Source of the DNA: Mycoplasmatota bacterium
Lineage (GTDB): Bacteria > Bacillota_I > Bacilli_A > Izemoplasmatales > Hujiaoplasmataceae
Assembly (NCBI GenBank): GCA_016342455.1
Contig: JAEIOE010000011.1
Location: forward strand, 1 to 50,257
Reading direction: 5' to 3'
DNA length: 50,257 nt
Part shown: in pieces, positions 1-50,257 of the stretch
How the letters are laid out: each line of letters starts with the position of its first letter
Numbering within the stretch: position 1 is the stretch's first letter
Program-made: the position numbers and the translations under genes
The notes under the pieces: generated by a model
Seen by the model: the letters and a program-made list of their open reading frames with translations, nothing else
The model's database searches: none
What the model was told of the DNA's origin: nothing

Positions 1-66
1 TGGTTAGTTGATGAGTACTCCCACAGTGGATTTTCACCACCTAGATATGTGCCATGCCCGGCACAC
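1..66 (-). mobile_element. 5' end of a group II (class C-like) intron, cut by the window edge
   Basis: Read on the minus strand from 66, the sequence begins GTGTGCCGGGCATGGCAC and continues with a GGTGGTGAAAATCCAC segment. This matches my memory of the first ~65 nt of bacterial class C group II introns (Oceanobacillus iheyensis type, GTGTGCCCGGCATGGGTG followed by a GGTGAGAGTCC stem). The insertion point also fits: class C introns insert directly behind intrinsic terminator stems, and here the GTGTG start follows the rbfA terminator hairpin and its T-rich tract (67-94). Only domain I is inside the window. The reverse transcriptase ORF and domains V/VI would lie outside. Intron identity rests on the start motif, the early stem and the target context. 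Confidence 0.72.
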
Positions 67-69
67 AAA

Positions 70-94
70 GAAAAAACTTCAATTAAGAAGTTTT
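70..94 (-). terminator. Intrinsic terminator of the rimP-rbfA operon
   Basis: A perfect 8-bp inverted repeat, AAAACTTC (94-87 on the minus strand) and GAAGTTTT (80-73), encloses a 6-nt loop and is followed by a T-rich tract. It overlaps the rbfA stop codon. The group II intron boundary lies a few bases further downstream. Confidence 0.8.
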
Positions 95-422
95 ACTTTA
101 TTTTATTTATTAAATTATCAATTCTTTGTCCTTTTGCGTATGATTCATCATACTTAAATATTAGCTCTGGAACTTTTCTCATTTTTACTTTATGAGCAAT
201 TTGGTTTTTAATAAAGCCATTTGCTCTATCTAAAGCGTGTTGTGTTTTTTCAAGTTGTTTTGCATCTCCAAAAACTGTGTAATATACATACATGTATGAT
301 AACTCATTAGTGATTTTAACATCTGTTACTGTTAAAAACCCTAAGTCTTCTTTCACATCTTCTCTAAGAACAATTGTTAATACTCTTTGAACATTCGTTT
401 CTAAATGTTTAACATTTGACAT
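93..422 (-). CDS. rbfA: Ribosome-binding factor A
   Basis: 109 aa, the usual size for RbfA, a KH-like 30S maturation factor needed for processing and assembly around the 16S rRNA 5' end. The sequence has the typical features: an early LTIVLREDVKEDLG stretch, the TVTDVKITNELSYMYVYYTV strand region and a C-terminal KVPELIFKYDESYAKG motif. It starts 3 nt after infB and is the last gene of the rimP-nusA-ylxR-ylxQ-infB-rbfA operon. The operon terminator overlaps its stop codon. In many Bacillota truB/ribF follow; here a group II intron begins instead. Confidence 0.95.
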   Translation of the reverse strand: MSNVKHLETNVQRVLTIVLREDVKEDLGFLTVTDVKITNELSYMYVYYTVFGDAKQLEKTQHALDRANGFIKNQIAHKVKMRKVPELIFKYDESYAKGQRIDNLINKIK

Positions 423-425
423 TTT

Positions 426-2279
426 TTACACCTCTTTCATTGCTGAAATTTCAATTATATCTCCTGGTTTAAGGTCATTATAGTTTTCTAGTGTAACACC
501 ACATTCAAATCCTTGTCTCACTTCTTTTACATCATCTTTGAAACGTTTTAAAGAACCAAGTTTTCCTTCGAAAATAATTATTCCGTTTCTTACTAATTTA
601 GCTAAAGTTCCTTTTTGAACCACTCCACTAGTAACCATACATCCAGCGATTGTTCCAACTTTACTTACAGAGTAAGTTTCTCTTACTTCAACTTCACCAA
701 TTATTTTTTGTTCGAATACAGGATCTAACATTCCCTTCATAGCTGCTTCAATATCGTCTAAGGCTTCATAAATAACACGGTAGTTTCTTATTTCAACACC
801 TTTTCCACTCGCTAAAGCTCTCACACTTGCAGGAACACCAACACCAAAACCGATAATAATAGCTGTTGAAGCTTCAGCAAGTAATACATCTGTATCAGTT
901 ACTGCTCCAACACCTGTTCTTACGATTTCGATTTCTGCACCTAAGACTTCAATTTTATCAATTGATCCTTTGAATGCTTCAATCGAACCTTGAACGTCAG
1001 CTTTTATAATAAGTTTTAATTCTTTAGTATCTTCTCCTTGTTTCTTGAAGAATTCTTCTAAAGTTAATGGTTCTTTTGCACTATGACTCTCATCGAAAAT
1101 ACGATCAGCTCTAGTTTCTGCAACATTTTTAGCTGTTTTTTCTTCTTTAAATACTTTGAAAGGATCTCCTGCTAGTGGAACACTTTGTAAGCCAATGATT
1201 TCCACTGCTGAACCAGGAGCTGCTTCGTCAATTTTTTCTCCTAAGTCATCAGTCATATTTCTAACTTTACCGTATACGGCACCAGCTACAAATACATCTG
1301 TGTTTCTCAGTGTACCATTATTAATTAAAATAGTAGCAACTGGTCCTCTACCTTTATCAAGTTTCGCTTCAATAACCGTTCCGGTAGCATTTCTTTTAGG
1401 ATTTGCTTTTAATTCTAATAATTCAGCTACTAATTGGATAGTATCTAATAAATCTGAGATACCAGTTCCTTTTAAAGCTGAAATATTACAGAAAGGAGTT
1501 TCTCCTCCCCAATCATCAGGAAGTATACCAAGGTCAGCTAATTCTTGTTTCACTCGGTCAGGGTTTGCCCCTACTTTATCCATTTTATTAACTGCAACAA
1601 TAATTGCACATTCTGATGCTTTTGCATGGTCAATTGCTTCACGAGTCTGAGGCATAACCCCATCATCAGCTGCAACAACTAATACAACGATATCAGTAAT
1701 TCTGGCACCTCTAGCTCTCATTTCAGTGAAAGCAGCATGCCCCGGAGTGTCAATAAAAGTAATTGCTTTTCCACCTCTTTTAACTTGGTATGCCCCAATA
1801 TGTTGAGTAATACCTCCGGCCTCAGAAGCAACAACACGTGAATTTCTAATGTTATCTAATAAAGTAGTTTTACCATGGTCAACGTGACCCATGATTGTAA
1901 CAACTGCTGGTCTTTCAACTAAATCCTTTGGATCATCTTCATCTTCGATTTCTTCAAATCTTGATAAATCTGTTATTACTTCCTCTTGGAAGTCGTATCC
2001 AAATTCCATAGCTATCAGTTCAGCGTTTTCCTTACCTATCTCTTGATTTTGTGACGCCATTATGCGCATAAACATTAATTTTTTAATGATCTCTGCTGCT
2101 GGCTTTTTCATTTGGTTAGCTAAATCGCTAACAGTCATACCCATTTTGAAAGTAATATCTTTCTTAACTGGCATTTCTTTCCTAATTGGACTCTTCTTTT
2201 TAAATGTTGTTGGTTTTTTTTCAACAACTTCAGAAGGTTGTTTCTTTGGTCCTTTTTTACTTGCTATGTATTTTGACAT
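426..2279 (-). CDS. infB: Translation initiation factor IF-2
   Basis: 617-aa GTPase that places initiator fMet-tRNA on the 30S subunit and promotes subunit joining. Visible are a short N-terminal basic region, the IF2_N-like helix (around 45-95), then the G domain with G1 [10 protein letters not shown]3 DTPGHAAF and G4 NKMD, followed by the EF-Tu-like domain and the C-terminal fMet-tRNA-binding domain. The protein is short because the long N-terminal extension of the Bacillus or E. coli factor is missing, as in Mollicutes. The RBS AAGAGGTG lies a few bases before the ATG. Fourteen nt separate it from ylxQ. Confidence 0.97.
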
Positions 2280-2293
2280 CCAATCACCTCTTT

Positions 2294-2593
2294 TTACATG
2301 TCTAGTTTTTGTTCGATTAGTTTTGTAAAGTCTTTACTAGTGATAGCTAATACTTTACGATTTTGTGTTCCTATTGCAGTATTTAGTTCTTCTGTTGTAA
2401 ACGTATTAACTAATCTGATTTTATAAAAATTAGTTTTATCCGTCATTCTTTTCGTTGTATTCTTGCCAGCGTCGCTAGCTAAGAATACAATATATACAGC
2501 ATTCTTTTTCACTTTTCCTAAAACAAGCTCTTCTCCAGATATTAGTTTGTTTGCTCTTTTACATAAACCTAAAGTATTTAATACATTATTCAT
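2294..2593 (-). CDS. ylxQ: L7Ae/L30e-family K-turn RNA-binding protein (YlxQ)
   Basis: 99 aa. The sequence shows the L7Ae/L30e pattern: an N-terminal LGLCKRANKLISGEELVL helix, then KKNAVYIVFLASDAGKNTTKR, which resembles the RNA-binding loop. Family members bind kink-turn RNA; the exact ligand of YlxQ is unclear. The gene overlaps the end of ylxR by 8 nt, which suggests translational coupling. Its place between ylxR and infB is the canonical Bacillota order and strengthens the call. Confidence 0.9.
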   Translation of the reverse strand: MNNVLNTLGLCKRANKLISGEELVLGKVKKNAVYIVFLASDAGKNTTKRMTDKTNFYKIRLVNTFTTEELNTAIGTQNRKVLAITSKDFTKLIEQKLDM

Positions 2594-2852
2594 TGTGTAT
2601 CACTTTCAATAATTCTTCAAATACCGTTTCTGGAACTTCTGTTTCTAATTGTCTATTTAGTGCTTTGCTTTTTTTAGCTTTTTCAATGGCTTTTACCGAT
2701 TTAGATAGGTAAGCGCCTCTACCATTAGCTCTACCAGTTTTGTCATAAATAACTGTGCCTTCTGGAGTTCTAACAATACGCATTAAATCTTTTTTTTCAA
2801 ATCTTTCTCCAGTAGCTACGCATCTACGCATAGGTATTTTTTTTTCTTTCAT
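2586..2852 (-). CDS. ylxR: YlxR (RnpM) family RNA-binding protein
   Basis: 88 aa with the YlxR signature: IPMRRCVATGERF followed by a GRANGRGAYLSK loop. B. subtilis YlxR/RnpM has been linked to RNase P regulation; that role here is inferred by family. I place the start at the ATG at 2852 rather than an upstream in-frame start inside nusA. The ATG is preceded by AGAGGAATAAA, and it leaves a 1-nt gap to the nusA stop. The gene overlaps ylxQ by 8 nt. Confidence 0.92.
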   Translation of the reverse strand: MKEKKIPMRRCVATGERFEKKDLMRIVRTPEGTVIYDKTGRANGRGAYLSKSVKAIEKAKKSKALNRQLETEVPETVFEELLKVIHNE

Positions 2853-2853
2853 T

Positions 2854-3927
2854 TTATTCCTCTGCTGCTTGAATTCCTTGAATCTTTGCATCAGATTCTG
2901 ATTTGATATCAATTTTCCAAGTACAAGATTGAACAGCTAGTCTTGCATTTTGTCCTTTTTTACCAATTGCTAATGATAATTGGTCATCCGGAACTACTAC
3001 TAATGCTGATTTTGTCATTTCATTTATTTGTACTAATAATGTTCTTGCTGGTTGTAAAGAGTTTGAAACCAACTCTTTAGGATCATCACTCCATTTATAG
3101 ATATCGATTTTTTCACCATTAAGATTATCAATAACATCTTTAATTCTAGAACCATTTTTTCCTAAGCAAGCTCCAACTGGATCAACTTCTGGGTTATTAG
3201 AAGATACACAAACTTTACATCTGTCTCCTGCATCTCTCGATAAACCTCTAATTTCAATAACTCCATTTTGAAGTTCTGGAATTGCGTTTTCCATTAATCT
3301 CTTTACAAGGTTTCTGTCTGTTCTAGAAACATAAACTTTTGGTCCTTTTGTTGTTTCTTCCACTTTAGTGATATACACTCTGATTTGGTTACCCATGAAT
3401 ACATCTTCTGGTAATAAATCTTTAGCTGGTATTGATGTTTCTGTATCATAGCCTAAGCTTAGTGTAACGAATTCATCATTTACTCTGGTAACTTCTGCAA
3501 TAATCATTTCGCCAGTTTTTCCACTAAATATTTCAAAGTTTCTTTCTCTTTCTAATTGTTTCAAGCCTTGAGTTAAAATTTGTTTCGCGCTTGAAGCAGC
3601 CAATCTACCGAAGTTCTTTGGTGTGATTTTTTGTTCAATAATATCTCCAATACGCGCAGATTTTTTGATTTCTTTTGCATCTGCAAGCAGTATTTGTGAT
3701 CCTTCTTCTGCATCTAAACTAATTTCATCTACTACAAGTGATTTGGCAATTAATAAGATTTCTGCTTTTTCTTCATTGAAGAGAATTTCAACATTAGTTT
3801 TACCATTATAGGCTTTCTTATATGCATTAATTAATCCCCTACCAAAAATCTCTAAAACTTTTTCTTTTTCTATTTTTCTTTCATCTGCTAAAACTTCTAA
3901 AGCTTTAAAAAAATCCTTACTAATCAT
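2854..3927 (-). CDS. nusA: Transcription termination/antitermination factor NusA
   Basis: 357 aa, the short Gram-positive form without the C-terminal acidic repeats of E. coli NusA. In order: N-terminal RNA polymerase-binding domain (1-~125), S1 domain (~130-200, including the KVYVSRTDRNLVKRLMENAIPE strand), KH1 (VGACLGKNGSRIKDVI) and KH2 (LAIGKKGQNARLA). It modulates pausing and intrinsic termination and often autoregulates its operon. The RBS AGGAG lies upstream of the ATG. It follows rimP by 10 nt. Confidence 0.97.
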   Translation of the reverse strand: MISKDFFKALEVLADERKIEKEKVLEIFGRGLINAYKKAYNGKTNVEILFNEEKAEILLIAKSLVVDEISLDAEEGSQILLADAKEIKKSARIGDIIEQKITPKNFGRLAASSAKQILTQGLKQLERERNFEIFSGKTGEMIIAEVTRVNDEFVTLSLGYDTETSIPAKDLLPEDVFMGNQIRVYITKVEETTKGPKVYVSRTDRNLVKRLMENAIPELQNGVIEIRGLSRDAGDRCKVCVSSNNPEVDPVGACLGKNGSRIKDVIDNLNGEKIDIYKWSDDPKELVSNSLQPARTLLVQINEMTKSALVVVPDDQLSLAIGKKGQNARLAVQSCTWKIDIKSESDAKIQGIQAAEE

Positions 3928-3937
3928 TTTCTTTCTC

Positions 3938-4372
3938 CTAAAATTTTATAGCTAATCTTATTAGATTAACTTCTTCATAATTTATTTTCACTATTTTGTT
4001 ATTAACTTTTAAAGTTATTTCTGACCCATCAAAACTTTCTAAATATCCTTCGACTTTTTGTTCGTCTGTTTCTATATGAACAAAATTTTCTATCTCAGAA
4101 AGGATTGCTTCCTTAGTCCTTATTTCTTTTTCAGCTCCCGCTGATGAAACCTCTAAAAAATATTCTTCTTTAATCGGGTCTAATTCGTCGATATAAGGGT
4201 TTATTTTTTCTGTGACAAGTATACAGTCTTCCACTTTAATTCCTTCTTTGCGGTCGATAAAGACTGTTAAAACACTATTTTTCTTTTTTACAGTGTACTT
4301 GAGATCATACAGTTCATAGCCTGCTTCATTTATCAAGGGTATTAATCCTTCTTTTAATTTTTCTAAATCCAT
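3938..4372 (-). CDS. rimP: Ribosome maturation factor RimP
   Basis: 144 aa, close to the usual ~150. The N-terminal half (LKEGLIPLINEAGYELYDLKY, then TVFIDRKEGIKVEDC) and the LEVSSAGAEKEIRT segment, which corresponds to the SSPGL(D/E)RPL motif of the family, identify RimP, needed for 30S assembly. The ATG at 4372 has an AGAGGTG ribosome-binding site. The in-frame TTG 18 nt upstream lies within that site and is not the start. It is the first gene of the nusA-infB operon. Confidence 0.93.
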   Translation of the reverse strand: MDLEKLKEGLIPLINEAGYELYDLKYTVKKKNSVLTVFIDRKEGIKVEDCILVTEKINPYIDELDPIKEEYFLEVSSAGAEKEIRTKEAILSEIENFVHIETDEQKVEGYLESFDGSEITLKVNNKIVKINYEEVNLIRLAIKF

Positions 4373-4391
4373 TCTCTCACCTCTTTGCAAG

Positions 4392-4416
4392 AAAAAGGAG
4401 AGGGAATGACCCTCTC
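4392..4416 (-). promoter_or_regulatory. Terminator-like hairpin in the rimP operon leader
   Basis: In the short leader between promoter and rimP, GAGAGGG (4416-4410) and CCCTCTC (4404-4398) form a 7-bp stem with a TCATT loop, followed by CTTTTTCTT. It sits immediately before the AGAGGTGAGAG ribosome-binding segment, which repeats the GGTGAGAG of the 5' arm. The 3' arm could therefore pair with either copy. This could attenuate transcription or hide the RBS, or simply end read-through from the upstream genes. Confidence 0.55.
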
Positions 4417-4435
4417 ACCTTAATTATGCATATAT

Positions 4436-4464
4436 ATTATAACATATGAGTTTTGAAATGACAA
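4436..4464 (-). promoter_or_regulatory. Sigma-A promoter of the rimP-rbfA operon
   Basis: On the minus strand TTGTCA (4464-4459), a 17-nt spacer and TATAAT (4441-4436). Transcription should start near 4429, giving a leader of about 57 nt before rimP. Confidence 0.85.
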
Positions 4465-4477
4465 GAAAAATATCTCG

Positions 4478-4768
4478 TTATTTCTTAGTTTTTACGTTGA
4501 TAACTATGTCTTGATACTCCTCGTGTTTCTTGAACCAAGCTATTGCATAAGGACATTTCGCTATGATTTTTAAATCGCGTTCTTTAATGTAATTGTAAGC
4601 AATCAACATTAGATCAGATGCAATATTTTGTCCCCTTAAGCTTTGGTCAACATATATATGATCTAAATTAACTCTTGATTCGTCTCTACTAGGAAAAGTT
4701 ACCTCAGCTAATAAAAGGTTATCTTCTCTTTTTGCATAAATTTTATTATCTTCAAAAATATATTCCAT
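4478..4768 (-). CDS. Small GNAT-like N-acetyltransferase (YidJ/YjdJ type)
   Basis: 96 aa, the size of the GNAT_like (Pfam PF14542 type) mini-acetyltransferases. The VNLDHIYVDQSLRGQNIASDLM segment has the V-x-x-x-(R/G)GxGIA acetyl-CoA loop pattern, here LRGQNIAS. CPYAIAWFKKH near the C terminus is also typical. The substrate is unknown. The ATG at 4768 leaves a 1-nt gap to the upstream methyltransferase stop and has AAAGGA upstream; an earlier in-frame start would lie inside that gene. No terminator was seen before the rimP promoter. Confidence 0.8.
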   Translation of the reverse strand: MEYIFEDNKIYAKREDNLLLAEVTFPSRDESRVNLDHIYVDQSLRGQNIASDLMLIAYNYIKERDLKIIAKCPYAIAWFKKHEEYQDIVINVKTKK

Positions 4769-4769
4769 G

Positions 4770-5489
4770 TTACAGATTCCTTTCAAATACTTCATACATT
4801 ATTATTCCACCAGCAATCCCTACATTTAAGGATTCTGTTTCTAACATTAGAATATATATATTTGTATTTACTAAATTTTGTATTTCCGTTCTTAGCCCTT
4901 GTCCTTCGTTTCCTAAAATAATGGCTATCTTCTCTTTAATAAAATCTACTTCTTTTAGATTGGTCCCTAATGAAACATTGGTTCCATAAAAAGTATATTC
5001 TTTATGACTGTGTATGAATTCTATTAAATTTTCTTCTAATAAATTTGTATAGAACAAAGCTCCTTGTGAACTTCTAATTACTTTTTCATTATAGTAATCC
5101 ACAGAATTTTCAGAAATGATTGTTTTAAAACCAAAAGCAGCGGCTGAACGGATTAAAGTTCCAAGGTTGCCCGGGTCTTGAACGCCATCTAAGATAAGAA
5201 TATTATTTGATAAGTCCTGAGAACTAAATTTATTCGCAACTGCGATGAATCCAGTTGACTCATTCAACTCAGACAACTTAGAAAAAACTTCTTTTGAAAC
5301 TTGATATACCGTTACTTCTTCATAACTTTTATCTTCTGTAGTGAAGACATGGTCAACCAAGCCAGATTTAATAGCTTCTTCCACTAGATGTTCACCTTCA
5401 ACAAGAAATTGATTTGTATCAGTTCTATATTTTTTTTGTTTTAATTTTGTTGCGTATTTTACTTTTGAATTCGATAGAGATTCAATCAT
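4770..5489 (-). CDS. TrmH/SpoU-family RNA 2'-O-methyltransferase (YsgA-like)
   Basis: About 239 aa. An N-terminal L30e-like substrate-binding domain (1-~90) precedes the SPOUT knot domain with the three SpoU motifs: LDGVQDPGNLGTLIRSAAAFG (motif 1), IAIILGNEGQGL (motif 2) and ESLNVGIAGGIIMYE (motif 3). The family methylates ribose 2'-OH of rRNA or tRNA; the target cannot be read from sequence. Two ATGs lie 6 nt apart. I use the inner one (5489) because AGAGG is then 7 nt upstream; the outer ATG (5495) is almost on the RBS. Confidence 0.9.
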   Translation of the reverse strand: MIESLSNSKVKYATKLKQKKYRTDTNQFLVEGEHLVEEAIKSGLVDHVFTTEDKSYEEVTVYQVSKEVFSKLSELNESTGFIAVANKFSSQDLSNNILILDGVQDPGNLGTLIRSAAAFGFKTIISENSVDYYNEKVIRSSQGALFYTNLLEENLIEFIHSHKEYTFYGTNVSLGTNLKEVDFIKEKIAIILGNEGQGLRTEIQNLVNTNIYILMLETESLNVGIAGGIIMYEVFERNL

Positions 5490-5517
5490 TTTCATGCCTC
5501 TTGTTCTTTCAAAATTT

Positions 5518-5547
5518 ATTATAACATATTCCTTAATTATATAACAA
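5518..5547 (-). promoter_or_regulatory. Promoter of the SpoU methyltransferase gene
   Basis: TATAAT reads at 5523-5518 on the minus strand, with TTGTTA 18 nt upstream. It lies between the terminator of the giant lipoprotein gene and the methyltransferase start. Confidence 0.65.
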
Positions 5548-5554
5548 ATTATTG

Positions 5555-5586
5555 CACAAAAAAGGAGCTGAATTACTAGCTCCTTT
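5555..5586 (-). terminator. Intrinsic terminator of the giant lipoprotein gene
   Basis: AAAGGAGCT (5586-5578) pairs with AGCTCCTTT (5569-5561) around an 8-nt loop and is followed by a T run on the minus strand. It stands directly behind the stop codon region of the 5625 gene. Confidence 0.85.
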
Positions 5587-5624
5587 GTTTTATAAATATT
5601 TTATTCTTGATAAATCAACTTCGA

Positions 5625-8600
5625 TTAATCTGCAAATAAAGAATCTAAATAGTCTCCTAAATCATCTACTGTATCCTTAAGTAACTGAATGCTAGCTAAT
5701 TCAAGAGGGTTAGTAGTTGCAGGATCTATTAGCGCTACGATAGCAGCTTGAGCTATAATTGTGTCTAAACTAGTTCCAATAGTTGAATCCATAACCGCTA
5801 ACGTATCTAGTGGAATATATCCATTAATTGTATTCATGTCATAAACGATTCCTAAAATAGGTCCGTATATTGCATCATAGTTTAATGAACCGTCACCCAC
5901 TAAGATATTGATAATATTTGAGATTGTGATAACCATCATTATTTCGCCTTCAGGTGTTGAATCATCAATAGTATTTAGGATCATAAGTTGATCGATTAAC
6001 GCTTGTGTTTTTGTTTCGTCCATTGTTACTACAAAATCACCAATTTCAGCAGGAATATCTAATAAACCTGATAAGTTAGCAGAAATCATAGCAGCTAAAT
6101 CAGCTTGTAAAGCAGCTAATTCTACTGGGTCACTTGTTTGAGTCTCTGCGAATGCATCAGCAAATTCTAGAGCCCAAGCTTCGATTATCGCTTCATCAGC
6201 AAGGTCCATAGTTCCAAATAATACTTGAATAAATGTTCCAGCATTTATTAACTCGGCTGAAATTTCAGCGGCTGTCAATCCTTCCATACCTTTTTCAAAC
6301 ATCATAGGTAATGAATTAATAAAATTGATATCAGGATTTTCTCCCCAAGCTTCCACTTGATCAATTAAGATAACTAAAACTTGTTCAGTTAAAGTGACAT
6401 TTGCAGGGTCTCCTAACATTATTTCTAATGTTTGTGGTAACCAAGCCATATTTTCAATATCTTGAATCTTTTCTTCTAATCTATTCACTTCATTTTGAAG
6501 CCAATTAATATTCATATATGGACTCATTAATTCATATGATTTGTCATTTAAGTAATTTGAGATTTCATAGAACGCATCGAATGAAGTCATTACAGTGTAA
6601 TATGAATTATTGAAATCATTTTGTTTCCAATATAGTTCGTTTTCATAATACATATAGTCGCCAAAACAATTTAATATATCTTGATACATTTCACGCTCTT
6701 TATTATCCATATTATTAAGTATATTATCTATATAATTATAATCTTCATTATTAATTATATTTTCTTCTAAATCATACCATAACCACCATTGGAACATTTC
6801 ATTATTCCAAGAATAGTCATTAATAGTATTATCAAATATTGCGTAATACTCTTCTCTTAGATTATATGCATTCCATAAGTCTTCTGCTGCAGTTCTTGCT
6901 GCCGGATCTGCAATTAACGCTATTTCAATAGCAACTTCATCATTAATTGCATTTAAAGCGTCACAAGCATTATCTAGTTCGCCTTCTTTAACTAAAAGTT
7001 CAGCTTCTAAATCAGTTGTATCATACATACTTGGCAATTGAGGAACAAGGAATGTCATTAAACCATTCATCACAAATGATGCGATTTCAGTATTTGTATA
7101 TCCCATAGAAAGGATTCCTTGAACTACTCTTAATAGGTCTGTAGGTGATTCAATATCAGGCATTCCTTGAATAACAGAACCTACACCCAATATGATATAG
7201 AATAAATCTTCAAAGTCTGTTGCGCCTAAATTAAATACATCTAATAAATCAAGAATGATAGCATCGACTGCTGTTGGGTCAGATTCATCAAACATCTCAG
7301 AAACAAAGCTAACTAACATTTGATAATCAAAGTCAAATGATGGCATTGATAAGATGTCTTCTGGGTCCATAAATAGATATGCCATATACATTACTTTTTG
7401 TTGTAATTCATAAAGTTCTGCATAGTCTGCAGGATCAATCATTTCAGGATTCATAGCTGCAACTGATGTAATCAATGCTTCCACATCAACAACATGAGCG
7501 GCCCAAGCAGTTTGAACATCTGTTAAATCACTTGGTAAGTATGTTTCAATTTCGAAATCGAAATACAATTCATTTAATATACCAGTTATTACTGTTAAGT
7601 CTACTAAAGTAAAGTCAACTAATTCATCAATTACTTGTGCACCTAAAATTACTTGTACATAAATATTCATTCCACCTTTAGACATTACATCAATGTAATC
7701 CATAAGTCCTTGAATACTTGCAACTGATAAACCATCCAATAGAGCTGTTAATTCATCTAAAGCCTCGTCAGCTAACCCTAAGTATTTTAATACTAAAGTG
7801 TTAAGTCTAGTAATTTCAGCTGCTTCATCTAAAGGATCTAAGCCTTGATCAGAGACATACTCAGTAATTACAACTAATACGTAATTTTCTAAAGCAAGCA
7901 TTTCTGTTGGGGTGATTGTTTGCAATCTCAATTTTAAGAAAGCAGATAAATCTTGACTAAATGCATATAATTCTTCAGCTGTAAATGGAATTTCAAATTT
8001 ATCTTGACTATAAAAATCAGGTTCATCCATTCGCAAGCCAACATTTGTAGCTGTCATCATTTCAACTAATCTTTCGATAAGTTCAAATGAACCCGCAGGC
8101 ATTGAAGCAATCATATTTTGAAGATCATCCATAACAATATTCATAGCTTCTTCTGTCAATGGTTCGTTTACAGGGTCATTTACTAGATCGTAAACTACAT
8201 TTATAAACCATAAGCTTTCTTCTAAGTCTATTATGCTTTCATTTAGCCAATTAATTTCTTGATAGAAATATAAAATATCCATTTGGTGATAAGTATATTC
8301 ATTTACATTATTAGATACAGTATCATCAAAATAAGTATATGCTGGCTCTGCTTGAATAATAGTAAGCAAAGGTTGATATGTTGTAAGATCGTACTCTAAA
8401 TATTCTAAATAAGCATCTTTGAACTCTTCAACTAAATTATACACATACTCATTATCTGTATGGTCATTTAAGAATATGTTAAAATCTGCCATAGCTAAAT
8501 TATATTCAGTTTCGTCATATGGATTATTTGCATCACATATAGCTTGTACAATATCATATAACGCTGGCATATACATCATATCTAAATTAGATTCTAATTG

Positions 8601-11600
8601 CCACTCAATATCTTTAAATGTCTTATAATTTAGCATGTTTTGTTTTGAAGCAACCCAAAATGATGTTGCATCTGCTTGTAACAATGAATCAAGCAAATCT
8701 ATTTCAGCTTGAACATCAGCATCAAGACTATCTATTTGAGCATTGATATTTGATATTTGAAGATTATAAGCGTTTATTTGTTCTAATAAGTATGTCATTT
8801 GATAATCATAATAATTATCACCATCTCGGTTCTCTTCAGTAACATATTTAAGAATGTTAACTACATAATCAACCCATTCGGCTTGAGTGTGACCAAATGT
8901 TTCTAGTCCACCAACCCACTCTTGAATTCCTTCAAAAGATTGAATATTCAATATACCAATTGCATATTGGAATAAAGATCTTGCTCTATAATAAGTTTCT
9001 TCAGTATCAAGTGTACCAAACGCATCCATAAGCATCGTTAACATCGCAGATGGATCATCAGCATCTAGGAAGTTCCATACGAACTCGTCGAACATGTCAT
9101 CATCATAATATACAAGCGGATCTCCTACAGTTTCAAATCCATCGATAAACCAAAAAGCAATTGCTTTCGCTCTACCGATTAATTCAAGAACATTCTCTAC
9201 ATTCGCTTCACTTACATAAGTTGGATTTAAGTCTTTAACAATGTCAACTAATGCAAAAGTATCTGTCATAAATGTAGCGATAGCTGTTTGAGTAGATGTA
9301 ACTATAGAAGGATCTGGATTTAATTCAGTTGATACATCGAAATAAACATCTGCTGCAATTTGAAGTAATCCTGAAATATCGAAAGAGTCATCACCAAATA
9401 GTGCGTCAAATATTTTTGAACCAAGTATCGCAATATTTATATCAGTCATTATTTCTAACTTATCCATATCAGGAATCAATTCCATAATTGCTGTCACTTT
9501 TGCTTGATCGACGCTTCCTAAGAAACTTTGAACTTCAGTTACTAAGAATTGGAAGTGTAGAACATATTTATCATACGTTGTTCCAATAACTGCTAAGTAT
9601 GCTGTTCTTTCAGATGGAGTCATTCCTTCTTCTTCAAACATATCATCTAAGTATCCTAATAATAATACTTTGATATTATCATAATCAGTTTGATCTAAGG
9701 TGCCATAGAAAGCAGTTAACATTGAATTAACCTTAGTGGCTAAAAATTCAACATTTTCAGGAGTTATTAAATCCATTGGATTAAACATATCTTCAGTAGG
9801 TCTCATATTAAGTTGAGGACTTACCATAAATGACATCATCATTTCTTGAACCATATCGAACATATCTTGATCGATTGTAAGAATTACTGCATCTAAGCCA
9901 TCATAAAGAGTTCCCATAGCTTGTTTCATTGGTGCAGCATATAATGAATCGGTCATGAATCCTGTCAACATAATTTGTTCAGATAAACGGTCTTCAGCTT
10001 CTGCTAAGTTCCATGTAATATTTTCAAGAGACCATTCTACATTGTCAAGCATATATGTATATCCTACATATCCTTGATAATATATATCGCCTTCAACATA
10101 GTTAAATTGGTCTCCATAAAATAACATATCTAAATGATTTCTTATAAATTCTACTCCACCTAAATCAACTACATATAGTTCGTCAAAATTTGGACTCCAA
10201 AAAGCAGAATCACTTAATAGGTAAAAGTTATAAATTGATAATAATTGTAAGTAGATTCCTTCTTCAGTAGATGTTAATTCTGCAAGATAGTTATCCAAAG
10301 CAAGTTGTGCAGAATCTATTTCTGTTTGGGCATCACCATTAAATGTTTTTTCAAAAACATCAAATTGTAGATTTTGAATATCATCCCATACAAGGCCATT
10401 AAATTCATAACTTTCCCAATATAGTCTGTTCATTTCATTATAGTATAGATTTTCCTTTTCAAATCTATCTTTCAATGCAGCCCAATAATTCGTACACTCT
10501 GTAGTTAATAAAGGATTAATTCCAGTTGTACAATAAGTTACAACTTCAGCATCAAAAGCCAATAGTTGAGCTTCATAGTCTAACTTCATTTGCGCTTTTT
10601 CCGCTAACTCAGTAGTATAAAAAGCAACATCTTCTTGTCTATAAGCTAAGTCATTGCTCATTCCTTGATACATAGCATTATACATTAGAGTTATGATAAG
10701 TTCTTTAGTCATACCTGCTGTTTTTGTATCAGCATACCAAGTTTGGAAATCAGTAGCCGTACTAATAGTTGGTAGTTCTAAAAATAAATCATAAGCATCT
10801 AATAACATTTCATAGAGTTCTTCATCTGTTGTAAATTCAGAAAGCAATAATAATTCAGTAGCGAATTCATCCGCATCAAAATTTTCATCATTTTCATCAC
10901 CAAAAGTATCATCTACAAATGCTACTAATAAATCTCTGTTGAATGAACCACTAAAAACAGGATATACATCTAAATTTCCCGTAATATTACTAAATGGTTT
11001 ATCCCAGCCTGTAAATGTAAAGGTATCTGTTCCATCATCAGGTTTAAGAGGTGTAGCAGCGGGTGCTGTAGCAGACGACCCATAAGCTACTGTTTCAGTT
11101 TTAATTACAGAGTTATCCCATTCAAAGAATCTAACTGTATAATTATTCACAGTGCTTGTAAATACAGGGTAAATTTGCATATTTGCAGTTACGTTAGTGT
11201 AACTTTGATCCCAATGACTAAATGTATAAGTGTACTGTACAGTAGCTGCTTTAGTAGGATTTCCAGCAGGCGTTGTAGCCGCTGCCCCCTCTAAAACACT
11301 CTGTGTAGCAAATACATATCCGTCTCCATTATAAAAATCAACCTGATAATACGTTTCACCTGCTAGGGTTGTCACCGTAGTGGTTGCTTGTGTGGTAGTA
11401 GGGATTGTTGTTATCGCAGTAGTTGTTGTTGCAGTAGTTGTTATCGCAGTAGTTGTTGTCGCAGTAGTTGTTGTTACGGCAACTGTTGTTGTTGCTGCGG
11501 TAGTTGTTGCTGCGGTAGTTGTTGTTGTTGTTGCACCGCCGAAATCACAACCTGCCAGTAAAAAACTAGCGAATAGTAACAAGATTACTGTAAATAGTCT

Positions 11601-11609
11601 TTGTTTCAC
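5625..11609 (-). CDS. Giant repeat-containing surface lipoprotein
   Basis: 1,994 aa if started at the GTG at 11609, which has AAGGAGAG 7 nt upstream; the longer TTG reading frame has no RBS. A hydrophobic signal ends in the lipobox LLAGC (Cys ~20). Next come a Thr-rich linker of repeated TTT/TTA units (~25-85) and two ~65-residue InlB/Flg_new-like beta repeats (~85-218) with the F..WD......(I/V)T.N..(I/V)YPVF pattern. The remaining ~1,770 residues are acidic, helical and rich in Tyr, Trp, Asn and Asp. By eye they form three diverged copies of ~590 residues, marked by VEWSLENITWNLAEAED (~525), INWLNESIIDLEE (~1120) and INWLQNEVNRLEE (~1700), each preceded by a coiled-coil stretch. I recognise no enzymatic domain. 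A lipid-anchored surface protein, perhaps adhesive or structural, is inference. It has its own terminator. Confidence 0.85.
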   Translation of the reverse strand: MKQRLFTVILLLFASFLLAGCDFGGATTTTTTAATTTAATTTVAVTTTTATTTTAITTTATTTTAITTIPTTTQATTTVTTLAGETYYQVDFYNGDGYVFATQSVLEGAAATTPAGNPTKAATVQYTYTFSHWDQSYTNVTANMQIYPVFTSTVNNYTVRFFEWDNSVIKTETVAYGSSATAPAATPLKPDDGTDTFTFTGWDKPFSNITGNLDVYPVFSGSFNRDLLVAFVDDTFGDENDENFDADEFATELLLLSEFTTDEELYEMLLDAYDLFLELPTISTATDFQTWYADTKTAGMTKELIITLMYNAMYQGMSNDLAYRQEDVAFYTTELAEKAQMKLDYEAQLLAFDAEVVTYCTTGINPLLTTECTNYWAALKDRFEKENLYYNEMNRLYWESYEFNGLVWDDIQNLQFDVFEKTFNGDAQTEIDSAQLALDNYLAELTSTEEGIYLQLLSIYNFYLLSDSAFWSPNFDELYVVDLGGVEFIRNHLDMLFYGDQFNYVEGDIYYQGYVGYTYMLDNVEWSLENITWNLAEAEDRLSEQIMLTGFMTDSLYAAPMKQAMGTLYDGLDAVILTIDQDMFDMVQEMMMSFMVSPQLNMRPTEDMFNPMDLITPENVEFLATKVNSMLTAFYGTLDQTDYDNIKVLLLGYLDDMFEEEGMTPSERTAYLAVIGTTYDKYVLHFQFLVTEVQSFLGSVDQAKVTAIMELIPDMDKLEIMTDINIAILGSKIFDALFGDDSFDISGLLQIAADVYFDVSTELNPDPSIVTSTQTAIATFMTDTFALVDIVKDLNPTYVSEANVENVLELIGRAKAIAFWFIDGFETVGDPLVYYDDDMFDEFVWNFLDADDPSAMLTMLMDAFGTLDTEETYYRARSLFQYAIGILNIQSFEGIQEWVGGLETFGHTQAEWVDYVVNILKYVTEENRDGDNYYDYQMTYLLEQINAYNLQISNINAQIDSLDADVQAEIDLLDSLLQADATSFWVASKQNMLNYKTFKDIEWQLESNLDMMYMPALYDIVQAICDANNPYDETEYNLAMADFNIFLNDHTDNEYVYNLVEEFKDAYLEYLEYDLTTYQPLLTIIQAEPAYTYFDDTVSNNVNEYTYHQMDILYFYQEINWLNESIIDLEESLWFINVVYDLVNDPVNEPLTEEAMNIVMDDLQNMIASMPAGSFELIERLVEMMTATNVGLRMDEPDFYSQDKFEIPFTAEELYAFSQDLSAFLKLRLQTITPTEMLALENYVLVVITEYVSDQGLDPLDEAAEITRLNTLVLKYLGLADEALDELTALLDGLSVASIQGLMDYIDVMSKGGMNIYVQVILGAQVIDELVDFTLVDLTVITGILNELYFDFEIETYLPSDLTDVQTAWAAHVVDVEALITSVAAMNPEMIDPADYAELYELQQKVMYMAYLFMDPEDILSMPSFDFDYQMLVSFVSEMFDESDPTAVDAIILDLLDVFNLGATDFEDLFYIILGVGSVIQGMPDIESPTDLLRVVQGILSMGYTNTEIASFVMNGLMTFLVPQLPSMYDTTDLEAELLVKEGELDNACDALNAINDEVAIEIALIADPAARTAAEDLWNAYNLREEYYAIFDNTINDYSWNNEMFQWWLWYDLEENIINNEDYNYIDNILNNMDNKEREMYQDILNCFGDYMYYENELYWKQNDFNNSYYTVMTSFDAFYEISNYLNDKSYELMSPYMNINWLQNEVNRLEEKIQDIENMAWLPQTLEIMLGDPANVTLTEQVLVILIDQVEAWGENPDINFINSLPMMFEKGMEGLTAAEISAELINAGTFIQVLFGTMDLADEAIIEAWALEFADAFAETQTSDPVELAALQADLAAMISANLSGLLDIPAEIGDFVVTMDETKTQALIDQLMILNTIDDSTPEGEIMMVITISNIINILVGDGSLNYDAIYGPILGIVYDMNTINGYIPLDTLAVMDSTIGTSLDTIIAQAAIVALIDPATTNPLELASIQLLKDTVDDLGDYLDSLFAD
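11370..11535 (-). repeat. Simple-sequence repeat region encoding the Thr-rich linker
   Basis: About 165 bp of near-tandem triplet repeats (ACA/ACT/GCA on the coding strand; GTT/AGT/TGC on the plus strand). It encodes the Thr/Ala spacer between the lipidated cysteine and the first beta repeat. Such arrays can change length by slippage; an in-frame triplet change would alter only linker length. Confidence 0.75.
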
Positions 11610-11760
11610 GTTTTCACTCTCCTTATATTTATTCAATTTTGTTTTTTTCTTGTATATTCAAAGTAAATATATCTGTTAATAATAAAATAGCATAAATCGG
11701 TGAAAAAATCTACAACCCGCACTAAAATCGGGCCGTCTTAGCGCTATAAAAAATAAAAAA
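11610..11760 (-). promoter_or_regulatory. Upstream region of the giant lipoprotein gene
   Basis: An AT-rich 5' region with a good RBS (AAGGAGAG). A possible promoter reads TTGTAG (around 11714) and a TATTTT box further down, but spacing is poor. At 11715-11745 lies an unusually GC-rich patch with a CCCG/CGGG inverted repeat on either side of ~9 nt. Its role is unclear; no riboswitch motif was found. Confidence 0.3.
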
Positions 11761-11792
11761 GAACAGTTTTCACCAAAAGATAAAAACTGTTC
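11761..11792 (-). terminator. Intrinsic terminator of the beta-propeller lipoprotein gene
   Basis: GAACAGTTTT and AAAACTGTTC form a perfect 10-bp stem. On the minus strand it is followed by a T-rich run (11760 downwards). Confidence 0.88.
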
Positions 11793-11813
11793 AAAATTAA
11801 ATAAATATATTTA

Positions 11814-13820
11814 CTAATCAATCATTTCTGTTCCACCAACAGGTGTAATTGGGTAACCCCAATACTCATAATATGATGGATTCAATTCTGTTTCTCCTAC
11901 TTTATTGAAGTCATCATCCATATCAAACATCATAATACTTGAGTATGAAACTGTATATACATGATTATCAATAATTACTGCTCTTTCAATAGAATCAAAG
12001 TATCTGTAATATCCTTGTTCTGTATCTTCTACCATATGTGTTAATTTAGTTACTAATTCTAAATCACCACTGTGATACACTTTAAACAAATACATACTTT
12101 GTGAATATCCATAGTAGTCTTCAAAGTATTCAAACACTGGAACTCCAACATATGTAAAGTCCGCTCCATTTGGAGTAAATGATAAGAATGCTTTGTGATC
12201 CCATATAACATTTGTATATGAATACTCTCCTTCAACAAGATAAGTTTCTATGTTTTCGACCACATCACCAGTAGTATTATATAAAGCTACCTTAACACCA
12301 GTAAACCTTGTCCAACCATCCATATCTTCTGCTTGACGACCAATTCCAATCATTAAATTATCTGTTATTTCGTGCAAGTAATCACTTACGCCTTCTTCTT
12401 CTAATTCACCAACAATCACTGGGTTTAAAGGATCTGATAGATCTAATTTGTATAGAGGGTCAATTTGTTGGAATGTAACAACATAAGCTGTTTCTTCAGA
12501 AAATCTAGCTGAATAGATTCTTTCATTTGGTTTTCCGATTCCCTTCAACACTGATAATTCTTCCATTGTATCTTCTGTCGTTGCATCTAATAAGAATACA
12601 AAGTTATCTACTTTCCATTCACCTGCTGCACTGTATGACCAACCTGTAGTTGCAATTCTAAATACACCATCGTATTCATCCATTGAGAATTGATTTAGTG
12701 GATATCCTTCTATTTCTCCCATTGCTTTATAAACCAATTCACCATTACTAATTTCAAATCTTAATACATAAGTATGATAATCATAAATTCCGTCTTCTTC
12801 TAAATATTCCCATTTTTGAACGATAGTATACATATTGCTTAAACTCATGTATATTTGCCATGATGATCCAAGGTATGCTTTAATATTGGCTTCATCATTA
12901 TCTGTAACATCAAATGATACTAACGTTAAGAAACTAAAACTATTACCATCATTTGGCATAAAGAATATTCTGTTCGCTGGTAAAAGCGTTAATTCATCTG
13001 AAACTACAGAATCTATATATTGAGGTACAAATACATCTTCATCATAACCATAGTTATACATATAGTTATTTAAGATTAAATATAATTGTTCATCTATCAT
13101 TCTTGAATCAATAATATATGAAGAATCAAAATATAATTCACGTGCAACTGTAACATCTGTTGTATCTGCTACATCTAAAACAGTAATTTTAGTCCCGTAT
13201 GAATATTTATAACAAACATAAGTTCTAAGTTCTGTAGATACTGTTTCAGTTACCGTTGTTTCATCTGAAGGTTCAGAACCGTCTTCATTTATTTTATCTT
13301 CATAATAATAATCTGAATAAGAACAAATTGATTCAGTATAAGTGTATTCATGTGAAATCAATACTGCTTTTCCATCGTATAAATACATTTCACTCATATA
13401 ACCATTTTCTAGTTCTAACGTGTAATCAATAGCTAAAGTATCTGCATCCACAATGAAAAACTTACTACCAGATACAATATATATTTTATATCCATCAGTA
13501 AGAATCTTATCTGCTTCTGAAACGCCTTCTACTTGATTGTTTGTTTCTGAATAATCTGGTTCGTCATTAGTTGCCTGTGGTACTGATGCTTCCAAACTAT
13601 CTTCTGAAGCAAAATCACCTGCCATTGCTACTTCATTATAAAGTCTAGTGCTTTTGTTACTTTCCATATTTGCTGCTAGGTATTCTTTTAATTGATCGTA
13701 TGAACTAAAAGACCCTACATTATCTCCTGTAATCTCCAGAGTCGCTTCATTACAACCTACTATTGTAAAAGATAGTAAAGCAAGTAAAACTAAAGCTAAA
13801 AACTTTCTCATTTTTTTCAT
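11814..13820 (-). CDS. Lipoprotein with secreted beta-propeller domain
   Basis: 668 aa. The signal peptide ends in a VGC lipobox (Cys ~23), so the mature protein is probably lipid-anchored outside the membrane. After a ~65-residue spacer, YSETNNQVEGVSEADKILTD followed by KIYIVSGSKFFIVDADTL is the diagnostic start of the C-terminal beta-propeller family (Pfam Beta_propel, PF09826 type). Propeller blades extend to the C terminus with repeated aromatic YVV/FDV strands. The function of this family is not established. AGGAGGA lies 7 nt before the ATG. The gene is monocistronic, with a strong terminator behind it. Confidence 0.88.
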   Translation of the reverse strand: MKKMRKFLALVLLALLSFTIVGCNEATLEITGDNVGSFSSYDQLKEYLAANMESNKSTRLYNEVAMAGDFASEDSLEASVPQATNDEPDYSETNNQVEGVSEADKILTDGYKIYIVSGSKFFIVDADTLAIDYTLELENGYMSEMYLYDGKAVLISHEYTYTESICSYSDYYYEDKINEDGSEPSDETTVTETVSTELRTYVCYKYSYGTKITVLDVADTTDVTVARELYFDSSYIIDSRMIDEQLYLILNNYMYNYGYDEDVFVPQYIDSVVSDELTLLPANRIFFMPNDGNSFSFLTLVSFDVTDNDEANIKAYLGSSWQIYMSLSNMYTIVQKWEYLEEDGIYDYHTYVLRFEISNGELVYKAMGEIEGYPLNQFSMDEYDGVFRIATTGWSYSAAGEWKVDNFVFLLDATTEDTMEELSVLKGIGKPNERIYSARFSEETAYVVTFQQIDPLYKLDLSDPLNPVIVGELEEEGVSDYLHEITDNLMIGIGRQAEDMDGWTRFTGVKVALYNTTGDVVENIETYLVEGEYSYTNVIWDHKAFLSFTPNGADFTYVGVPVFEYFEDYYGYSQSMYLFKVYHSGDLELVTKLTHMVEDTEQGYYRYFDSIERAVIIDNHVYTVSYSSIMMFDMDDDFNKVGETELNPSYYEYWGYPITPVGGTEMID

Positions 13821-13878
13821 AATTTATTCCTCCTATGCTTTTCATTAGTATAAACAATTGAAGTATTGATTTTATTGG

Positions 13879-13906
13879 AAAAAAAACCAACAGATTACTC
13901 TGTTAG
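13879..13906 (-). terminator. Intrinsic terminator of the thiI-pepF operon
   Basis: On the minus strand CTAACAG (13906-13900) pairs with CTGTTGG (13893-13887), including one G-T pair, followed by eight T. It overlaps the pepF stop codon (13895-13897). Confidence 0.85.
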
Positions 13907-15652
13907 CTTTAAGAATTGCTCAATATCTTGTTTTAGTAGTTCTAAAGAACTTACCCAGAATGCTTTTTTAGTTACATCAATACCAGCTAGCATAGCAGCA
14001 TCTTCAACCATCATTTTACCAGTTGAACGTAATAAGTTATCATACATACCAACAAATGATTCTTTATCTTCTAAGTATTTTGCGTATAATCCTTTTGCGA
14101 ATAAAAGACCAAAAGTATATGGGAAGTTATAATAACTCAAGCCACCTGAATAGTAATGTGGTTTACAAACCCACATATATGGATGAAGATAATCTTTATC
14201 TAATCCATCGCCATAAGTGTCAAGTTGTGCTTTCATCATTAACTCTTTTAATTCATTTGAATCAAATACAGTGGTTAATCTTCCATCAAAAACAGATTTT
14301 TCAAATAAGAATCTAGACATGATATCTACTACTACTTGAGTGTAATCTTGAATAGAAGACTCTAATAAGAAAATTCTTTCTTCATCATTGGTAGCGTCCT
14401 TTAAAGCTGCTTTATTTACAATCGTTTCACAGAATGTTGAAGCTGTTTCAGCGACAGGCATTGTGTAATGACTATTTAATGAAGATTCTTTAAAAATAGA
14501 TTCCCCATGGAATGCATGTCCTAGTTCATGACTCAATGTAATCATATCTCCAAAAGCACCGGTGAAGTTAGTCATAACTCTACTTTCTTTTATCGCATGG
14601 ATATTTGCACAGAAGGCTCCGCCCACTTTGCCTTTTCTTGGTGAATAATCTACCCAATGATCTTTAAAAGCTTTTTTAGCCATCAAGTAAAGATCTTCAG
14701 AGAATGTTCTAAAATTCTTCAAGATATATTCATTCGCTTCAGGAATTGTAAATGTTTTATTACTTTTTCCGATTGGTGCGAATAAATCATAGAAAGGCAA
14801 ACCGTTTGAATGTCCTAATATTTTTGCTTTTCTCTTCAAATATTTTCTAAATACTTCCATGTATTCTAAGCAAGCTTCTTGCATCGCATCTAAAGTAGCT
14901 TGTTGCATTCTACTTTTTGATAAGCTTTGTGCTAGAGGTGAATCGTATCCTCTTTCTCTAGATATTATGTTTACTTCCCCTTTAATTGAGTTTAAAGAGT
15001 AAGCAATTGAGTTCTCGATTTTTTCATATGCTTTTATTTCAGCTTCATAAGCTGCTTTTCTTATAGTTTGGTTTGGATCATTCGCTAAGTTTCTAACAAC
15101 TGATAGCGTAATTTCTTTCCCATCATAATCAACTGCCATAGTTGAAGTAAGTAACTTTTGTAAATTTTTCCAAGCTCCTGAACCATTTTGTCTTAATCTT
15201 GCGAGAAGAGTTTCTGTTTTCTCATCTAAATTATGGCTTGCATTTTCAATATTTTCTTTAATTTGAAATTCGTGCTCTTTTAGGAAATCATCACTATTAA
15301 TATCTTTATCGATATTTGGATAGTTTAATAACCATTTACTTACTATCGTTTCTATTCTAGCAAGATTTGTTAATTCGTTTTGAATTGCATTCAGGCTCTT
15401 CATAGCGTTCATATTCGTTGATTCAACGCTATAAGAAAGTGAAGCAAAATGCATTAATTTATCAATTAAAAACGTTAATTCCATATCTGATTTTAAATAA
15501 GATACTAATTTTGACAACTTGTTATCATAATTATTAAAATCGGACTCTTTTGCACAAACTTCCTTGATTTTTTTAGATAAAAGTTCTTGATCCGCTAAAA
15601 AGTTCGAATCATCAAAACCTTTATACAATTTACTTAAATCCCAATTATTCAT
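13895..15652 (-). CDS. pepF: Oligoendopeptidase F (M3 zinc metallopeptidase)
   Basis: 585 aa, typical for PepF/M3B enzymes that degrade peptides of roughly 7-17 residues in the cytosol. The N-terminal helical lid and oligopeptidase F N-domain precede the catalytic domain with HELGHAFH (around residue 375), where two His and the Glu bind zinc and act in catalysis. The third zinc ligand is the Glu in VAETASTFCET about 25 residues later. The start ATG lies within the end of the GNAT pseudogene (8-nt overlap), with AAGGAGAG upstream. It is the last gene of the thiI operon. Confidence 0.95.
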   Translation of the reverse strand: MNNWDLSKLYKGFDDSNFLADQELLSKKIKEVCAKESDFNNYDNKLSKLVSYLKSDMELTFLIDKLMHFASLSYSVESTNMNAMKSLNAIQNELTNLARIETIVSKWLLNYPNIDKDINSDDFLKEHEFQIKENIENASHNLDEKTETLLARLRQNGSGAWKNLQKLLTSTMAVDYDGKEITLSVVRNLANDPNQTIRKAAYEAEIKAYEKIENSIAYSLNSIKGEVNIISRERGYDSPLAQSLSKSRMQQATLDAMQEACLEYMEVFRKYLKRKAKILGHSNGLPFYDLFAPIGKSNKTFTIPEANEYILKNFRTFSEDLYLMAKKAFKDHWVDYSPRKGKVGGAFCANIHAIKESRVMTNFTGAFGDMITLSHELGHAFHGESIFKESSLNSHYTMPVAETASTFCETIVNKAALKDATNDEERIFLLESSIQDYTQVVVDIMSRFLFEKSVFDGRLTTVFDSNELKELMMKAQLDTYGDGLDKDYLHPYMWVCKPHYYSGGLSYYNFPYTFGLLFAKGLYAKYLEDKESFVGMYDNLLRSTGKMMVEDAAMLAGIDVTKKAFWVSSLELLKQDIEQFLKLTE

Positions 15653-16189
15653 TTGTTCTCTCCTTATTTATTAAATATTGTTCTTTTGTTAATATATAAT
15701 ATTTTGATGTTTTTTCACCAAAATTTAATGTTTTATATTCTCCAAAATGTGTGTAGACAAACCCGCATTTTTCGATAACCCTTCTGGATTTATTGTTTTC
15801 TAGAAAATGACAAACCATTATCTTTTCAATATCTAGATCTAAAAAAGCATGTTCTATTACTCGCTTCACTGCCTCTGTCATTAAACCTTTACCTTCATAT
15901 GGTGTAGACAAGACATATCCTAATTCATATCTACTTTTATGTAGTTCATCTGTTTTATTGTGTAAACCTACTGAACCAATGACTTTATTATCTGCTTTAG
16001 AAACTAAAGCTAAAACATCTTTCTTTTAAAGAAAATCTCGATTATTTTCAAAGAAAAAACTTTGTTTTCATGTACTTCCCAGCCTGCATTTGGTCCTACA
16101 GTCTCTAAACTACAATATTAAAAAAAATCATCTAAATCTGTAATTTTAAATGGTCTTAAGAATAATCTTTCTGTTTCTAAACATTTCAT
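15645..16189 (-). pseudogene. Disrupted GNAT acetyltransferase (RimJ/RimL type)
   Basis: The minus strand encodes a recognisable GNAT protein from the ATG at 16189 (MKCLETERLFLRPFKITDLDD) to 15645. The reading frame is broken twice: a TAA about 23 codons in (after DDFF), and a frameshift near 16030 after which the sequence returns to frame as DVLALVSKADNKVIGSVGL. The C-terminal part keeps the acetyl-CoA-binding pattern ELGYVLSTPYEGKGLMTEA and the NNKSRRVIEKCGF motif. The 88-codon 3' open frame has only a TTG as possible start. The gene lies between thiI (3 nt) and pepF (8-nt overlap), so it was an operon member. A sequencing error could explain one lesion but less easily both. Confidence 0.85.
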
Positions 16190-16192
16190 ATT

Positions 16193-17416
16193 TTATATAC
16201 ACTCCGATACGACTAATCCCTTTGATAGAATGTCAAGATGTGAGTTTGCATCGATAATCACTGTTTTCGTATTAGCGACAGCTTCTTCTATAAAAGCTAA
16301 ATAATCAAATTGTGCTTCATTCTTTTCTGCAAATGCAATCTTCGGTTTAATAATTGGATTCTTTGGTACGTATACCGTGCAACAATCACTGAATGGTTTA
16401 ATTGATATTGCTAATGTATCAATTTTTTCAGCTATCTTAACAATTTCCATTTTATCATAGGTAGCCAACGGTCTTATAATTAAATGATTGGTAACCACTT
16501 GAATTACATTCATGCTTTCTAGTGTTTGTGAAGCAACTTGTCCGATTGAATCTCCCGATACTATTGCCAAACAATTATTCTTTATGGCTAATTCAGTTGC
16601 GATACGATACATCATTCTTCTCATCACAGTAATAGTATAGGTTTCATTCACATGAAGCATTAACTGTTCATGAAGATTCCTAAAAGGTACCATATGTAAC
16701 TTAATCTTATATCTTGGAGCGAATTTAGCTAGTTTTTCTGTTAAATCAATTACTTTTTGAGCCGACTCAATTGAAGTTAAAGGAGTAGACTCAAAGTGTA
16801 TGCACTCTACTTCTAATCCTTTTTTCATTGCTAGAAAAGCACTTACTGGAGAATCAATACCTCCACTTAATAAAACCATAGCCTTTCCTCCCATAGATAC
16901 AGGGAAGCCACCAATTGCTGGAATTCTATTTACGTATAAATAGGTAGCGTCTTTTCTAACCTCTATATACAAAGTCATTTCCGGATGATGGACATCAACC
17001 AATAAGTTATTTACTTGAGATAAGATCTTTTTACTAAGCTGTTGGGTTATTTCAAGTGATGTTAAAGGAACCGATTTATCAGCTCTTTTTGTTTCAATCT
17101 TGAAAGTGGTAACTCTTTCTTTTGTCTCTTGTTTAATAATAGCTAATGCATTTTCTGATATTTTATCAAAATCATAAACCGTTTTAACTACTTTAGAATA
17201 AGAAGAAAAACCGGCTATTGTTTCCAATACTTTGATGACTTCTTCAGCTAATGTATTCCCTAATTCAATATAGATTAAATCATGTTGAAATTCTATTTTT
17301 ACATCTAATTCAGATAGTTTAAATCTTAATTGATTATTTAAAGTATTTTTAAAAATATTTTTATTTCTGCCTTTTAAAGATAGGTCTCCATATCTAACCA
17401 TTACATATCCGTACAT
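16193..17416 (-). CDS. thiI: tRNA 4-thiouridine synthase ThiI
   Basis: 407 aa, the Gram-positive length without a C-terminal rhodanese domain. An N-terminal ferredoxin-like plus THUMP region (1-~165) binds tRNA. The PP-loop ATP pyrophosphatase motif LLSGGIDSPVSAF (~183-195) activates U8 for sulfur transfer, and the later SGDSIGQVASQT segment is also typical. Sulfur would come from a cysteine desulfurase; sufS is the only one in this window. The ATG at 17416 has GAGG ~8 nt upstream. Divergent from msrC. Confidence 0.94.
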   Translation of the reverse strand: MYGYVMVRYGDLSLKGRNKNIFKNTLNNQLRFKLSELDVKIEFQHDLIYIELGNTLAEEVIKVLETIAGFSSYSKVVKTVYDFDKISENALAIIKQETKERVTTFKIETKRADKSVPLTSLEITQQLSKKILSQVNNLLVDVHHPEMTLYIEVRKDATYLYVNRIPAIGGFPVSMGGKAMVLLSGGIDSPVSAFLAMKKGLEVECIHFESTPLTSIESAQKVIDLTEKLAKFAPRYKIKLHMVPFRNLHEQLMLHVNETYTITVMRRMMYRIATELAIKNNCLAIVSGDSIGQVASQTLESMNVIQVVTNHLIIRPLATYDKMEIVKIAEKIDTLAISIKPFSDCCTVYVPKNPIIKPKIAFAEKNEAQFDYLAFIEEAVANTKTVIIDANSHLDILSKGLVVSECI

Positions 17417-17456
17417 GTATATACCTCACAATTCCGTGAATATTTTAACATATTTA

Positions 17457-17485
17457 TTGTGATATTATTAAATATAATTTATAAT
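17457..17485 (+). promoter_or_regulatory. Promoter of msrC
   Basis: TTGTGA (17457-17462), a 17-nt spacer and TATAAT (17480-17485), followed by the RBS AAGGAG about 10 nt before the ATG. Confidence 0.8.
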
Positions 17486-17507
17486 TATATGAAAAGGAGT
17501 TAAAAAT

Positions 17508-17957
17508 ATGATGAACTATAATGATTTTGTTAATAACGCAAAATTCTATTTGGATAAGAAAATTCACAAAATATCAAATCTAGCAAATTTATCTGCTTAT
17601 ATTTTTAATAATCTAGAAAATATAAATTGGGCTGGTTTTTATTTGATTGAGAATGGAGATTTATACTTAGGACCATTCCAAGGTAAACCTGCTTGTTCTA
17701 ATATTCAAATGGGAAAAGGTGTTTGTGGAACATCAGCTGCTAAAAGAGAAGTTTTAGTGGTTGATGATGTTAATAAATTTAGTGGTCACATCGCTTGTGA
17801 CAGTGTTTCTAAATCTGAAATTGTAATCCCGATTATCACTAAAAATGGGGATTTATTAGGCGTTTTAGATATCGATAGTCCAATTAATTCTAGGTTTGAT
17901 AAAGATTTGGCAAAAGCTTTAGAAAATATCGTCCTCCAATTGGTTGACATTTTATAG
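17508..17957 (+). CDS. msrC: Free methionine-(R)-sulfoxide reductase (GAF-fold, fRMsr)
   Basis: 149 aa. The GAF domain carries NWAGFYL, LGPFQGKPAC, GKGVCGTSA and DVNKFSGHIACDS. Cys63, Cys73 and Cys97 have the same spacing (10 and 24) as the catalytic and resolving cysteines of E. coli fRMsr (84, 94, 118). This supports reduction of free Met-R-sulfoxide rather than a sensory GAF role. Two consecutive ATG codons follow the RBS AAGGAG. Only msrC and rpsD run on the plus strand; the -35 box of rpsD lies in its last codons. Confidence 0.93.
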   Translation: MMNYNDFVNNAKFYLDKKIHKISNLANLSAYIFNNLENINWAGFYLIENGDLYLGPFQGKPACSNIQMGKGVCGTSAAKREVLVVDDVNKFSGHIACDSVSKSEIVIPIITKNGDLLGVLDIDSPINSRFDKDLAKALENIVLQLVDIL

Positions 17958-17972
17958 TCAATAGGCTATAAT
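17944..17972 (+). promoter_or_regulatory. Strong promoter of rpsD
   Basis: Consensus TTGACA (17944-17949), a 17-nt spacer and consensus TATAAT (17967-17972). It overlaps the end of msrC. Start expected near 17979. Confidence 0.92.
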
Positions 17973-17978
17973 ACGTAA

Positions 17979-18125
17979 TGCATGTAATAAAAAGCAGTTG
18001 TTTTAAAGTAATTTAAGAGTTGATTATTCCGAGAGGTTTGGTAGTATTGTTAACTGCTTAACAAGAACGCATCAAAATAATCAATTTAATTTACTTGAAA
18101 CTCCTCAATTACACGTAATAATAAA
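17979..18125 (+). ncRNA. Structured rpsD leader, probable S4 autoregulatory element
   Basis: The ~160-nt leader holds long complementary arms. TTGATTATT (18020-18028) pairs with AATAATCAA (18076-18084), extended by AAGTAA (18006-18011) with TTTACTT (18090-18096). AGCAGTT (17993-17999) can pair with AACTGCT (18052-18058) in the enclosed loop, making a pseudoknot. In Bacillota, S4 represses its own rpsD through a leader RNA, so this is probably the lineage's version. I identify it by position and structure, not by a remembered consensus. Confidence 0.65.
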
Positions 18126-18140
18126 AAAGGAGGAAAATAT

Positions 18141-18740
18141 ATGTCAAGATATACCGGTTCAAACTGGAAAGTTTCGAGACGTTTAAATTACTCAATTTCT
18201 GAAACAGGAAAAGAGTTAAACAAACGCCCTTACGCACCAGGACAACATGGACAAAAACGTAGAAAATTATCTGAATATGGAGCGCAACTTCAAGAAAAAC
18301 AAAAAGTACGTTTTACTTACGGAGTGAATGAAAGACAATTCAAGAAAACTTTCATTGAAGCGAAAAAAATGGTTGGTAAACAAGGTTCTAACTTCTTATT
18401 CTTACTAGAATCAAGATTAGATAACTTAGTTTTTAGAGCAGGATTCGCAAGAACTAGACAACAAGCTAGACAACTTGTAAACCATGGTCATTTCTTATTA
18501 GATGGAAAAAAAGCTACAATCCCTTCAATAAGAGTTAAACCAGGACAAGTAATTACAATCAAAGAACAATCAAAAGATCTTCTTGTAATTAAAGAAGCGT
18601 TAGAATCAGTTGTTGTAAGACAAGAATACATATCATTTGATGATGAAAAAGTCGCAGCTACTTACACAAGATTGCCTGAAAGAAGCGAAATTTTACCAGA
18701 AATCAAAGAAAACCTAATTGTTGAATTATACAACAAATAA
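18141..18740 (+). CDS. rpsD: 30S ribosomal protein S4
   Basis: 199 aa. It starts with [18 protein letters not shown] and has [20 protein letters not shown], the conserved N-terminal S4 segment in the version without zinc-binding cysteines. An S4 RNA-binding domain ([20 protein letters not shown], then [18 protein letters not shown]) follows. S4 nucleates 30S assembly and represses its own synthesis. RBS AAAGGAGG before the ATG. Monocistronic, with leader and terminator. Confidence 0.98.
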
Positions 18741-18751
18741 AAATTCAAATT

Positions 18752-18779
18752 AAAAAGCTACCAATTGGTAGCTTTTTTT
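18752..18779 (+). terminator. Intrinsic terminator of rpsD
   Basis: AAAAAGCTACC-AATT-GGTAGCTTTTTTT: an 11-bp stem with T tail. The A run on the other side lets it also act for the minus-strand tetR-cupin operon, whose last gene ends at 18793. Confidence 0.92.
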
Positions 18780-18792
18780 ATTTGCTGTATTT

Positions 18793-19110
18793 TTAAAATG
18801 TTCCTGGTGCTGGAGCTTTTACTATTGTTATCTCTAATACTTCTTCATGAGTATTATATACATTCATTACTACCTTATTTGGAATCTTTAATAAAGATCC
18901 TTTAGGATAACTTTGTTCCTCTTGTTGATCTAGTCTTAAAGATAATGTACCTCTCATCACTAACATATATACATTTGAGTTTGATAAATGCTCAGGAAGT
19001 CCTTGACCATTTGGCAAAACAACATGGTTATAATGTAGGAACTCATCCCAGATGACCTTCTCTATTGCAAATTCATCTGTTTGAGCGCAGTTAAATAATT
19101 TTTCAATCAT
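18793..19110 (-). CDS. Cupin-domain protein
   Basis: 105 aa, one cupin barrel. Visible are HLSNSNVYMLVMRGTLSLRL (strands around the first cupin motif) and YPKGSLLKIPNKVVMNVYNT (second motif). The expected metal-binding histidines are largely absent, so a binding rather than catalytic role is possible. RBS AAGGAG lies within the last codons of the upstream membrane protein gene, so the two are coupled. Last gene of the tetR operon. No specific function can be assigned. Confidence 0.75.
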   Translation of the reverse strand: MIEKLFNCAQTDEFAIEKVIWDEFLHYNHVVLPNGQGLPEHLSNSNVYMLVMRGTLSLRLDQQEEQSYPKGSLLKIPNKVVMNVYNTHEEVLEITIVKAPAPGTF

Positions 19111-19112
19111 TT

Positions 19113-19745
19113 CTATTTCTCCTTTAACTTATAGTTTTCTTTTACTTTCTTATAAAATGCTGATTCGTCTTTAAAATAATGAATTGGTTTATAAATAATG
19201 TAAGGCACAAATAATACGATATACAAAACTAAATTGATTTTCAAACTAGCAGATATTATTAAATGTACAAATAATAATAGATAAGCAATATATGCGAAAT
19301 TTTGAATTTTTTTCCAATTATAAAATCGGAATTTAGCTCTAACTTTTTTAAATGAAGTTATAAACAACGGAATAAAAATTATATAAGTGAGCAAACCAAT
19401 AAGTTCATATGTTCCAGAGTAAATGAATTTATCAACAATATAAAATATAGCATGTGGCGTTAATACAATAAATCCGATAATTGACAATTCAGCACGAATA
19501 GAAAACAACTTCTTATACAGTGCTTTTTTCTTATCTAAGACACCTATCATCATCACTACATAGAAGATAGCTAAACCAAGAAAACTCTTGTAGAAAGGCG
19601 TAAAAACCGGTACTTTTCTAAAGAAAGTAGCTATGATAGATATCACAGCAATCAATATATATATGATTGTGCTGTTTTTTCTAATTTGTTTGTTAAAAAA
19701 GTATCCTAATAAAGTAACAATTGCTATTAATGGTAATGTAATCAT
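19113..19745 (-). CDS. Polytopic membrane protein, ferric reductase-like (MsrQ/YedZ-type fold)
   Basis: 210 aa with about six hydrophobic segments. The middle resembles the ferric-reductase transmembrane domain: RAELSIIGFIVLTPHAIFYI, then FITSFKKVRAKFRFYNWKKIQNFAYIAYLLLFVHLI. His residues in TPHAIF and FVHLI could bind haem. The LH normally found in the WK-x-LH position of MsrQ is Q here (KKIQNF), so haem binding is uncertain. It overlaps tetR by 4 nt (ATGA). No MsrP partner is in the window. It could be a shortened or re-purposed family member. Confidence 0.55.
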   Translation of the reverse strand: MITLPLIAIVTLLGYFFNKQIRKNSTIIYILIAVISIIATFFRKVPVFTPFYKSFLGLAIFYVVMMIGVLDKKKALYKKLFSIRAELSIIGFIVLTPHAIFYIVDKFIYSGTYELIGLLTYIIFIPLFITSFKKVRAKFRFYNWKKIQNFAYIAYLLLFVHLIISASLKINLVLYIVLFVPYIIYKPIHYFKDESAFYKKVKENYKLKEK

Positions 19746-20338
19746 TTTATTCCTCTTTCTAAAATTTGAAATCTATTTTTGAATAAAGCCAAACTTTCAT
19801 CAATACTCATAAGATTATCTATGGCTTTCATATATGTTAACAAATAAGTATTCATACATAAATCTAAGAAGTCTCTCCATTCGTTTTGAGGCATTTTATA
19901 GTTGTCTTTGAAACTATCTAACACTTCAAAAATTGGTCTTTCTTTATTTAACGTATCCTTTTCATGAAAACCAAGATTCTGTGTCACTGTATATCTAAAG
20001 TAATGTTGAATTAACAATTTCTTTTCCGAATGATGAGAAATTGTTATATCGCTCTCAAAAAGATTTCTAAGCACTTCAAAGAAACTTAAGTTGTTAGAGG
20101 ACTTTATCTTTTTGACTTGCATGATTCTTTCTTCTTGTAAGGTTTTAACAACGGTTAAATAATAGTCTTGAATATTTTCAAAATAGGCATAGAAAGATCC
20201 CCTTGGTATATTCGCTGCTTCCACTATCATTTTCACATCTACTTCTTCGTAGATTTTTTTTGAAAACAGTTTTTCTCCAACCGCTATAATAGCTTTTCTC
20301 TTTTCTGAGTTAATTCTTTGAAATGTTTCTTTTGGCAT
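19742..20338 (-). CDS. TetR-family transcriptional regulator
   Basis: 198 aa from the ATG at 20338, which is preceded by AAAGGAG; an upstream in-frame GTG lies in the operator region. The N-terminal HTH (~10-55) reads AIIAVGEKLFSKKIYEEVDVKMIVEAANIPRGSFYAYF, a clear TetR signature with GSFYAYF. The C-terminal ligand domain is unassigned. First gene of a three-gene operon. A perfect palindrome (20354-20366) just upstream suggests autoregulation. The inducer is unknown. Confidence 0.92.
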   Translation of the reverse strand: MPKETFQRINSEKRKAIIAVGEKLFSKKIYEEVDVKMIVEAANIPRGSFYAYFENIQDYYLTVVKTLQEERIMQVKKIKSSNNLSFFEVLRNLFESDITISHHSEKKLLIQHYFRYTVTQNLGFHEKDTLNKERPIFEVLDSFKDNYKMPQNEWRDFLDLCMNTYLLTYMKAIDNLMSIDESLALFKNRFQILERGIK

Positions 20339-20353
20339 AATTACTCCTTTAAA

Positions 20354-20366
20354 TGACACAGTGTCA
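20354..20366. promoter_or_regulatory. Candidate TetR-type operator
   Basis: Perfect 13-bp palindrome TGACAC-A-GTGTCA, 16 bp before the tetR ATG and overlapping the probable transcription start. TGACA/TGTCA half-sites are common among TetR/AcrR operators. Confidence 0.65.
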
Positions 20367-20405
20367 CTATAATACTACAACTTGTTAAAAATAGCAATCA
20401 ATAAG

Positions 20406-20436
20406 CAAAAAAAAATCACCTCATTTTTGAGGTGAT
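20406..20436 (-). terminator. Intrinsic terminator of the pgk-ptsH-tpiA operon
   Basis: ATCACCTCA and TGAGGTGAT form a 9-bp stem with a 4-nt loop (20436-20415), followed by about nine T on the minus strand. It lies directly after the tpiA stop. Confidence 0.92.
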
Positions 20437-20443
20437 ATTTTAA

Positions 20444-21202
20444 TTATTTTTTTACTGCAGCATTTACCATAGTGATAAACATGTCAGCATCTAAAGCGGC
20501 TCCACCGATTAAAGCTCCATCAATGTTTGCTTTTGAGATAATTTCATCAATATTTGCTGGTTTCACTGAACCACCATATTGAATTCTAATAGCATCAGCT
20601 ACTACTGAGCCATACATTTCTCTTACTAAAGTTCTAATAAAAGCACATGTTTCTTCAGCTTGATCAGCTGTAGCAGTTTTTCCAGTACCGATTGCCCAGA
20701 TTGGTTCGTATGCGATTACGATTCTTTCCATATCGATAGCTGAAATACCTTTGAATGCTGCTTTGATTTGTGTTGTTAACAATTGGTTTGTAAGATTGTT
20801 TTCTCTTTCTTCCAAATGTTCACCAACACATACGATTGGTAGTAAATCATTTCTTAATGCTGCTTTGATTTTTTTGTTTACCATTTCGTCTGTTTCATTG
20901 AATATGTTTCTTCTTTCACTATGACCAATGATTACATAATCAACATTGTAAGAATTAAGTAATTTACCTGAAAGTTCTCCAGTGTAAGCTCCTTCGTCTT
21001 CATAAAAAACGTTTTGAGCACCTATTCTTAGGTTTTCACCTTGTCTTTTGATTAAACATCTCATTAAAGGAGCTTGTGCACAGATTACTGAGTCTACTTC
21101 CTTAATTGATGGCATTGCTTCAGAAACTTTATAGATAAAAGCGATTGCTTCGTCTCTAGTTTTGAACATTTTCCAATTTCCTGCGATGATTGGTTTTCTC
21201 AT
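20444..21202 (-). CDS. tpiA: Triosephosphate isomerase
   Basis: 252 aa TIM barrel converting dihydroxyacetone phosphate and glyceraldehyde-3-phosphate. Visible: N-terminal AGNWKMF (catalytic Lys13-type), IGHSERR with the catalytic His (~95), AYEPIWAIGTGKTA with the catalytic Glu (~167) at the start of the flexible loop, and YGGSVKPANI near the C terminus. Follows ptsH by 11 nt. Last gene of a pgk-ptsH-tpiA operon. Confidence 0.98.
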   Translation of the reverse strand: MRKPIIAGNWKMFKTRDEAIAFIYKVSEAMPSIKEVDSVICAQAPLMRCLIKRQGENLRIGAQNVFYEDEGAYTGELSGKLLNSYNVDYVIIGHSERRNIFNETDEMVNKKIKAALRNDLLPIVCVGEHLEERENNLTNQLLTTQIKAAFKGISAIDMERIVIAYEPIWAIGTGKTATADQAEETCAFIRTLVREMYGSVVADAIRIQYGGSVKPANIDEIISKANIDGALIGGAALDADMFITMVNAAVKK

Positions 21203-21213
21203 TTATATCATTC

Positions 21214-21459
21214 CTATCCTAATAATTTTTCAATCTCTTGGATTGCTTTTAGTGAGTCAGCTCCATTAGCTACTACTTTTACGTTTTCACCATTTGGAAC
21301 AGCCAAGCTCATAAGTCCTAGAATTGATTTTGCATCAATTCTTACATTATCATATTGAAGGTAAATTTCAACATCATATTTATTGGAAACTTGAACTAAC
21401 TTGTTAGCTAGTTGAGCATGTAAGCCTTTTGTACTCTCTATAGTTATAATTTTTTCCAT
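21214..21459 (-). CDS. ptsH: HPr-like phosphocarrier with altered active-site motif
   Basis: 81 aa, slightly short for HPr (~85-88). The KGLHAQLANKLV segment corresponds to the GLHARPA active site. His14 is kept, but the near-invariant Arg and Pro after it are Gln16 and Leu17. KSILGLMSLAVPNGE keeps the Ser46-equivalent (Ser45), the HPr kinase target. It may still be the PTS phosphocarrier, or a regulatory HPr/Crh-like protein. It lies between pgk and tpiA, which is unusual for ptsH (normally beside ptsI). Confidence 0.82.
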   Translation of the reverse strand: MEKIITIESTKGLHAQLANKLVQVSNKYDVEIYLQYDNVRIDAKSILGLMSLAVPNGENVKVVANGADSLKAIQEIEKLLG

Positions 21460-21527
21460 TTGTTTTCTCCTATTGAATATCCGGCTATATTATTCTATAC
21501 CTTTTGGCATAATATTGCAAGAATTTA

Positions 21528-22760
21528 TTATTCGTGTTCACAATCGCAGCCTGAACCACAATTGCATTCTTCTTGATCATTTAAAGATTCAACACCAGGA
21601 AGTTTCTTTCCTTCTAAGAATTCTAATGAAGCTCCTCCACCTGTTGAAATGTGTGTGAATTTGTCTCTATATCCCATTTGTATCGCTGCAGCAGCTGAAT
21701 CTCCACCACCGATAATTGTTCTAGCGCCTTTTAAGTTAGCTAATACTTCACAAACTGCTTCTGTTCCTTTTGCAAAGTTAGCAAATTCGAATACACCCAT
21801 AGGTCCATTCCAAACTACTGTTTTAGCTCCTTTTAATTCTTTTGTGAATAACTTAATTGTTTTAGGACCAATGTCTAATCCCATTTCATCTTCTTTTAAC
21901 CCTTTATAACCAGTTGCTCTAAAAGGAGCATCTTCTGCAAATTCTTTAGTAACGACAACATCTACTGGTAATATAATTTTTCCATTTGCTTTCGCTAAAA
22001 TTGTATTTGCTAATTCTAATTTATCATTTTCACATAGTGAAGTACCAATGTTATGTCCTTGTGCTTTCATGAATGTATAAGCCATTCCTCCACCGATAAG
22101 AATTTTATCCGCTTTGATAAGCAAGTTTTCAATAACATTAATCTTGTCAGAAACTTTCGCTCCACCTAAAATAGCAACGAAAGGTCTTTCTGGCTTGTCT
22201 ACAGTATCACCAATGTACTTTAATTCTTTTTCCATTAAGAATCCTGCAGCTGCTTCTAAGCAGTTAGCAATACCTACGTTTGATGCATGGCTTCTATGAG
22301 CCGTTCCGAAAGCATCATTCACAAATACATCTCCTAAGCTTGCCCAATATGCACCAAGTGCTGGGTCATTCTTAGATTCTTTTTTACCATCTAAGTCTTC
22401 GTATCTTGTATTTTGTAACATAACAACTTCTGATTCTTTCATGTTGTTAATTGCCGCTTCAAGTTCTGCGCCTCTTGTTTGATTAACAAACAGTACATCT
22501 TTCCCTAACAATTCTTGAAGTCTTTTAGCCACTGGCTCTAATGAGTTTTTAGCTAAATCTGCTTCTGATTTAATTCTACCTAAATGAGAAAGTAAAATTA
22601 CCTTAGCATTTTCTTCTAATAAGTAGTTAATTGTTGGTAAGGCTTGAATGATTCTGTTATCGTCTGAGATGACACCGTCAATAATTGGTACATTAAAGTC
22701 AACTCTAACTAATACTTTTTTACCTTTAACATTTAAATCTTCTAATGTTTTCTTTTTCAT
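21528..22760 (-). CDS. pgk: Phosphoglycerate kinase with Cys-rich C-terminal tail
   Basis: 410 aa, 10-15 longer than usual. Motifs: [11 protein letters not shown] with substrate-binding residues, [35 protein letters not shown] and GGGDSAAA near the nucleotide site. It makes ATP from 1,3-bisphosphoglycerate. The normal family end ...[12 protein letters not shown] is followed by [15 protein letters not shown], containing Cys in CxCxxxCxC spacing, probably metal-binding. AGGAGG lies before the ATG; TATAAT at 22797-22792. Confidence 0.97.
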
Positions 22761-22791
22761 AAGAAATCCTCCTATTTGTTTAGACGATATA

Positions 22792-22797
22792 ATTATA
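22792..22797 (-). promoter_or_regulatory. -10 box upstream of pgk
   Basis: Consensus TATAAT, about 32 nt before the ATG. A TTGATG lies 20 nt upstream, longer than ideal, so the -35 element is unclear. Confidence 0.5.
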
Positions 22798-22859
22798 CAA
22801 AAAAAAACGATATTTTTCCATCAAAATGTATATATAATAAATATATGAAAACACTTTCT

Positions 22860-23258
22860 TTAATTTAAGTAGTTTAATATCGATCTACATTTATCGATTT
22901 GCATCTGAAAGACGTGTTTTTTTCTAAGTTTTATTGAATGTTTATCTCGAAAATTAATAATAATAGTTTCACCGATATATTCATAGCTAACAATGGAAAA
23001 GTAATTAATATAGAAAGAATTTTCTAATCGATAACTCTTAATACACATAAACAGATTATTTTTATCAATATATATCGGAACTTTAGATTTAAAACCTAAT
23101 ACTTTCTTAATCGTTTTTTCTCTTGAAGTTAAATCAGTTAATGCTTTTTTCAATAGATTATTTAAGAAAGTTTGTATCGGAATATCCATTATAATTATTT
23201 CATTTCCTTTTGAGACATATAGTTTGTAATCTTCTGTTCTTTTAAAATAGTTATACAT
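22860..23258 (-). CDS. ComK-like competence transcription factor homologue
   Basis: 132 aa, shorter than B. subtilis ComK (192) but matching its pattern: a basic TSREKTIKKVLGFKSKVPIY segment (compare ...GRKAGTYEVTKISHKPPIMV), then IDKNNLFMCIKSY (compare FLFPTLS), a strand region with ETIIINFRDKHSIKL (compare DTEVTFSNGKTMEL), and a final FQMQIDKCRSIL (compare FENQVYRTAWL). ComK activates DNA-uptake genes in Bacillus. The C-terminal part of ComK is absent. Assignment is by remembered pattern. It reads towards pgk with no terminator between. Confidence 0.62.
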   Translation of the reverse strand: MYNYFKRTEDYKLYVSKGNEIIIMDIPIQTFLNNLLKKALTDLTSREKTIKKVLGFKSKVPIYIDKNNLFMCIKSYRLENSFYINYFSIVSYEYIGETIIINFRDKHSIKLRKKHVFQMQIDKCRSILNYLN

Positions 23259-23305
23259 GCTATCACCACTAATAATACTACCATATAAACAGCATTTTTG
23301 ACTTG

Positions 23306-23332
23306 AAAAAAACCACCAAATTTGGTGGTTTT
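23306..23332 (-). terminator. Intrinsic terminator of the UgpC-type ATPase gene
   Basis: AAAACCACC-AAATTT-GGTGGTTTT followed by further T on the minus strand, directly behind the stop codon at 23351. Confidence 0.9.
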
Positions 23333-23350
23333 AATTATATTAGTTTCTAA

Positions 23351-24457
23351 TTATTGTTCAACGATTCTAAGTTCTGTTTCAGGATCAAAGAAATGAGATT
23401 TAGCCATGTTAATTGACAATACTAATTTATCTCCAATACCTAAGTCAGCTCTTGCACTTACTTTTGCGATAATGTTATAAGATCCAATTGTAATATGAAT
23501 ATTAGTTTCTGCACCAAGTAACTCAGCTACATCAACAGTAAATTCATGTTTTGCATCTTTATATTCTTCTAAGTATCTTTCTTCATCATGTAAATCTTCT
23601 GGTCTGAATCCAAGAACGATATCCTTGTTAATGAATTTTTGATCTTTTAGTAATTTTACATGTTTTGGATCTACTTTTATTTTTAATCCTTCACAAGTGA
23701 AAATTCCTTTTTCATCTACTTTACCTTCTAAGAAGTTCATAGCTGGAGTTCCAATGAATCCACCAACAAACATGTTATTAGGGAAATCATAAATTTGTTT
23801 TGGAGCACCGATTTGTTGAATTCTACCATCTTTCATAACTACGATTCTTGTAGCCATAGTCATCGCTTCAATTTGGTCATGGGTTACATAGATAGTTGTT
23901 GTAGCTAATCTTTCATGTAACTTGATTAACTCAGCTCTCATGGCAACTCTTAATTTTGCATCAAGATTTGATAATGGTTCATCCATTAAGAATACTTTCG
24001 CATCCCTAACAATTGCTCTACCTAACGCAACTCTTTGACGTTGTCCACCTGATAATGCTTTTGGTTTACGGTCTAAATAACCTGTTAAACCTAAGATATC
24101 AGCTGCATTGTCAACTCTTTTTTGAATTTCGTCTTTAGGCATTTTTCTTAGCTTAAGACCGAAAGCCATATTATCATATACAGTCATATGTGGATATAGT
24201 GCATAAGATTGGAACACCATTGCGATGTTTCTGTCTTTTGGCGCGATATCATTAACTAATATATCATCGATATATAATTCACCTGCAGTAATTTCTTCTA
24301 GTCCAGCAACCATTCTTAATGTTGTAGTTTTTCCACAACCTGATGGTCCTACAAATACGATAAATTCTTTATCCTTTACTTCTAATGCAAAGTCGAAAAC
24401 AGCTTGAACACCATTGTCATATACTTTGTCTAATCCTTTGAAACTTAAAGTAGCCAT
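23351..24457 (-). CDS. ugpC: Carbohydrate ABC transporter ATPase (MalK/UgpC/MsmK type)
   Basis: 368 aa. Nucleotide-binding domain with Walker A GPSGCGKTTTLR, Q-loop VFQSYALYPHMT, signature LSGGQRQRVALGRAIVR, Walker B VFLMDEPLSNLDAKLR and switch His YVTHDQIEAMT. A C-terminal OB/TOBE regulatory domain (~240-368) includes VLGFRPEDLH. It energises binding-protein-dependent sugar uptake. No permease or binding protein is adjacent, so it may serve several transporters as S. mutans MsmK does (inference). AGGAGG RBS. Two palindromes lie upstream. Confidence 0.93.
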   Translation of the reverse strand: MATLSFKGLDKVYDNGVQAVFDFALEVKDKEFIVFVGPSGCGKTTTLRMVAGLEEITAGELYIDDILVNDIAPKDRNIAMVFQSYALYPHMTVYDNMAFGLKLRKMPKDEIQKRVDNAADILGLTGYLDRKPKALSGGQRQRVALGRAIVRDAKVFLMDEPLSNLDAKLRVAMRAELIKLHERLATTTIYVTHDQIEAMTMATRIVVMKDGRIQQIGAPKQIYDFPNNMFVGGFIGTPAMNFLEGKVDEKGIFTCEGLKIKVDPKHVKLLKDQKFINKDIVLGFRPEDLHDEERYLEEYKDAKHEFTVDVAELLGAETNIHITIGSYNIIAKVSARADLGIGDKLVLSINMAKSHFFDPETELRIVEQ

Positions 24458-24489
24458 TTATTTCCTCCTATAATTAATACTTATTTCGT

Positions 24490-24515
24490 TGTAATTATTA
24501 TACAAAAAAAAAGAT
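24490..24515 (-). promoter_or_regulatory. Probable promoter of the UgpC-type ATPase gene
   Basis: A T-rich run leads to TTGTATAAT on the minus strand (TATAAT near 24502-24497), about 40 nt before the start codon. The -35 region would fall beside the palindromes at 24525-24572. No good -35 hexamer is seen. Confidence 0.4.
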
Positions 24516-24524
24516 GAGAATCAT

Positions 24525-24572
24525 ATATGCAACATGCACAAATCCCATCTCTCCCTTGTGCAAGCTGCACAA
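24525..24572. promoter_or_regulatory. Two phased operator-like palindromes
   Basis: Site A, TTGTGCA-AGC-TGCACAA (24556-24572), is a perfect 7+7 inverted repeat. Site B, ATATGCA-ACA-TGCACAA (24525-24541), shares one half exactly. Centres are 31 bp apart, about three helical turns, so two dimers would bind on one face. They lie between the PucR-type HTH gene and the ATPase gene. The binding protein is not known. Confidence 0.6.
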
Positions 24573-24573
24573 A

Positions 24574-25134
24574 TTAATATCTAAACAATAAATATATCGC
24601 TAAAGCCCCACTAAATTTTCTTACATCAATCTCTGTTTTTTTAATAAAGTTATCTAAACGATAGTTCAAAGTGTTACGATGCATATACAGCGCTTTTGAT
24701 GTTTTAGTTGCGTTTAAGTCTTGATCAATAAAGCCTAAAATAGTTTCTATCGTTTCTGGACTAAAATGGTTGTAATAATAATTTCTTAATCTTTTGATTA
24801 ATTCTATTTTATTAAGTTTCACTAATTCATAGATTAAATCTTCAATTAAATAAATACCCTTGTTTAAATTTGGTAGAACATCTAGTATTTCTTGAATAGG
24901 AAACGTAAAATTAATAGGGTTCGCGAACGCAGTAAAATCCTGAAATAATTCCACCATAATAAAATCTCTTGCCTTTTTCAACGTATTAACATTGAATTCA
25001 TCAATTATAGTAATTTCAAGATAGTTTTCCTCTATTTGTTTCACACTGTATTCTTCATATATATTTAATACAGAAATGATTTCATTTTGGTTAGTCCCTT
25101 TCAAGTAAATATAAGCTTTTCTAGAATCAATCAA
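24574..25134 (-). CDS. PucR/CdaR-type helix-turn-helix protein without sensor domain
   Basis: 186 aa. The C-terminal ~60 residues (ETILGFIDQDLNATKTSKALYMHRNTLNYRLDNFIKK) match the PucR C-terminal HTH with the typical HRNTLNYRL. The N-terminal ~120 residues are not a recognised sensor domain. The start is TTG, overlapping the DUF4956 stop (TTGA), with AAAGGAG 11 nt upstream, so it is translationally coupled. It ends two bases from palindrome A and could control the next gene or its own operon; that is inference. Confidence 0.78.
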   Translation of the reverse strand: MIDSRKAYIYLKGTNQNEIISVLNIYEEYSVKQIEENYLEITIIDEFNVNTLKKARDFIMVELFQDFTAFANPINFTFPIQEILDVLPNLNKGIYLIEDLIYELVKLNKIELIKRLRNYYYNHFSPETIETILGFIDQDLNATKTSKALYMHRNTLNYRLDNFIKKTEIDVRKFSGALAIYLLFRY

Positions 25135-25802
25135 ACAACATAATCTCCTTTATAGCTAAGTAACATCACAGATTTTACTCCACTAATATTTTTAATTCCA
25201 TTAATTTTACCCGTTAATTCTTTTTTTCCTCTTAATTCAAAGGTGATTTCTGAATCTTCTTTTTGAATTGATTTATTTCTAATTTGATATTTTGGATAAA
25301 TTTCTTTAATAGTTGAAAGTAATTTTTCTTCATCATATTCTTTTTCTAAAGCAACAATCAGAATAAACGGAGAATTAAACATTTCTAAGGCTTGAACTAA
25401 TAGAATAGATAATCCAATAACTAAAGAAGCGATAATAGCTAGAATAGTTGTGTTCGCTCCAACGGTAATCCCAATACCAATTGCCCAAAACATAAAAATC
25501 GTATCTAAAGGGTTTTTAATTGCGGTTCTAAACCTAACGATTGATAAGGCTCCAACCATTCCTAAAGAAAGAATAACGTTACTTGAAACCGCCATAATAA
25601 CCATTGTGGTTACTAAGGCTGATACCGGTAAACTAACAGCAAAACTTTTATTATATACATTACTTTGATAAGAAAGTTTATAGATAAATAATAACCATAA
25701 ACTTACTAATAAAGATATTAACAAGTTCAGAATGATTTCTGTTATTGATAATTCAATTGCATCTAACTCACTTAATAAATCGATAATTGATAAAAAACTC
25801 AT
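25131..25802 (-). CDS. DUF4956 membrane protein, partner of VTC polyphosphate polymerase
   Basis: 223 aa from the ATG at 25802 (RBS GGGGTG); an earlier GTG lies inside the VTC gene. Four to five membrane segments fill the first ~140 residues, with SLGMVGALSIVRFRTAIKNP, the conserved DUF4956 motif (GALSIVRFRT.IK.P). A cytoplasmic ~85-residue C-terminal domain follows (EYDEEKLLSTI..., ferredoxin-like). DUF4956 genes are commonly next to VTC-domain genes. A channel or partner role for polyphosphate is inferred. Confidence 0.85.
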   Translation of the reverse strand: MSFLSIIDLLSELDAIELSITEIILNLLISLLVSLWLLFIYKLSYQSNVYNKSFAVSLPVSALVTTMVIMAVSSNVILSLGMVGALSIVRFRTAIKNPLDTIFMFWAIGIGITVGANTTILAIIASLVIGLSILLVQALEMFNSPFILIVALEKEYDEEKLLSTIKEIYPKYQIRNKSIQKEDSEITFELRGKKELTGKINGIKNISGVKSVMLLSYKGDYVV

Positions 25803-25803
25803 T

Positions 25804-26478
25804 TTATACACCCCAGTTTGTTAATTTTAGCCAGCCCATTAAATATTTAGAATATGGAACTGTTTGAAAATTTCTTGAAAATACTATTTTTCTTATTGCT
25901 TCAGGAATACTCTTTGTATATTTGACTTCAAGGATAATTGTCCTGGGCTCTAATATTTTGTATTTATTATACTTATTATAACAGTTATAAGCTGTTATGT
26001 CTTTATCAAAAGTAATTCTTACATCTGAATTGTGGAATATATATACTTCTCTAAAATAGTCTATATACAACCTCGGTTTTAAATCATTCATTTTCATTTT
26101 GATAAAGATTTGTTTGAGCAATTCTTTATCAAGATTATCTCTTATTACATCATAGTTTCGTTTGATAAGTGCTTCTTCTAACTCATCCGTTAATGGGAGT
26201 GTGTCCTTGGAAGTTAAATTACCGTTCTTGGTTTTATATTCTAATTGTTTTTTTCCATTTTCATAAGTTCTAATTCGAAACTTTTTATGAAATTCAGTTC
26301 CTCCTGCTTTATCGTGAGTAGCTGAATCATACATATCATCAAAATAAAGAGATGAAAGGTTATACCCATTATCTCTTGTAATATTTGGATCTGTATCCAT
26401 AATTAAATTTAGTTGTCTATTTAAGTGTTTATAATCCTCGTAATTAATCATAAACTTTAGTTCAACTCTTGTATCCAA
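25804..26478 (-). CDS. VTC-domain protein (polyphosphate polymerase-like)
   Basis: 224 aa, a single VTC domain (Pfam PF09359 type, CYTH-like tunnel fold). Basic and acidic pairs that line the tunnel are visible: VELKFMI at the N terminus, FHKKFRIRTYENGKKQLEYKTK in the middle, KPRLYIDYFREVY, RITFDKDI and ILEVKYTKSIP. The yeast Vtc4 homologue makes polyphosphate from ATP on the cytosolic face. The start is TTG with AGAGGTG 6 nt upstream. First gene of a VTC-DUF4956-HTH operon; the downstream overlap or near-contact suggests a complex. Confidence 0.85.
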   Translation of the reverse strand: MDTRVELKFMINYEDYKHLNRQLNLIMDTDPNITRDNGYNLSSLYFDDMYDSATHDKAGGTEFHKKFRIRTYENGKKQLEYKTKNGNLTSKDTLPLTDELEEALIKRNYDVIRDNLDKELLKQIFIKMKMNDLKPRLYIDYFREVYIFHNSDVRITFDKDITAYNCYNKYNKYKILEPRTIILEVKYTKSIPEAIRKIVFSRNFQTVPYSKYLMGWLKLTNWGV

Positions 26479-26496
26479 ATTCGCACCTCTGTATCA

Positions 26497-26523
26497 AAAA
26501 AAGAACTGTCACTTTAACAGCCC
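26497..26523 (-). terminator. Intrinsic terminator of darA
   Basis: GGGCTGT and ACAGTTC (7 bp with two G-T pairs, 26523-26503) are followed by seven T on the minus strand. Confidence 0.75.
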
Positions 26524-26538
26524 TTAGTATTATAATTA

Positions 26539-26862
26539 TTATGATTTGATAAATTGGTCTACATCCAAGACAAATATGGTTGCTCCTCCAACTTGAACTT
26601 CAACAGGCGTAGAAGAAAAAATACCAAACTCACTTGAAATTGCATTTGGAACAAGTTTTGTTCTTCTTCTTGATGTTTCAGAGATAACTTGAATACATTT
26701 ATCCATCATCTCATCTTGCACTCCTACAATCATTGTAGTATTCCCACTCATTAAAAATCCACCAGTAGTTGCAAGCTTCGTAACGAAGAAGTTTTCTTTT
26801 ATTAAATTCTTAATCACTTTACTAGCATCTTCATTCGACACTATCGCCATAACTAGTTTCAT
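26539..26862 (-). CDS. darA: Cyclic di-AMP receptor DarA (PstA)
   Basis: 107 aa, a PII-like trimer-forming protein (DUF970). It begins MKLVMAIVSNEDASKVIKNL, contains TKLATTGGFLMSGNTTMIVGV (the conserved TGGFL..GN loop that contacts c-di-AMP), and ends with VGGATIFVLDVDQF. It senses c-di-AMP; downstream targets are not known. The ATG at 26862 has AAGGTG upstream; a longer in-frame start has no RBS. Monocistronic, between the suf and VTC operons. Confidence 0.94.
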   Translation of the reverse strand: MKLVMAIVSNEDASKVIKNLIKENFFVTKLATTGGFLMSGNTTMIVGVQDEMMDKCIQVISETSRRRTKLVPNAISSEFGIFSSTPVEVQVGGATIFVLDVDQFIKS

Positions 26863-26952
26863 GTATATCACCTTCTGGAATAATTTTACCATATTTAGGG
26901 CCTATATGCAAAAACAACATAAAAATAAATATTATTTTTTGCGTTTTTTAAT

Positions 26953-26976
26953 AAAAAAACCTATCGATTGATAGGT
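26953..26976 (-). terminator. Intrinsic terminator of the suf operon
   Basis: ACCTATC-AATC-GATAGGT (26976-26959) with seven T following on the minus strand. Confidence 0.9.
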
Positions 26977-26987
26977 CTTTATTTTGT

Positions 26988-28394
26988 TTATCCAATTGAG
27001 CCTGTCATTTCGAGTCTAATCAATTGATTTAACTCAACAGCATATTCCATTGGCAACTCTCTTGCGAATGGTTCAATGAAGCCCATAATAATAATTTCTT
27101 TTGCTTCATCCTCTGTTAAACCACGACTCATTAAGTAATATAATTGATCTTCACTTACTTTAGAAACCGTTGCTTCATGTTCTATTTGTCCTTTGAAGTT
27201 TTTTACTATATTGGTAGGTATTGTATCTGAGCTTGATTCTCTATCAACAAGAATCGTATCACATTCAATCTTCGCTCTTGCGCCAATCGCATTCTTGCCT
27301 TGAGATACCATCCCTCGGTAATTCACCTTGCCACCTCTAGCTGCAATTGATTTGGAAACGATTTTAGATGTTGTGTAATCACCTATATGAATCATTTTAG
27401 CTCCCGTATCCTGATATTGGCCTTTTCCAGCAAAAGCAATTGTAATCGTAGTTCCCTTCGCATGTTCTCCCTTAAGGATACAAGCAGGGTACTTCATATT
27501 CAAGCCTGAACCAATATTGCCATCAATCCATTCCATATGGCCATAGCGCTCTACTAGCGCTCTTTTTGTTACTAGGTTGACAATATTATTAGACCAGTTT
27601 TGAACTGTCGAATATCGGCAGTTTCCGTGATCGTTTATATATATTTCAACTACTGCTGCGTGTAGTGAATTACTTGAGTAAATTGGCGCGGTACATCCTT
27701 CTACATAATTTAAAGAAGCATAATCCTCTACAATAATCATTGTTCTTTCAAACTGTCCCATTTTTTCAGAATTAATTCTAAAATATGATTGTAAAGGTTT
27801 CTCTATTTTGACATTTGCAGGAACATAGATAAATGATCCTCCGCTCCAAACTGCAGTGTTTAAAGCTGCGTATTTGTTATCGCGATACCCAACTAATTTT
27901 GCAAAGTGTTTTTTAAATATTTCTGGATGCTCTTTTAAAGCAGAATCCGTATCTAAGAAAATAACCCCTTGGTCTGTTAATTCTTGAATCGTACTATGAT
28001 ACACAGCTTCCGATTCAAACTGAGTTGTAACACCCGAAAGATATTTTTGTTCCGCTTCTGGAATTCCAAGTTTTGCGAAAGTTTCTTTAATTTCTTCAGG
28101 AACACTATCCCAGTCTTTTTCTACACGTTGAGATGGTTTAATGTAATAAATAATATCATTAAAGTTTATTTCAGATAGATCTGGTCCCCATACCGGATTC
28201 TCAATTTCGTAAAATGCTTTTAAAGCATCTAAACGAATGTTTAGCATCCATTCTGGTTCGCCTTTAATTTCTGATATTTCACGGACTACAGCTTCGCTTA
28301 ATCCTCTTTTGGTTTCCTTAACAGACGTTGTTTCTGTTTTGAAACCATATTTGTAGTCTTGATTGAAATCAAGATTTTTTTTATTGTCACTCAT
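26988..28394 (-). CDS. sufB: Fe-S cluster scaffold SufB
   Basis: 468 aa from the ATG at 28394, inside the end of sufU (8-nt overlap ATGAGTGA). SufB forms the SufBC2D scaffold on which Fe-S clusters are built. Visible are the N-terminal helical part, [16 protein letters not shown], the long beta-helix with YVEGCTAP, and the C-terminal SYxS-like [26 protein letters not shown] segment shared with SufD. Last gene of sufCDSUB, followed by a terminator. Confidence 0.96.
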
Positions 28395-28824
28395 TTGAAT
28401 CACCCTTAATAGTATCCTTAAAAGCTACCCATGCAATGGATGCACACTTAATTCTAGCGGGAAATTGTCTAACCCCACTAAATACTGCAGCTTCTTCTAA
28501 ATCTAATTCAGTATCAAATTCTTTATTCGACACCATATTTAAATAATTATCTGCGATATTCTTTGCTTCCTCTAATGTTTTACCAATCATGATTTCAGTT
28601 AATACAGAAGCTGAAGCCATAGAGATAGAACAACCGTGTCCTATTTGACGGCAGTCTGTTACTATTCCGTTTTCCACCTTTGTTTGAATGGTAATATCAT
28701 CCCCACAAGAAGGGTTCTTGATACGAAATAGTTTATATTCAGCATCTTCTACTAAGCCTTTGTTGCGAGGGCTTTTGTAGTGATCCATAATTACTTCACG
28801 ATATAAATTATCTAATTCTGACAT
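28387..28824 (-). CDS. sufU: SufU sulfur-transfer protein
   Basis: 145 aa, IscU-like fold with zinc ligands in [19 protein letters not shown] and RIKCASIAW. In Bacillota SufU is a zinc-dependent sulfurtransferase that accepts persulfide sulfur from SufS rather than a scaffold. The three-Cys-plus-Asp pattern is intact. It lies 11 nt after sufS and overlaps sufB. Confidence 0.95.
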
Positions 28825-28835
28825 AACTTCACTTC

Positions 28836-30041
28836 CTAAAATCCTAATTTTTTAAAATATGCTACTGCTTCTTTTATTCCTTCGATAAAAATATCTACAT
28901 CTGTATATGAGTTATATATATATATTGATGCACGTAAACAAGAATAGATACCTAACCAATCACAGATTAATTTTGCACAGTGTTGTCCCGCTCTAATTGC
29001 AATATTCTTTTCTGCTAGAAAAGATATTGCATCATGGCTAGGTACTGTTTCAATATTGAAGGTAATAATTCCTGTTTCTGACGTTGGATTATATATTTTT
29101 ACTCCTTCGATTTGTTTTAGCTGAGCTAGAGCATAACGCTGGAGTTTATCTATGTATTCACTAATAGTACTTAAGCCGATATTCTCAATATATTCTATTG
29201 CTTTTTGTAACCCTATTACGGAAGCGATAGGCATTGTGCCAGCTTCAAATTTTTGTGGGCCGGTTTTCCATTCAGATATATCTTTATTTACATCATCGTT
29301 CATGTCTCCACCATATTCAAATGGTTCCATGATGTTCAAAAGTTTTTGTTTTCCATAAAGAATTCCAATTCCTGTTGGCCCTAACATCTTGTGCCCTGAG
29401 AAAGCTAAGAAATCGCAATCTAAGGCAGTGACGTCTATTTCAATATGTTGTACAGCTTGAGCGGCATCAACGACGCAGATGGCGTTATATTGATGGCTTA
29501 AGCTAATTATTTCTTTCATTGGTGTAATGTAGCCCATTACATTGGAAACATAGGTTAAAGCAACTACTTTTGTTTTAGTAGATAATACTTTTTTAAATGC
29601 TTCTACCGTGATTCTTCCTTCTTCGTTTAATTCAACAAATTTAAGAATAGCTCCTGTTTTTTTAGCAACAAATTGCCATGGTAAAAAACTAGAGTGATGT
29701 TCTAGTTCACTGACTATAATTTCATCGCCTGCTTTTAAGTTTTCTAAGCCGTAAGCGTAGGCAACCAAATTTAAACTTGAAGTTGTTCCTCTTGTATAGA
29801 TTATTTCATCTGTTTTCGCATGTAAGAACTTAGCTACTGTTTCTCTTGTAGACTCATAAAGTTCTGTCGTTTCCACAGCTGCTTCATACATACCTCTATG
29901 AATATTAGAACTTAGATCTCTATTATAGTGATTAACTGCTTCTATTACAGAATTTGGTTTTAAACTTGTTGCGGCAGTATCTAAATATACTGAGCCATTA
30001 TTTAATTGTGGAAAATCCTTGCTGTAGGGGTTTTTCATCAT
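28836..30041 (-). CDS. sufS: Cysteine desulfurase SufS
   Basis: 401 aa, class V PLP enzyme (group II). Visible: N-terminal VYLDTAATSLKP, SELEHHSSFLPWQ, VVDAAQAVQH (PLP contact Asp), the PLP lysine in FLAFSGHKMLGPTGIGILYG and the catalytic Cys in IRAGQHCAKLI near residue 360. It passes sulfur to SufU. The start ATG overlaps the sufD stop by 4 nt. It is probably also the sulfur donor for ThiI. Confidence 0.96.
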   Translation of the reverse strand: MMKNPYSKDFPQLNNGSVYLDTAATSLKPNSVIEAVNHYNRDLSSNIHRGMYEAAVETTELYESTRETVAKFLHAKTDEIIYTRGTTSSLNLVAYAYGLENLKAGDEIIVSELEHHSSFLPWQFVAKKTGAILKFVELNEEGRITVEAFKKVLSTKTKVVALTYVSNVMGYITPMKEIISLSHQYNAICVVDAAQAVQHIEIDVTALDCDFLAFSGHKMLGPTGIGILYGKQKLLNIMEPFEYGGDMNDDVNKDISEWKTGPQKFEAGTMPIASVIGLQKAIEYIENIGLSTISEYIDKLQRYALAQLKQIEGVKIYNPTSETGIITFNIETVPSHDAISFLAEKNIAIRAGQHCAKLICDWLGIYSCLRASIYIYNSYTDVDIFIEGIKEAVAYFKKLGF

Positions 30042-30943
30042 AGCGCATCAACCTCGGTTATCTTCTTATGAATTTGTCTTTCGACTAATTGCTGGATATC
30101 TTCATCTTGAATACTATTTATGAATGGTAATGTGTAACCTGATATAATTAAACTTTTTGCTTGTAGTTCTGTTAATCCTCTGCTGAGGAGATAATATAAT
30201 TGTTCATCATCCATCTGACCAATGGCTGCGCCATGGCTAGCTTCTACATTGTATTCATCAATAAACAATTTAGGTTCTACTTCTATTTCACCTAATTCTT
30301 TTAATATAATACCTTTATTTGATTGAGAACAACTAGAAAATTCATTTCCTTTAAAGATTCTACCGGATACCGAATAGTTTAGTTTAGAATTAGAATTGCT
30401 AATCAGCCAGTTCTCTATATTTGATATCGTATGCTTTGCATTGTGGAAAATATCTTGATTTACATTGGTTAAATCGTTATATGAACCAATATTTAATTGA
30501 TTGATATTCACACTAGCTTTTTCTTCATTCAAATGAACAAATTCATTAATATAAGTGTGCCCCATATTAACTATTGCATTATTCAAATGAATCGTTGCAC
30601 TTTTCGCTACGTTAGTAGTTCTATTGATACTGACAGAAACGTTATCTTTGTTTCTTAGACCAGTAAAAACATCTATATTTGACTGACTTTTTACATTAAG
30701 TAAAAAATTGTATTCAGTCTGTTTAGATGATCTGACAATAATATATAATTTTATTTTTGAGTTTTCTAGAAAATCAAAAGTCATATCTTTTTTGTTAAAG
30801 TCTTCAATGTACAGATAAACTGATTCTGTCCCTTTAAATTTGATTTTTAAATCATTGATTTCAAAGTCCGACTTATTGGTTACTTCATCTTGTCTTAAGA
30901 GTATAACTTGCGATTTATCATTTAAATACGTAGGTGTTTTCAT
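30038..30943 (-). CDS. sufD: SufD, short form
   Basis: 301 aa, clearly shorter than B. subtilis SufD (~437). The C-terminal part is conserved: FIDEYNVEASHGAAIGQMDDEQLYYLLSRGLTELQAKSLIISGY, with the His involved in cluster building (ASHGA). The missing length is in the N-terminal helical domain. Partner of SufB and SufC. Overlaps sufS by 4 nt and follows sufC by 9 nt. Confidence 0.92.
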   Translation of the reverse strand: MKTPTYLNDKSQVILLRQDEVTNKSDFEINDLKIKFKGTESVYLYIEDFNKKDMTFDFLENSKIKLYIIVRSSKQTEYNFLLNVKSQSNIDVFTGLRNKDNVSVSINRTTNVAKSATIHLNNAIVNMGHTYINEFVHLNEEKASVNINQLNIGSYNDLTNVNQDIFHNAKHTISNIENWLISNSNSKLNYSVSGRIFKGNEFSSCSQSNKGIILKELGEIEVEPKLFIDEYNVEASHGAAIGQMDDEQLYYLLSRGLTELQAKSLIISGYTLPFINSIQDEDIQQLVERQIHKKITEVDAL

Positions 30944-30952
30944 AATACTCCT

Positions 30953-31765
30953 TTATTTAAGAGATTTCGTCGGACAAGTTCCTAATGATACAGGCACTTT
31001 TCTTTGGTCAAAATCAGTGATTCCAAGTTCGGTTTTAACCCAGTCATATCCTTGCGAGTCGATTTTTGAGATAATTTCTCTTCCACCAGTTTTAACAATT
31101 TTACCGTTAATCATAACGTGAACAACATCAGGCACTATATGATCTAACAAACGTTGGTAATGCGTTATTAATACTAATCCTAAATCGTCTGATTTCAGTT
31201 TCGTTACGTTTTCTCCAACAATTCTTAATGCATCTACATCTAATCCTGAGTCAATTTCATCTAAGAATGCAACTTTAGGGTTTAATAATTTCATCTGTAG
31301 AATTTCATTACGTTTCTTTTCTCCGCCAGAGAAACCTTGATTTAAGAATCTATGTGCTAATCCTTTTCCCATTTGTAGGTTTTTTGAAGCTTCTTCAAAT
31401 TTAAGAATAAATTTTCCTACTCTTAAATGTTCCCCTTCCGCCATTCTAGTTTGAATTGCGGCTTTCACAAAATCGAAGTTTGTAACTCCTGGAACTTCCG
31501 TTGGATTTTGCATAGCTAAAAATACGCCCATACGACTTCTTTCGTCTACGGCTTTATCTTTAATACTTATTCCGTCAAGTAAAATATCTCCTGACTCTAT
31601 TTTATATTTAGGATGTCCCATACATATTTGTGCAAGTGTTGATTTACCAGTTCCATTAGGTCCCATAATAGCATGAGTTTCCCCGCCTTTTACTGTCAAA
31701 TTAACTCCTTGTAAAATCATATTGTCTTCTACTGAGACATATAAGTCTTTAATTTCTAATATCAT
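30953..31765 (-). CDS. sufC: Fe-S assembly ATPase SufC
   Basis: 270 aa from the ATG at 31765 (GGAGGA 8 nt upstream); an earlier in-frame start lies in the leader. ABC-type ATPase with Walker A MGPNGTGKST, signature FSGGEKKRNEI, Walker B VAFLDEIDSGLD and H-loop LITHYQRLL. A ~20-residue C-terminal extension (LGITDFDQRKVPVSLGTCPT) is longer than usual. First gene of sufCDSUB. Confidence 0.96.
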   Translation of the reverse strand: MILEIKDLYVSVEDNMILQGVNLTVKGGETHAIMGPNGTGKSTLAQICMGHPKYKIESGDILLDGISIKDKAVDERSRMGVFLAMQNPTEVPGVTNFDFVKAAIQTRMAEGEHLRVGKFILKFEEASKNLQMGKGLAHRFLNQGFSGGEKKRNEILQMKLLNPKVAFLDEIDSGLDVDALRIVGENVTKLKSDDLGLVLITHYQRLLDHIVPDVVHVMINGKIVKTGGREIISKIDSQGYDWVKTELGITDFDQRKVPVSLGTCPTKSLK

Positions 31766-31793
31766 ATATTTATTCCTCCAAAATTCCATACAA

Positions 31794-31822
31794 ATTATAA
31801 CGTATTTTTATTCTTTTTGCAA
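31794..31822 (-). promoter_or_regulatory. Promoter of the suf operon
   Basis: TTGCAA (31822-31817), a 17-nt spacer and TATAAT (31799-31794). Start near 31787. Confidence 0.85.
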
Positions 31823-31847
31823 AATATACGACTGAATACTTTTTCAA

Positions 31848-31873
31848 GAAAAAAAGAGACAAACTGTCTCTTT
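31848..31873 (-). terminator. Intrinsic terminator of the MgtC-like gene
   Basis: AAAGAGAC-AGTTT-GTCTCTTT (31873-31853) followed by T. It overlaps the stop codon (31872-31874). Confidence 0.88.
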
Positions 31874-32420
31874 AGTCATCTACTCTATTGCTACCTATAA
31901 TCTCTGGACTGTCAACATGCCTTAAAGATGTCTTTGATAACACCTTTCTAAAGACTGTTAGGAATATAAATGAGAACACAGATATAATAATACCTATCAC
32001 ATAAGCACCCATACCAAAGCAGATACCAATCATGGAAGCCAACCACAATGTAGCGGCAGTTGTTAAACCATAAATACCATTTCTAGTCTTTAAAATAGTA
32101 CCAGCACCTAAGAACCCAACACCAGTTACTACTTGAGCAATTACTCTTTGTCTTTGTATTTGAACAACAATAGGATAGCCTTGGTCTAAAAGAACCTTAG
32201 CTGTTTCTATCGCGTCTAAATATAATGCATCTTGGAGAACTGCGATCCCACAAGCACCGAAAGCAACCATAAGGTGAGTGGTAACTCCCGCAGTTTTTTG
32301 TTTGAACTGCCTTTCAATACCGATAATACCAACAAAAACAGCAGTTAATGTCATTCTTAACAATATGTCTAGAATACCTGGACCAGTGTCTAAGTAATTA
32401 CTGAAAATTGACAATATCAT
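31872..32420 (-). CDS. MgtC/SapB-family membrane protein
   Basis: 182 aa from the ATG at 32420 (AGAGGTG 6 nt upstream). The N-terminal MgtC domain has FVGIIGIERQFKQKTAGVTTHLMVAFGACGI and VVTGVGFLGAGTILKTRNGIYGLTTAATLW, the most conserved signatures, over four to five helices. The C-terminal ACT-like domain of virulence-type MgtC is absent. Family members are linked to Mg2+ limitation or membrane homeostasis; the activity is not established. No Mg-sensing leader is visible; the 5' UTR is short. Confidence 0.92.
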   Translation of the reverse strand: MILSIFSNYLDTGPGILDILLRMTLTAVFVGIIGIERQFKQKTAGVTTHLMVAFGACGIAVLQDALYLDAIETAKVLLDQGYPIVVQIQRQRVIAQVVTGVGFLGAGTILKTRNGIYGLTTAATLWLASMIGICFGMGAYVIGIIISVFSFIFLTVFRKVLSKTSLRHVDSPEIIGSNRVDD

Positions 32421-32464
32421 CACTGTCACCTCTTTTCTATATATTCACTATAATTAAGTACATT

Positions 32465-32493
32465 ATTATAGCACTGCTTTACACTAAAATCAA
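32465..32493 (-). promoter_or_regulatory. Promoter of the MgtC-like gene
   Basis: TTGATT (32493-32488), a 17-nt spacer and TATAAT (32470-32465), just behind the stop codon of the CDF gene (32505). Confidence 0.85.
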
Positions 32494-32504
32494 TACGTTA
32501 CTTA

Positions 32505-33401
32505 CTATTTTTTAGGATAATATGGGTTTACGTGAATCATACAATGAAGTACACCAGGTATTGATTTTTCCACATCATCATGAATCTTTTCAGCTATTTG
32601 ATGTGATTTTTCTAACAATAGATTTGCATCCAAACCAATTTCTAAATCAACATAGATTTTTAAGCCAAACATTCTTGTCTTAATCTCGTCAACTGATCTC
32701 ACTTCTTCATATTTTTCTATAATTTCTAAGATGTGTTCTATAATCATTGGATCAGCTGCTTTATCAACAACTTGATTCACTCCAGTAAATATAATTTTAA
32801 TTCCTAAACGTAGAATGAAGATAGAAATAAGTATCGAAGCGATTGGGTCTAAATATGCAAGACCGAACATCGCACCTAAGATACCTATTGATGCACCAAA
32901 ACTAGCAACAGTATCTGAACGGTGATCCCAAGCTTGTGCTGTTAAAGCACTGGATTTTGCTTTTACAGCATCTTTAATTGTTTTTCTAAATAATAATTCC
33001 TTTACCACTATTGTTAATAGAGCCGCAGCTAAAGCATACCACTCTGGATTTGGTATGGTAACACCATTCACAAAGAAATCATAAAGCTTAACTACTGCAA
33101 TTTTTCCTACTTCAAACGCAGTGACGATAATTACAACTCCTAAGAATATAGAAATGATACTATCTATTTTTTCATGACCATAAGGATGGTCAGAATCTTC
33201 TTCTTTTTTGGAAAAGATAGCTGATATGTAAACTACTATATTAGTAAGGATATCTCCCAGCGAATTAATGGCGTCCGTTATTAAAACACTAGATCTACCA
33301 AAGATACCTGCTAAGATTTTCATAATGGCTAAAAGCCCATTAACAAGCATCGTTAATAAAGTATTTTTTTTGATAATTCCTTCTTCTTGTTTTAAATCCA
33401 T
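32505..33401 (-). CDS. Cation diffusion facilitator (CDF) family transporter
   Basis: 298 aa, six membrane segments then a cytoplasmic C-terminal domain (~210-298). TM2 has DAINSLGDILTN and TM5 AWDHRSDTVASFG, giving the D-x-x-x-x-x-x-D/H-x-x-x-D metal site of zinc/iron/manganese exporters. HPYGHEKIDSI is the typical cytoplasmic loop. The exported metal cannot be read from sequence. RBS AGGGGG before the ATG. Its stop lies only 12 bp from the next promoter; no terminator is obvious. Confidence 0.93.
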   Translation of the reverse strand: MDLKQEEGIIKKNTLLTMLVNGLLAIMKILAGIFGRSSVLITDAINSLGDILTNIVVYISAIFSKKEEDSDHPYGHEKIDSIISIFLGVVIIVTAFEVGKIAVVKLYDFFVNGVTIPNPEWYALAAALLTIVVKELLFRKTIKDAVKAKSSALTAQAWDHRSDTVASFGASIGILGAMFGLAYLDPIASILISIFILRLGIKIIFTGVNQVVDKAADPMIIEHILEIIEKYEEVRSVDEIKTRMFGLKIYVDLEIGLDANLLLEKSHQIAEKIHDDVEKSIPGVLHCMIHVNPYYPKK

Positions 33402-33416
33402 AAATGTCCCCCTACT

Positions 33417-33442
33417 AAAAAGTGCGAAATAAATCGCACTTT
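33417..33442 (-). terminator. Intrinsic terminator of the PrsA-like lipoprotein gene
   Basis: On the minus strand AAAGTGCGA and TCGCACTTT form a stem with a 6-nt loop, followed by further T. It lies between the stop codon (33453) and the RBS of the CDF gene. Confidence 0.85.
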
Positions 33443-33452
33443 ATTTGTATTA

Positions 33453-36059
33453 TTAATCTGTAACTCTATGATCTAACTCAACATAGATTTGGTAAATATA
33501 GATAGCTTCAATAGCAGCTAGTTTCGATTGGAAATTTGCTTCTGTGAAATCTACGTATGCAGCATACTCATTGTCAAATTCAGCATCGTATAACTGATTT
33601 ACTACAATATTATTTAAGTATCCAATTACGAAAGTTGAATCATATAATGTTTGGAAATATGTTTCAATTGCATCTAGTAAACTTGCAGGCATTTCAGGTT
33701 GTGTTAAACCATAGATTGCTTCTAAGTCTCCAGTAGACGCTGCGATTACAGTAAATCTATAATCAGACCAGATTTGTAATTGTGCAAATGTTAATTCATC
33801 TGTGGCATTTGCAACTCCTGGTAAATATTCAGGTTCTAAATCGTCATCATAAGTCATTGTGAATAAAGCCGATGGTTTTTCAAAATCAGTACCTTTTTCA
33901 ACTTTGATCAAATGTAATCCATAACTAGTTTCCGTTAAACTGTCTGCTAGTAAGAACTCTTCATTTTCATTTGCTTCTAAGTTATATAATTGATACATAT
34001 CAATTAAAGTATCAACGAATGGTGTTTCATAAGTTGAAACTGAATCCGTATAAGTTAATTCGCCCAAAGATTCCGTTAGAAGATAGAATCCATAAACTTT
34101 GAATTCTCCCCAAGTTACGTTGTCTCTTTTAGCTGCTTTAAATTCTTTAACTAATGAAGCCATCGTGTTATCTGAATCATCTAAATAAGTTCTAATAGCT
34201 AATTCAAAATCCGCTAATTTTTGATCGAATACTGTTGCATCGTCTAAAGATTCATAGAATTTTGCATAGTCGTCAGGTGAACCATTTTCGTCTCTATCTA
34301 AATAGATAAGAATATGTTCAACATTTAAACTGAAATAGTTATCATAATAAGGTTGAGACAATTCCATTAAATAATTAAGTAAGTCATGGTTATTTTCTGT
34401 AATTGCATCATAAATGACAAATGGTTGTAATGTTGAAGTTACATAATAATCAAACAACATTTCTTCATATGTTTTAACTCCATATGCTAAATATAGGTAT
34501 TCATCAAAAGTATAATATGATGCATAATAACTACTATTAAATTGTTCTTCTAATGAAAGATAAGCGTCTTTATGTTCTAGCATTACTTCAGATGTGTTTT
34601 CTAATACATCGTATTCACACACTTCTGAGTCTGGACAGTAGATGTCTTCATAATGAGCGGCCACTACAGCTTTAGATTGTACTGCATAAATTGTATATAA
34701 AGGTGCATTGATATTAAATGCATAACTGAATAAATCATCAGCGCTTATTTCAGCGTCTGAATAGCTAGCTATCATTGTTGAATGACCTTCTTCATTAATT
34801 TCAAATTCACTATAAGTCATAGAATAATCCATACCTAAGTAATAATCATAGATATCAAAGTCATTTTCTGCTCTTAATTCAGCCATACGATTTGCAGTGA
34901 ATGATGATGAACTTAAGTTCAAATCTATGATTTCTTGTTCCATTTCATCATAAATTTCTTGACCAATTAAAGCTACTAAGTCTGCTTCTGTTCCTTCAAA
35001 GTCTTCTACATCTGCTTTTTCAGTTTTAGCTAAGTTCAGAATCATGTAGTATGAAGTATCACTACTTGAATAGTATTTTACTGGTTCATAAGTGTAGTAT
35101 GCTAGATCATTTTCTCCTGTTGTAAAATCACTATATGTTCCTAAAGAATCATATATAAAAGTAGATAAAGAAGAATTTGCTTCTGCTAATACATCATACT
35201 CTTGAGTTAAGTCTTCATTTGCTAGTAATGTTTCTAATGTAGCATCTGTAGCTACAACATCGCGATAAGCTCCGTAGATATAATTATATAATTCAATAAA
35301 TTTAGTTAAAAGTTCAGCGTCTGTAAGTGTTGCAGTGTTTGTATCATTCAGTTGAGAACTTGGAACTTCTTCCAGTGGAGTTGTACCTGTGTACAATTTT
35401 AACGCTCCGCTTTTTGAAACAAGATTAAAACTTCTTAATACAGCTTTTGCATCTGCTTCAGAGATAAAACGAATTTTTATCGTATTGATATCATAATTAT
35501 AATTTACATCATAATATTCAGCAACTGATTCAGGACCAGCATACCAAGCTTCATCAACATTATCTGAATCTATCATTTGTGCAACAGCATAGTTTTCTCT
35601 CGCTACCACTAATTTAACATAGTTTCTTTCTGTCGTTTCTGTTGTATATCCTAAAAGATACATACTATCAGCATATGATTTTTCTAAAAAAACTTTTTCT
35701 TCATCTGTGATATCAGCAATTTCATCTGCGTCACTTGTTCCATAAGTTAGTTCTAAAATTCTATTGTCGATATCTGTATTTGTAACAGCACTAAGATAAC
35801 TAGAAATCATATCTGTATCAACAAGATTTAATAGTTGGTTTAGCCCGTCATTAATTTTTACTTCATTAAATAATTCTCCGTATGTTACTGTGTAATCATC
35901 CGTAGAAATAAATACTTTATCAGGATTTGATAAGGTAGGCGTTTCTGATTCATTTGGCGTTTCTTCTGTAGTCGTGTCTTCCCCACCACAGCTTATAACT
36001 GACAACCCTAAAAATAAAGCTAGGAAGGCAATCATCATTTTCTTAGTAAATGCTTGCAT
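33453..36059 (-). CDS. Large PrsA/SurA-like lipoprotein (peptidyl-prolyl isomerase-like)
   Basis: 868 aa, nearly three times the size of PrsA. Signal peptide with lipobox VISC (Cys ~24), then a Thr/Glu-rich linker. A SurA_N-like helical region with KVFISTDDYTVTYGELFNEVK follows. A parvulin-like segment lies at ~580-720, with SLNVEHILIYLD at its start and a matching SYGLHLIKVEKG at its end; the insert between is long. A first copy around INTIKIRFISEADAKAVL may be a degenerate second domain. An extracytoplasmic foldase for secreted proteins is likely but not proven. RBS AAGGAG. Confidence 0.72.
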   Translation of the reverse strand: MQAFTKKMMIAFLALFLGLSVISCGGEDTTTEETPNESETPTLSNPDKVFISTDDYTVTYGELFNEVKINDGLNQLLNLVDTDMISSYLSAVTNTDIDNRILELTYGTSDADEIADITDEEKVFLEKSYADSMYLLGYTTETTERNYVKLVVARENYAVAQMIDSDNVDEAWYAGPESVAEYYDVNYNYDINTIKIRFISEADAKAVLRSFNLVSKSGALKLYTGTTPLEEVPSSQLNDTNTATLTDAELLTKFIELYNYIYGAYRDVVATDATLETLLANEDLTQEYDVLAEANSSLSTFIYDSLGTYSDFTTGENDLAYYTYEPVKYYSSSDTSYYMILNLAKTEKADVEDFEGTEADLVALIGQEIYDEMEQEIIDLNLSSSSFTANRMAELRAENDFDIYDYYLGMDYSMTYSEFEINEEGHSTMIASYSDAEISADDLFSYAFNINAPLYTIYAVQSKAVVAAHYEDIYCPDSEVCEYDVLENTSEVMLEHKDAYLSLEEQFNSSYYASYYTFDEYLYLAYGVKTYEEMLFDYYVTSTLQPFVIYDAITENNHDLLNYLMELSQPYYDNYFSLNVEHILIYLDRDENGSPDDYAKFYESLDDATVFDQKLADFELAIRTYLDDSDNTMASLVKEFKAAKRDNVTWGEFKVYGFYLLTESLGELTYTDSVSTYETPFVDTLIDMYQLYNLEANENEEFLLADSLTETSYGLHLIKVEKGTDFEKPSALFTMTYDDDLEPEYLPGVANATDELTFAQLQIWSDYRFTVIAASTGDLEAIYGLTQPEMPASLLDAIETYFQTLYDSTFVIGYLNNIVVNQLYDAEFDNEYAAYVDFTEANFQSKLAAIEAIYIYQIYVELDHRVTD

Positions 36060-36192
36060 ATTATCTATACTCCTTTAATTAATGTATCTATATTATTATA
36101 TAACAAAACACCTTATATTTAAAACATTTTTTAAAGGTATTTTATATATTCAGATTATTATAACCAATCTAAGTGAATTAATTGTGATAGAC

Positions 36193-36224
36193 ATAAAAAA
36201 AAGACGTTCATTTGAACGTCTTTT
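36193..36224 (-). terminator. Intrinsic terminator of nifJ
   Basis: AAAAGACGTTC-AAAT-GAACGTCTTTT stem (36224-36199), followed by a T run on the minus strand. Confidence 0.92.
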
Positions 36225-36234
36225 AGTTTATGTA

Positions 36235-39200
36235 TTATTCGATAATTTCTGAGTAATCCATAGCAGCTAAACGTTTGTACATTGCCCAACGTCTTTTTGA
36301 ATCTACCATGTTTTTATTAAGTAATCTTTCAGCTCTTTCAGGATCTGCCTTCACTAATTGTTTGTATCTGTTTTCTCTTAATAAGAATTCTCTATAAAGT
36401 TCCCATTTAGGTTCTCTTGAATCTATTTGAAGTGGGTTCTTACCTTGAGCAATTAATCTAGGGTCAAATCTTAATAATGGCCAGTAACCACATTCAGTAG
36501 CTAATTTAGCTTCTTGATGTGAGTTTCCTAATCCACCAGCAACACCATGTGCGATACATGGAGAATAAGCGATGATTAGAGATGGTCCGTCATAAGCTTC
36601 TGCTTCTTTCATTGCTTTAAGAAGTTGTGTAGCATTCGCTCCATGTGAAATATATGCAACGTATACATGTTCATAACTCATTGCTAAAGCAGCTAAGTCT
36701 TTTTTCTTACCAGGTTTACCAGCAGCTGTAAATTTAGCAATTGATGCAGCTCTTGAAGCTTTTGAAGATTGTCCACCAGTGTTTGAATAAACTTCTGTAT
36801 CTAATACTAAAATATTTACATCTTCATCATTAGCGATAACGTGGTCTAATCCACCATAACCGATGTCATATGCCCATCCGTCTCCACCAATGATCCAATT
36901 TGATTGTTTTACTAAGAAATCTTTTAATTCCAATAATTCTTGAGCAGTAGCTGATTTTTCTTTTTCTAATAATGGAATAATTTTGTCAGCTAATTCTAAA
37001 GTTTTATCTCCGTTTTGACGGTTTTCTAACCAATCCGCCAATAATGATTTTAATTCTCCAGTGAATGCTTTGTCATTAGTAACGATAAGATTTTGGATTC
37101 TATCTCTTATTGTGTTTTGTGCAATTTTCATACCAAATCCATATTCAGCGTTATCTTCGAATAAAGAGTTAGCCCATGCAGGTCCGCGTCCGTTTTCGTC
37201 TTTTGTATATGGAGAAGCTGGGAATGAACCACCATAAATTGATGTACATCCTGTTGCATTAGCAATTACCATTCTTGGTCCAAATAATTGAGTTACGAAT
37301 TTGATATATGGAGTTTCTCCACAACCAGCGCAAGCTCCTGAGAATTCAAAGTATGGTTTTGCGAACATTGCGTTTTTATAATTTTCTTTTCCAACTAAAT
37401 TAGATTTGTTTTGAACTTCGTTATATCCATAATCAGCTAAAACATGTTCTTTCTTTTCGATATTTTCAACTAAAGGTGTATATTCTAATGCTTTTGTTTT
37501 TGCAGGACAAGTGTTAATACAAACACCACAACCAGTACAGTCTAATACTGAAACTTGGATACGGTATTTTAATCCTTCAACACCTTTTCCTCTAGCATCT
37601 ATCCAGTTAGCTTCTACAGGAGCATTTGCTACTTCTTCCTCAGTAGCTAAGATTGGACGAATACAAGCATGAGGACAAGCATAAGCACATTGGTTACATT
37701 GAATACAGTTTTCAGAAATCCATGTAGAAACTTCTTCAGCTACTCCACGTTTTTCAAAAGCTGTTGTACCATTAGGGATTTGACCATCTTCAATTCCAAC
37801 GAATGCTGAAACTGGAAGTTCATATCCTCTAATTGCATTTACTTTATCAGCGATGTTTTTAACGAAATCGGGTCTGTTTTCATCAACAACTGGATTGAAT
37901 TCTAAGTTAGCCCATTCAGGATTAACAGGAACTTCAATTAATGCTGCTCCACCAGCTTCTACCGCTTCGTAGTTTTTCTTAACAATTGCTTCCCCTTTGC
38001 TTGAGAATGATTTCTTAGCAAATTTTTTCATTGCTTCTTGAGAAGTTTCAAAAGGCATGATTTGTGGATTCAATTTAAAGAATGCAGATTGCATAATTGT
38101 TGAAACTAGTTTTTCTTCACCAATTTCTTTAGCTAATTCATAAGCATGAATGATATATAATTTTGCTTTTGCTTTCGCTAAAGCTATTTTAACATTGTTA
38201 GGTAGTAATTCATCAATCTCATCTGGTTTTCTTGAAGTAGACAATAAGAATATACCGCCTTTTCTAATTCCACCGATTAATTCAAATTTTGTTAAATAAT
38301 TATCTTGAGAACAAGAAACAAAATGAGGATTATTTACTAAATATGTTGAACGAATTGGGTTTTTACCGAAACGTAGATGCATTCTTGTAACACCACCAGA
38401 TTTTTTAGAATCATATGATGCATAAGCTTGTCCATATAAGTCAGTGAAATCACCAATCATTTTTGAAATGTTTTTAACAGCTCCAACAGTACCATCAGAT
38501 CCTAAACCGAAGAATAATAATTCAGTAGTATTTTCGTCTGTTGTATGAGGTGATTCAACTAATTCTAAGTTTGAGAACATCACATCATCAACGATACCGA
38601 TAGTGAAACCGTCTTTTAATTCACTTACTAAGTTTTTGTATACAGCAAAGATTTGTTCTGGAGTAGTATCTTTTGAAGATAAACCATATCTACCACCAAC
38701 GATAACTGGTTGGTTTTCTTTTCCGTAGAATACTGATTTAACATCTAAGTATAATGGTTCTCCTGCTGCTCCTGGTTCTTTCGTTCTATCTAAAACAGCA
38801 ATTTTCTTAACTGTTTTAGGTAAAGCTTCGAAGAAATATTTAGTAGAGAAAGGTCTGTAAAGATGAACTGCTAACAATCCAACTTTTTCGCCTTGTGCTG
38901 TTAAGAAATCTACAACTTCTCTTACTGTATCAGTAACAGAACCCATTGCGATAATTACTCTATCAGCATCTTTTGCACCATAATATGAGAATGGAGCATA
39001 GCTTCTACCAGTTTCTTTTGATATTTCTTGCATATATTCATTAACGATGTCAGCTACAGGTACGTAGTATTTAGATTGTACTTCTTTTGCTTGGAAATAA
39101 ACATCATCGTTTTGTGCAGTACCTTTTGTTACAGGATGAGAAGAGTTTAATCCTCTATTTCTGAATGCTTTAACAGCTTCTCTATCAAGTAAACGATCGA

Positions 39201-39777
39201 AAACATTATAATCTAATACTTCAATTTTATTTACTTCATGACTAGTTCTGAAACCGTCATAGAAATGCATAAATGGTAAGCTTGATTTAATAGCTGCTAA
39301 ATGAGCTATTCCTCCTAAGTCCATAACTTCTTGAACAGATCCAGAAGCTAACATACACCAACCAGTAGGTCTAGCTGCGTATATATCTTGGTGGTCACCA
39401 AAGATAGACAAAGCATGTGCTGCAATTGAACGAGCGGCAACGTGCATAACACCTGGCAATAATTCCCCAGCAATTTTATACATGTTAGGGATTTTTAATA
39501 ATAACCCTTGAGATGCAGTATATGTAGTTGTTAAGGCTCCTGCCATTAACGAACCGTGAACAGTACCCGCTGCTCCTGCTTCTGATTGCATTTCAACTAC
39601 TTTAACAGGCATTCCGAAAAGATTTTTCTTTCCTTGTGCTGCCCAAGCGTCTACATGTTCAGGTATTGGAGATGACGGTGTGATTGGGTAAATTCCAGCT
39701 ACTTCTGTGAATGCATAAGATGTGTAAGCTGCAGCTTGGTTTCCATCCATAGATTGAAAAACTTTCTTTGTTGTCAT
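36235..39777 (-). CDS. nifJ: Pyruvate:ferredoxin (flavodoxin) oxidoreductase
   Basis: 1,180 aa, the fused single-chain form. In order: domain I with EVAGIYPITPSSPIPEHVD, domain II, the gamma/delta-like domain with two 4Fe-4S motifs, CIQCNQCAYACPHAC (~690) and CTGCGVCINTCP (~745), then CAGCGETPY and the TPP-binding GDGWAYDIGYGGLDHV with NVLVLDTEVYSNTGGQSSKAS (~960-1010). It splits pyruvate to acetyl-CoA and CO2 and reduces ferredoxin, so the host is anaerobic or micro-aerobic. ATG at 39777 follows AGGAGG. Monocistronic with promoter and terminator. Confidence 0.98.
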   Translation of the reverse strand: MTTKKVFQSMDGNQAAAYTSYAFTEVAGIYPITPSSPIPEHVDAWAAQGKKNLFGMPVKVVEMQSEAGAAGTVHGSLMAGALTTTYTASQGLLLKIPNMYKIAGELLPGVMHVAARSIAAHALSIFGDHQDIYAARPTGWCMLASGSVQEVMDLGGIAHLAAIKSSLPFMHFYDGFRTSHEVNKIEVLDYNVFDRLLDREAVKAFRNRGLNSSHPVTKGTAQNDDVYFQAKEVQSKYYVPVADIVNEYMQEISKETGRSYAPFSYYGAKDADRVIIAMGSVTDTVREVVDFLTAQGEKVGLLAVHLYRPFSTKYFFEALPKTVKKIAVLDRTKEPGAAGEPLYLDVKSVFYGKENQPVIVGGRYGLSSKDTTPEQIFAVYKNLVSELKDGFTIGIVDDVMFSNLELVESPHTTDENTTELLFFGLGSDGTVGAVKNISKMIGDFTDLYGQAYASYDSKKSGGVTRMHLRFGKNPIRSTYLVNNPHFVSCSQDNYLTKFELIGGIRKGGIFLLSTSRKPDEIDELLPNNVKIALAKAKAKLYIIHAYELAKEIGEEKLVSTIMQSAFFKLNPQIMPFETSQEAMKKFAKKSFSSKGEAIVKKNYEAVEAGGAALIEVPVNPEWANLEFNPVVDENRPDFVKNIADKVNAIRGYELPVSAFVGIEDGQIPNGTTAFEKRGVAEEVSTWISENCIQCNQCAYACPHACIRPILATEEEVANAPVEANWIDARGKGVEGLKYRIQVSVLDCTGCGVCINTCPAKTKALEYTPLVENIEKKEHVLADYGYNEVQNKSNLVGKENYKNAMFAKPYFEFSGACAGCGETPYIKFVTQLFGPRMVIANATGCTSIYGGSFPASPYTKDENGRGPAWANSLFEDNAEYGFGMKIAQNTIRDRIQNLIVTNDKAFTGELKSLLADWLENRQNGDKTLELADKIIPLLEKEKSATAQELLELKDFLVKQSNWIIGGDGWAYDIGYGGLDHVIANDEDVNILVLDTEVYSNTGGQSSKASRAASIAKFTAAGKPGKKKDLAALAMSYEHVYVAYISHGANATQLLKAMKEAEAYDGPSLIIAYSPCIAHGVAGGLGNSHQEAKLATECGYWPLLRFDPRLIAQGKNPLQIDSREPKWELYREFLLRENRYKQLVKADPERAERLLNKNMVDSKRRWAMYKRLAAMDYSEIIE

Positions 39778-39832
39778 AAACAACCTCCTATAAAAATATT
39801 ATACTTATGTATTTTCGCATAATTCATATAAT

Positions 39833-39861
39833 ATTATAACGCAAAAGCTCGATAAAGACAA
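39833..39861 (-). promoter_or_regulatory. Promoter of nifJ
   Basis: TTGTCT (39861-39856), a 17-nt spacer and TATAAT (39838-39833). Confidence 0.85.
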
Positions 39862-39897
39862 TTGTAAAATAAAGAAAAGCCCTTTCAAAAAGAAAAA

Positions 39898-40689
39898 CTA
39901 TTCAAGGAAAAATAATTCCGTTGAATAGTCTTGACGTGCTACAACTAATTTATAGGCAGAGATATCCACCCCTTGGTTCATAAATGCTTTGTTATATGCA
40001 TCTATTGCTAATGAAGTAAGATTACATTCTTCTGACAAATGAGCTAAAATAATTATCTTAGTTTTATCGCCAGCTAAATTTAATAAAAGCGTAGCGGAGT
40101 CTTCATTAGATAAATGACCTTCGTCATCTAGGATTCTTCTCTTTAATAACCATGGTCTATCACTTTCTAATAGTAATTCAACTTCATGATTACTTTCAAT
40201 GATATAAGCTTCAGCATTTGCTATCAGATTATATTTTCTTTGAGGAAAATAACCTGTATCTGTTATATATACCAAAGACTTATCATCTTCATAAAAACGA
40301 TAACCAAAAGGTTCAATCGCATCATGATAGACATTAAAAGGTAATACCTGAAATCCGTCAAATTCTAATAATTTTTCCGGAACACAAGTTTTAAACCTTG
40401 TACAATCTATCACATATTTTATATTCTTTTTTAAATTCTTCAGCGATCCTTCACTTAGATAGATTTCAATATCATGATTTTTTGCTAACATAGCTAATTG
40501 ACCAACATGATCACTATGTTCATGAGTTATGAATACTTTAGTTAATCCATCAATTGTTTTATTATGCTCTTCAAGTCTTAATCTAACTTGTTTATAACTA
40601 ATACCACAATCAATCAAGATTTTTTCATTACCAATCTCTAAATAAGTAGAATTACCTCTAGAACCACTCGCTAATACGATAAATTCCAT
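39898..40689 (-). CDS. walJ: WalJ/YycJ-type metallo-beta-lactamase-fold hydrolase
   Basis: 263 aa. It begins MEFIVLASGSRGNSTYLEIG and has the metal-binding THEHSDHVGQL motif, GYRFYEDDKSLVYITDTGYFP and LAHLSEECN near the C terminus, all typical of YycJ/VicX. The family is a DNA exonuclease-like MBL protein linked to WalRK signalling and DNA repair. Here no walRK is nearby; it is the last gene of the fibre operon, 1 nt after a sipW gene. No convincing terminator follows. Confidence 0.9.
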   Translation of the reverse strand: MEFIVLASGSRGNSTYLEIGNEKILIDCGISYKQVRLRLEEHNKTIDGLTKVFITHEHSDHVGQLAMLAKNHDIEIYLSEGSLKNLKKNIKYVIDCTRFKTCVPEKLLEFDGFQVLPFNVYHDAIEPFGYRFYEDDKSLVYITDTGYFPQRKYNLIANAEAYIIESNHEVELLLESDRPWLLKRRILDDEGHLSNEDSATLLLNLAGDKTKIIILAHLSEECNLTSLAIDAYNKAFMNQGVDISAYKLVVARQDYSTELFFLE

Positions 40690-40690
40690 T

Positions 40691-41338
40691 CTATTCTTCC
40701 TTTTCTTTTTGTTCTCTACGTAGTCTCTCTAATTCTATTTGGACTAACTTATCTTTTTCTTCTTCCAAAGCTTTTTCATCTTTAGCTTGTGAAATAATTT
40801 TTATAATATTAAATATTTCCATTCCCCCAATAATAACAAAGACTAGAATGATTACAATAAATACTAAACTTAGTCCTCCGGAATAGATAGCAGAATATAC
40901 TTTACCAATAAAACCTGATTTTCCAGTATACTTACCAATGATTCTATCTGCCGTTATATCAATTTCAAAATCATCTGATATCGGATTGGTAGCTTCATTA
41001 TCACCTTTTGTAGTGTAGTAAGAAACACCTTCATCTACTGTAATAGAAACAATTCTATGGGTTACCGTTTCGTCTGTGCCATTTCCATCTAGATCAGCAT
41101 AGAATGTTATTATATCGCCAACATGAAATTCATTTGTTAATGTATCACTAAAAATAATATCGCCAACCATAATAGTGTCTTCCATTGATGGAGACACAAC
41201 TAAAAATACAGCTCTACCAAATATTGTTGGTGTTTCTCCTTTTTTAACAGAAGTCACCACAGATACTATAAGGATAAAAGCTAGTAGTAGAATTAAATAT
41301 GGAATTATATTTGCAATTTTCTTTAAAGTGCTTTTCAT
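40691..41338 (-). CDS. sipW: SipW-type (ER-type) signal peptidase I, copy 1
   Basis: 215 aa. N-terminal TM (~10-32), catalytic Ser51 in VSPSMEDTI and His94 in VTHRIVSI (His replaces the Lys of ordinary SPase I, the ER-type dyad), a KGDNEATNPISDDF box, a second TM (~153-175) and a charged, coiled C-terminal tail with Lys/Glu repeats. SipW enzymes process TasA/camelysin-type substrates, and two such genes precede it (37 nt). Start ATG; last-but-one gene of the operon. Confidence 0.94.
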   Translation of the reverse strand: MKSTLKKIANIIPYLILLLAFILIVSVVTSVKKGETPTIFGRAVFLVVSPSMEDTIMVGDIIFSDTLTNEFHVGDIITFYADLDGNGTDETVTHRIVSITVDEGVSYYTTKGDNEATNPISDDFEIDITADRIIGKYTGKSGFIGKVYSAIYSGGLSLVFIVIILVFVIIGGMEIFNIIKIISQAKDEKALEEEKDKLVQIELERLRREQKEKEE

Positions 41339-41375
41339 ACTCTCTCCTAAAGAAAATGGAGTCTTTTAGGCTCCA

Positions 41376-41978
41376 TTAAATTTCTGGTTCACCAGTTGAA
41401 AAATCATATCCAACAAGTTCAGACCAAGTTGCATTATCATTTTGTTTGATTTCTATTGTGATAGAAACTGCTACATCTTGTTCGACATAATCAATATTTG
41501 TATTTACTCCGTCGTAGATAATAGAAGAAACTAGTTCTATTAATCCTGAATCCGCCGCAATAGTTGAAGTAGTTCCATTTAAGTACCAATATTCTGTATC
41601 ATACACGAATGTTGAATCAAATACAACTGATATGTGTTCTGTACTTGCGTCTGTATAAATATAATTTTCTTCAAAAACTAGTCCTGCGCCCCCTGGATTT
41701 GTAATTCTAGTATATGTTATTTGAATTCTTAATTGTGATTCTATAGGTGATGTATTGGTTACATCAAACTCTGTATCTACTAATTCTAATCCTGGATAAA
41801 TGATTGTATCATCGGTGATAAAATCGCCATTTTGAAAATATCTTAAGTCACCAACTGAGATTACTCCTGAATCTAGATCAATCAGGTCAGCAAACCAACC
41901 ATAAGTAATTCCCAGAATTACTAAAGAAGATAATATAAGAAATAATGATGTTAATGGTAGTATCAACCTTTTTTTCAT
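41376..41978 (-). CDS. SipW-dependent TasA/camelysin-like surface protein (copy 4)
   Basis: 200 aa. The N-terminal signal segment has a KKR start, a ~20-residue hydrophobic stretch and a GITYGWFAD motif, the variant (xYxWFxD) of the SipW-dependent signal. The mature part starts with a GVISVGDLRYF strand and is beta-rich, ending with a FDVTNTSPIESQLRIQITYTRI stretch characteristic of the camelysin/TasA fold. Small; could be a minor pilin or tip subunit. Twelve nt after the 41991 gene. Confidence 0.78.
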   Translation of the reverse strand: MKKRLILPLTSLFLILSSLVILGITYGWFADLIDLDSGVISVGDLRYFQNGDFITDDTIIYPGLELVDTEFDVTNTSPIESQLRIQITYTRITNPGGAGLVFEENYIYTDASTEHISVVFDSTFVYDTEYWYLNGTTSTIAADSGLIELVSSIIYDGVNTNIDYVEQDVAVSITIEIKQNDNATWSELVGYDFSTGEPEI

Positions 41979-41990
41979 ATCAATATCACC

Positions 41991-42587
41991 TTACCCTACT
42001 GATTGGATATACAAATTAGTAAAATCCAGTCTCAAGTTTTGATAATCGTTACCTATAGTCTCAGGAATTGTAAATGAAAAGTAAAGTTCTGCAGTTCCTA
42101 AAGAGGCAATCGCTACACTATCATGAGTTATCAATTTTGTAGAACCTACTAAGGAAGATAAAGTTTGATCAACGATAGTTACGGAATCAATATTATTAGA
42201 GGTATTCAATAAAATTACATCAGCTAATAATCTTCCCGACGCATAGTTGGATGTATCACCATTAATACTTGTATAGGTTTCGCTCATGCCATAAAGAGAT
42301 ACTTGAGTATAAACCTCAAAATCATTATTATTTGTAATTACCAACTTAAAATACTTAACATCTCCAGGAACTTGATTTTCAAAACTAATTCCAGTTGATT
42401 CGGTATATGTAATATCATCATCTGATTCCCATAAAACAGCTTCTACGGATATATCCTGTTGGTTTACTAGAAAGTCACCCAAATCATTAATGTTAGATAA
42501 AGTAAACCAAGCAAAAGAGGCGATTACAAACAAAAATACAGATCCTATCAATGCAACTAAAGACAAGGACAAGCGTTTTTTTATCAT
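41991..42587 (-). CDS. SipW-dependent TasA/camelysin-like surface protein (copy 3)
   Basis: 198 aa. Signal with KKRLSLSLVALIGSVFLFV then ASFAWFTLSNIND, the standard SipW-type motif (AWF). After cleavage the mature protein is a beta-sandwich of ~165 residues (VEAVLWESDDD, YFKLVITNNNDFEVYTQVSL). Related in N terminus and fold to the other three SipW substrates here. Coupled to the next gene (12-nt gap). Adjacent to the DUF2357 gene. Confidence 0.82.
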   Translation of the reverse strand: MIKKRLSLSLVALIGSVFLFVIASFAWFTLSNINDLGDFLVNQQDISVEAVLWESDDDITYTESTGISFENQVPGDVKYFKLVITNNNDFEVYTQVSLYGMSETYTSINGDTSNYASGRLLADVILLNTSNNIDSVTIVDQTLSSLVGSTKLITHDSVAIASLGTAELYFSFTIPETIGNDYQNLRLDFTNLYIQSVG

Positions 42588-42620
42588 AATATCACCTCTT
42601 TATTTTCTAGTTATTTATTT

Positions 42621-44183
42621 TTAGTAAAACTCTCTTAATTCACGAATTTTCTTTTCTCTTCTTTCTTTCTCTGCGTCATCTAAGATATCTTTCGCTTTTT
42701 GTAGTTTTTTCTTCTTTTCGATTTCTTTGTCTACTTCATTACGTTTTTCTTCCATAAGATCTCTTAGTTTTTCAGCTTGATCTATCTCTTTTTTAAGTTT
42801 AGATTCTTCAATTTGTTTTCTTAACTCTTCTTCATAATTATTTAATGAAAGTTGAGATAAAGCTTTTTGAGTTTGCATATTCGCTATATTATTTTTTTGT
42901 ATTTCATCAATGCTCTTATAAGCCTTGAGGATTTTCTTTTGAATGCTGATTTTATCATTAACATCTTTTTCTTCTTCTGGTCTGAAGTTTTCATTGATGA
43001 AATTGACAAATGCGGCATCTGCTATAGATGATAATCTTTGATAAATCATCTTAACAGCTTCATCTTCTCTAATTCCAGCGTTTAAGAGTGTTTTTAATCT
43101 GCCTTCATTTGCTTTTCTAATTTGATCTAAGAAATATTGATTCATTGTATTATCTTGAAAGATATATTCTCCCGGGTCAATATACTTATCATTAACATAT
43201 TGTTTTAATACTTTCGGTGTTTTTCTTTTGTGGTAATCGAAAGGAGCATCAAATGATAATTCAAAATCCTCTACTTGATTATTTGCAACAGTTGCATATA
43301 TAACCATAAGTGCATTTTCTACTTCGTTTAAATACTTTGGTTCAAATTCAATATCTCTTTCAAAAACATCTACATCATATCCGATGCGGTCAACTTCATC
43401 TAATAAAACCCACATATCATAACAAGCTCTATAATCATAATTTTTTAAAATCTTATTAGTTTTCATGATGGGTGGTCTTACTGGAGGAAATTCACTCAAA
43501 TTTTTCATAAATTTAGACATTTTATAATTCGTAATTAATTGTCTTAACTCTGTCATTCTCTTTAATAATTCAGCGTTTCTTCTTCCAATTTCATCAATAG
43601 CAGACTCTTGATGAACTCTAAAAGTGATGTCAAAGTCAACAGTTGAATCTTCCCACTCTAAAGTTGAGTCTATTTTCAAATAATTAATATATTCTGTTTT
43701 TGATTTTTCAACAATAACATCATATCTTAATTCAATAAACGTATACAATTTATTTACTAAACTGCTTATGAATCTATTTTCATAAGTTCCTAAATCGGTT
43801 TCTGAATAACTAGTAAGCACTTTTGTAGGAATAACATTTCCATGTTTATCAACTTCTTTTATAAATTGTGTATTAGCTGCTAAATGTCTTACGGTATCTG
43901 CATCAATTTTTTTAGCACGTTCCACAGGAACAACTTCTTGATGCTTTTTTAATGCTTCACTTGGATTTCTAGTTAATTTGTCAATTACAGGGATAATTTC
44001 TTCGATAGCGTCCATAAAAGAGTCTTCGAAGACTCTTCTTTCGCGTCTCTCTTTATGGTACAGTTTGGTGTCTGCTCCAGCTAGAACACTAAGAAAAGAC
44101 TTTGCAAATTCATCTTGTCTATTTACACCCTCGAAAGTCGTATTAATTTTTTTGAAATACTTTTTTGCCGAACCATTATCCAT
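42621..44183 (-). CDS. DUF2357 (McrC-related) coiled-coil protein
   Basis: 520 aa. The TYENRF motif (133-138) in ETDLGTYENRFISSLVNKLYTF is the central DUF2357 signature, and PPIMKTNKILKNYDYRACYD (~238-258) corresponds to the following conserved segment. DUF2357 proteins are often next to McrB-like ATPases, as here (13-nt gap to the AAA gene). No PD-(D/E)XK nuclease motif typical of McrC was seen. Residues ~430-520 form a long, highly charged coiled coil rich in KKE/REKK. No signal or TM, so probably cytoplasmic, working with the membrane-anchored AAA protein. Confidence 0.72.
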   Translation of the reverse strand: MDNGSAKKYFKKINTTFEGVNRQDEFAKSFLSVLAGADTKLYHKERRERRVFEDSFMDAIEEIIPVIDKLTRNPSEALKKHQEVVPVERAKKIDADTVRHLAANTQFIKEVDKHGNVIPTKVLTSYSETDLGTYENRFISSLVNKLYTFIELRYDVIVEKSKTEYINYLKIDSTLEWEDSTVDFDITFRVHQESAIDEIGRRNAELLKRMTELRQLITNYKMSKFMKNLSEFPPVRPPIMKTNKILKNYDYRACYDMWVLLDEVDRIGYDVDVFERDIEFEPKYLNEVENALMVIYATVANNQVEDFELSFDAPFDYHKRKTPKVLKQYVNDKYIDPGEYIFQDNTMNQYFLDQIRKANEGRLKTLLNAGIREDEAVKMIYQRLSSIADAAFVNFINENFRPEEEKDVNDKISIQKKILKAYKSIDEIQKNNIANMQTQKALSQLSLNNYEEELRKQIEESKLKKEIDQAEKLRDLMEEKRNEVDKEIEKKKKLQKAKDILDDAEKERREKKIRELREFY

Positions 44184-44196
44184 TTAACATCACCTA

Positions 44197-45870
44197 TTAA
44201 TGACTTTTGAAATCATTTATTACTTTGAGAGAAGCGTCAAATTCATTCTTCCCAAATACTTTTCTAATTTGTACTGTTAATAGGTCTAATTCATTTTGTA
44301 GAAAGGCAAGATTTAAATTTTCAAATTTTCTTAATATTTTATTTGCGAAAATAAAGTCTAACGCTTCTGTATCAGTTCCTCCACACGCTACAAACACAGG
44401 GATAAACTTATGAACTTGACCCATAATTCTATTACCAAAAGCAATTTTGAATTTCTCTTGAATATACTTGTCAATGATTTTGAATTTTTCCAATAAGTCA
44501 TCACTTACAGGATATTTATGAATTGCATCATCAAATAACTCTTGTAAATAACTACTACTTATATGTACTGGTTCTGTATCTGGAGCAGTAAAGCTTTCTG
44601 CCTTACTTTCAAAGCTAAGAGAAATTGCACGGTCATAAACTTTATCAGTAATTGTATAAGTTGAATCATCTTTATTGGATGTACCTACAAACCATAAGTT
44701 TAGTGGTACAGTAATTTTACCGTTAATTACTTTTAAAGGGTCATTTGGTTTAGTATCTGGTACTAAATCAATTTTCCACTCCGTTGGATCTGGCATTTCC
44801 ATGATTGATAAGAATTCAGCGAAGTAATATTCTATTCTCGCTAAGTTCATTTCGTCTAGAACGATGTAATTAACATCTTTACGATATATTGATTCATAAA
44901 GAGATTGTAAGAAGTTTGTTTCATTAAATCTCTTAGTAAATTCATTTAAGTAACCAATTATTTCTGCTCTGTCTCTCCAAGATGGTTGAACAGAGATGAT
45001 TGATGCATTATTACCAAAGAACTTAGCCATAGCGTATGGTAGACTGGTTTTCCCAGTACCTGAGATACCTTCTAAAATGATAACTTTAGAAGCTGCCATA
45101 CCAGCAAAGAAAAATGATATAGTTTTGGCTTTATAAAATAATTTTAATTTTGAACAAGCGAAATTAACAAATCTATCTACTATTTCTGGAAGTTGTAAGT
45201 AATCAGCTTCGTCCATATAGATATGTGTATCTTTACCTTCATACTGTTTGTCAACATTGATTAGTTTTACGAATCTTGAGTGCCCTAAAGGCAATGATGA
45301 ATCCGATGAAGATCCTCCGCCTCCGCCTCCACCATAAGAAGGCCTGTAACCAGCACCGCCAACTCCACCAGCAGCTAGACTTCCAACACCCATAGCTGCA
45401 GTTGCGCCAGCTGCGGTAAGTGCAACGGGTCCAATAGCATCCCCAGTAGATGTATAGTTAATCTCTGTAGTTCCAGTTCTAGCTCCAAGTTGTGAAACTT
45501 TTAATGATAAAATTTGGTTCTTTTCATCAGCTAGTTCCAATACTCTATCATTAAGCATAGCAATTTCTTCGATTAATTCATTCTTTTCAATTTCAATTGC
45601 TCTAAATGATGCAAATCTTCTAAACCATAAATATAATCTTACTAGTATAAATATAATTAATGAAATATTTAATACGAAAGTAAATACTATCATTACCCAA
45701 GATACAATAGTAAAGTCTCCTGAATCTGTTACTAATAAGTCAAAATATGATCTGATATTCTTTACAAATTGTAAGATTCCACCATTCCATATAACATCTC
45801 TAAAGAAAGCAATGATGTCTTGCCATATATATTTATAAAGTTCTACATAAAATCGTGAAAACTCATTCAT
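44197..45870 (-). CDS. Membrane-anchored McrB-like AAA+ ATPase
   Basis: 557 aa. An amphipathic N terminus and a TM helix (~54-83) precede a short coiled coil (~95-125), an Ala/Gly-rich and poly-Gly linker (~140-190), and a AAA+ module of the McrB subgroup: Walker A GISGTGKTS (268-276), Walker B NYIVLDE (334-340) followed by MNLARIEYYFAEFL, sensor-1 GTSNKDDS (396-403) and an Arg in VYDRA (~414). The McrB DNA-binding N domain is replaced by the membrane segment, so it is unlikely to be a plain restriction ATPase. 38 nt after sipW copy 2 and 13 nt before DUF2357. Confidence 0.8.
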   Translation of the reverse strand: MNEFSRFYVELYKYIWQDIIAFFRDVIWNGGILQFVKNIRSYFDLLVTDSGDFTIVSWVMIVFTFVLNISLIIFILVRLYLWFRRFASFRAIEIEKNELIEEIAMLNDRVLELADEKNQILSLKVSQLGARTGTTEINYTSTGDAIGPVALTAAGATAAMGVGSLAAGGVGGAGYRPSYGGGGGGGSSSDSSLPLGHSRFVKLINVDKQYEGKDTHIYMDEADYLQLPEIVDRFVNFACSKLKLFYKAKTISFFFAGMAASKVIILEGISGTGKTSLPYAMAKFFGNNASIISVQPSWRDRAEIIGYLNEFTKRFNETNFLQSLYESIYRKDVNYIVLDEMNLARIEYYFAEFLSIMEMPDPTEWKIDLVPDTKPNDPLKVINGKITVPLNLWFVGTSNKDDSTYTITDKVYDRAISLSFESKAESFTAPDTEPVHISSSYLQELFDDAIHKYPVSDDLLEKFKIIDKYIQEKFKIAFGNRIMGQVHKFIPVFVACGGTDTEALDFIFANKILRKFENLNLAFLQNELDLLTVQIRKVFGKNEFDASLKVINDFKSH

Positions 45871-45908
45871 ATACTTTTCTCCTTTAGATCAAATAGTTTA
45901 ATAATTTA

Positions 45909-46607
45909 TTACTTTTTTTCTTCTAATGCTTTTAATTTTGCTTCTTCTTCAAGTTGCTTCTTAGCCATAGCAATAGCTTCTTCTTGAAGTTTTACTCTAC
46001 TTTCTAATGTTTGTTGAGACTTATAATCCGCCATTACATTAACAAATTTGTATACTTCGTATACTAAGAATGCAAAACAAGGTAAAACAATAAATATAAA
46101 GAATCCAGTTCCTGATTTAAGAAACCCTACAATTCCATCAATTATTCCGCCAAGATTTTTAGTTACTTTCCCGTTCCAAACACCTACAATGTGATCTTCA
46201 TAGGTCAAACCTGTATCTTGAGATGTGTTGTTATCCCCTTGAGTACCAAAATATAATTTTTCATTAATCCCCGGGCTAATTTCTACAACCCTATGTGAAT
46301 TATATACAAGTTCACGAGTTCCATCTCCATCTACATCAATTAAAATTTGATAAGTAATAACATCACCAATTTCAATGTCATTAGCATCAAATTCGGTATC
46401 AACATATATTAAATCTCCCGCTTCGAATGTTGGTGCCATAGAATCTGTTTGCACAGTTAAAGCAGTCTGACCAAATATACTAGTTACACTATCATCAGTT
46501 GACGTAATAGCAACAACTGAATATATAGCTACAATTGCCAAAACTATCCAAAATATAAGGTTTGCTACTTTGAACTTCTTCTTGTTTCTCTTTTTATTTT
46601 CATTCAT
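45909..46607 (-). CDS. sipW: SipW-type (ER-type) signal peptidase I, copy 2
   Basis: 232 aa. A Lys/Arg-rich start, TM (~14-34), catalytic Ser56 in QTDSMAPTFEAGD and His105 in NSHRVVEI, then GTQGDNNTSQDTG, a second TM (~160-180) and a coiled C-terminal tail (~200-232). The Ser/His dyad is that of ER-type SipW peptidases. First gene after the IS, with its own promoter (46702-46730) and RBS GGAGAG. Together with copy 1 it flanks the AAA/DUF2357/pilin genes. Confidence 0.93.
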   Translation of the reverse strand: MNENKKRNKKKFKVANLIFWIVLAIVAIYSVVAITSTDDSVTSIFGQTALTVQTDSMAPTFEAGDLIYVDTEFDANDIEIGDVITYQILIDVDGDGTRELVYNSHRVVEISPGINEKLYFGTQGDNNTSQDTGLTYEDHIVGVWNGKVTKNLGGIIDGIVGFLKSGTGFFIFIVLPCFAFLVYEVYKFVNVMADYKSQQTLESRVKLQEEAIAMAKKQLEEEAKLKALEEKK

Positions 46608-46701
46608 ATATCTCTCTCCAATTCATAAATAACATAACTACTAAATTATATTATATAATATATAGGACTTTTTTTCATTATCTTTTTATAAAAAATACCG
46701 A

Positions 46702-46730
46702 TTTATAGATGTTTTTAAGAGTTTTATCAA
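46702..46730 (-). promoter_or_regulatory. Promoter of the sipW-AAA-DUF2357 operon
   Basis: TTGATA (46730-46725), a 17-nt spacer and TATAAA (46707-46702). It lies between the left IS end and the sipW copy 2 gene, so the downstream operon is expressed even with the IS inserted. Confidence 0.7.
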
Positions 46731-46769
46731 GAAATATCTTCTCTAAGTTTTTTAAATTTATAGCTGTGT

Positions 46770-47855
46770 TCAAGCAAAGTACTGATTTAGTGTAGGATAC
46801 GGTTTGTAAATATCAACTGGAAACGGTTTTTTGGATATTGTATTCACGATGACAGAACTTTCATTTGAAACGATATATCGAAACGAATGTTTTTGTCTGT
46901 ATTCAGGTTCGATTTGATATTTTAAGTATTTTTCGAATCGAAACCAGGAAAGATACTTTTGTAAATGTCTAGTGGACACGCCTTTGAATTTTTGAAACCA
47001 TTGTTTCATCTCTCCATGAATGCCATTGAGTGTTCCTAGGTTATAAGTGTCAAGAGTATGAAATCCTGAAGGAATTTGAATGAGGGAACACTTATATTTT
47101 TTTGAGACTTCTTGATATGCGGACTTACTATCCGTAACCATCGTTCCATTCGGCTTAATTCGGTTTACTAAAGCCTTATCAAAATCTTGAATCAGGGGGT
47201 TCCCTTGTCCAATCAACTTTGTAATCATTTGATCAGACTCATCCATCGCAACCAGCACACAAACATGTTCATTGCTGATTCCGCGCTTGATGGCTGGTGT
47301 TCCTCTTTTCTTGGCTTTCCGAGGCATCAATGGGTTTTTACTGTTCTTTTTGATTCCTTTGAAGTTCAGTAAAAAATAGGTTTCATCCATTTGGATTTCT
47401 CCGGACAATCTCTCGTTTGTTTGATACTGAGTCATTACTTCCATAGCCTTATGTCGCCAATGAAAGGCTGTTGTTACAGAAATTCCGACTTTTGAAGAGA
47501 TCGTTCGCAAGGATTGACCAGACATCATTTCTTCAATAAAACGATGCCATACTTGATAATTTTTCTTCGTGGATTGAACAATTGATTTTGTCGTATCGGA
47601 AAAACTTTTATGACAGTCTTTACAAACGTATTTTTGTCTCATTGTTTTTGTTTTTCCGTTTCTTACAAATGCCAATGATCCGCAATGCTGACAGTGACTT
47701 GCCTGATGAGTTCTTTCTCGATAAAGAATCCGATGCATCGCATTTGTCGCTTTGATTTCAGATGCGGACTTTTTGGATACATAATCCTTAAGTTCACCCA
47801 TCTCATCAGCACAGATTGTGTTTACTAGTTCGTAGATCATTTCCAGATTGTTCAT
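46770..47855 (-). CDS. IS1595-family (ISXO2-like) transposase
   Basis: 361 aa. A zinc ribbon (Cys55, Cys58, Cys78, Cys81: CQHCGS ... CKDCHKSF) and an HTH (SLRTISSKVGISVTTAFHWRHKA, ~115-137) precede the DDE-type nuclease: Asp157 (QMDETYF), Asp242 (VTDSKSAY) and a third acidic or Asn site in LNGIHGEMKQWF (277-287). This order is that of IS1595/ISXO2 transposases. The ORF is uninterrupted, so the element may be active. Its stop lies a few bases inside the left end; RBS AGGAG upstream of ATG. Confidence 0.93.
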   Translation of the reverse strand: MNNLEMIYELVNTICADEMGELKDYVSKKSASEIKATNAMHRILYRERTHQASHCQHCGSLAFVRNGKTKTMRQKYVCKDCHKSFSDTTKSIVQSTKKNYQVWHRFIEEMMSGQSLRTISSKVGISVTTAFHWRHKAMEVMTQYQTNERLSGEIQMDETYFLLNFKGIKKNSKNPLMPRKAKKRGTPAIKRGISNEHVCVLVAMDESDQMITKLIGQGNPLIQDFDKALVNRIKPNGTMVTDSKSAYQEVSKKYKCSLIQIPSGFHTLDTYNLGTLNGIHGEMKQWFQKFKGVSTRHLQKYLSWFRFEKYLKYQIEPEYRQKHSFRYIVSNESSVIVNTISKKPFPVDIYKPYPTLNQYFA

Positions 47856-47881
47856 CTTACTCAGCTCCTAGACATAAAAAT

Positions 47882-47998
47882 GTCCTTAAGCAACCAGCTC
47901 ATTAGTTGTTTAAGTCGCCAAACCAAGACAATCTTCATGAGCCGGTTGATTAAGGACACTTAATCAATCAAACATTCTATTTTCTGTCTTGATTTGGC
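47882..47998. repeat. Nested, mutually competing inverted repeats inside the IS
   Basis: Four stems share sequence. A: 47882-47902 with 47937-47957 (19 of 21). B: 47917-47930 with 47985-47998 (13 of 14). C: 47885-47894 with 47905-47914 (9 of 10). D: 47946-47954 with 47959-47967 (9 of 9, loop GACA). A excludes C and D; A and B together would be a pseudoknot. This is the leader side of the transposase gene. Confidence 0.8.
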
Positions 47999-48111
47999 AA
48001 CTATATTGTATCAAATTATTTCCATTCTATCAATTGTTTTATGAATCTCATCAGTACTTTCATTGAACACAGCTAAATTTATTAAAAACTTAGAAAACAT
48101 ACCCTTAAGGT

Positions 48112-48143
48112 AACATAACTTAGGGGTTAGCCTAAGTTATGTT
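48112..48143. terminator. Strong hairpin behind the major SipW-substrate gene
   Basis: AACATAACTTAGG-GGTTAG-CCTAAGTTATGTT, 13 bp, no mismatch. A T run follows only on the plus-strand side; on the minus (coding) side it is followed by ACCTTAAGG. So for the pilin transcript it is more likely a 3'-end stabiliser or weak terminator than a full stop. Confidence 0.6.
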
Positions 48144-48179
48144 TTTAATAAAATTATTAATATCTTTTTTAATTATAAA

Positions 48180-49058
48180 TTAAGATAATGTAAATTCTAA
48201 ATCAATTGTAAATGTAGCTCCCATGATGTCGTTTGTAGTATCTGCATCCCAGCCTTCAGCCCAAATATATACTGTTAATAATTCAGGAATATTAGCTGTT
48301 GCTAAAGTAGCAATAACTGTAGAAGTAGTTGCTGCTGTTATTGAAGCAGTACCTGTCATACTATTTAATCCGCCAGTAGTTGAAAAACCAGGAACTGAAG
48401 CTGTTGCCCAAGTGAATCCAGTATCTAAATCATCACCAAATACAGCTTGAGTTGAACCATCATAAGTACCAATCCAAATTGCTTGTTCCCAAATTTCTCC
48501 AGCTTCACTATCAGTGATGTCATAAGACATAACGATATCAGTGTTAGTTCCAGCAGGTTTTAGTAACCAAAATTTCAATTCAATGTATCCACCACCTGCA
48601 GTGTTTGAAGCTGCTGCTGCAGTACCTAATTCTCTACCAGCAAGAGATGTATCTGGTGTTAAGAAGTTTCCTGTTGGCTTTCTTAATGCAGTAATATCAC
48701 ATGATGAATAATCAGTGTCATAAACTCCACCTGTTTGATCTTCACCAGTAAGACAAGTGACAGGGCTTAATAGCCATGTTGCTAATTCTGTATCGTATTG
48801 AGTACTATCTGTGACTGTAAGAACATTTGAAAAATCATCAAGTGTCCATCCATAAGTACTATATGCTAATCCAGAATCAGTTTCCCCATCCCAAACACGC
48901 ATTAATAACGCCTCTGAAGATTCTACATTAACATCAAATGAGTTAACAGTAACAACATTCGATACTGTAAACCATGCGTAAGTTGAACCTATTGTCGCAA
49001 CTAATGCAAATACAAGCACGATTGCTGACATAATAACTTTTGTTTTTAAACTTTTCAT
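48180..49058 (-). CDS. SipW-dependent TasA-like fibre subunit (major candidate)
   Basis: 292 aa, the size of TasA (~260) plus some. Signal: KTKVIMSAIVLVFALVATIG then STYAWFTVSNVVTVNSFDVNVE, the classic SipW-dependent motif. The mature part is beta-rich, Thr/Ser/Ala/Gly-rich and acidic, with one Cys pair candidate (LTGEDQ.. CLTG, SSCDI), and ends VYIWAEGWDADTTNDIMGATFTIDLEFTLS, typical of TasA/camelysin C-terminal strands. RBS AAAGGAG. It follows the 49112 gene by 53 nt that contain a run of 21 A on the mRNA strand. A strong hairpin follows. Role as the main fibre protein is inferred. Confidence 0.85.
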   Translation of the reverse strand: MKSLKTKVIMSAIVLVFALVATIGSTYAWFTVSNVVTVNSFDVNVESSEALLMRVWDGETDSGLAYSTYGWTLDDFSNVLTVTDSTQYDTELATWLLSPVTCLTGEDQTGGVYDTDYSSCDITALRKPTGNFLTPDTSLAGRELGTAAAASNTAGGGYIELKFWLLKPAGTNTDIVMSYDITDSEAGEIWEQAIWIGTYDGSTQAVFGDDLDTGFTWATASVPGFSTTGGLNSMTGTASITAATTSTVIATLATANIPELLTVYIWAEGWDADTTNDIMGATFTIDLEFTLS

Positions 49059-49074
49059 TTTATTTCTCCTTTTA

Positions 49075-49095
49075 TTTTTTTTTTTTTTTTTTTTT
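49075..49095 (-). repeat. Homopolymer A21 tract in the mRNA before the fibre subunit
   Basis: Twenty-one consecutive T on the plus strand, i.e. A21 on the transcribed sequence, about 12 bp upstream of the RBS of the 48180 gene. By far the longest mononucleotide run I saw in the window. Confidence 0.97.
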
Positions 49096-49111
49096 GTTAA
49101 TAATCATCTTG

Positions 49112-49873
49112 TTAATACTCATAGACATCCGTCACTGAGAACTGCATGTCTAGTTTCACTCCACCACCCATGATTTCCATAGTGTGGTCAGCATCTTCAC
49201 CTTCATACCAAATAATCACTGTTACTTTAATAACATCACCTGGTGCAAAAGCTGTGAATTCCTGATTCATGGCTTCGGTCTGACTGTAAAACGCTTCTGT
49301 CAAAGGCTCAAGTTGCCCTGGTGCATCGCCTTTTAGAGACTGCACTTTAGCATAAGTTGTTCCAATACCATCAATGATAACTCTTACTCTTACTGCCTGA
49401 ACAGCATCTCCAGTTGTTGAAATAATGTTCATTTTAGCGCTCATGTCAATGGTTGCATCTCCAGCGTTTTCTACATAAAACGTATACGCTATATAAGACA
49501 TACCATTGTTTTGACCATCTAATAGAGATATTTCCTCATCAGTAGGAATACAAACTGAACTTCCTAATTCGAAGTCCGTATATTCAGTTCCACAATAACC
49601 AGTCATACCTGTTGGATCATCTACTATTTCTGAAATTAATCTTGCTGTGTAATCCTTAGCAATATGATCTTCATACATTGTGATTCCAGCGTTCTGTGCC
49701 GGCCTATCAATGGTGAATGTGAAGTTACCTACAACTTCTCCATAATAGGATATTGCGAATATTAGAAACGTTAGTATCGCGCTTATCATAATACCAAATC
49801 GACTCGCCTTAGCAACTCTCGCGTGCCTTGATGCAATTATGACGCGCTCAGCTAACTTGATTTTTTGGCTCAT
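49112..49873 (-). CDS. SipW-dependent/camelysin-like membrane or surface protein (copy 1)
   Basis: 253 aa. A ~25-residue basic N terminus (KLAERVIIASRHARVAKASR) leads to a TM (~28-45) followed by YYGEVVGNFTFTID, a degenerate SipW-type site. The mature part is beta-rich with VENAGDATIDMSAKMNII and a C-terminal VIIWYEGEDADHTMEIMGGGVKLDMQFSVTDVYEY, matching the C-terminal end of the 48180 protein (IWAEGWDAD...F.ID..F). First gene behind the c-di-GMP riboswitch. The long cytosolic start could keep it anchored, as a base or anchor subunit. RBS is weak (GGGGGT, 12 nt upstream). Confidence 0.72.
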   Translation of the reverse strand: MSQKIKLAERVIIASRHARVAKASRFGIMISAILTFLIFAISYYGEVVGNFTFTIDRPAQNAGITMYEDHIAKDYTARLISEIVDDPTGMTGYCGTEYTDFELGSSVCIPTDEEISLLDGQNNGMSYIAYTFYVENAGDATIDMSAKMNIISTTGDAVQAVRVRVIIDGIGTTYAKVQSLKGDAPGQLEPLTEAFYSQTEAMNQEFTAFAPGDVIKVTVIIWYEGEDADHTMEIMGGGVKLDMQFSVTDVYEY

Positions 49874-50019
49874 TACATAAGTCGACCCCCATTTCTATTT
49901 TAATAAATGCCTTTTTTTATACATTTTCAAATTGTTTTTGAATTTTTGTAATAAAAAAAGCCATCATCTGGATTCCTGCATTTTTTTGATTTCCAATTTC
50001 GTGCACTGAAATAAGAAAT
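49874..50019 (-). promoter_or_regulatory. Long 5' UTR between riboswitch terminator and first fibre gene
   Basis: About 145 nt, AT-rich, without an ORF. It contains a second AGATGATGGC followed by seven T (49969-49953), an almost exact copy of the 3' arm and T run of the riboswitch terminator, and a small TTCAAA/TTTGAA stem (49944-49926). Confidence 0.5.
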
Positions 50020-50054
50020 AAAAAAATGCCCTCATCTTTTAAAAGATAACGGCA
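50020..50054 (-). terminator. Riboswitch expression platform: intrinsic terminator
   Basis: TGCCGTTATCTTTT (50054-50041) pairs with AAAAGATGAGGGCA (50040-50027), 13 of 14 with one G-T pair, followed by seven T. The 5' arm includes the TGCCG that ends the aptamer, so terminator and folded aptamer compete. Confidence 0.82.
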
Positions 50055-50121
50055 ACTGGCTACCATCCGAAGAAGGCCCTATAGCTTTGCGTCACTAGCT
50101 TTCACTAGTTTTGCTATTTAC
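50050..50121 (-). ncRNA. Class I cyclic di-GMP riboswitch (GEMM-I)
   Basis: On the minus strand: AATAGCAAAACTAG, then a 6-bp stem with a GAAA tetraloop (ACTAGT-GAAA-GCTAGT), GACGCAAAGCTATAGGGCC, TTCTTCGG, ATGGTAGCCAGTTGCCG. These are the hallmark elements of GEMM-I: GNRA tetraloop in the first hairpin, the GACGCAAAGC joining segment, the tetraloop receptor in the second hairpin and the final GCCAG(G/T)T.CCG. It lies between a perfect promoter and a terminator, upstream of the fibre genes. Because the terminator reuses aptamer bases, binding of c-di-GMP probably turns the genes on. Confidence 0.93.
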
Positions 50122-50127
50122 AGACGT

Positions 50128-50156
50128 AGTATATAATAGTCAAGCCTATTTGTCAA
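50128..50156 (-). promoter_or_regulatory. Promoter of the riboswitch-controlled fibre operon
   Basis: Consensus TTGACA (50156-50151), 17-nt spacer, TATACT (50133-50128). Start expected near 50121, at the beginning of the aptamer. The inverted IS copy begins 29 bp upstream of the -35 box. Confidence 0.9.
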
Positions 50157-50185
50157 GTGCATTACTTATTTTTTTTATTTTTTTA

Positions 50186-50257
50186 GCTGTGTTCAAGCAA
50201 AGTACTGATGAGATTCATAAAACAATTGATAGAATAGGAATAATTTGATACAATAGA
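50186..50257 (+). mobile_element. End of a second IS copy in inverted orientation (cut by window edge)
   Basis: The last 72 nt of the window begin AGCTGTGTTCAAGC and match, in reverse complement, the right end of the IS at 48074-48002 with only about four to five differences (TG/GC near position 12, TGGAA/TAGGA further in). The transposase of this copy would lie beyond the window on the plus strand. Its target duplication cannot be seen. Confidence 0.88.

Follow-up and report, generated by a model that had tools for sequence, protein, structure and literature searches.

A clade of NxD-type McrB GTPases with an FtsB-like transmembrane (TM) helix and a coiled coil has been named CoCoPALM in one paragraph of a larger study and is uncharacterized (Bell et al., eLife 2024, PMC11090510). 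In these proteins the NxD GTPase motif is usually followed by D or E. Members of the clade have coiled-coil McrC homologs and neighbors of the signal peptidase family, and their description was left for a later paper (PMC11090510). The naming was based on gene neighborhood alone, and the text does not mention TasA, c-di-GMP, or riboswitches and gives no substrates, regulation, or mechanism for CoCoPALM (PMC11090510). In the literature that we searched, the term appeared in no other relevant paper beyond the preprint of the same work, and a follow-up paper was not found. Searches for SipW together with Izemoplasma, Ruminococcus, or c-di-GMP also found no description of the system.

Other described systems share parts with the operon studied here. 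The tapA-sipW-tasA operon of Bacillus also has a SipW-type peptidase, SipW-type signals, and secreted β-sandwich proteins, but it has one SipW and no McrB/DUF2357 pair and is controlled by SinR (PMC9674648). TasA fibers of B. subtilis assemble by donor-strand exchange, and no ATPase is mentioned in their assembly (PMC9674648). In McrBC, a type IV restriction system, the finger domain of McrC activates McrB and plugs the pore of the McrB-type ring (PMC7680126). The operon shares with McrBC the AAA+ core with Walker A/B, the N..D motif, and the DUF2357 activator domain, but the DNA-binding domain is replaced by a TM helix and a coiled coil and the nuclease is absent. CoCoNuTs and PADLOC PDC-M26 share with the operon the NxD-type McrB branch with coiled coils. 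CoCoNuTs without the McrC nuclease encode HEPN or another nuclease, and the operon has none.

The window is the whole stretch of 50,257 nt that was analyzed. It contains an operon on the minus strand with the order P1, P2, SipW1, TM-anchored McrB-like AAA+ protein, DUF2357 protein, P3, P4, and SipW2 (Table 1). Except for one insertion sequence, the intergenic gaps are 1–53 nt. The original prediction, made from the sequence of the window, had given the same gene positions, strand, and gaps, and all of them were confirmed. Its interval (39898–49873) also takes in the MBL-fold gene, which is not a core part. The promoter, riboswitch, and terminator just upstream of P1 (50020–50156) were absent from it.

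Table 1. Features of the operon and its surroundings, in window coordinates
Feature	Position	Strand	Evidence
Promoter-like site, TTGACA-17-TATACT	50128..50156	-	Consensus scan
c-di-GMP-I (GEMM-I) riboswitch aptamer	50048..50125	-	Rfam RF01051
Intrinsic riboswitch terminator (hairpin UGCC..GGCA, then U run)	50020..50054	-	Fold −14.2 kcal/mol, z −2.7
P1, secreted β-sandwich (TasA/AbpA-like) fiber-protein candidate, 253 aa	49112..49873	-	AF2 model and fold match
P2, pilin-like with SipW signal 'STYAWFT', 292 aa	48180..49058	-	Signal and C-terminus motifs, AF2, weak fold match
IS1595-family element in the P2–SipW1 spacer	46735..48101	-	NF033547, 144.8 bits
SipW1, ER-type signal peptidase, charged cytosolic tail of 41 aa	45909..46607	-	TIGR02228, 71.9 bits
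TM, coiled coil, and McrB-like AAA+ NTPase, 557 aa	44197..45870	-	Solved McrB match, hhalign, PADLOC PDC-M26A
DUF2357 (McrC N-terminal domain) protein, C-terminal coiled coil, 520 aa	42621..44183	-	PF09823, 40.6 bits
P3, pilin-like with SipW signal 'ASFAWFT', 198 aa	41991..42587	-	Position conserved
P4, pilin-like with SipW signal 'ITYGWFA', 200 aa	41376..41978	-	Position conserved
SipW2, ER-type signal peptidase, charged cytosolic tail of 30 aa	40691..41338	-	TIGR02228, 71.9 bits
MBL-fold hydrolase gene, non-core neighbor	39898..40689	-	PF12706

The claim that these parts had not been described together was incorrect, as CoCoPALM already names the combination (PMC11090510). Like CoCoPALM, the operon encodes an NxD-type McrB-like NTPase with a TM helix and a coiled coil, a coiled-coil DUF2357 partner, and signal peptidases (two proteins matching TIGR02228). 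The TM helix and coiled coil of the operon fit the layout described as FtsB-like for CoCoPALM, and the topology of the AAA+ protein must be C-in. All the published features that were tested are found here, and by these features the operon is a member of the CoCoPALM kind. The published account of CoCoPALM mentions neither the SipW-type pilin-like partners and their fold nor the c-di-GMP riboswitch. The candidate fiber proteins and the newly seen c-di-GMP switch are additions to it.

The AAA+ protein has one clear TM helix (residues 58–80, approximately), a coiled-coil stretch (93–126), and an AAA+ domain, for which McrB is the closest relative among solved structures (E = 1.2e-4). Alignment with E. 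coli McrB by hhalign gave a probability of 95.5%, and the PDC-M26A profile of PADLOC matched the AAA part at 1.2e-40. Across the alignment, the residues that bind and hydrolyze NTP do not vary. The motif N[KNR]DDS is also invariant (29 of 29 rows), and since NxDD can be read as NxxD as well, it does not discriminate between the branches. The DUF2357 protein scores well above the cut-off of PF09823 (23.3 bits) and has a long K/E-rich coiled coil at its C-terminus. The membrane-anchored McrB-like protein and the DUF2357 coiled-coil protein were both correctly predicted. A search of the PDB with the DUF2357 profile found no McrC and hhalign with E. coli McrC failed to match, so the link to McrC rests on PF09823 and the gene pairing. 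No PD-(D/E)xK nuclease domain was found in the DUF2357 protein or its neighbors, and no HEPN or other nuclease was found in the operon. Restriction of nucleic acids by this operon is unlikely.

The order P1-P2-SipW-AAA-DUF2357-P3-P4-SipW recurs in relatives of the same family, followed by the MBL-fold gene and PFOR, and in this family the operon has a fixed chromosomal place beside PFOR. The DUF2357 protein is present in 31 of the 33 genomes of the family, several loci being cut by contig ends. The arrangement also recurs across families, orders, and phyla. Named genomes that encode the AAA+ protein include Acholeplasma granularum, other Acholeplasmataceae, Izemoplasmatales, Ruminococcus albus, R. 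flavefaciens, and many uncultured Clostridia. Among the loci longer than 12 kb from named genomes (n = 58; Mollicutes and Clostridia), 57 have SipW beside the AAA+ gene and 51 have DUF2357. Operon copies without DUF2357 include L092, L093, L101, L107, and L108. Ruminococcus has the shortest version, P1-SipW-AAA-DUF2357.

A survey that covered 392 genomes from the phylum, together with 40 neighborhoods that were read, revealed four kinds of TM-anchored AAA relatives (classes A to D) and a few relatives without a TM helix. Class A is the operon described here. In class C, the AAA+ protein is about 600 aa, SipW is directly upstream, the DUF2357 is divergent, and an ABC transporter is also present; the class C loci that were read have two short SipW-type proteins before SipW. 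In class B, two AAA genes flank the DUF2357 gene and there is no SipW. In the two class B loci that were examined, there are genes for large surface proteins, some of which contain YDG, MBG, or AgI/II domains. Class D has an AAA+ protein of about 900 aa and a DUF2357 protein, without SipW in the stretch read except in one case, and the genome studied here has one class D member (L070).

Mapped onto an AAA-domain tree, the presence of SipW required 5 changes compared with 31.6 in shuffles, a value reached in 0 of 500 of them; as this was a quick tree with some very long branches, the claim is limited to clustering. Since SipW clusters on the tree and the sister classes B and D lack it, SipW linkage is a trait of particular clades and not of all TM-AAA/DUF2357 pairs. 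These SipW-less sisters are what would be expected if a stand-alone AAA/DUF2357 module were next to the SipW genes by chance. That explanation is refuted for this clade by the SipW genes in nearly all of the loci, the clustering on the tree, and the conserved gene order, and we give it practically no weight. The existence and strong conservation of the gene cluster are confirmed, and its arrangement is not due to chance. Thus, the functional link that had been predicted between SipW, the fiber-like proteins, the TM-AAA protein, and DUF2357 is supported in this clade by deep synteny and tree clustering, and it does not extend to the SipW-less sister pairs. The condition that would have refuted the prediction, AAA/DUF2357 pairs mostly without SipW/TasA genes, does not apply in this clade, although pairs in sister clades lack SipW.

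SipW1 and SipW2 both pass the cut-off of TIGR02228 (51.85 bits), which models ER/archaeal-type signal peptidases, and the prediction of two ER-type signal peptidases was correct. They also match the Bacillus SipW model, but under its strict cut-off. In contrast to the SipW genes at nearly all of the long loci, the whole genome (2.43 Mb) has only five SipW-like genes. The charged cytosolic tails of the SipWs have medians of 46 and 37 aa, and their comparison with SipWs outside the operon is only suggestive, with a single cleanly readable outside protein.

The signal helices of P2, P3, and P4 end in a SipW-type A/G-W-F. The end in P1 is a different one, also conserved, with G-x-F following the helix. 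Four proteins with SipW signals or camelysin-like ends had been predicted, which holds for the signal ends of P2, P3, and P4 but not for P1, and the label camelysin-like has no match in Pfam or NCBIfam to support it. The A-W at the signal end and the E-G at the C-terminus of P2 are invariant. P1 is the most widely conserved of the pilin-like partners and is found as far as Ruminococcus, and there are up to three P2-type paralogs per operon. Pfam and NCBIfam models gave nothing usable for P1–P4 and no match to TasA, CalY, or camelysin; TIGR04088 was weakly matched by 1 of 45 P2 proteins (E = 0.012). No sequence similarity was found between P1–P4 and TasA. The sequence profile of P1 matched no solved structure and gave no profile link to TasA.

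AF2 models were used for the window's own orthologs. The model of P1 (pLDDT 92) has a signal helix followed by a β-sandwich, and the model of P2 has a pLDDT of 78. The top PDB match of both models, independently, was 7ueg_A (P1, E = 4.4e-4, probability 0.99; P2, E = 6.5e-3, probability 0.57). 7ueg is the bundling pilin AbpA of Pyrobaculum calidifontis, which forms a TasA-type donor-strand fiber. AbpA pili are archaeal, however, and their global superposition with the two models is weak (TM-scores of 0.20–0.34). To our knowledge, archaeal bundling pili have no McrBC-like partner. The matches of the P2 model also include FimG and a Sulfolobus filament.

The 7ueg matches of the modeled P1 and P2 support a donor-strand-type fiber, short of proof. 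P1–P4 might instead be monomeric surface adhesins or anchored proteins that are cut by SipW. Their sequences match neither TasA nor CalY nor any known pilin, the fold matches are weak, and the related class B pairs adjoin giant surface repeat proteins. Nevertheless, both models best match a donor-strand pilus subunit, the P2-type gene is multiplied within operons, and two peptidases with multiple small subunits recall tapA-sipW-tasA. Monomeric adhesins are therefore unlikely in our judgment.

The aptamer upstream of P1 is a full-length match to RF01051 (62.1 bits, gathering score 35). Three nucleotides upstream of it is the promoter-like site, a consensus match at 11 of 12 positions that ranks first of 57 in that region. 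The 5' arm of the terminator shares the last 7 nt of the aptamer, and therefore an ON switch is predicted, in which the ligand would prevent termination. Overlaps of the same kind are present in 51 of the 69 riboswitches beside related operons. High c-di-GMP is thus predicted from sequence to switch the operon on. The riboswitch precedes P1 in 39 of the 63 distinct P1 genes with sufficient upstream sequence. Of the 24 without it, 14 are from the Ruminococcus clade, and no Rfam riboswitch of any class was found before P1 in the Ruminococcus loci searched; outside this clade, the riboswitch is before P1 in 39 of 49 testable operons.

The genome studied here has 25 GGDEF domains and five c-di-GMP-I riboswitches, all upstream of SipW-type secreted proteins. 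At the other four, the ORF that follows has a SipW-type N-terminus, for example 'SSYAYFTN' and 'GFAYWDNN'. Because all the riboswitches are before SipW-type ORFs, the c-di-GMP-I regulon appears to coincide with the SipW-dependent exoproteome of this organism. One contig among those with the other four riboswitches carries another SipW-like gene.

c-di-GMP is the usual signal for surface life. The riboswitch ties CoCoPALM to c-di-GMP and therefore points toward fiber display and not immunity. As an alternative, the AAA+ protein had been suggested to sense envelope attack. In the defense reading considered here, the TM-AAA/DUF2357 pair would be a CoCoNuT-like immune device, with the fibers as sensor or bait. 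The match to the PADLOC candidate PDC-M26A and a superfamily that includes restriction systems and CoCoNuTs agree with this idea. However, the operon has no nuclease, it is nearly universal in its family at a fixed place beside PFOR, unlike mobile defense genes, it is predicted to be under c-di-GMP control, and pilin-like and SipW genes are its constant partners. Envelope defense is thus very unlikely.

We consider it likely that this is a c-di-GMP-induced, SipW-dependent surface-fiber operon of the CoCoPALM kind, in which the McrB/McrC-like pair serves fiber biogenesis and not restriction. Synteny, clustering of SipW on the tree, the riboswitch before P1, the overlapping terminators, the SipW-type genes behind all five riboswitches in a genome with 25 GGDEF domains, the 7ueg matches of P1 and P2, the invariant AAA residues, and the activation of McrB by the McrC finger (PMC7680126) support this explanation. 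The low TM-scores, the missing profile link between P1 and TasA, the copies without DUF2357, the Ruminococcus operons without the riboswitch, and the sister pairs without SipW count against it. At high c-di-GMP, the aptamer would fold and block the overlapping terminator, and the operon would be transcribed. Export of P1–P4 would use their long N-terminal signal helices, and after processing by both SipWs the proteins would polymerize outside by donor-strand exchange into β-sandwich fibers similar to TasA fibers and archaeal bundling pili, as their signals and folds suggest. The McrB-like NTPase, held by its own TM anchor, would work on the cytosolic face and might be activated by DUF2357 as McrC activates McrB (PMC7680126). 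The coiled coils of the pair, of which the one in the DUF2357 protein takes the place of the McrC nuclease, could dock on the charged SipW tails.

The job of the AAA+ protein is not evident, since TasA fibers have been described without such an ATPase (PMC9674648). We infer, with lower confidence than for the fibers, a motor or assembly role, in which the ring most likely controls or drives how membrane-held subunits are released and assembled. The strongest rival to this role is quality control, in which the pair would be an unfoldase or chaperone that pulls jammed precursors or signal helices left by cleavage out of the membrane, and the fibers would form without it. AAA+ proteins commonly extract membrane proteins, and this one is membrane-anchored and adjoins SipW; the ATPase-free TasA fibers also fit. 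On the other hand, there is no gene for a protease partner, and the McrC finger plugs the McrB-type pore (PMC7680126), which is ill-suited to threading. Quality control is unlikely. A more specific proposal for the assembly role is tentative: a membrane McrB-type ring with a DUF2357 stalk may couple NTP hydrolysis to SipW processing and the release of donor-strand pilins under c-di-GMP control, a mode of fiber building unlike those of sortase, type IV, chaperone-usher, and unpowered TasA systems. If so, a restriction-type NTPase would have been recruited for building surface fibers.

The system is genuine and biologically coherent, and it is widely distributed in the wall-less Mollicutes and in Clostridia. 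Cultured carriers exist, Acholeplasma granularum and Ruminococcus albus among them, which makes the module open to testing. The MBL-fold gene constantly adjoins the operon in the same family but not in other families. The idea that it might be a nuclease partner was rejected, since it is a neighbor in its own family only. The IS1595-family element has a transposase (46770–47855) and terminal inverted repeats of 52 nt. The relatives have a short P2–SipW1 spacer without this insertion, which is outside the system.

The pairing of a McrB-like TM-AAA with a DUF2357 protein was also found in loci that differ from the window operon. In class B (L191-L200, L222, L223, L227), a single DUF2357 gene lies between two closely similar TM-AAA genes, and SipW, the ER-type signal peptidase, was not found in these loci. 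Very large surface proteins are encoded downstream in the two class B loci looked at, some with YDG/MBG or AgI/II domains. Class B looks like another envelope system, undescribed so far. In class C (L201-L210, L221, L224, L225), an AAA protein of 588-683 aa comes immediately after SipW and DUF2357 is divergent; in the loci read, SipW is preceded by two short SipW-type proteins, with genes for an ABC transporter and for a beta-helix-like protein downstream.

The window's own genome encodes a second, different TM-AAA (908 aa, motif GTANRDES) with a DUF2357 protein carrying CxxC pairs at its C-terminus (class D). SipW was not found within the stretch fetched, and surface and lipoprotein genes adjoin the pair. 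Among the operon copies, L092, L093, L101, L107, and L108, from Acholeplasmataceae and related MAGs, have P1, P2, SipW, AAA, and P3, while DUF2357 and the second SipW are both absent.

At its end, the window enters the terminal sequence of a second copy of the IS1595-type element that lies between P2 and SipW1, inverted relative to that one. The two copies flank the c-di-GMP-I riboswitch, P1, and P2, and the repeat probably caused the contig end.

In this genome, every c-di-GMP-I riboswitch besides that of the window is followed by an ORF with a SipW-type signal. Tandem c-di-GMP-I riboswitches precede P1 in four loci, and in most of them a predicted terminator overlaps the aptamer.

Coordinates of features in the window, its genome, and the compared loci
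Feature	Locus or contig	Position	Remark
IS1595-family copy	window	46735-48101	
Second IS1595-type copy, terminal sequence	window	50185-50257	
Second TM-AAA and DUF2357 protein	C35 (L070)	7732-12013	
c-di-GMP-I riboswitch	C106	10530	before ORF with SipW-type signal
c-di-GMP-I riboswitch	C21	13793	before ORF with SipW-type signal
c-di-GMP-I riboswitch	C21	16108	before ORF with SipW-type signal
c-di-GMP-I riboswitch	C49	4673	before ORF with SipW-type signal
Tandem c-di-GMP-I riboswitches	L085	5146-5368	before P1
Tandem c-di-GMP-I riboswitches	L112	6184-6422	before P1
Tandem c-di-GMP-I riboswitches	L060	16506-16660	before P1
Tandem c-di-GMP-I riboswitches	L098	3665-3894	before P1
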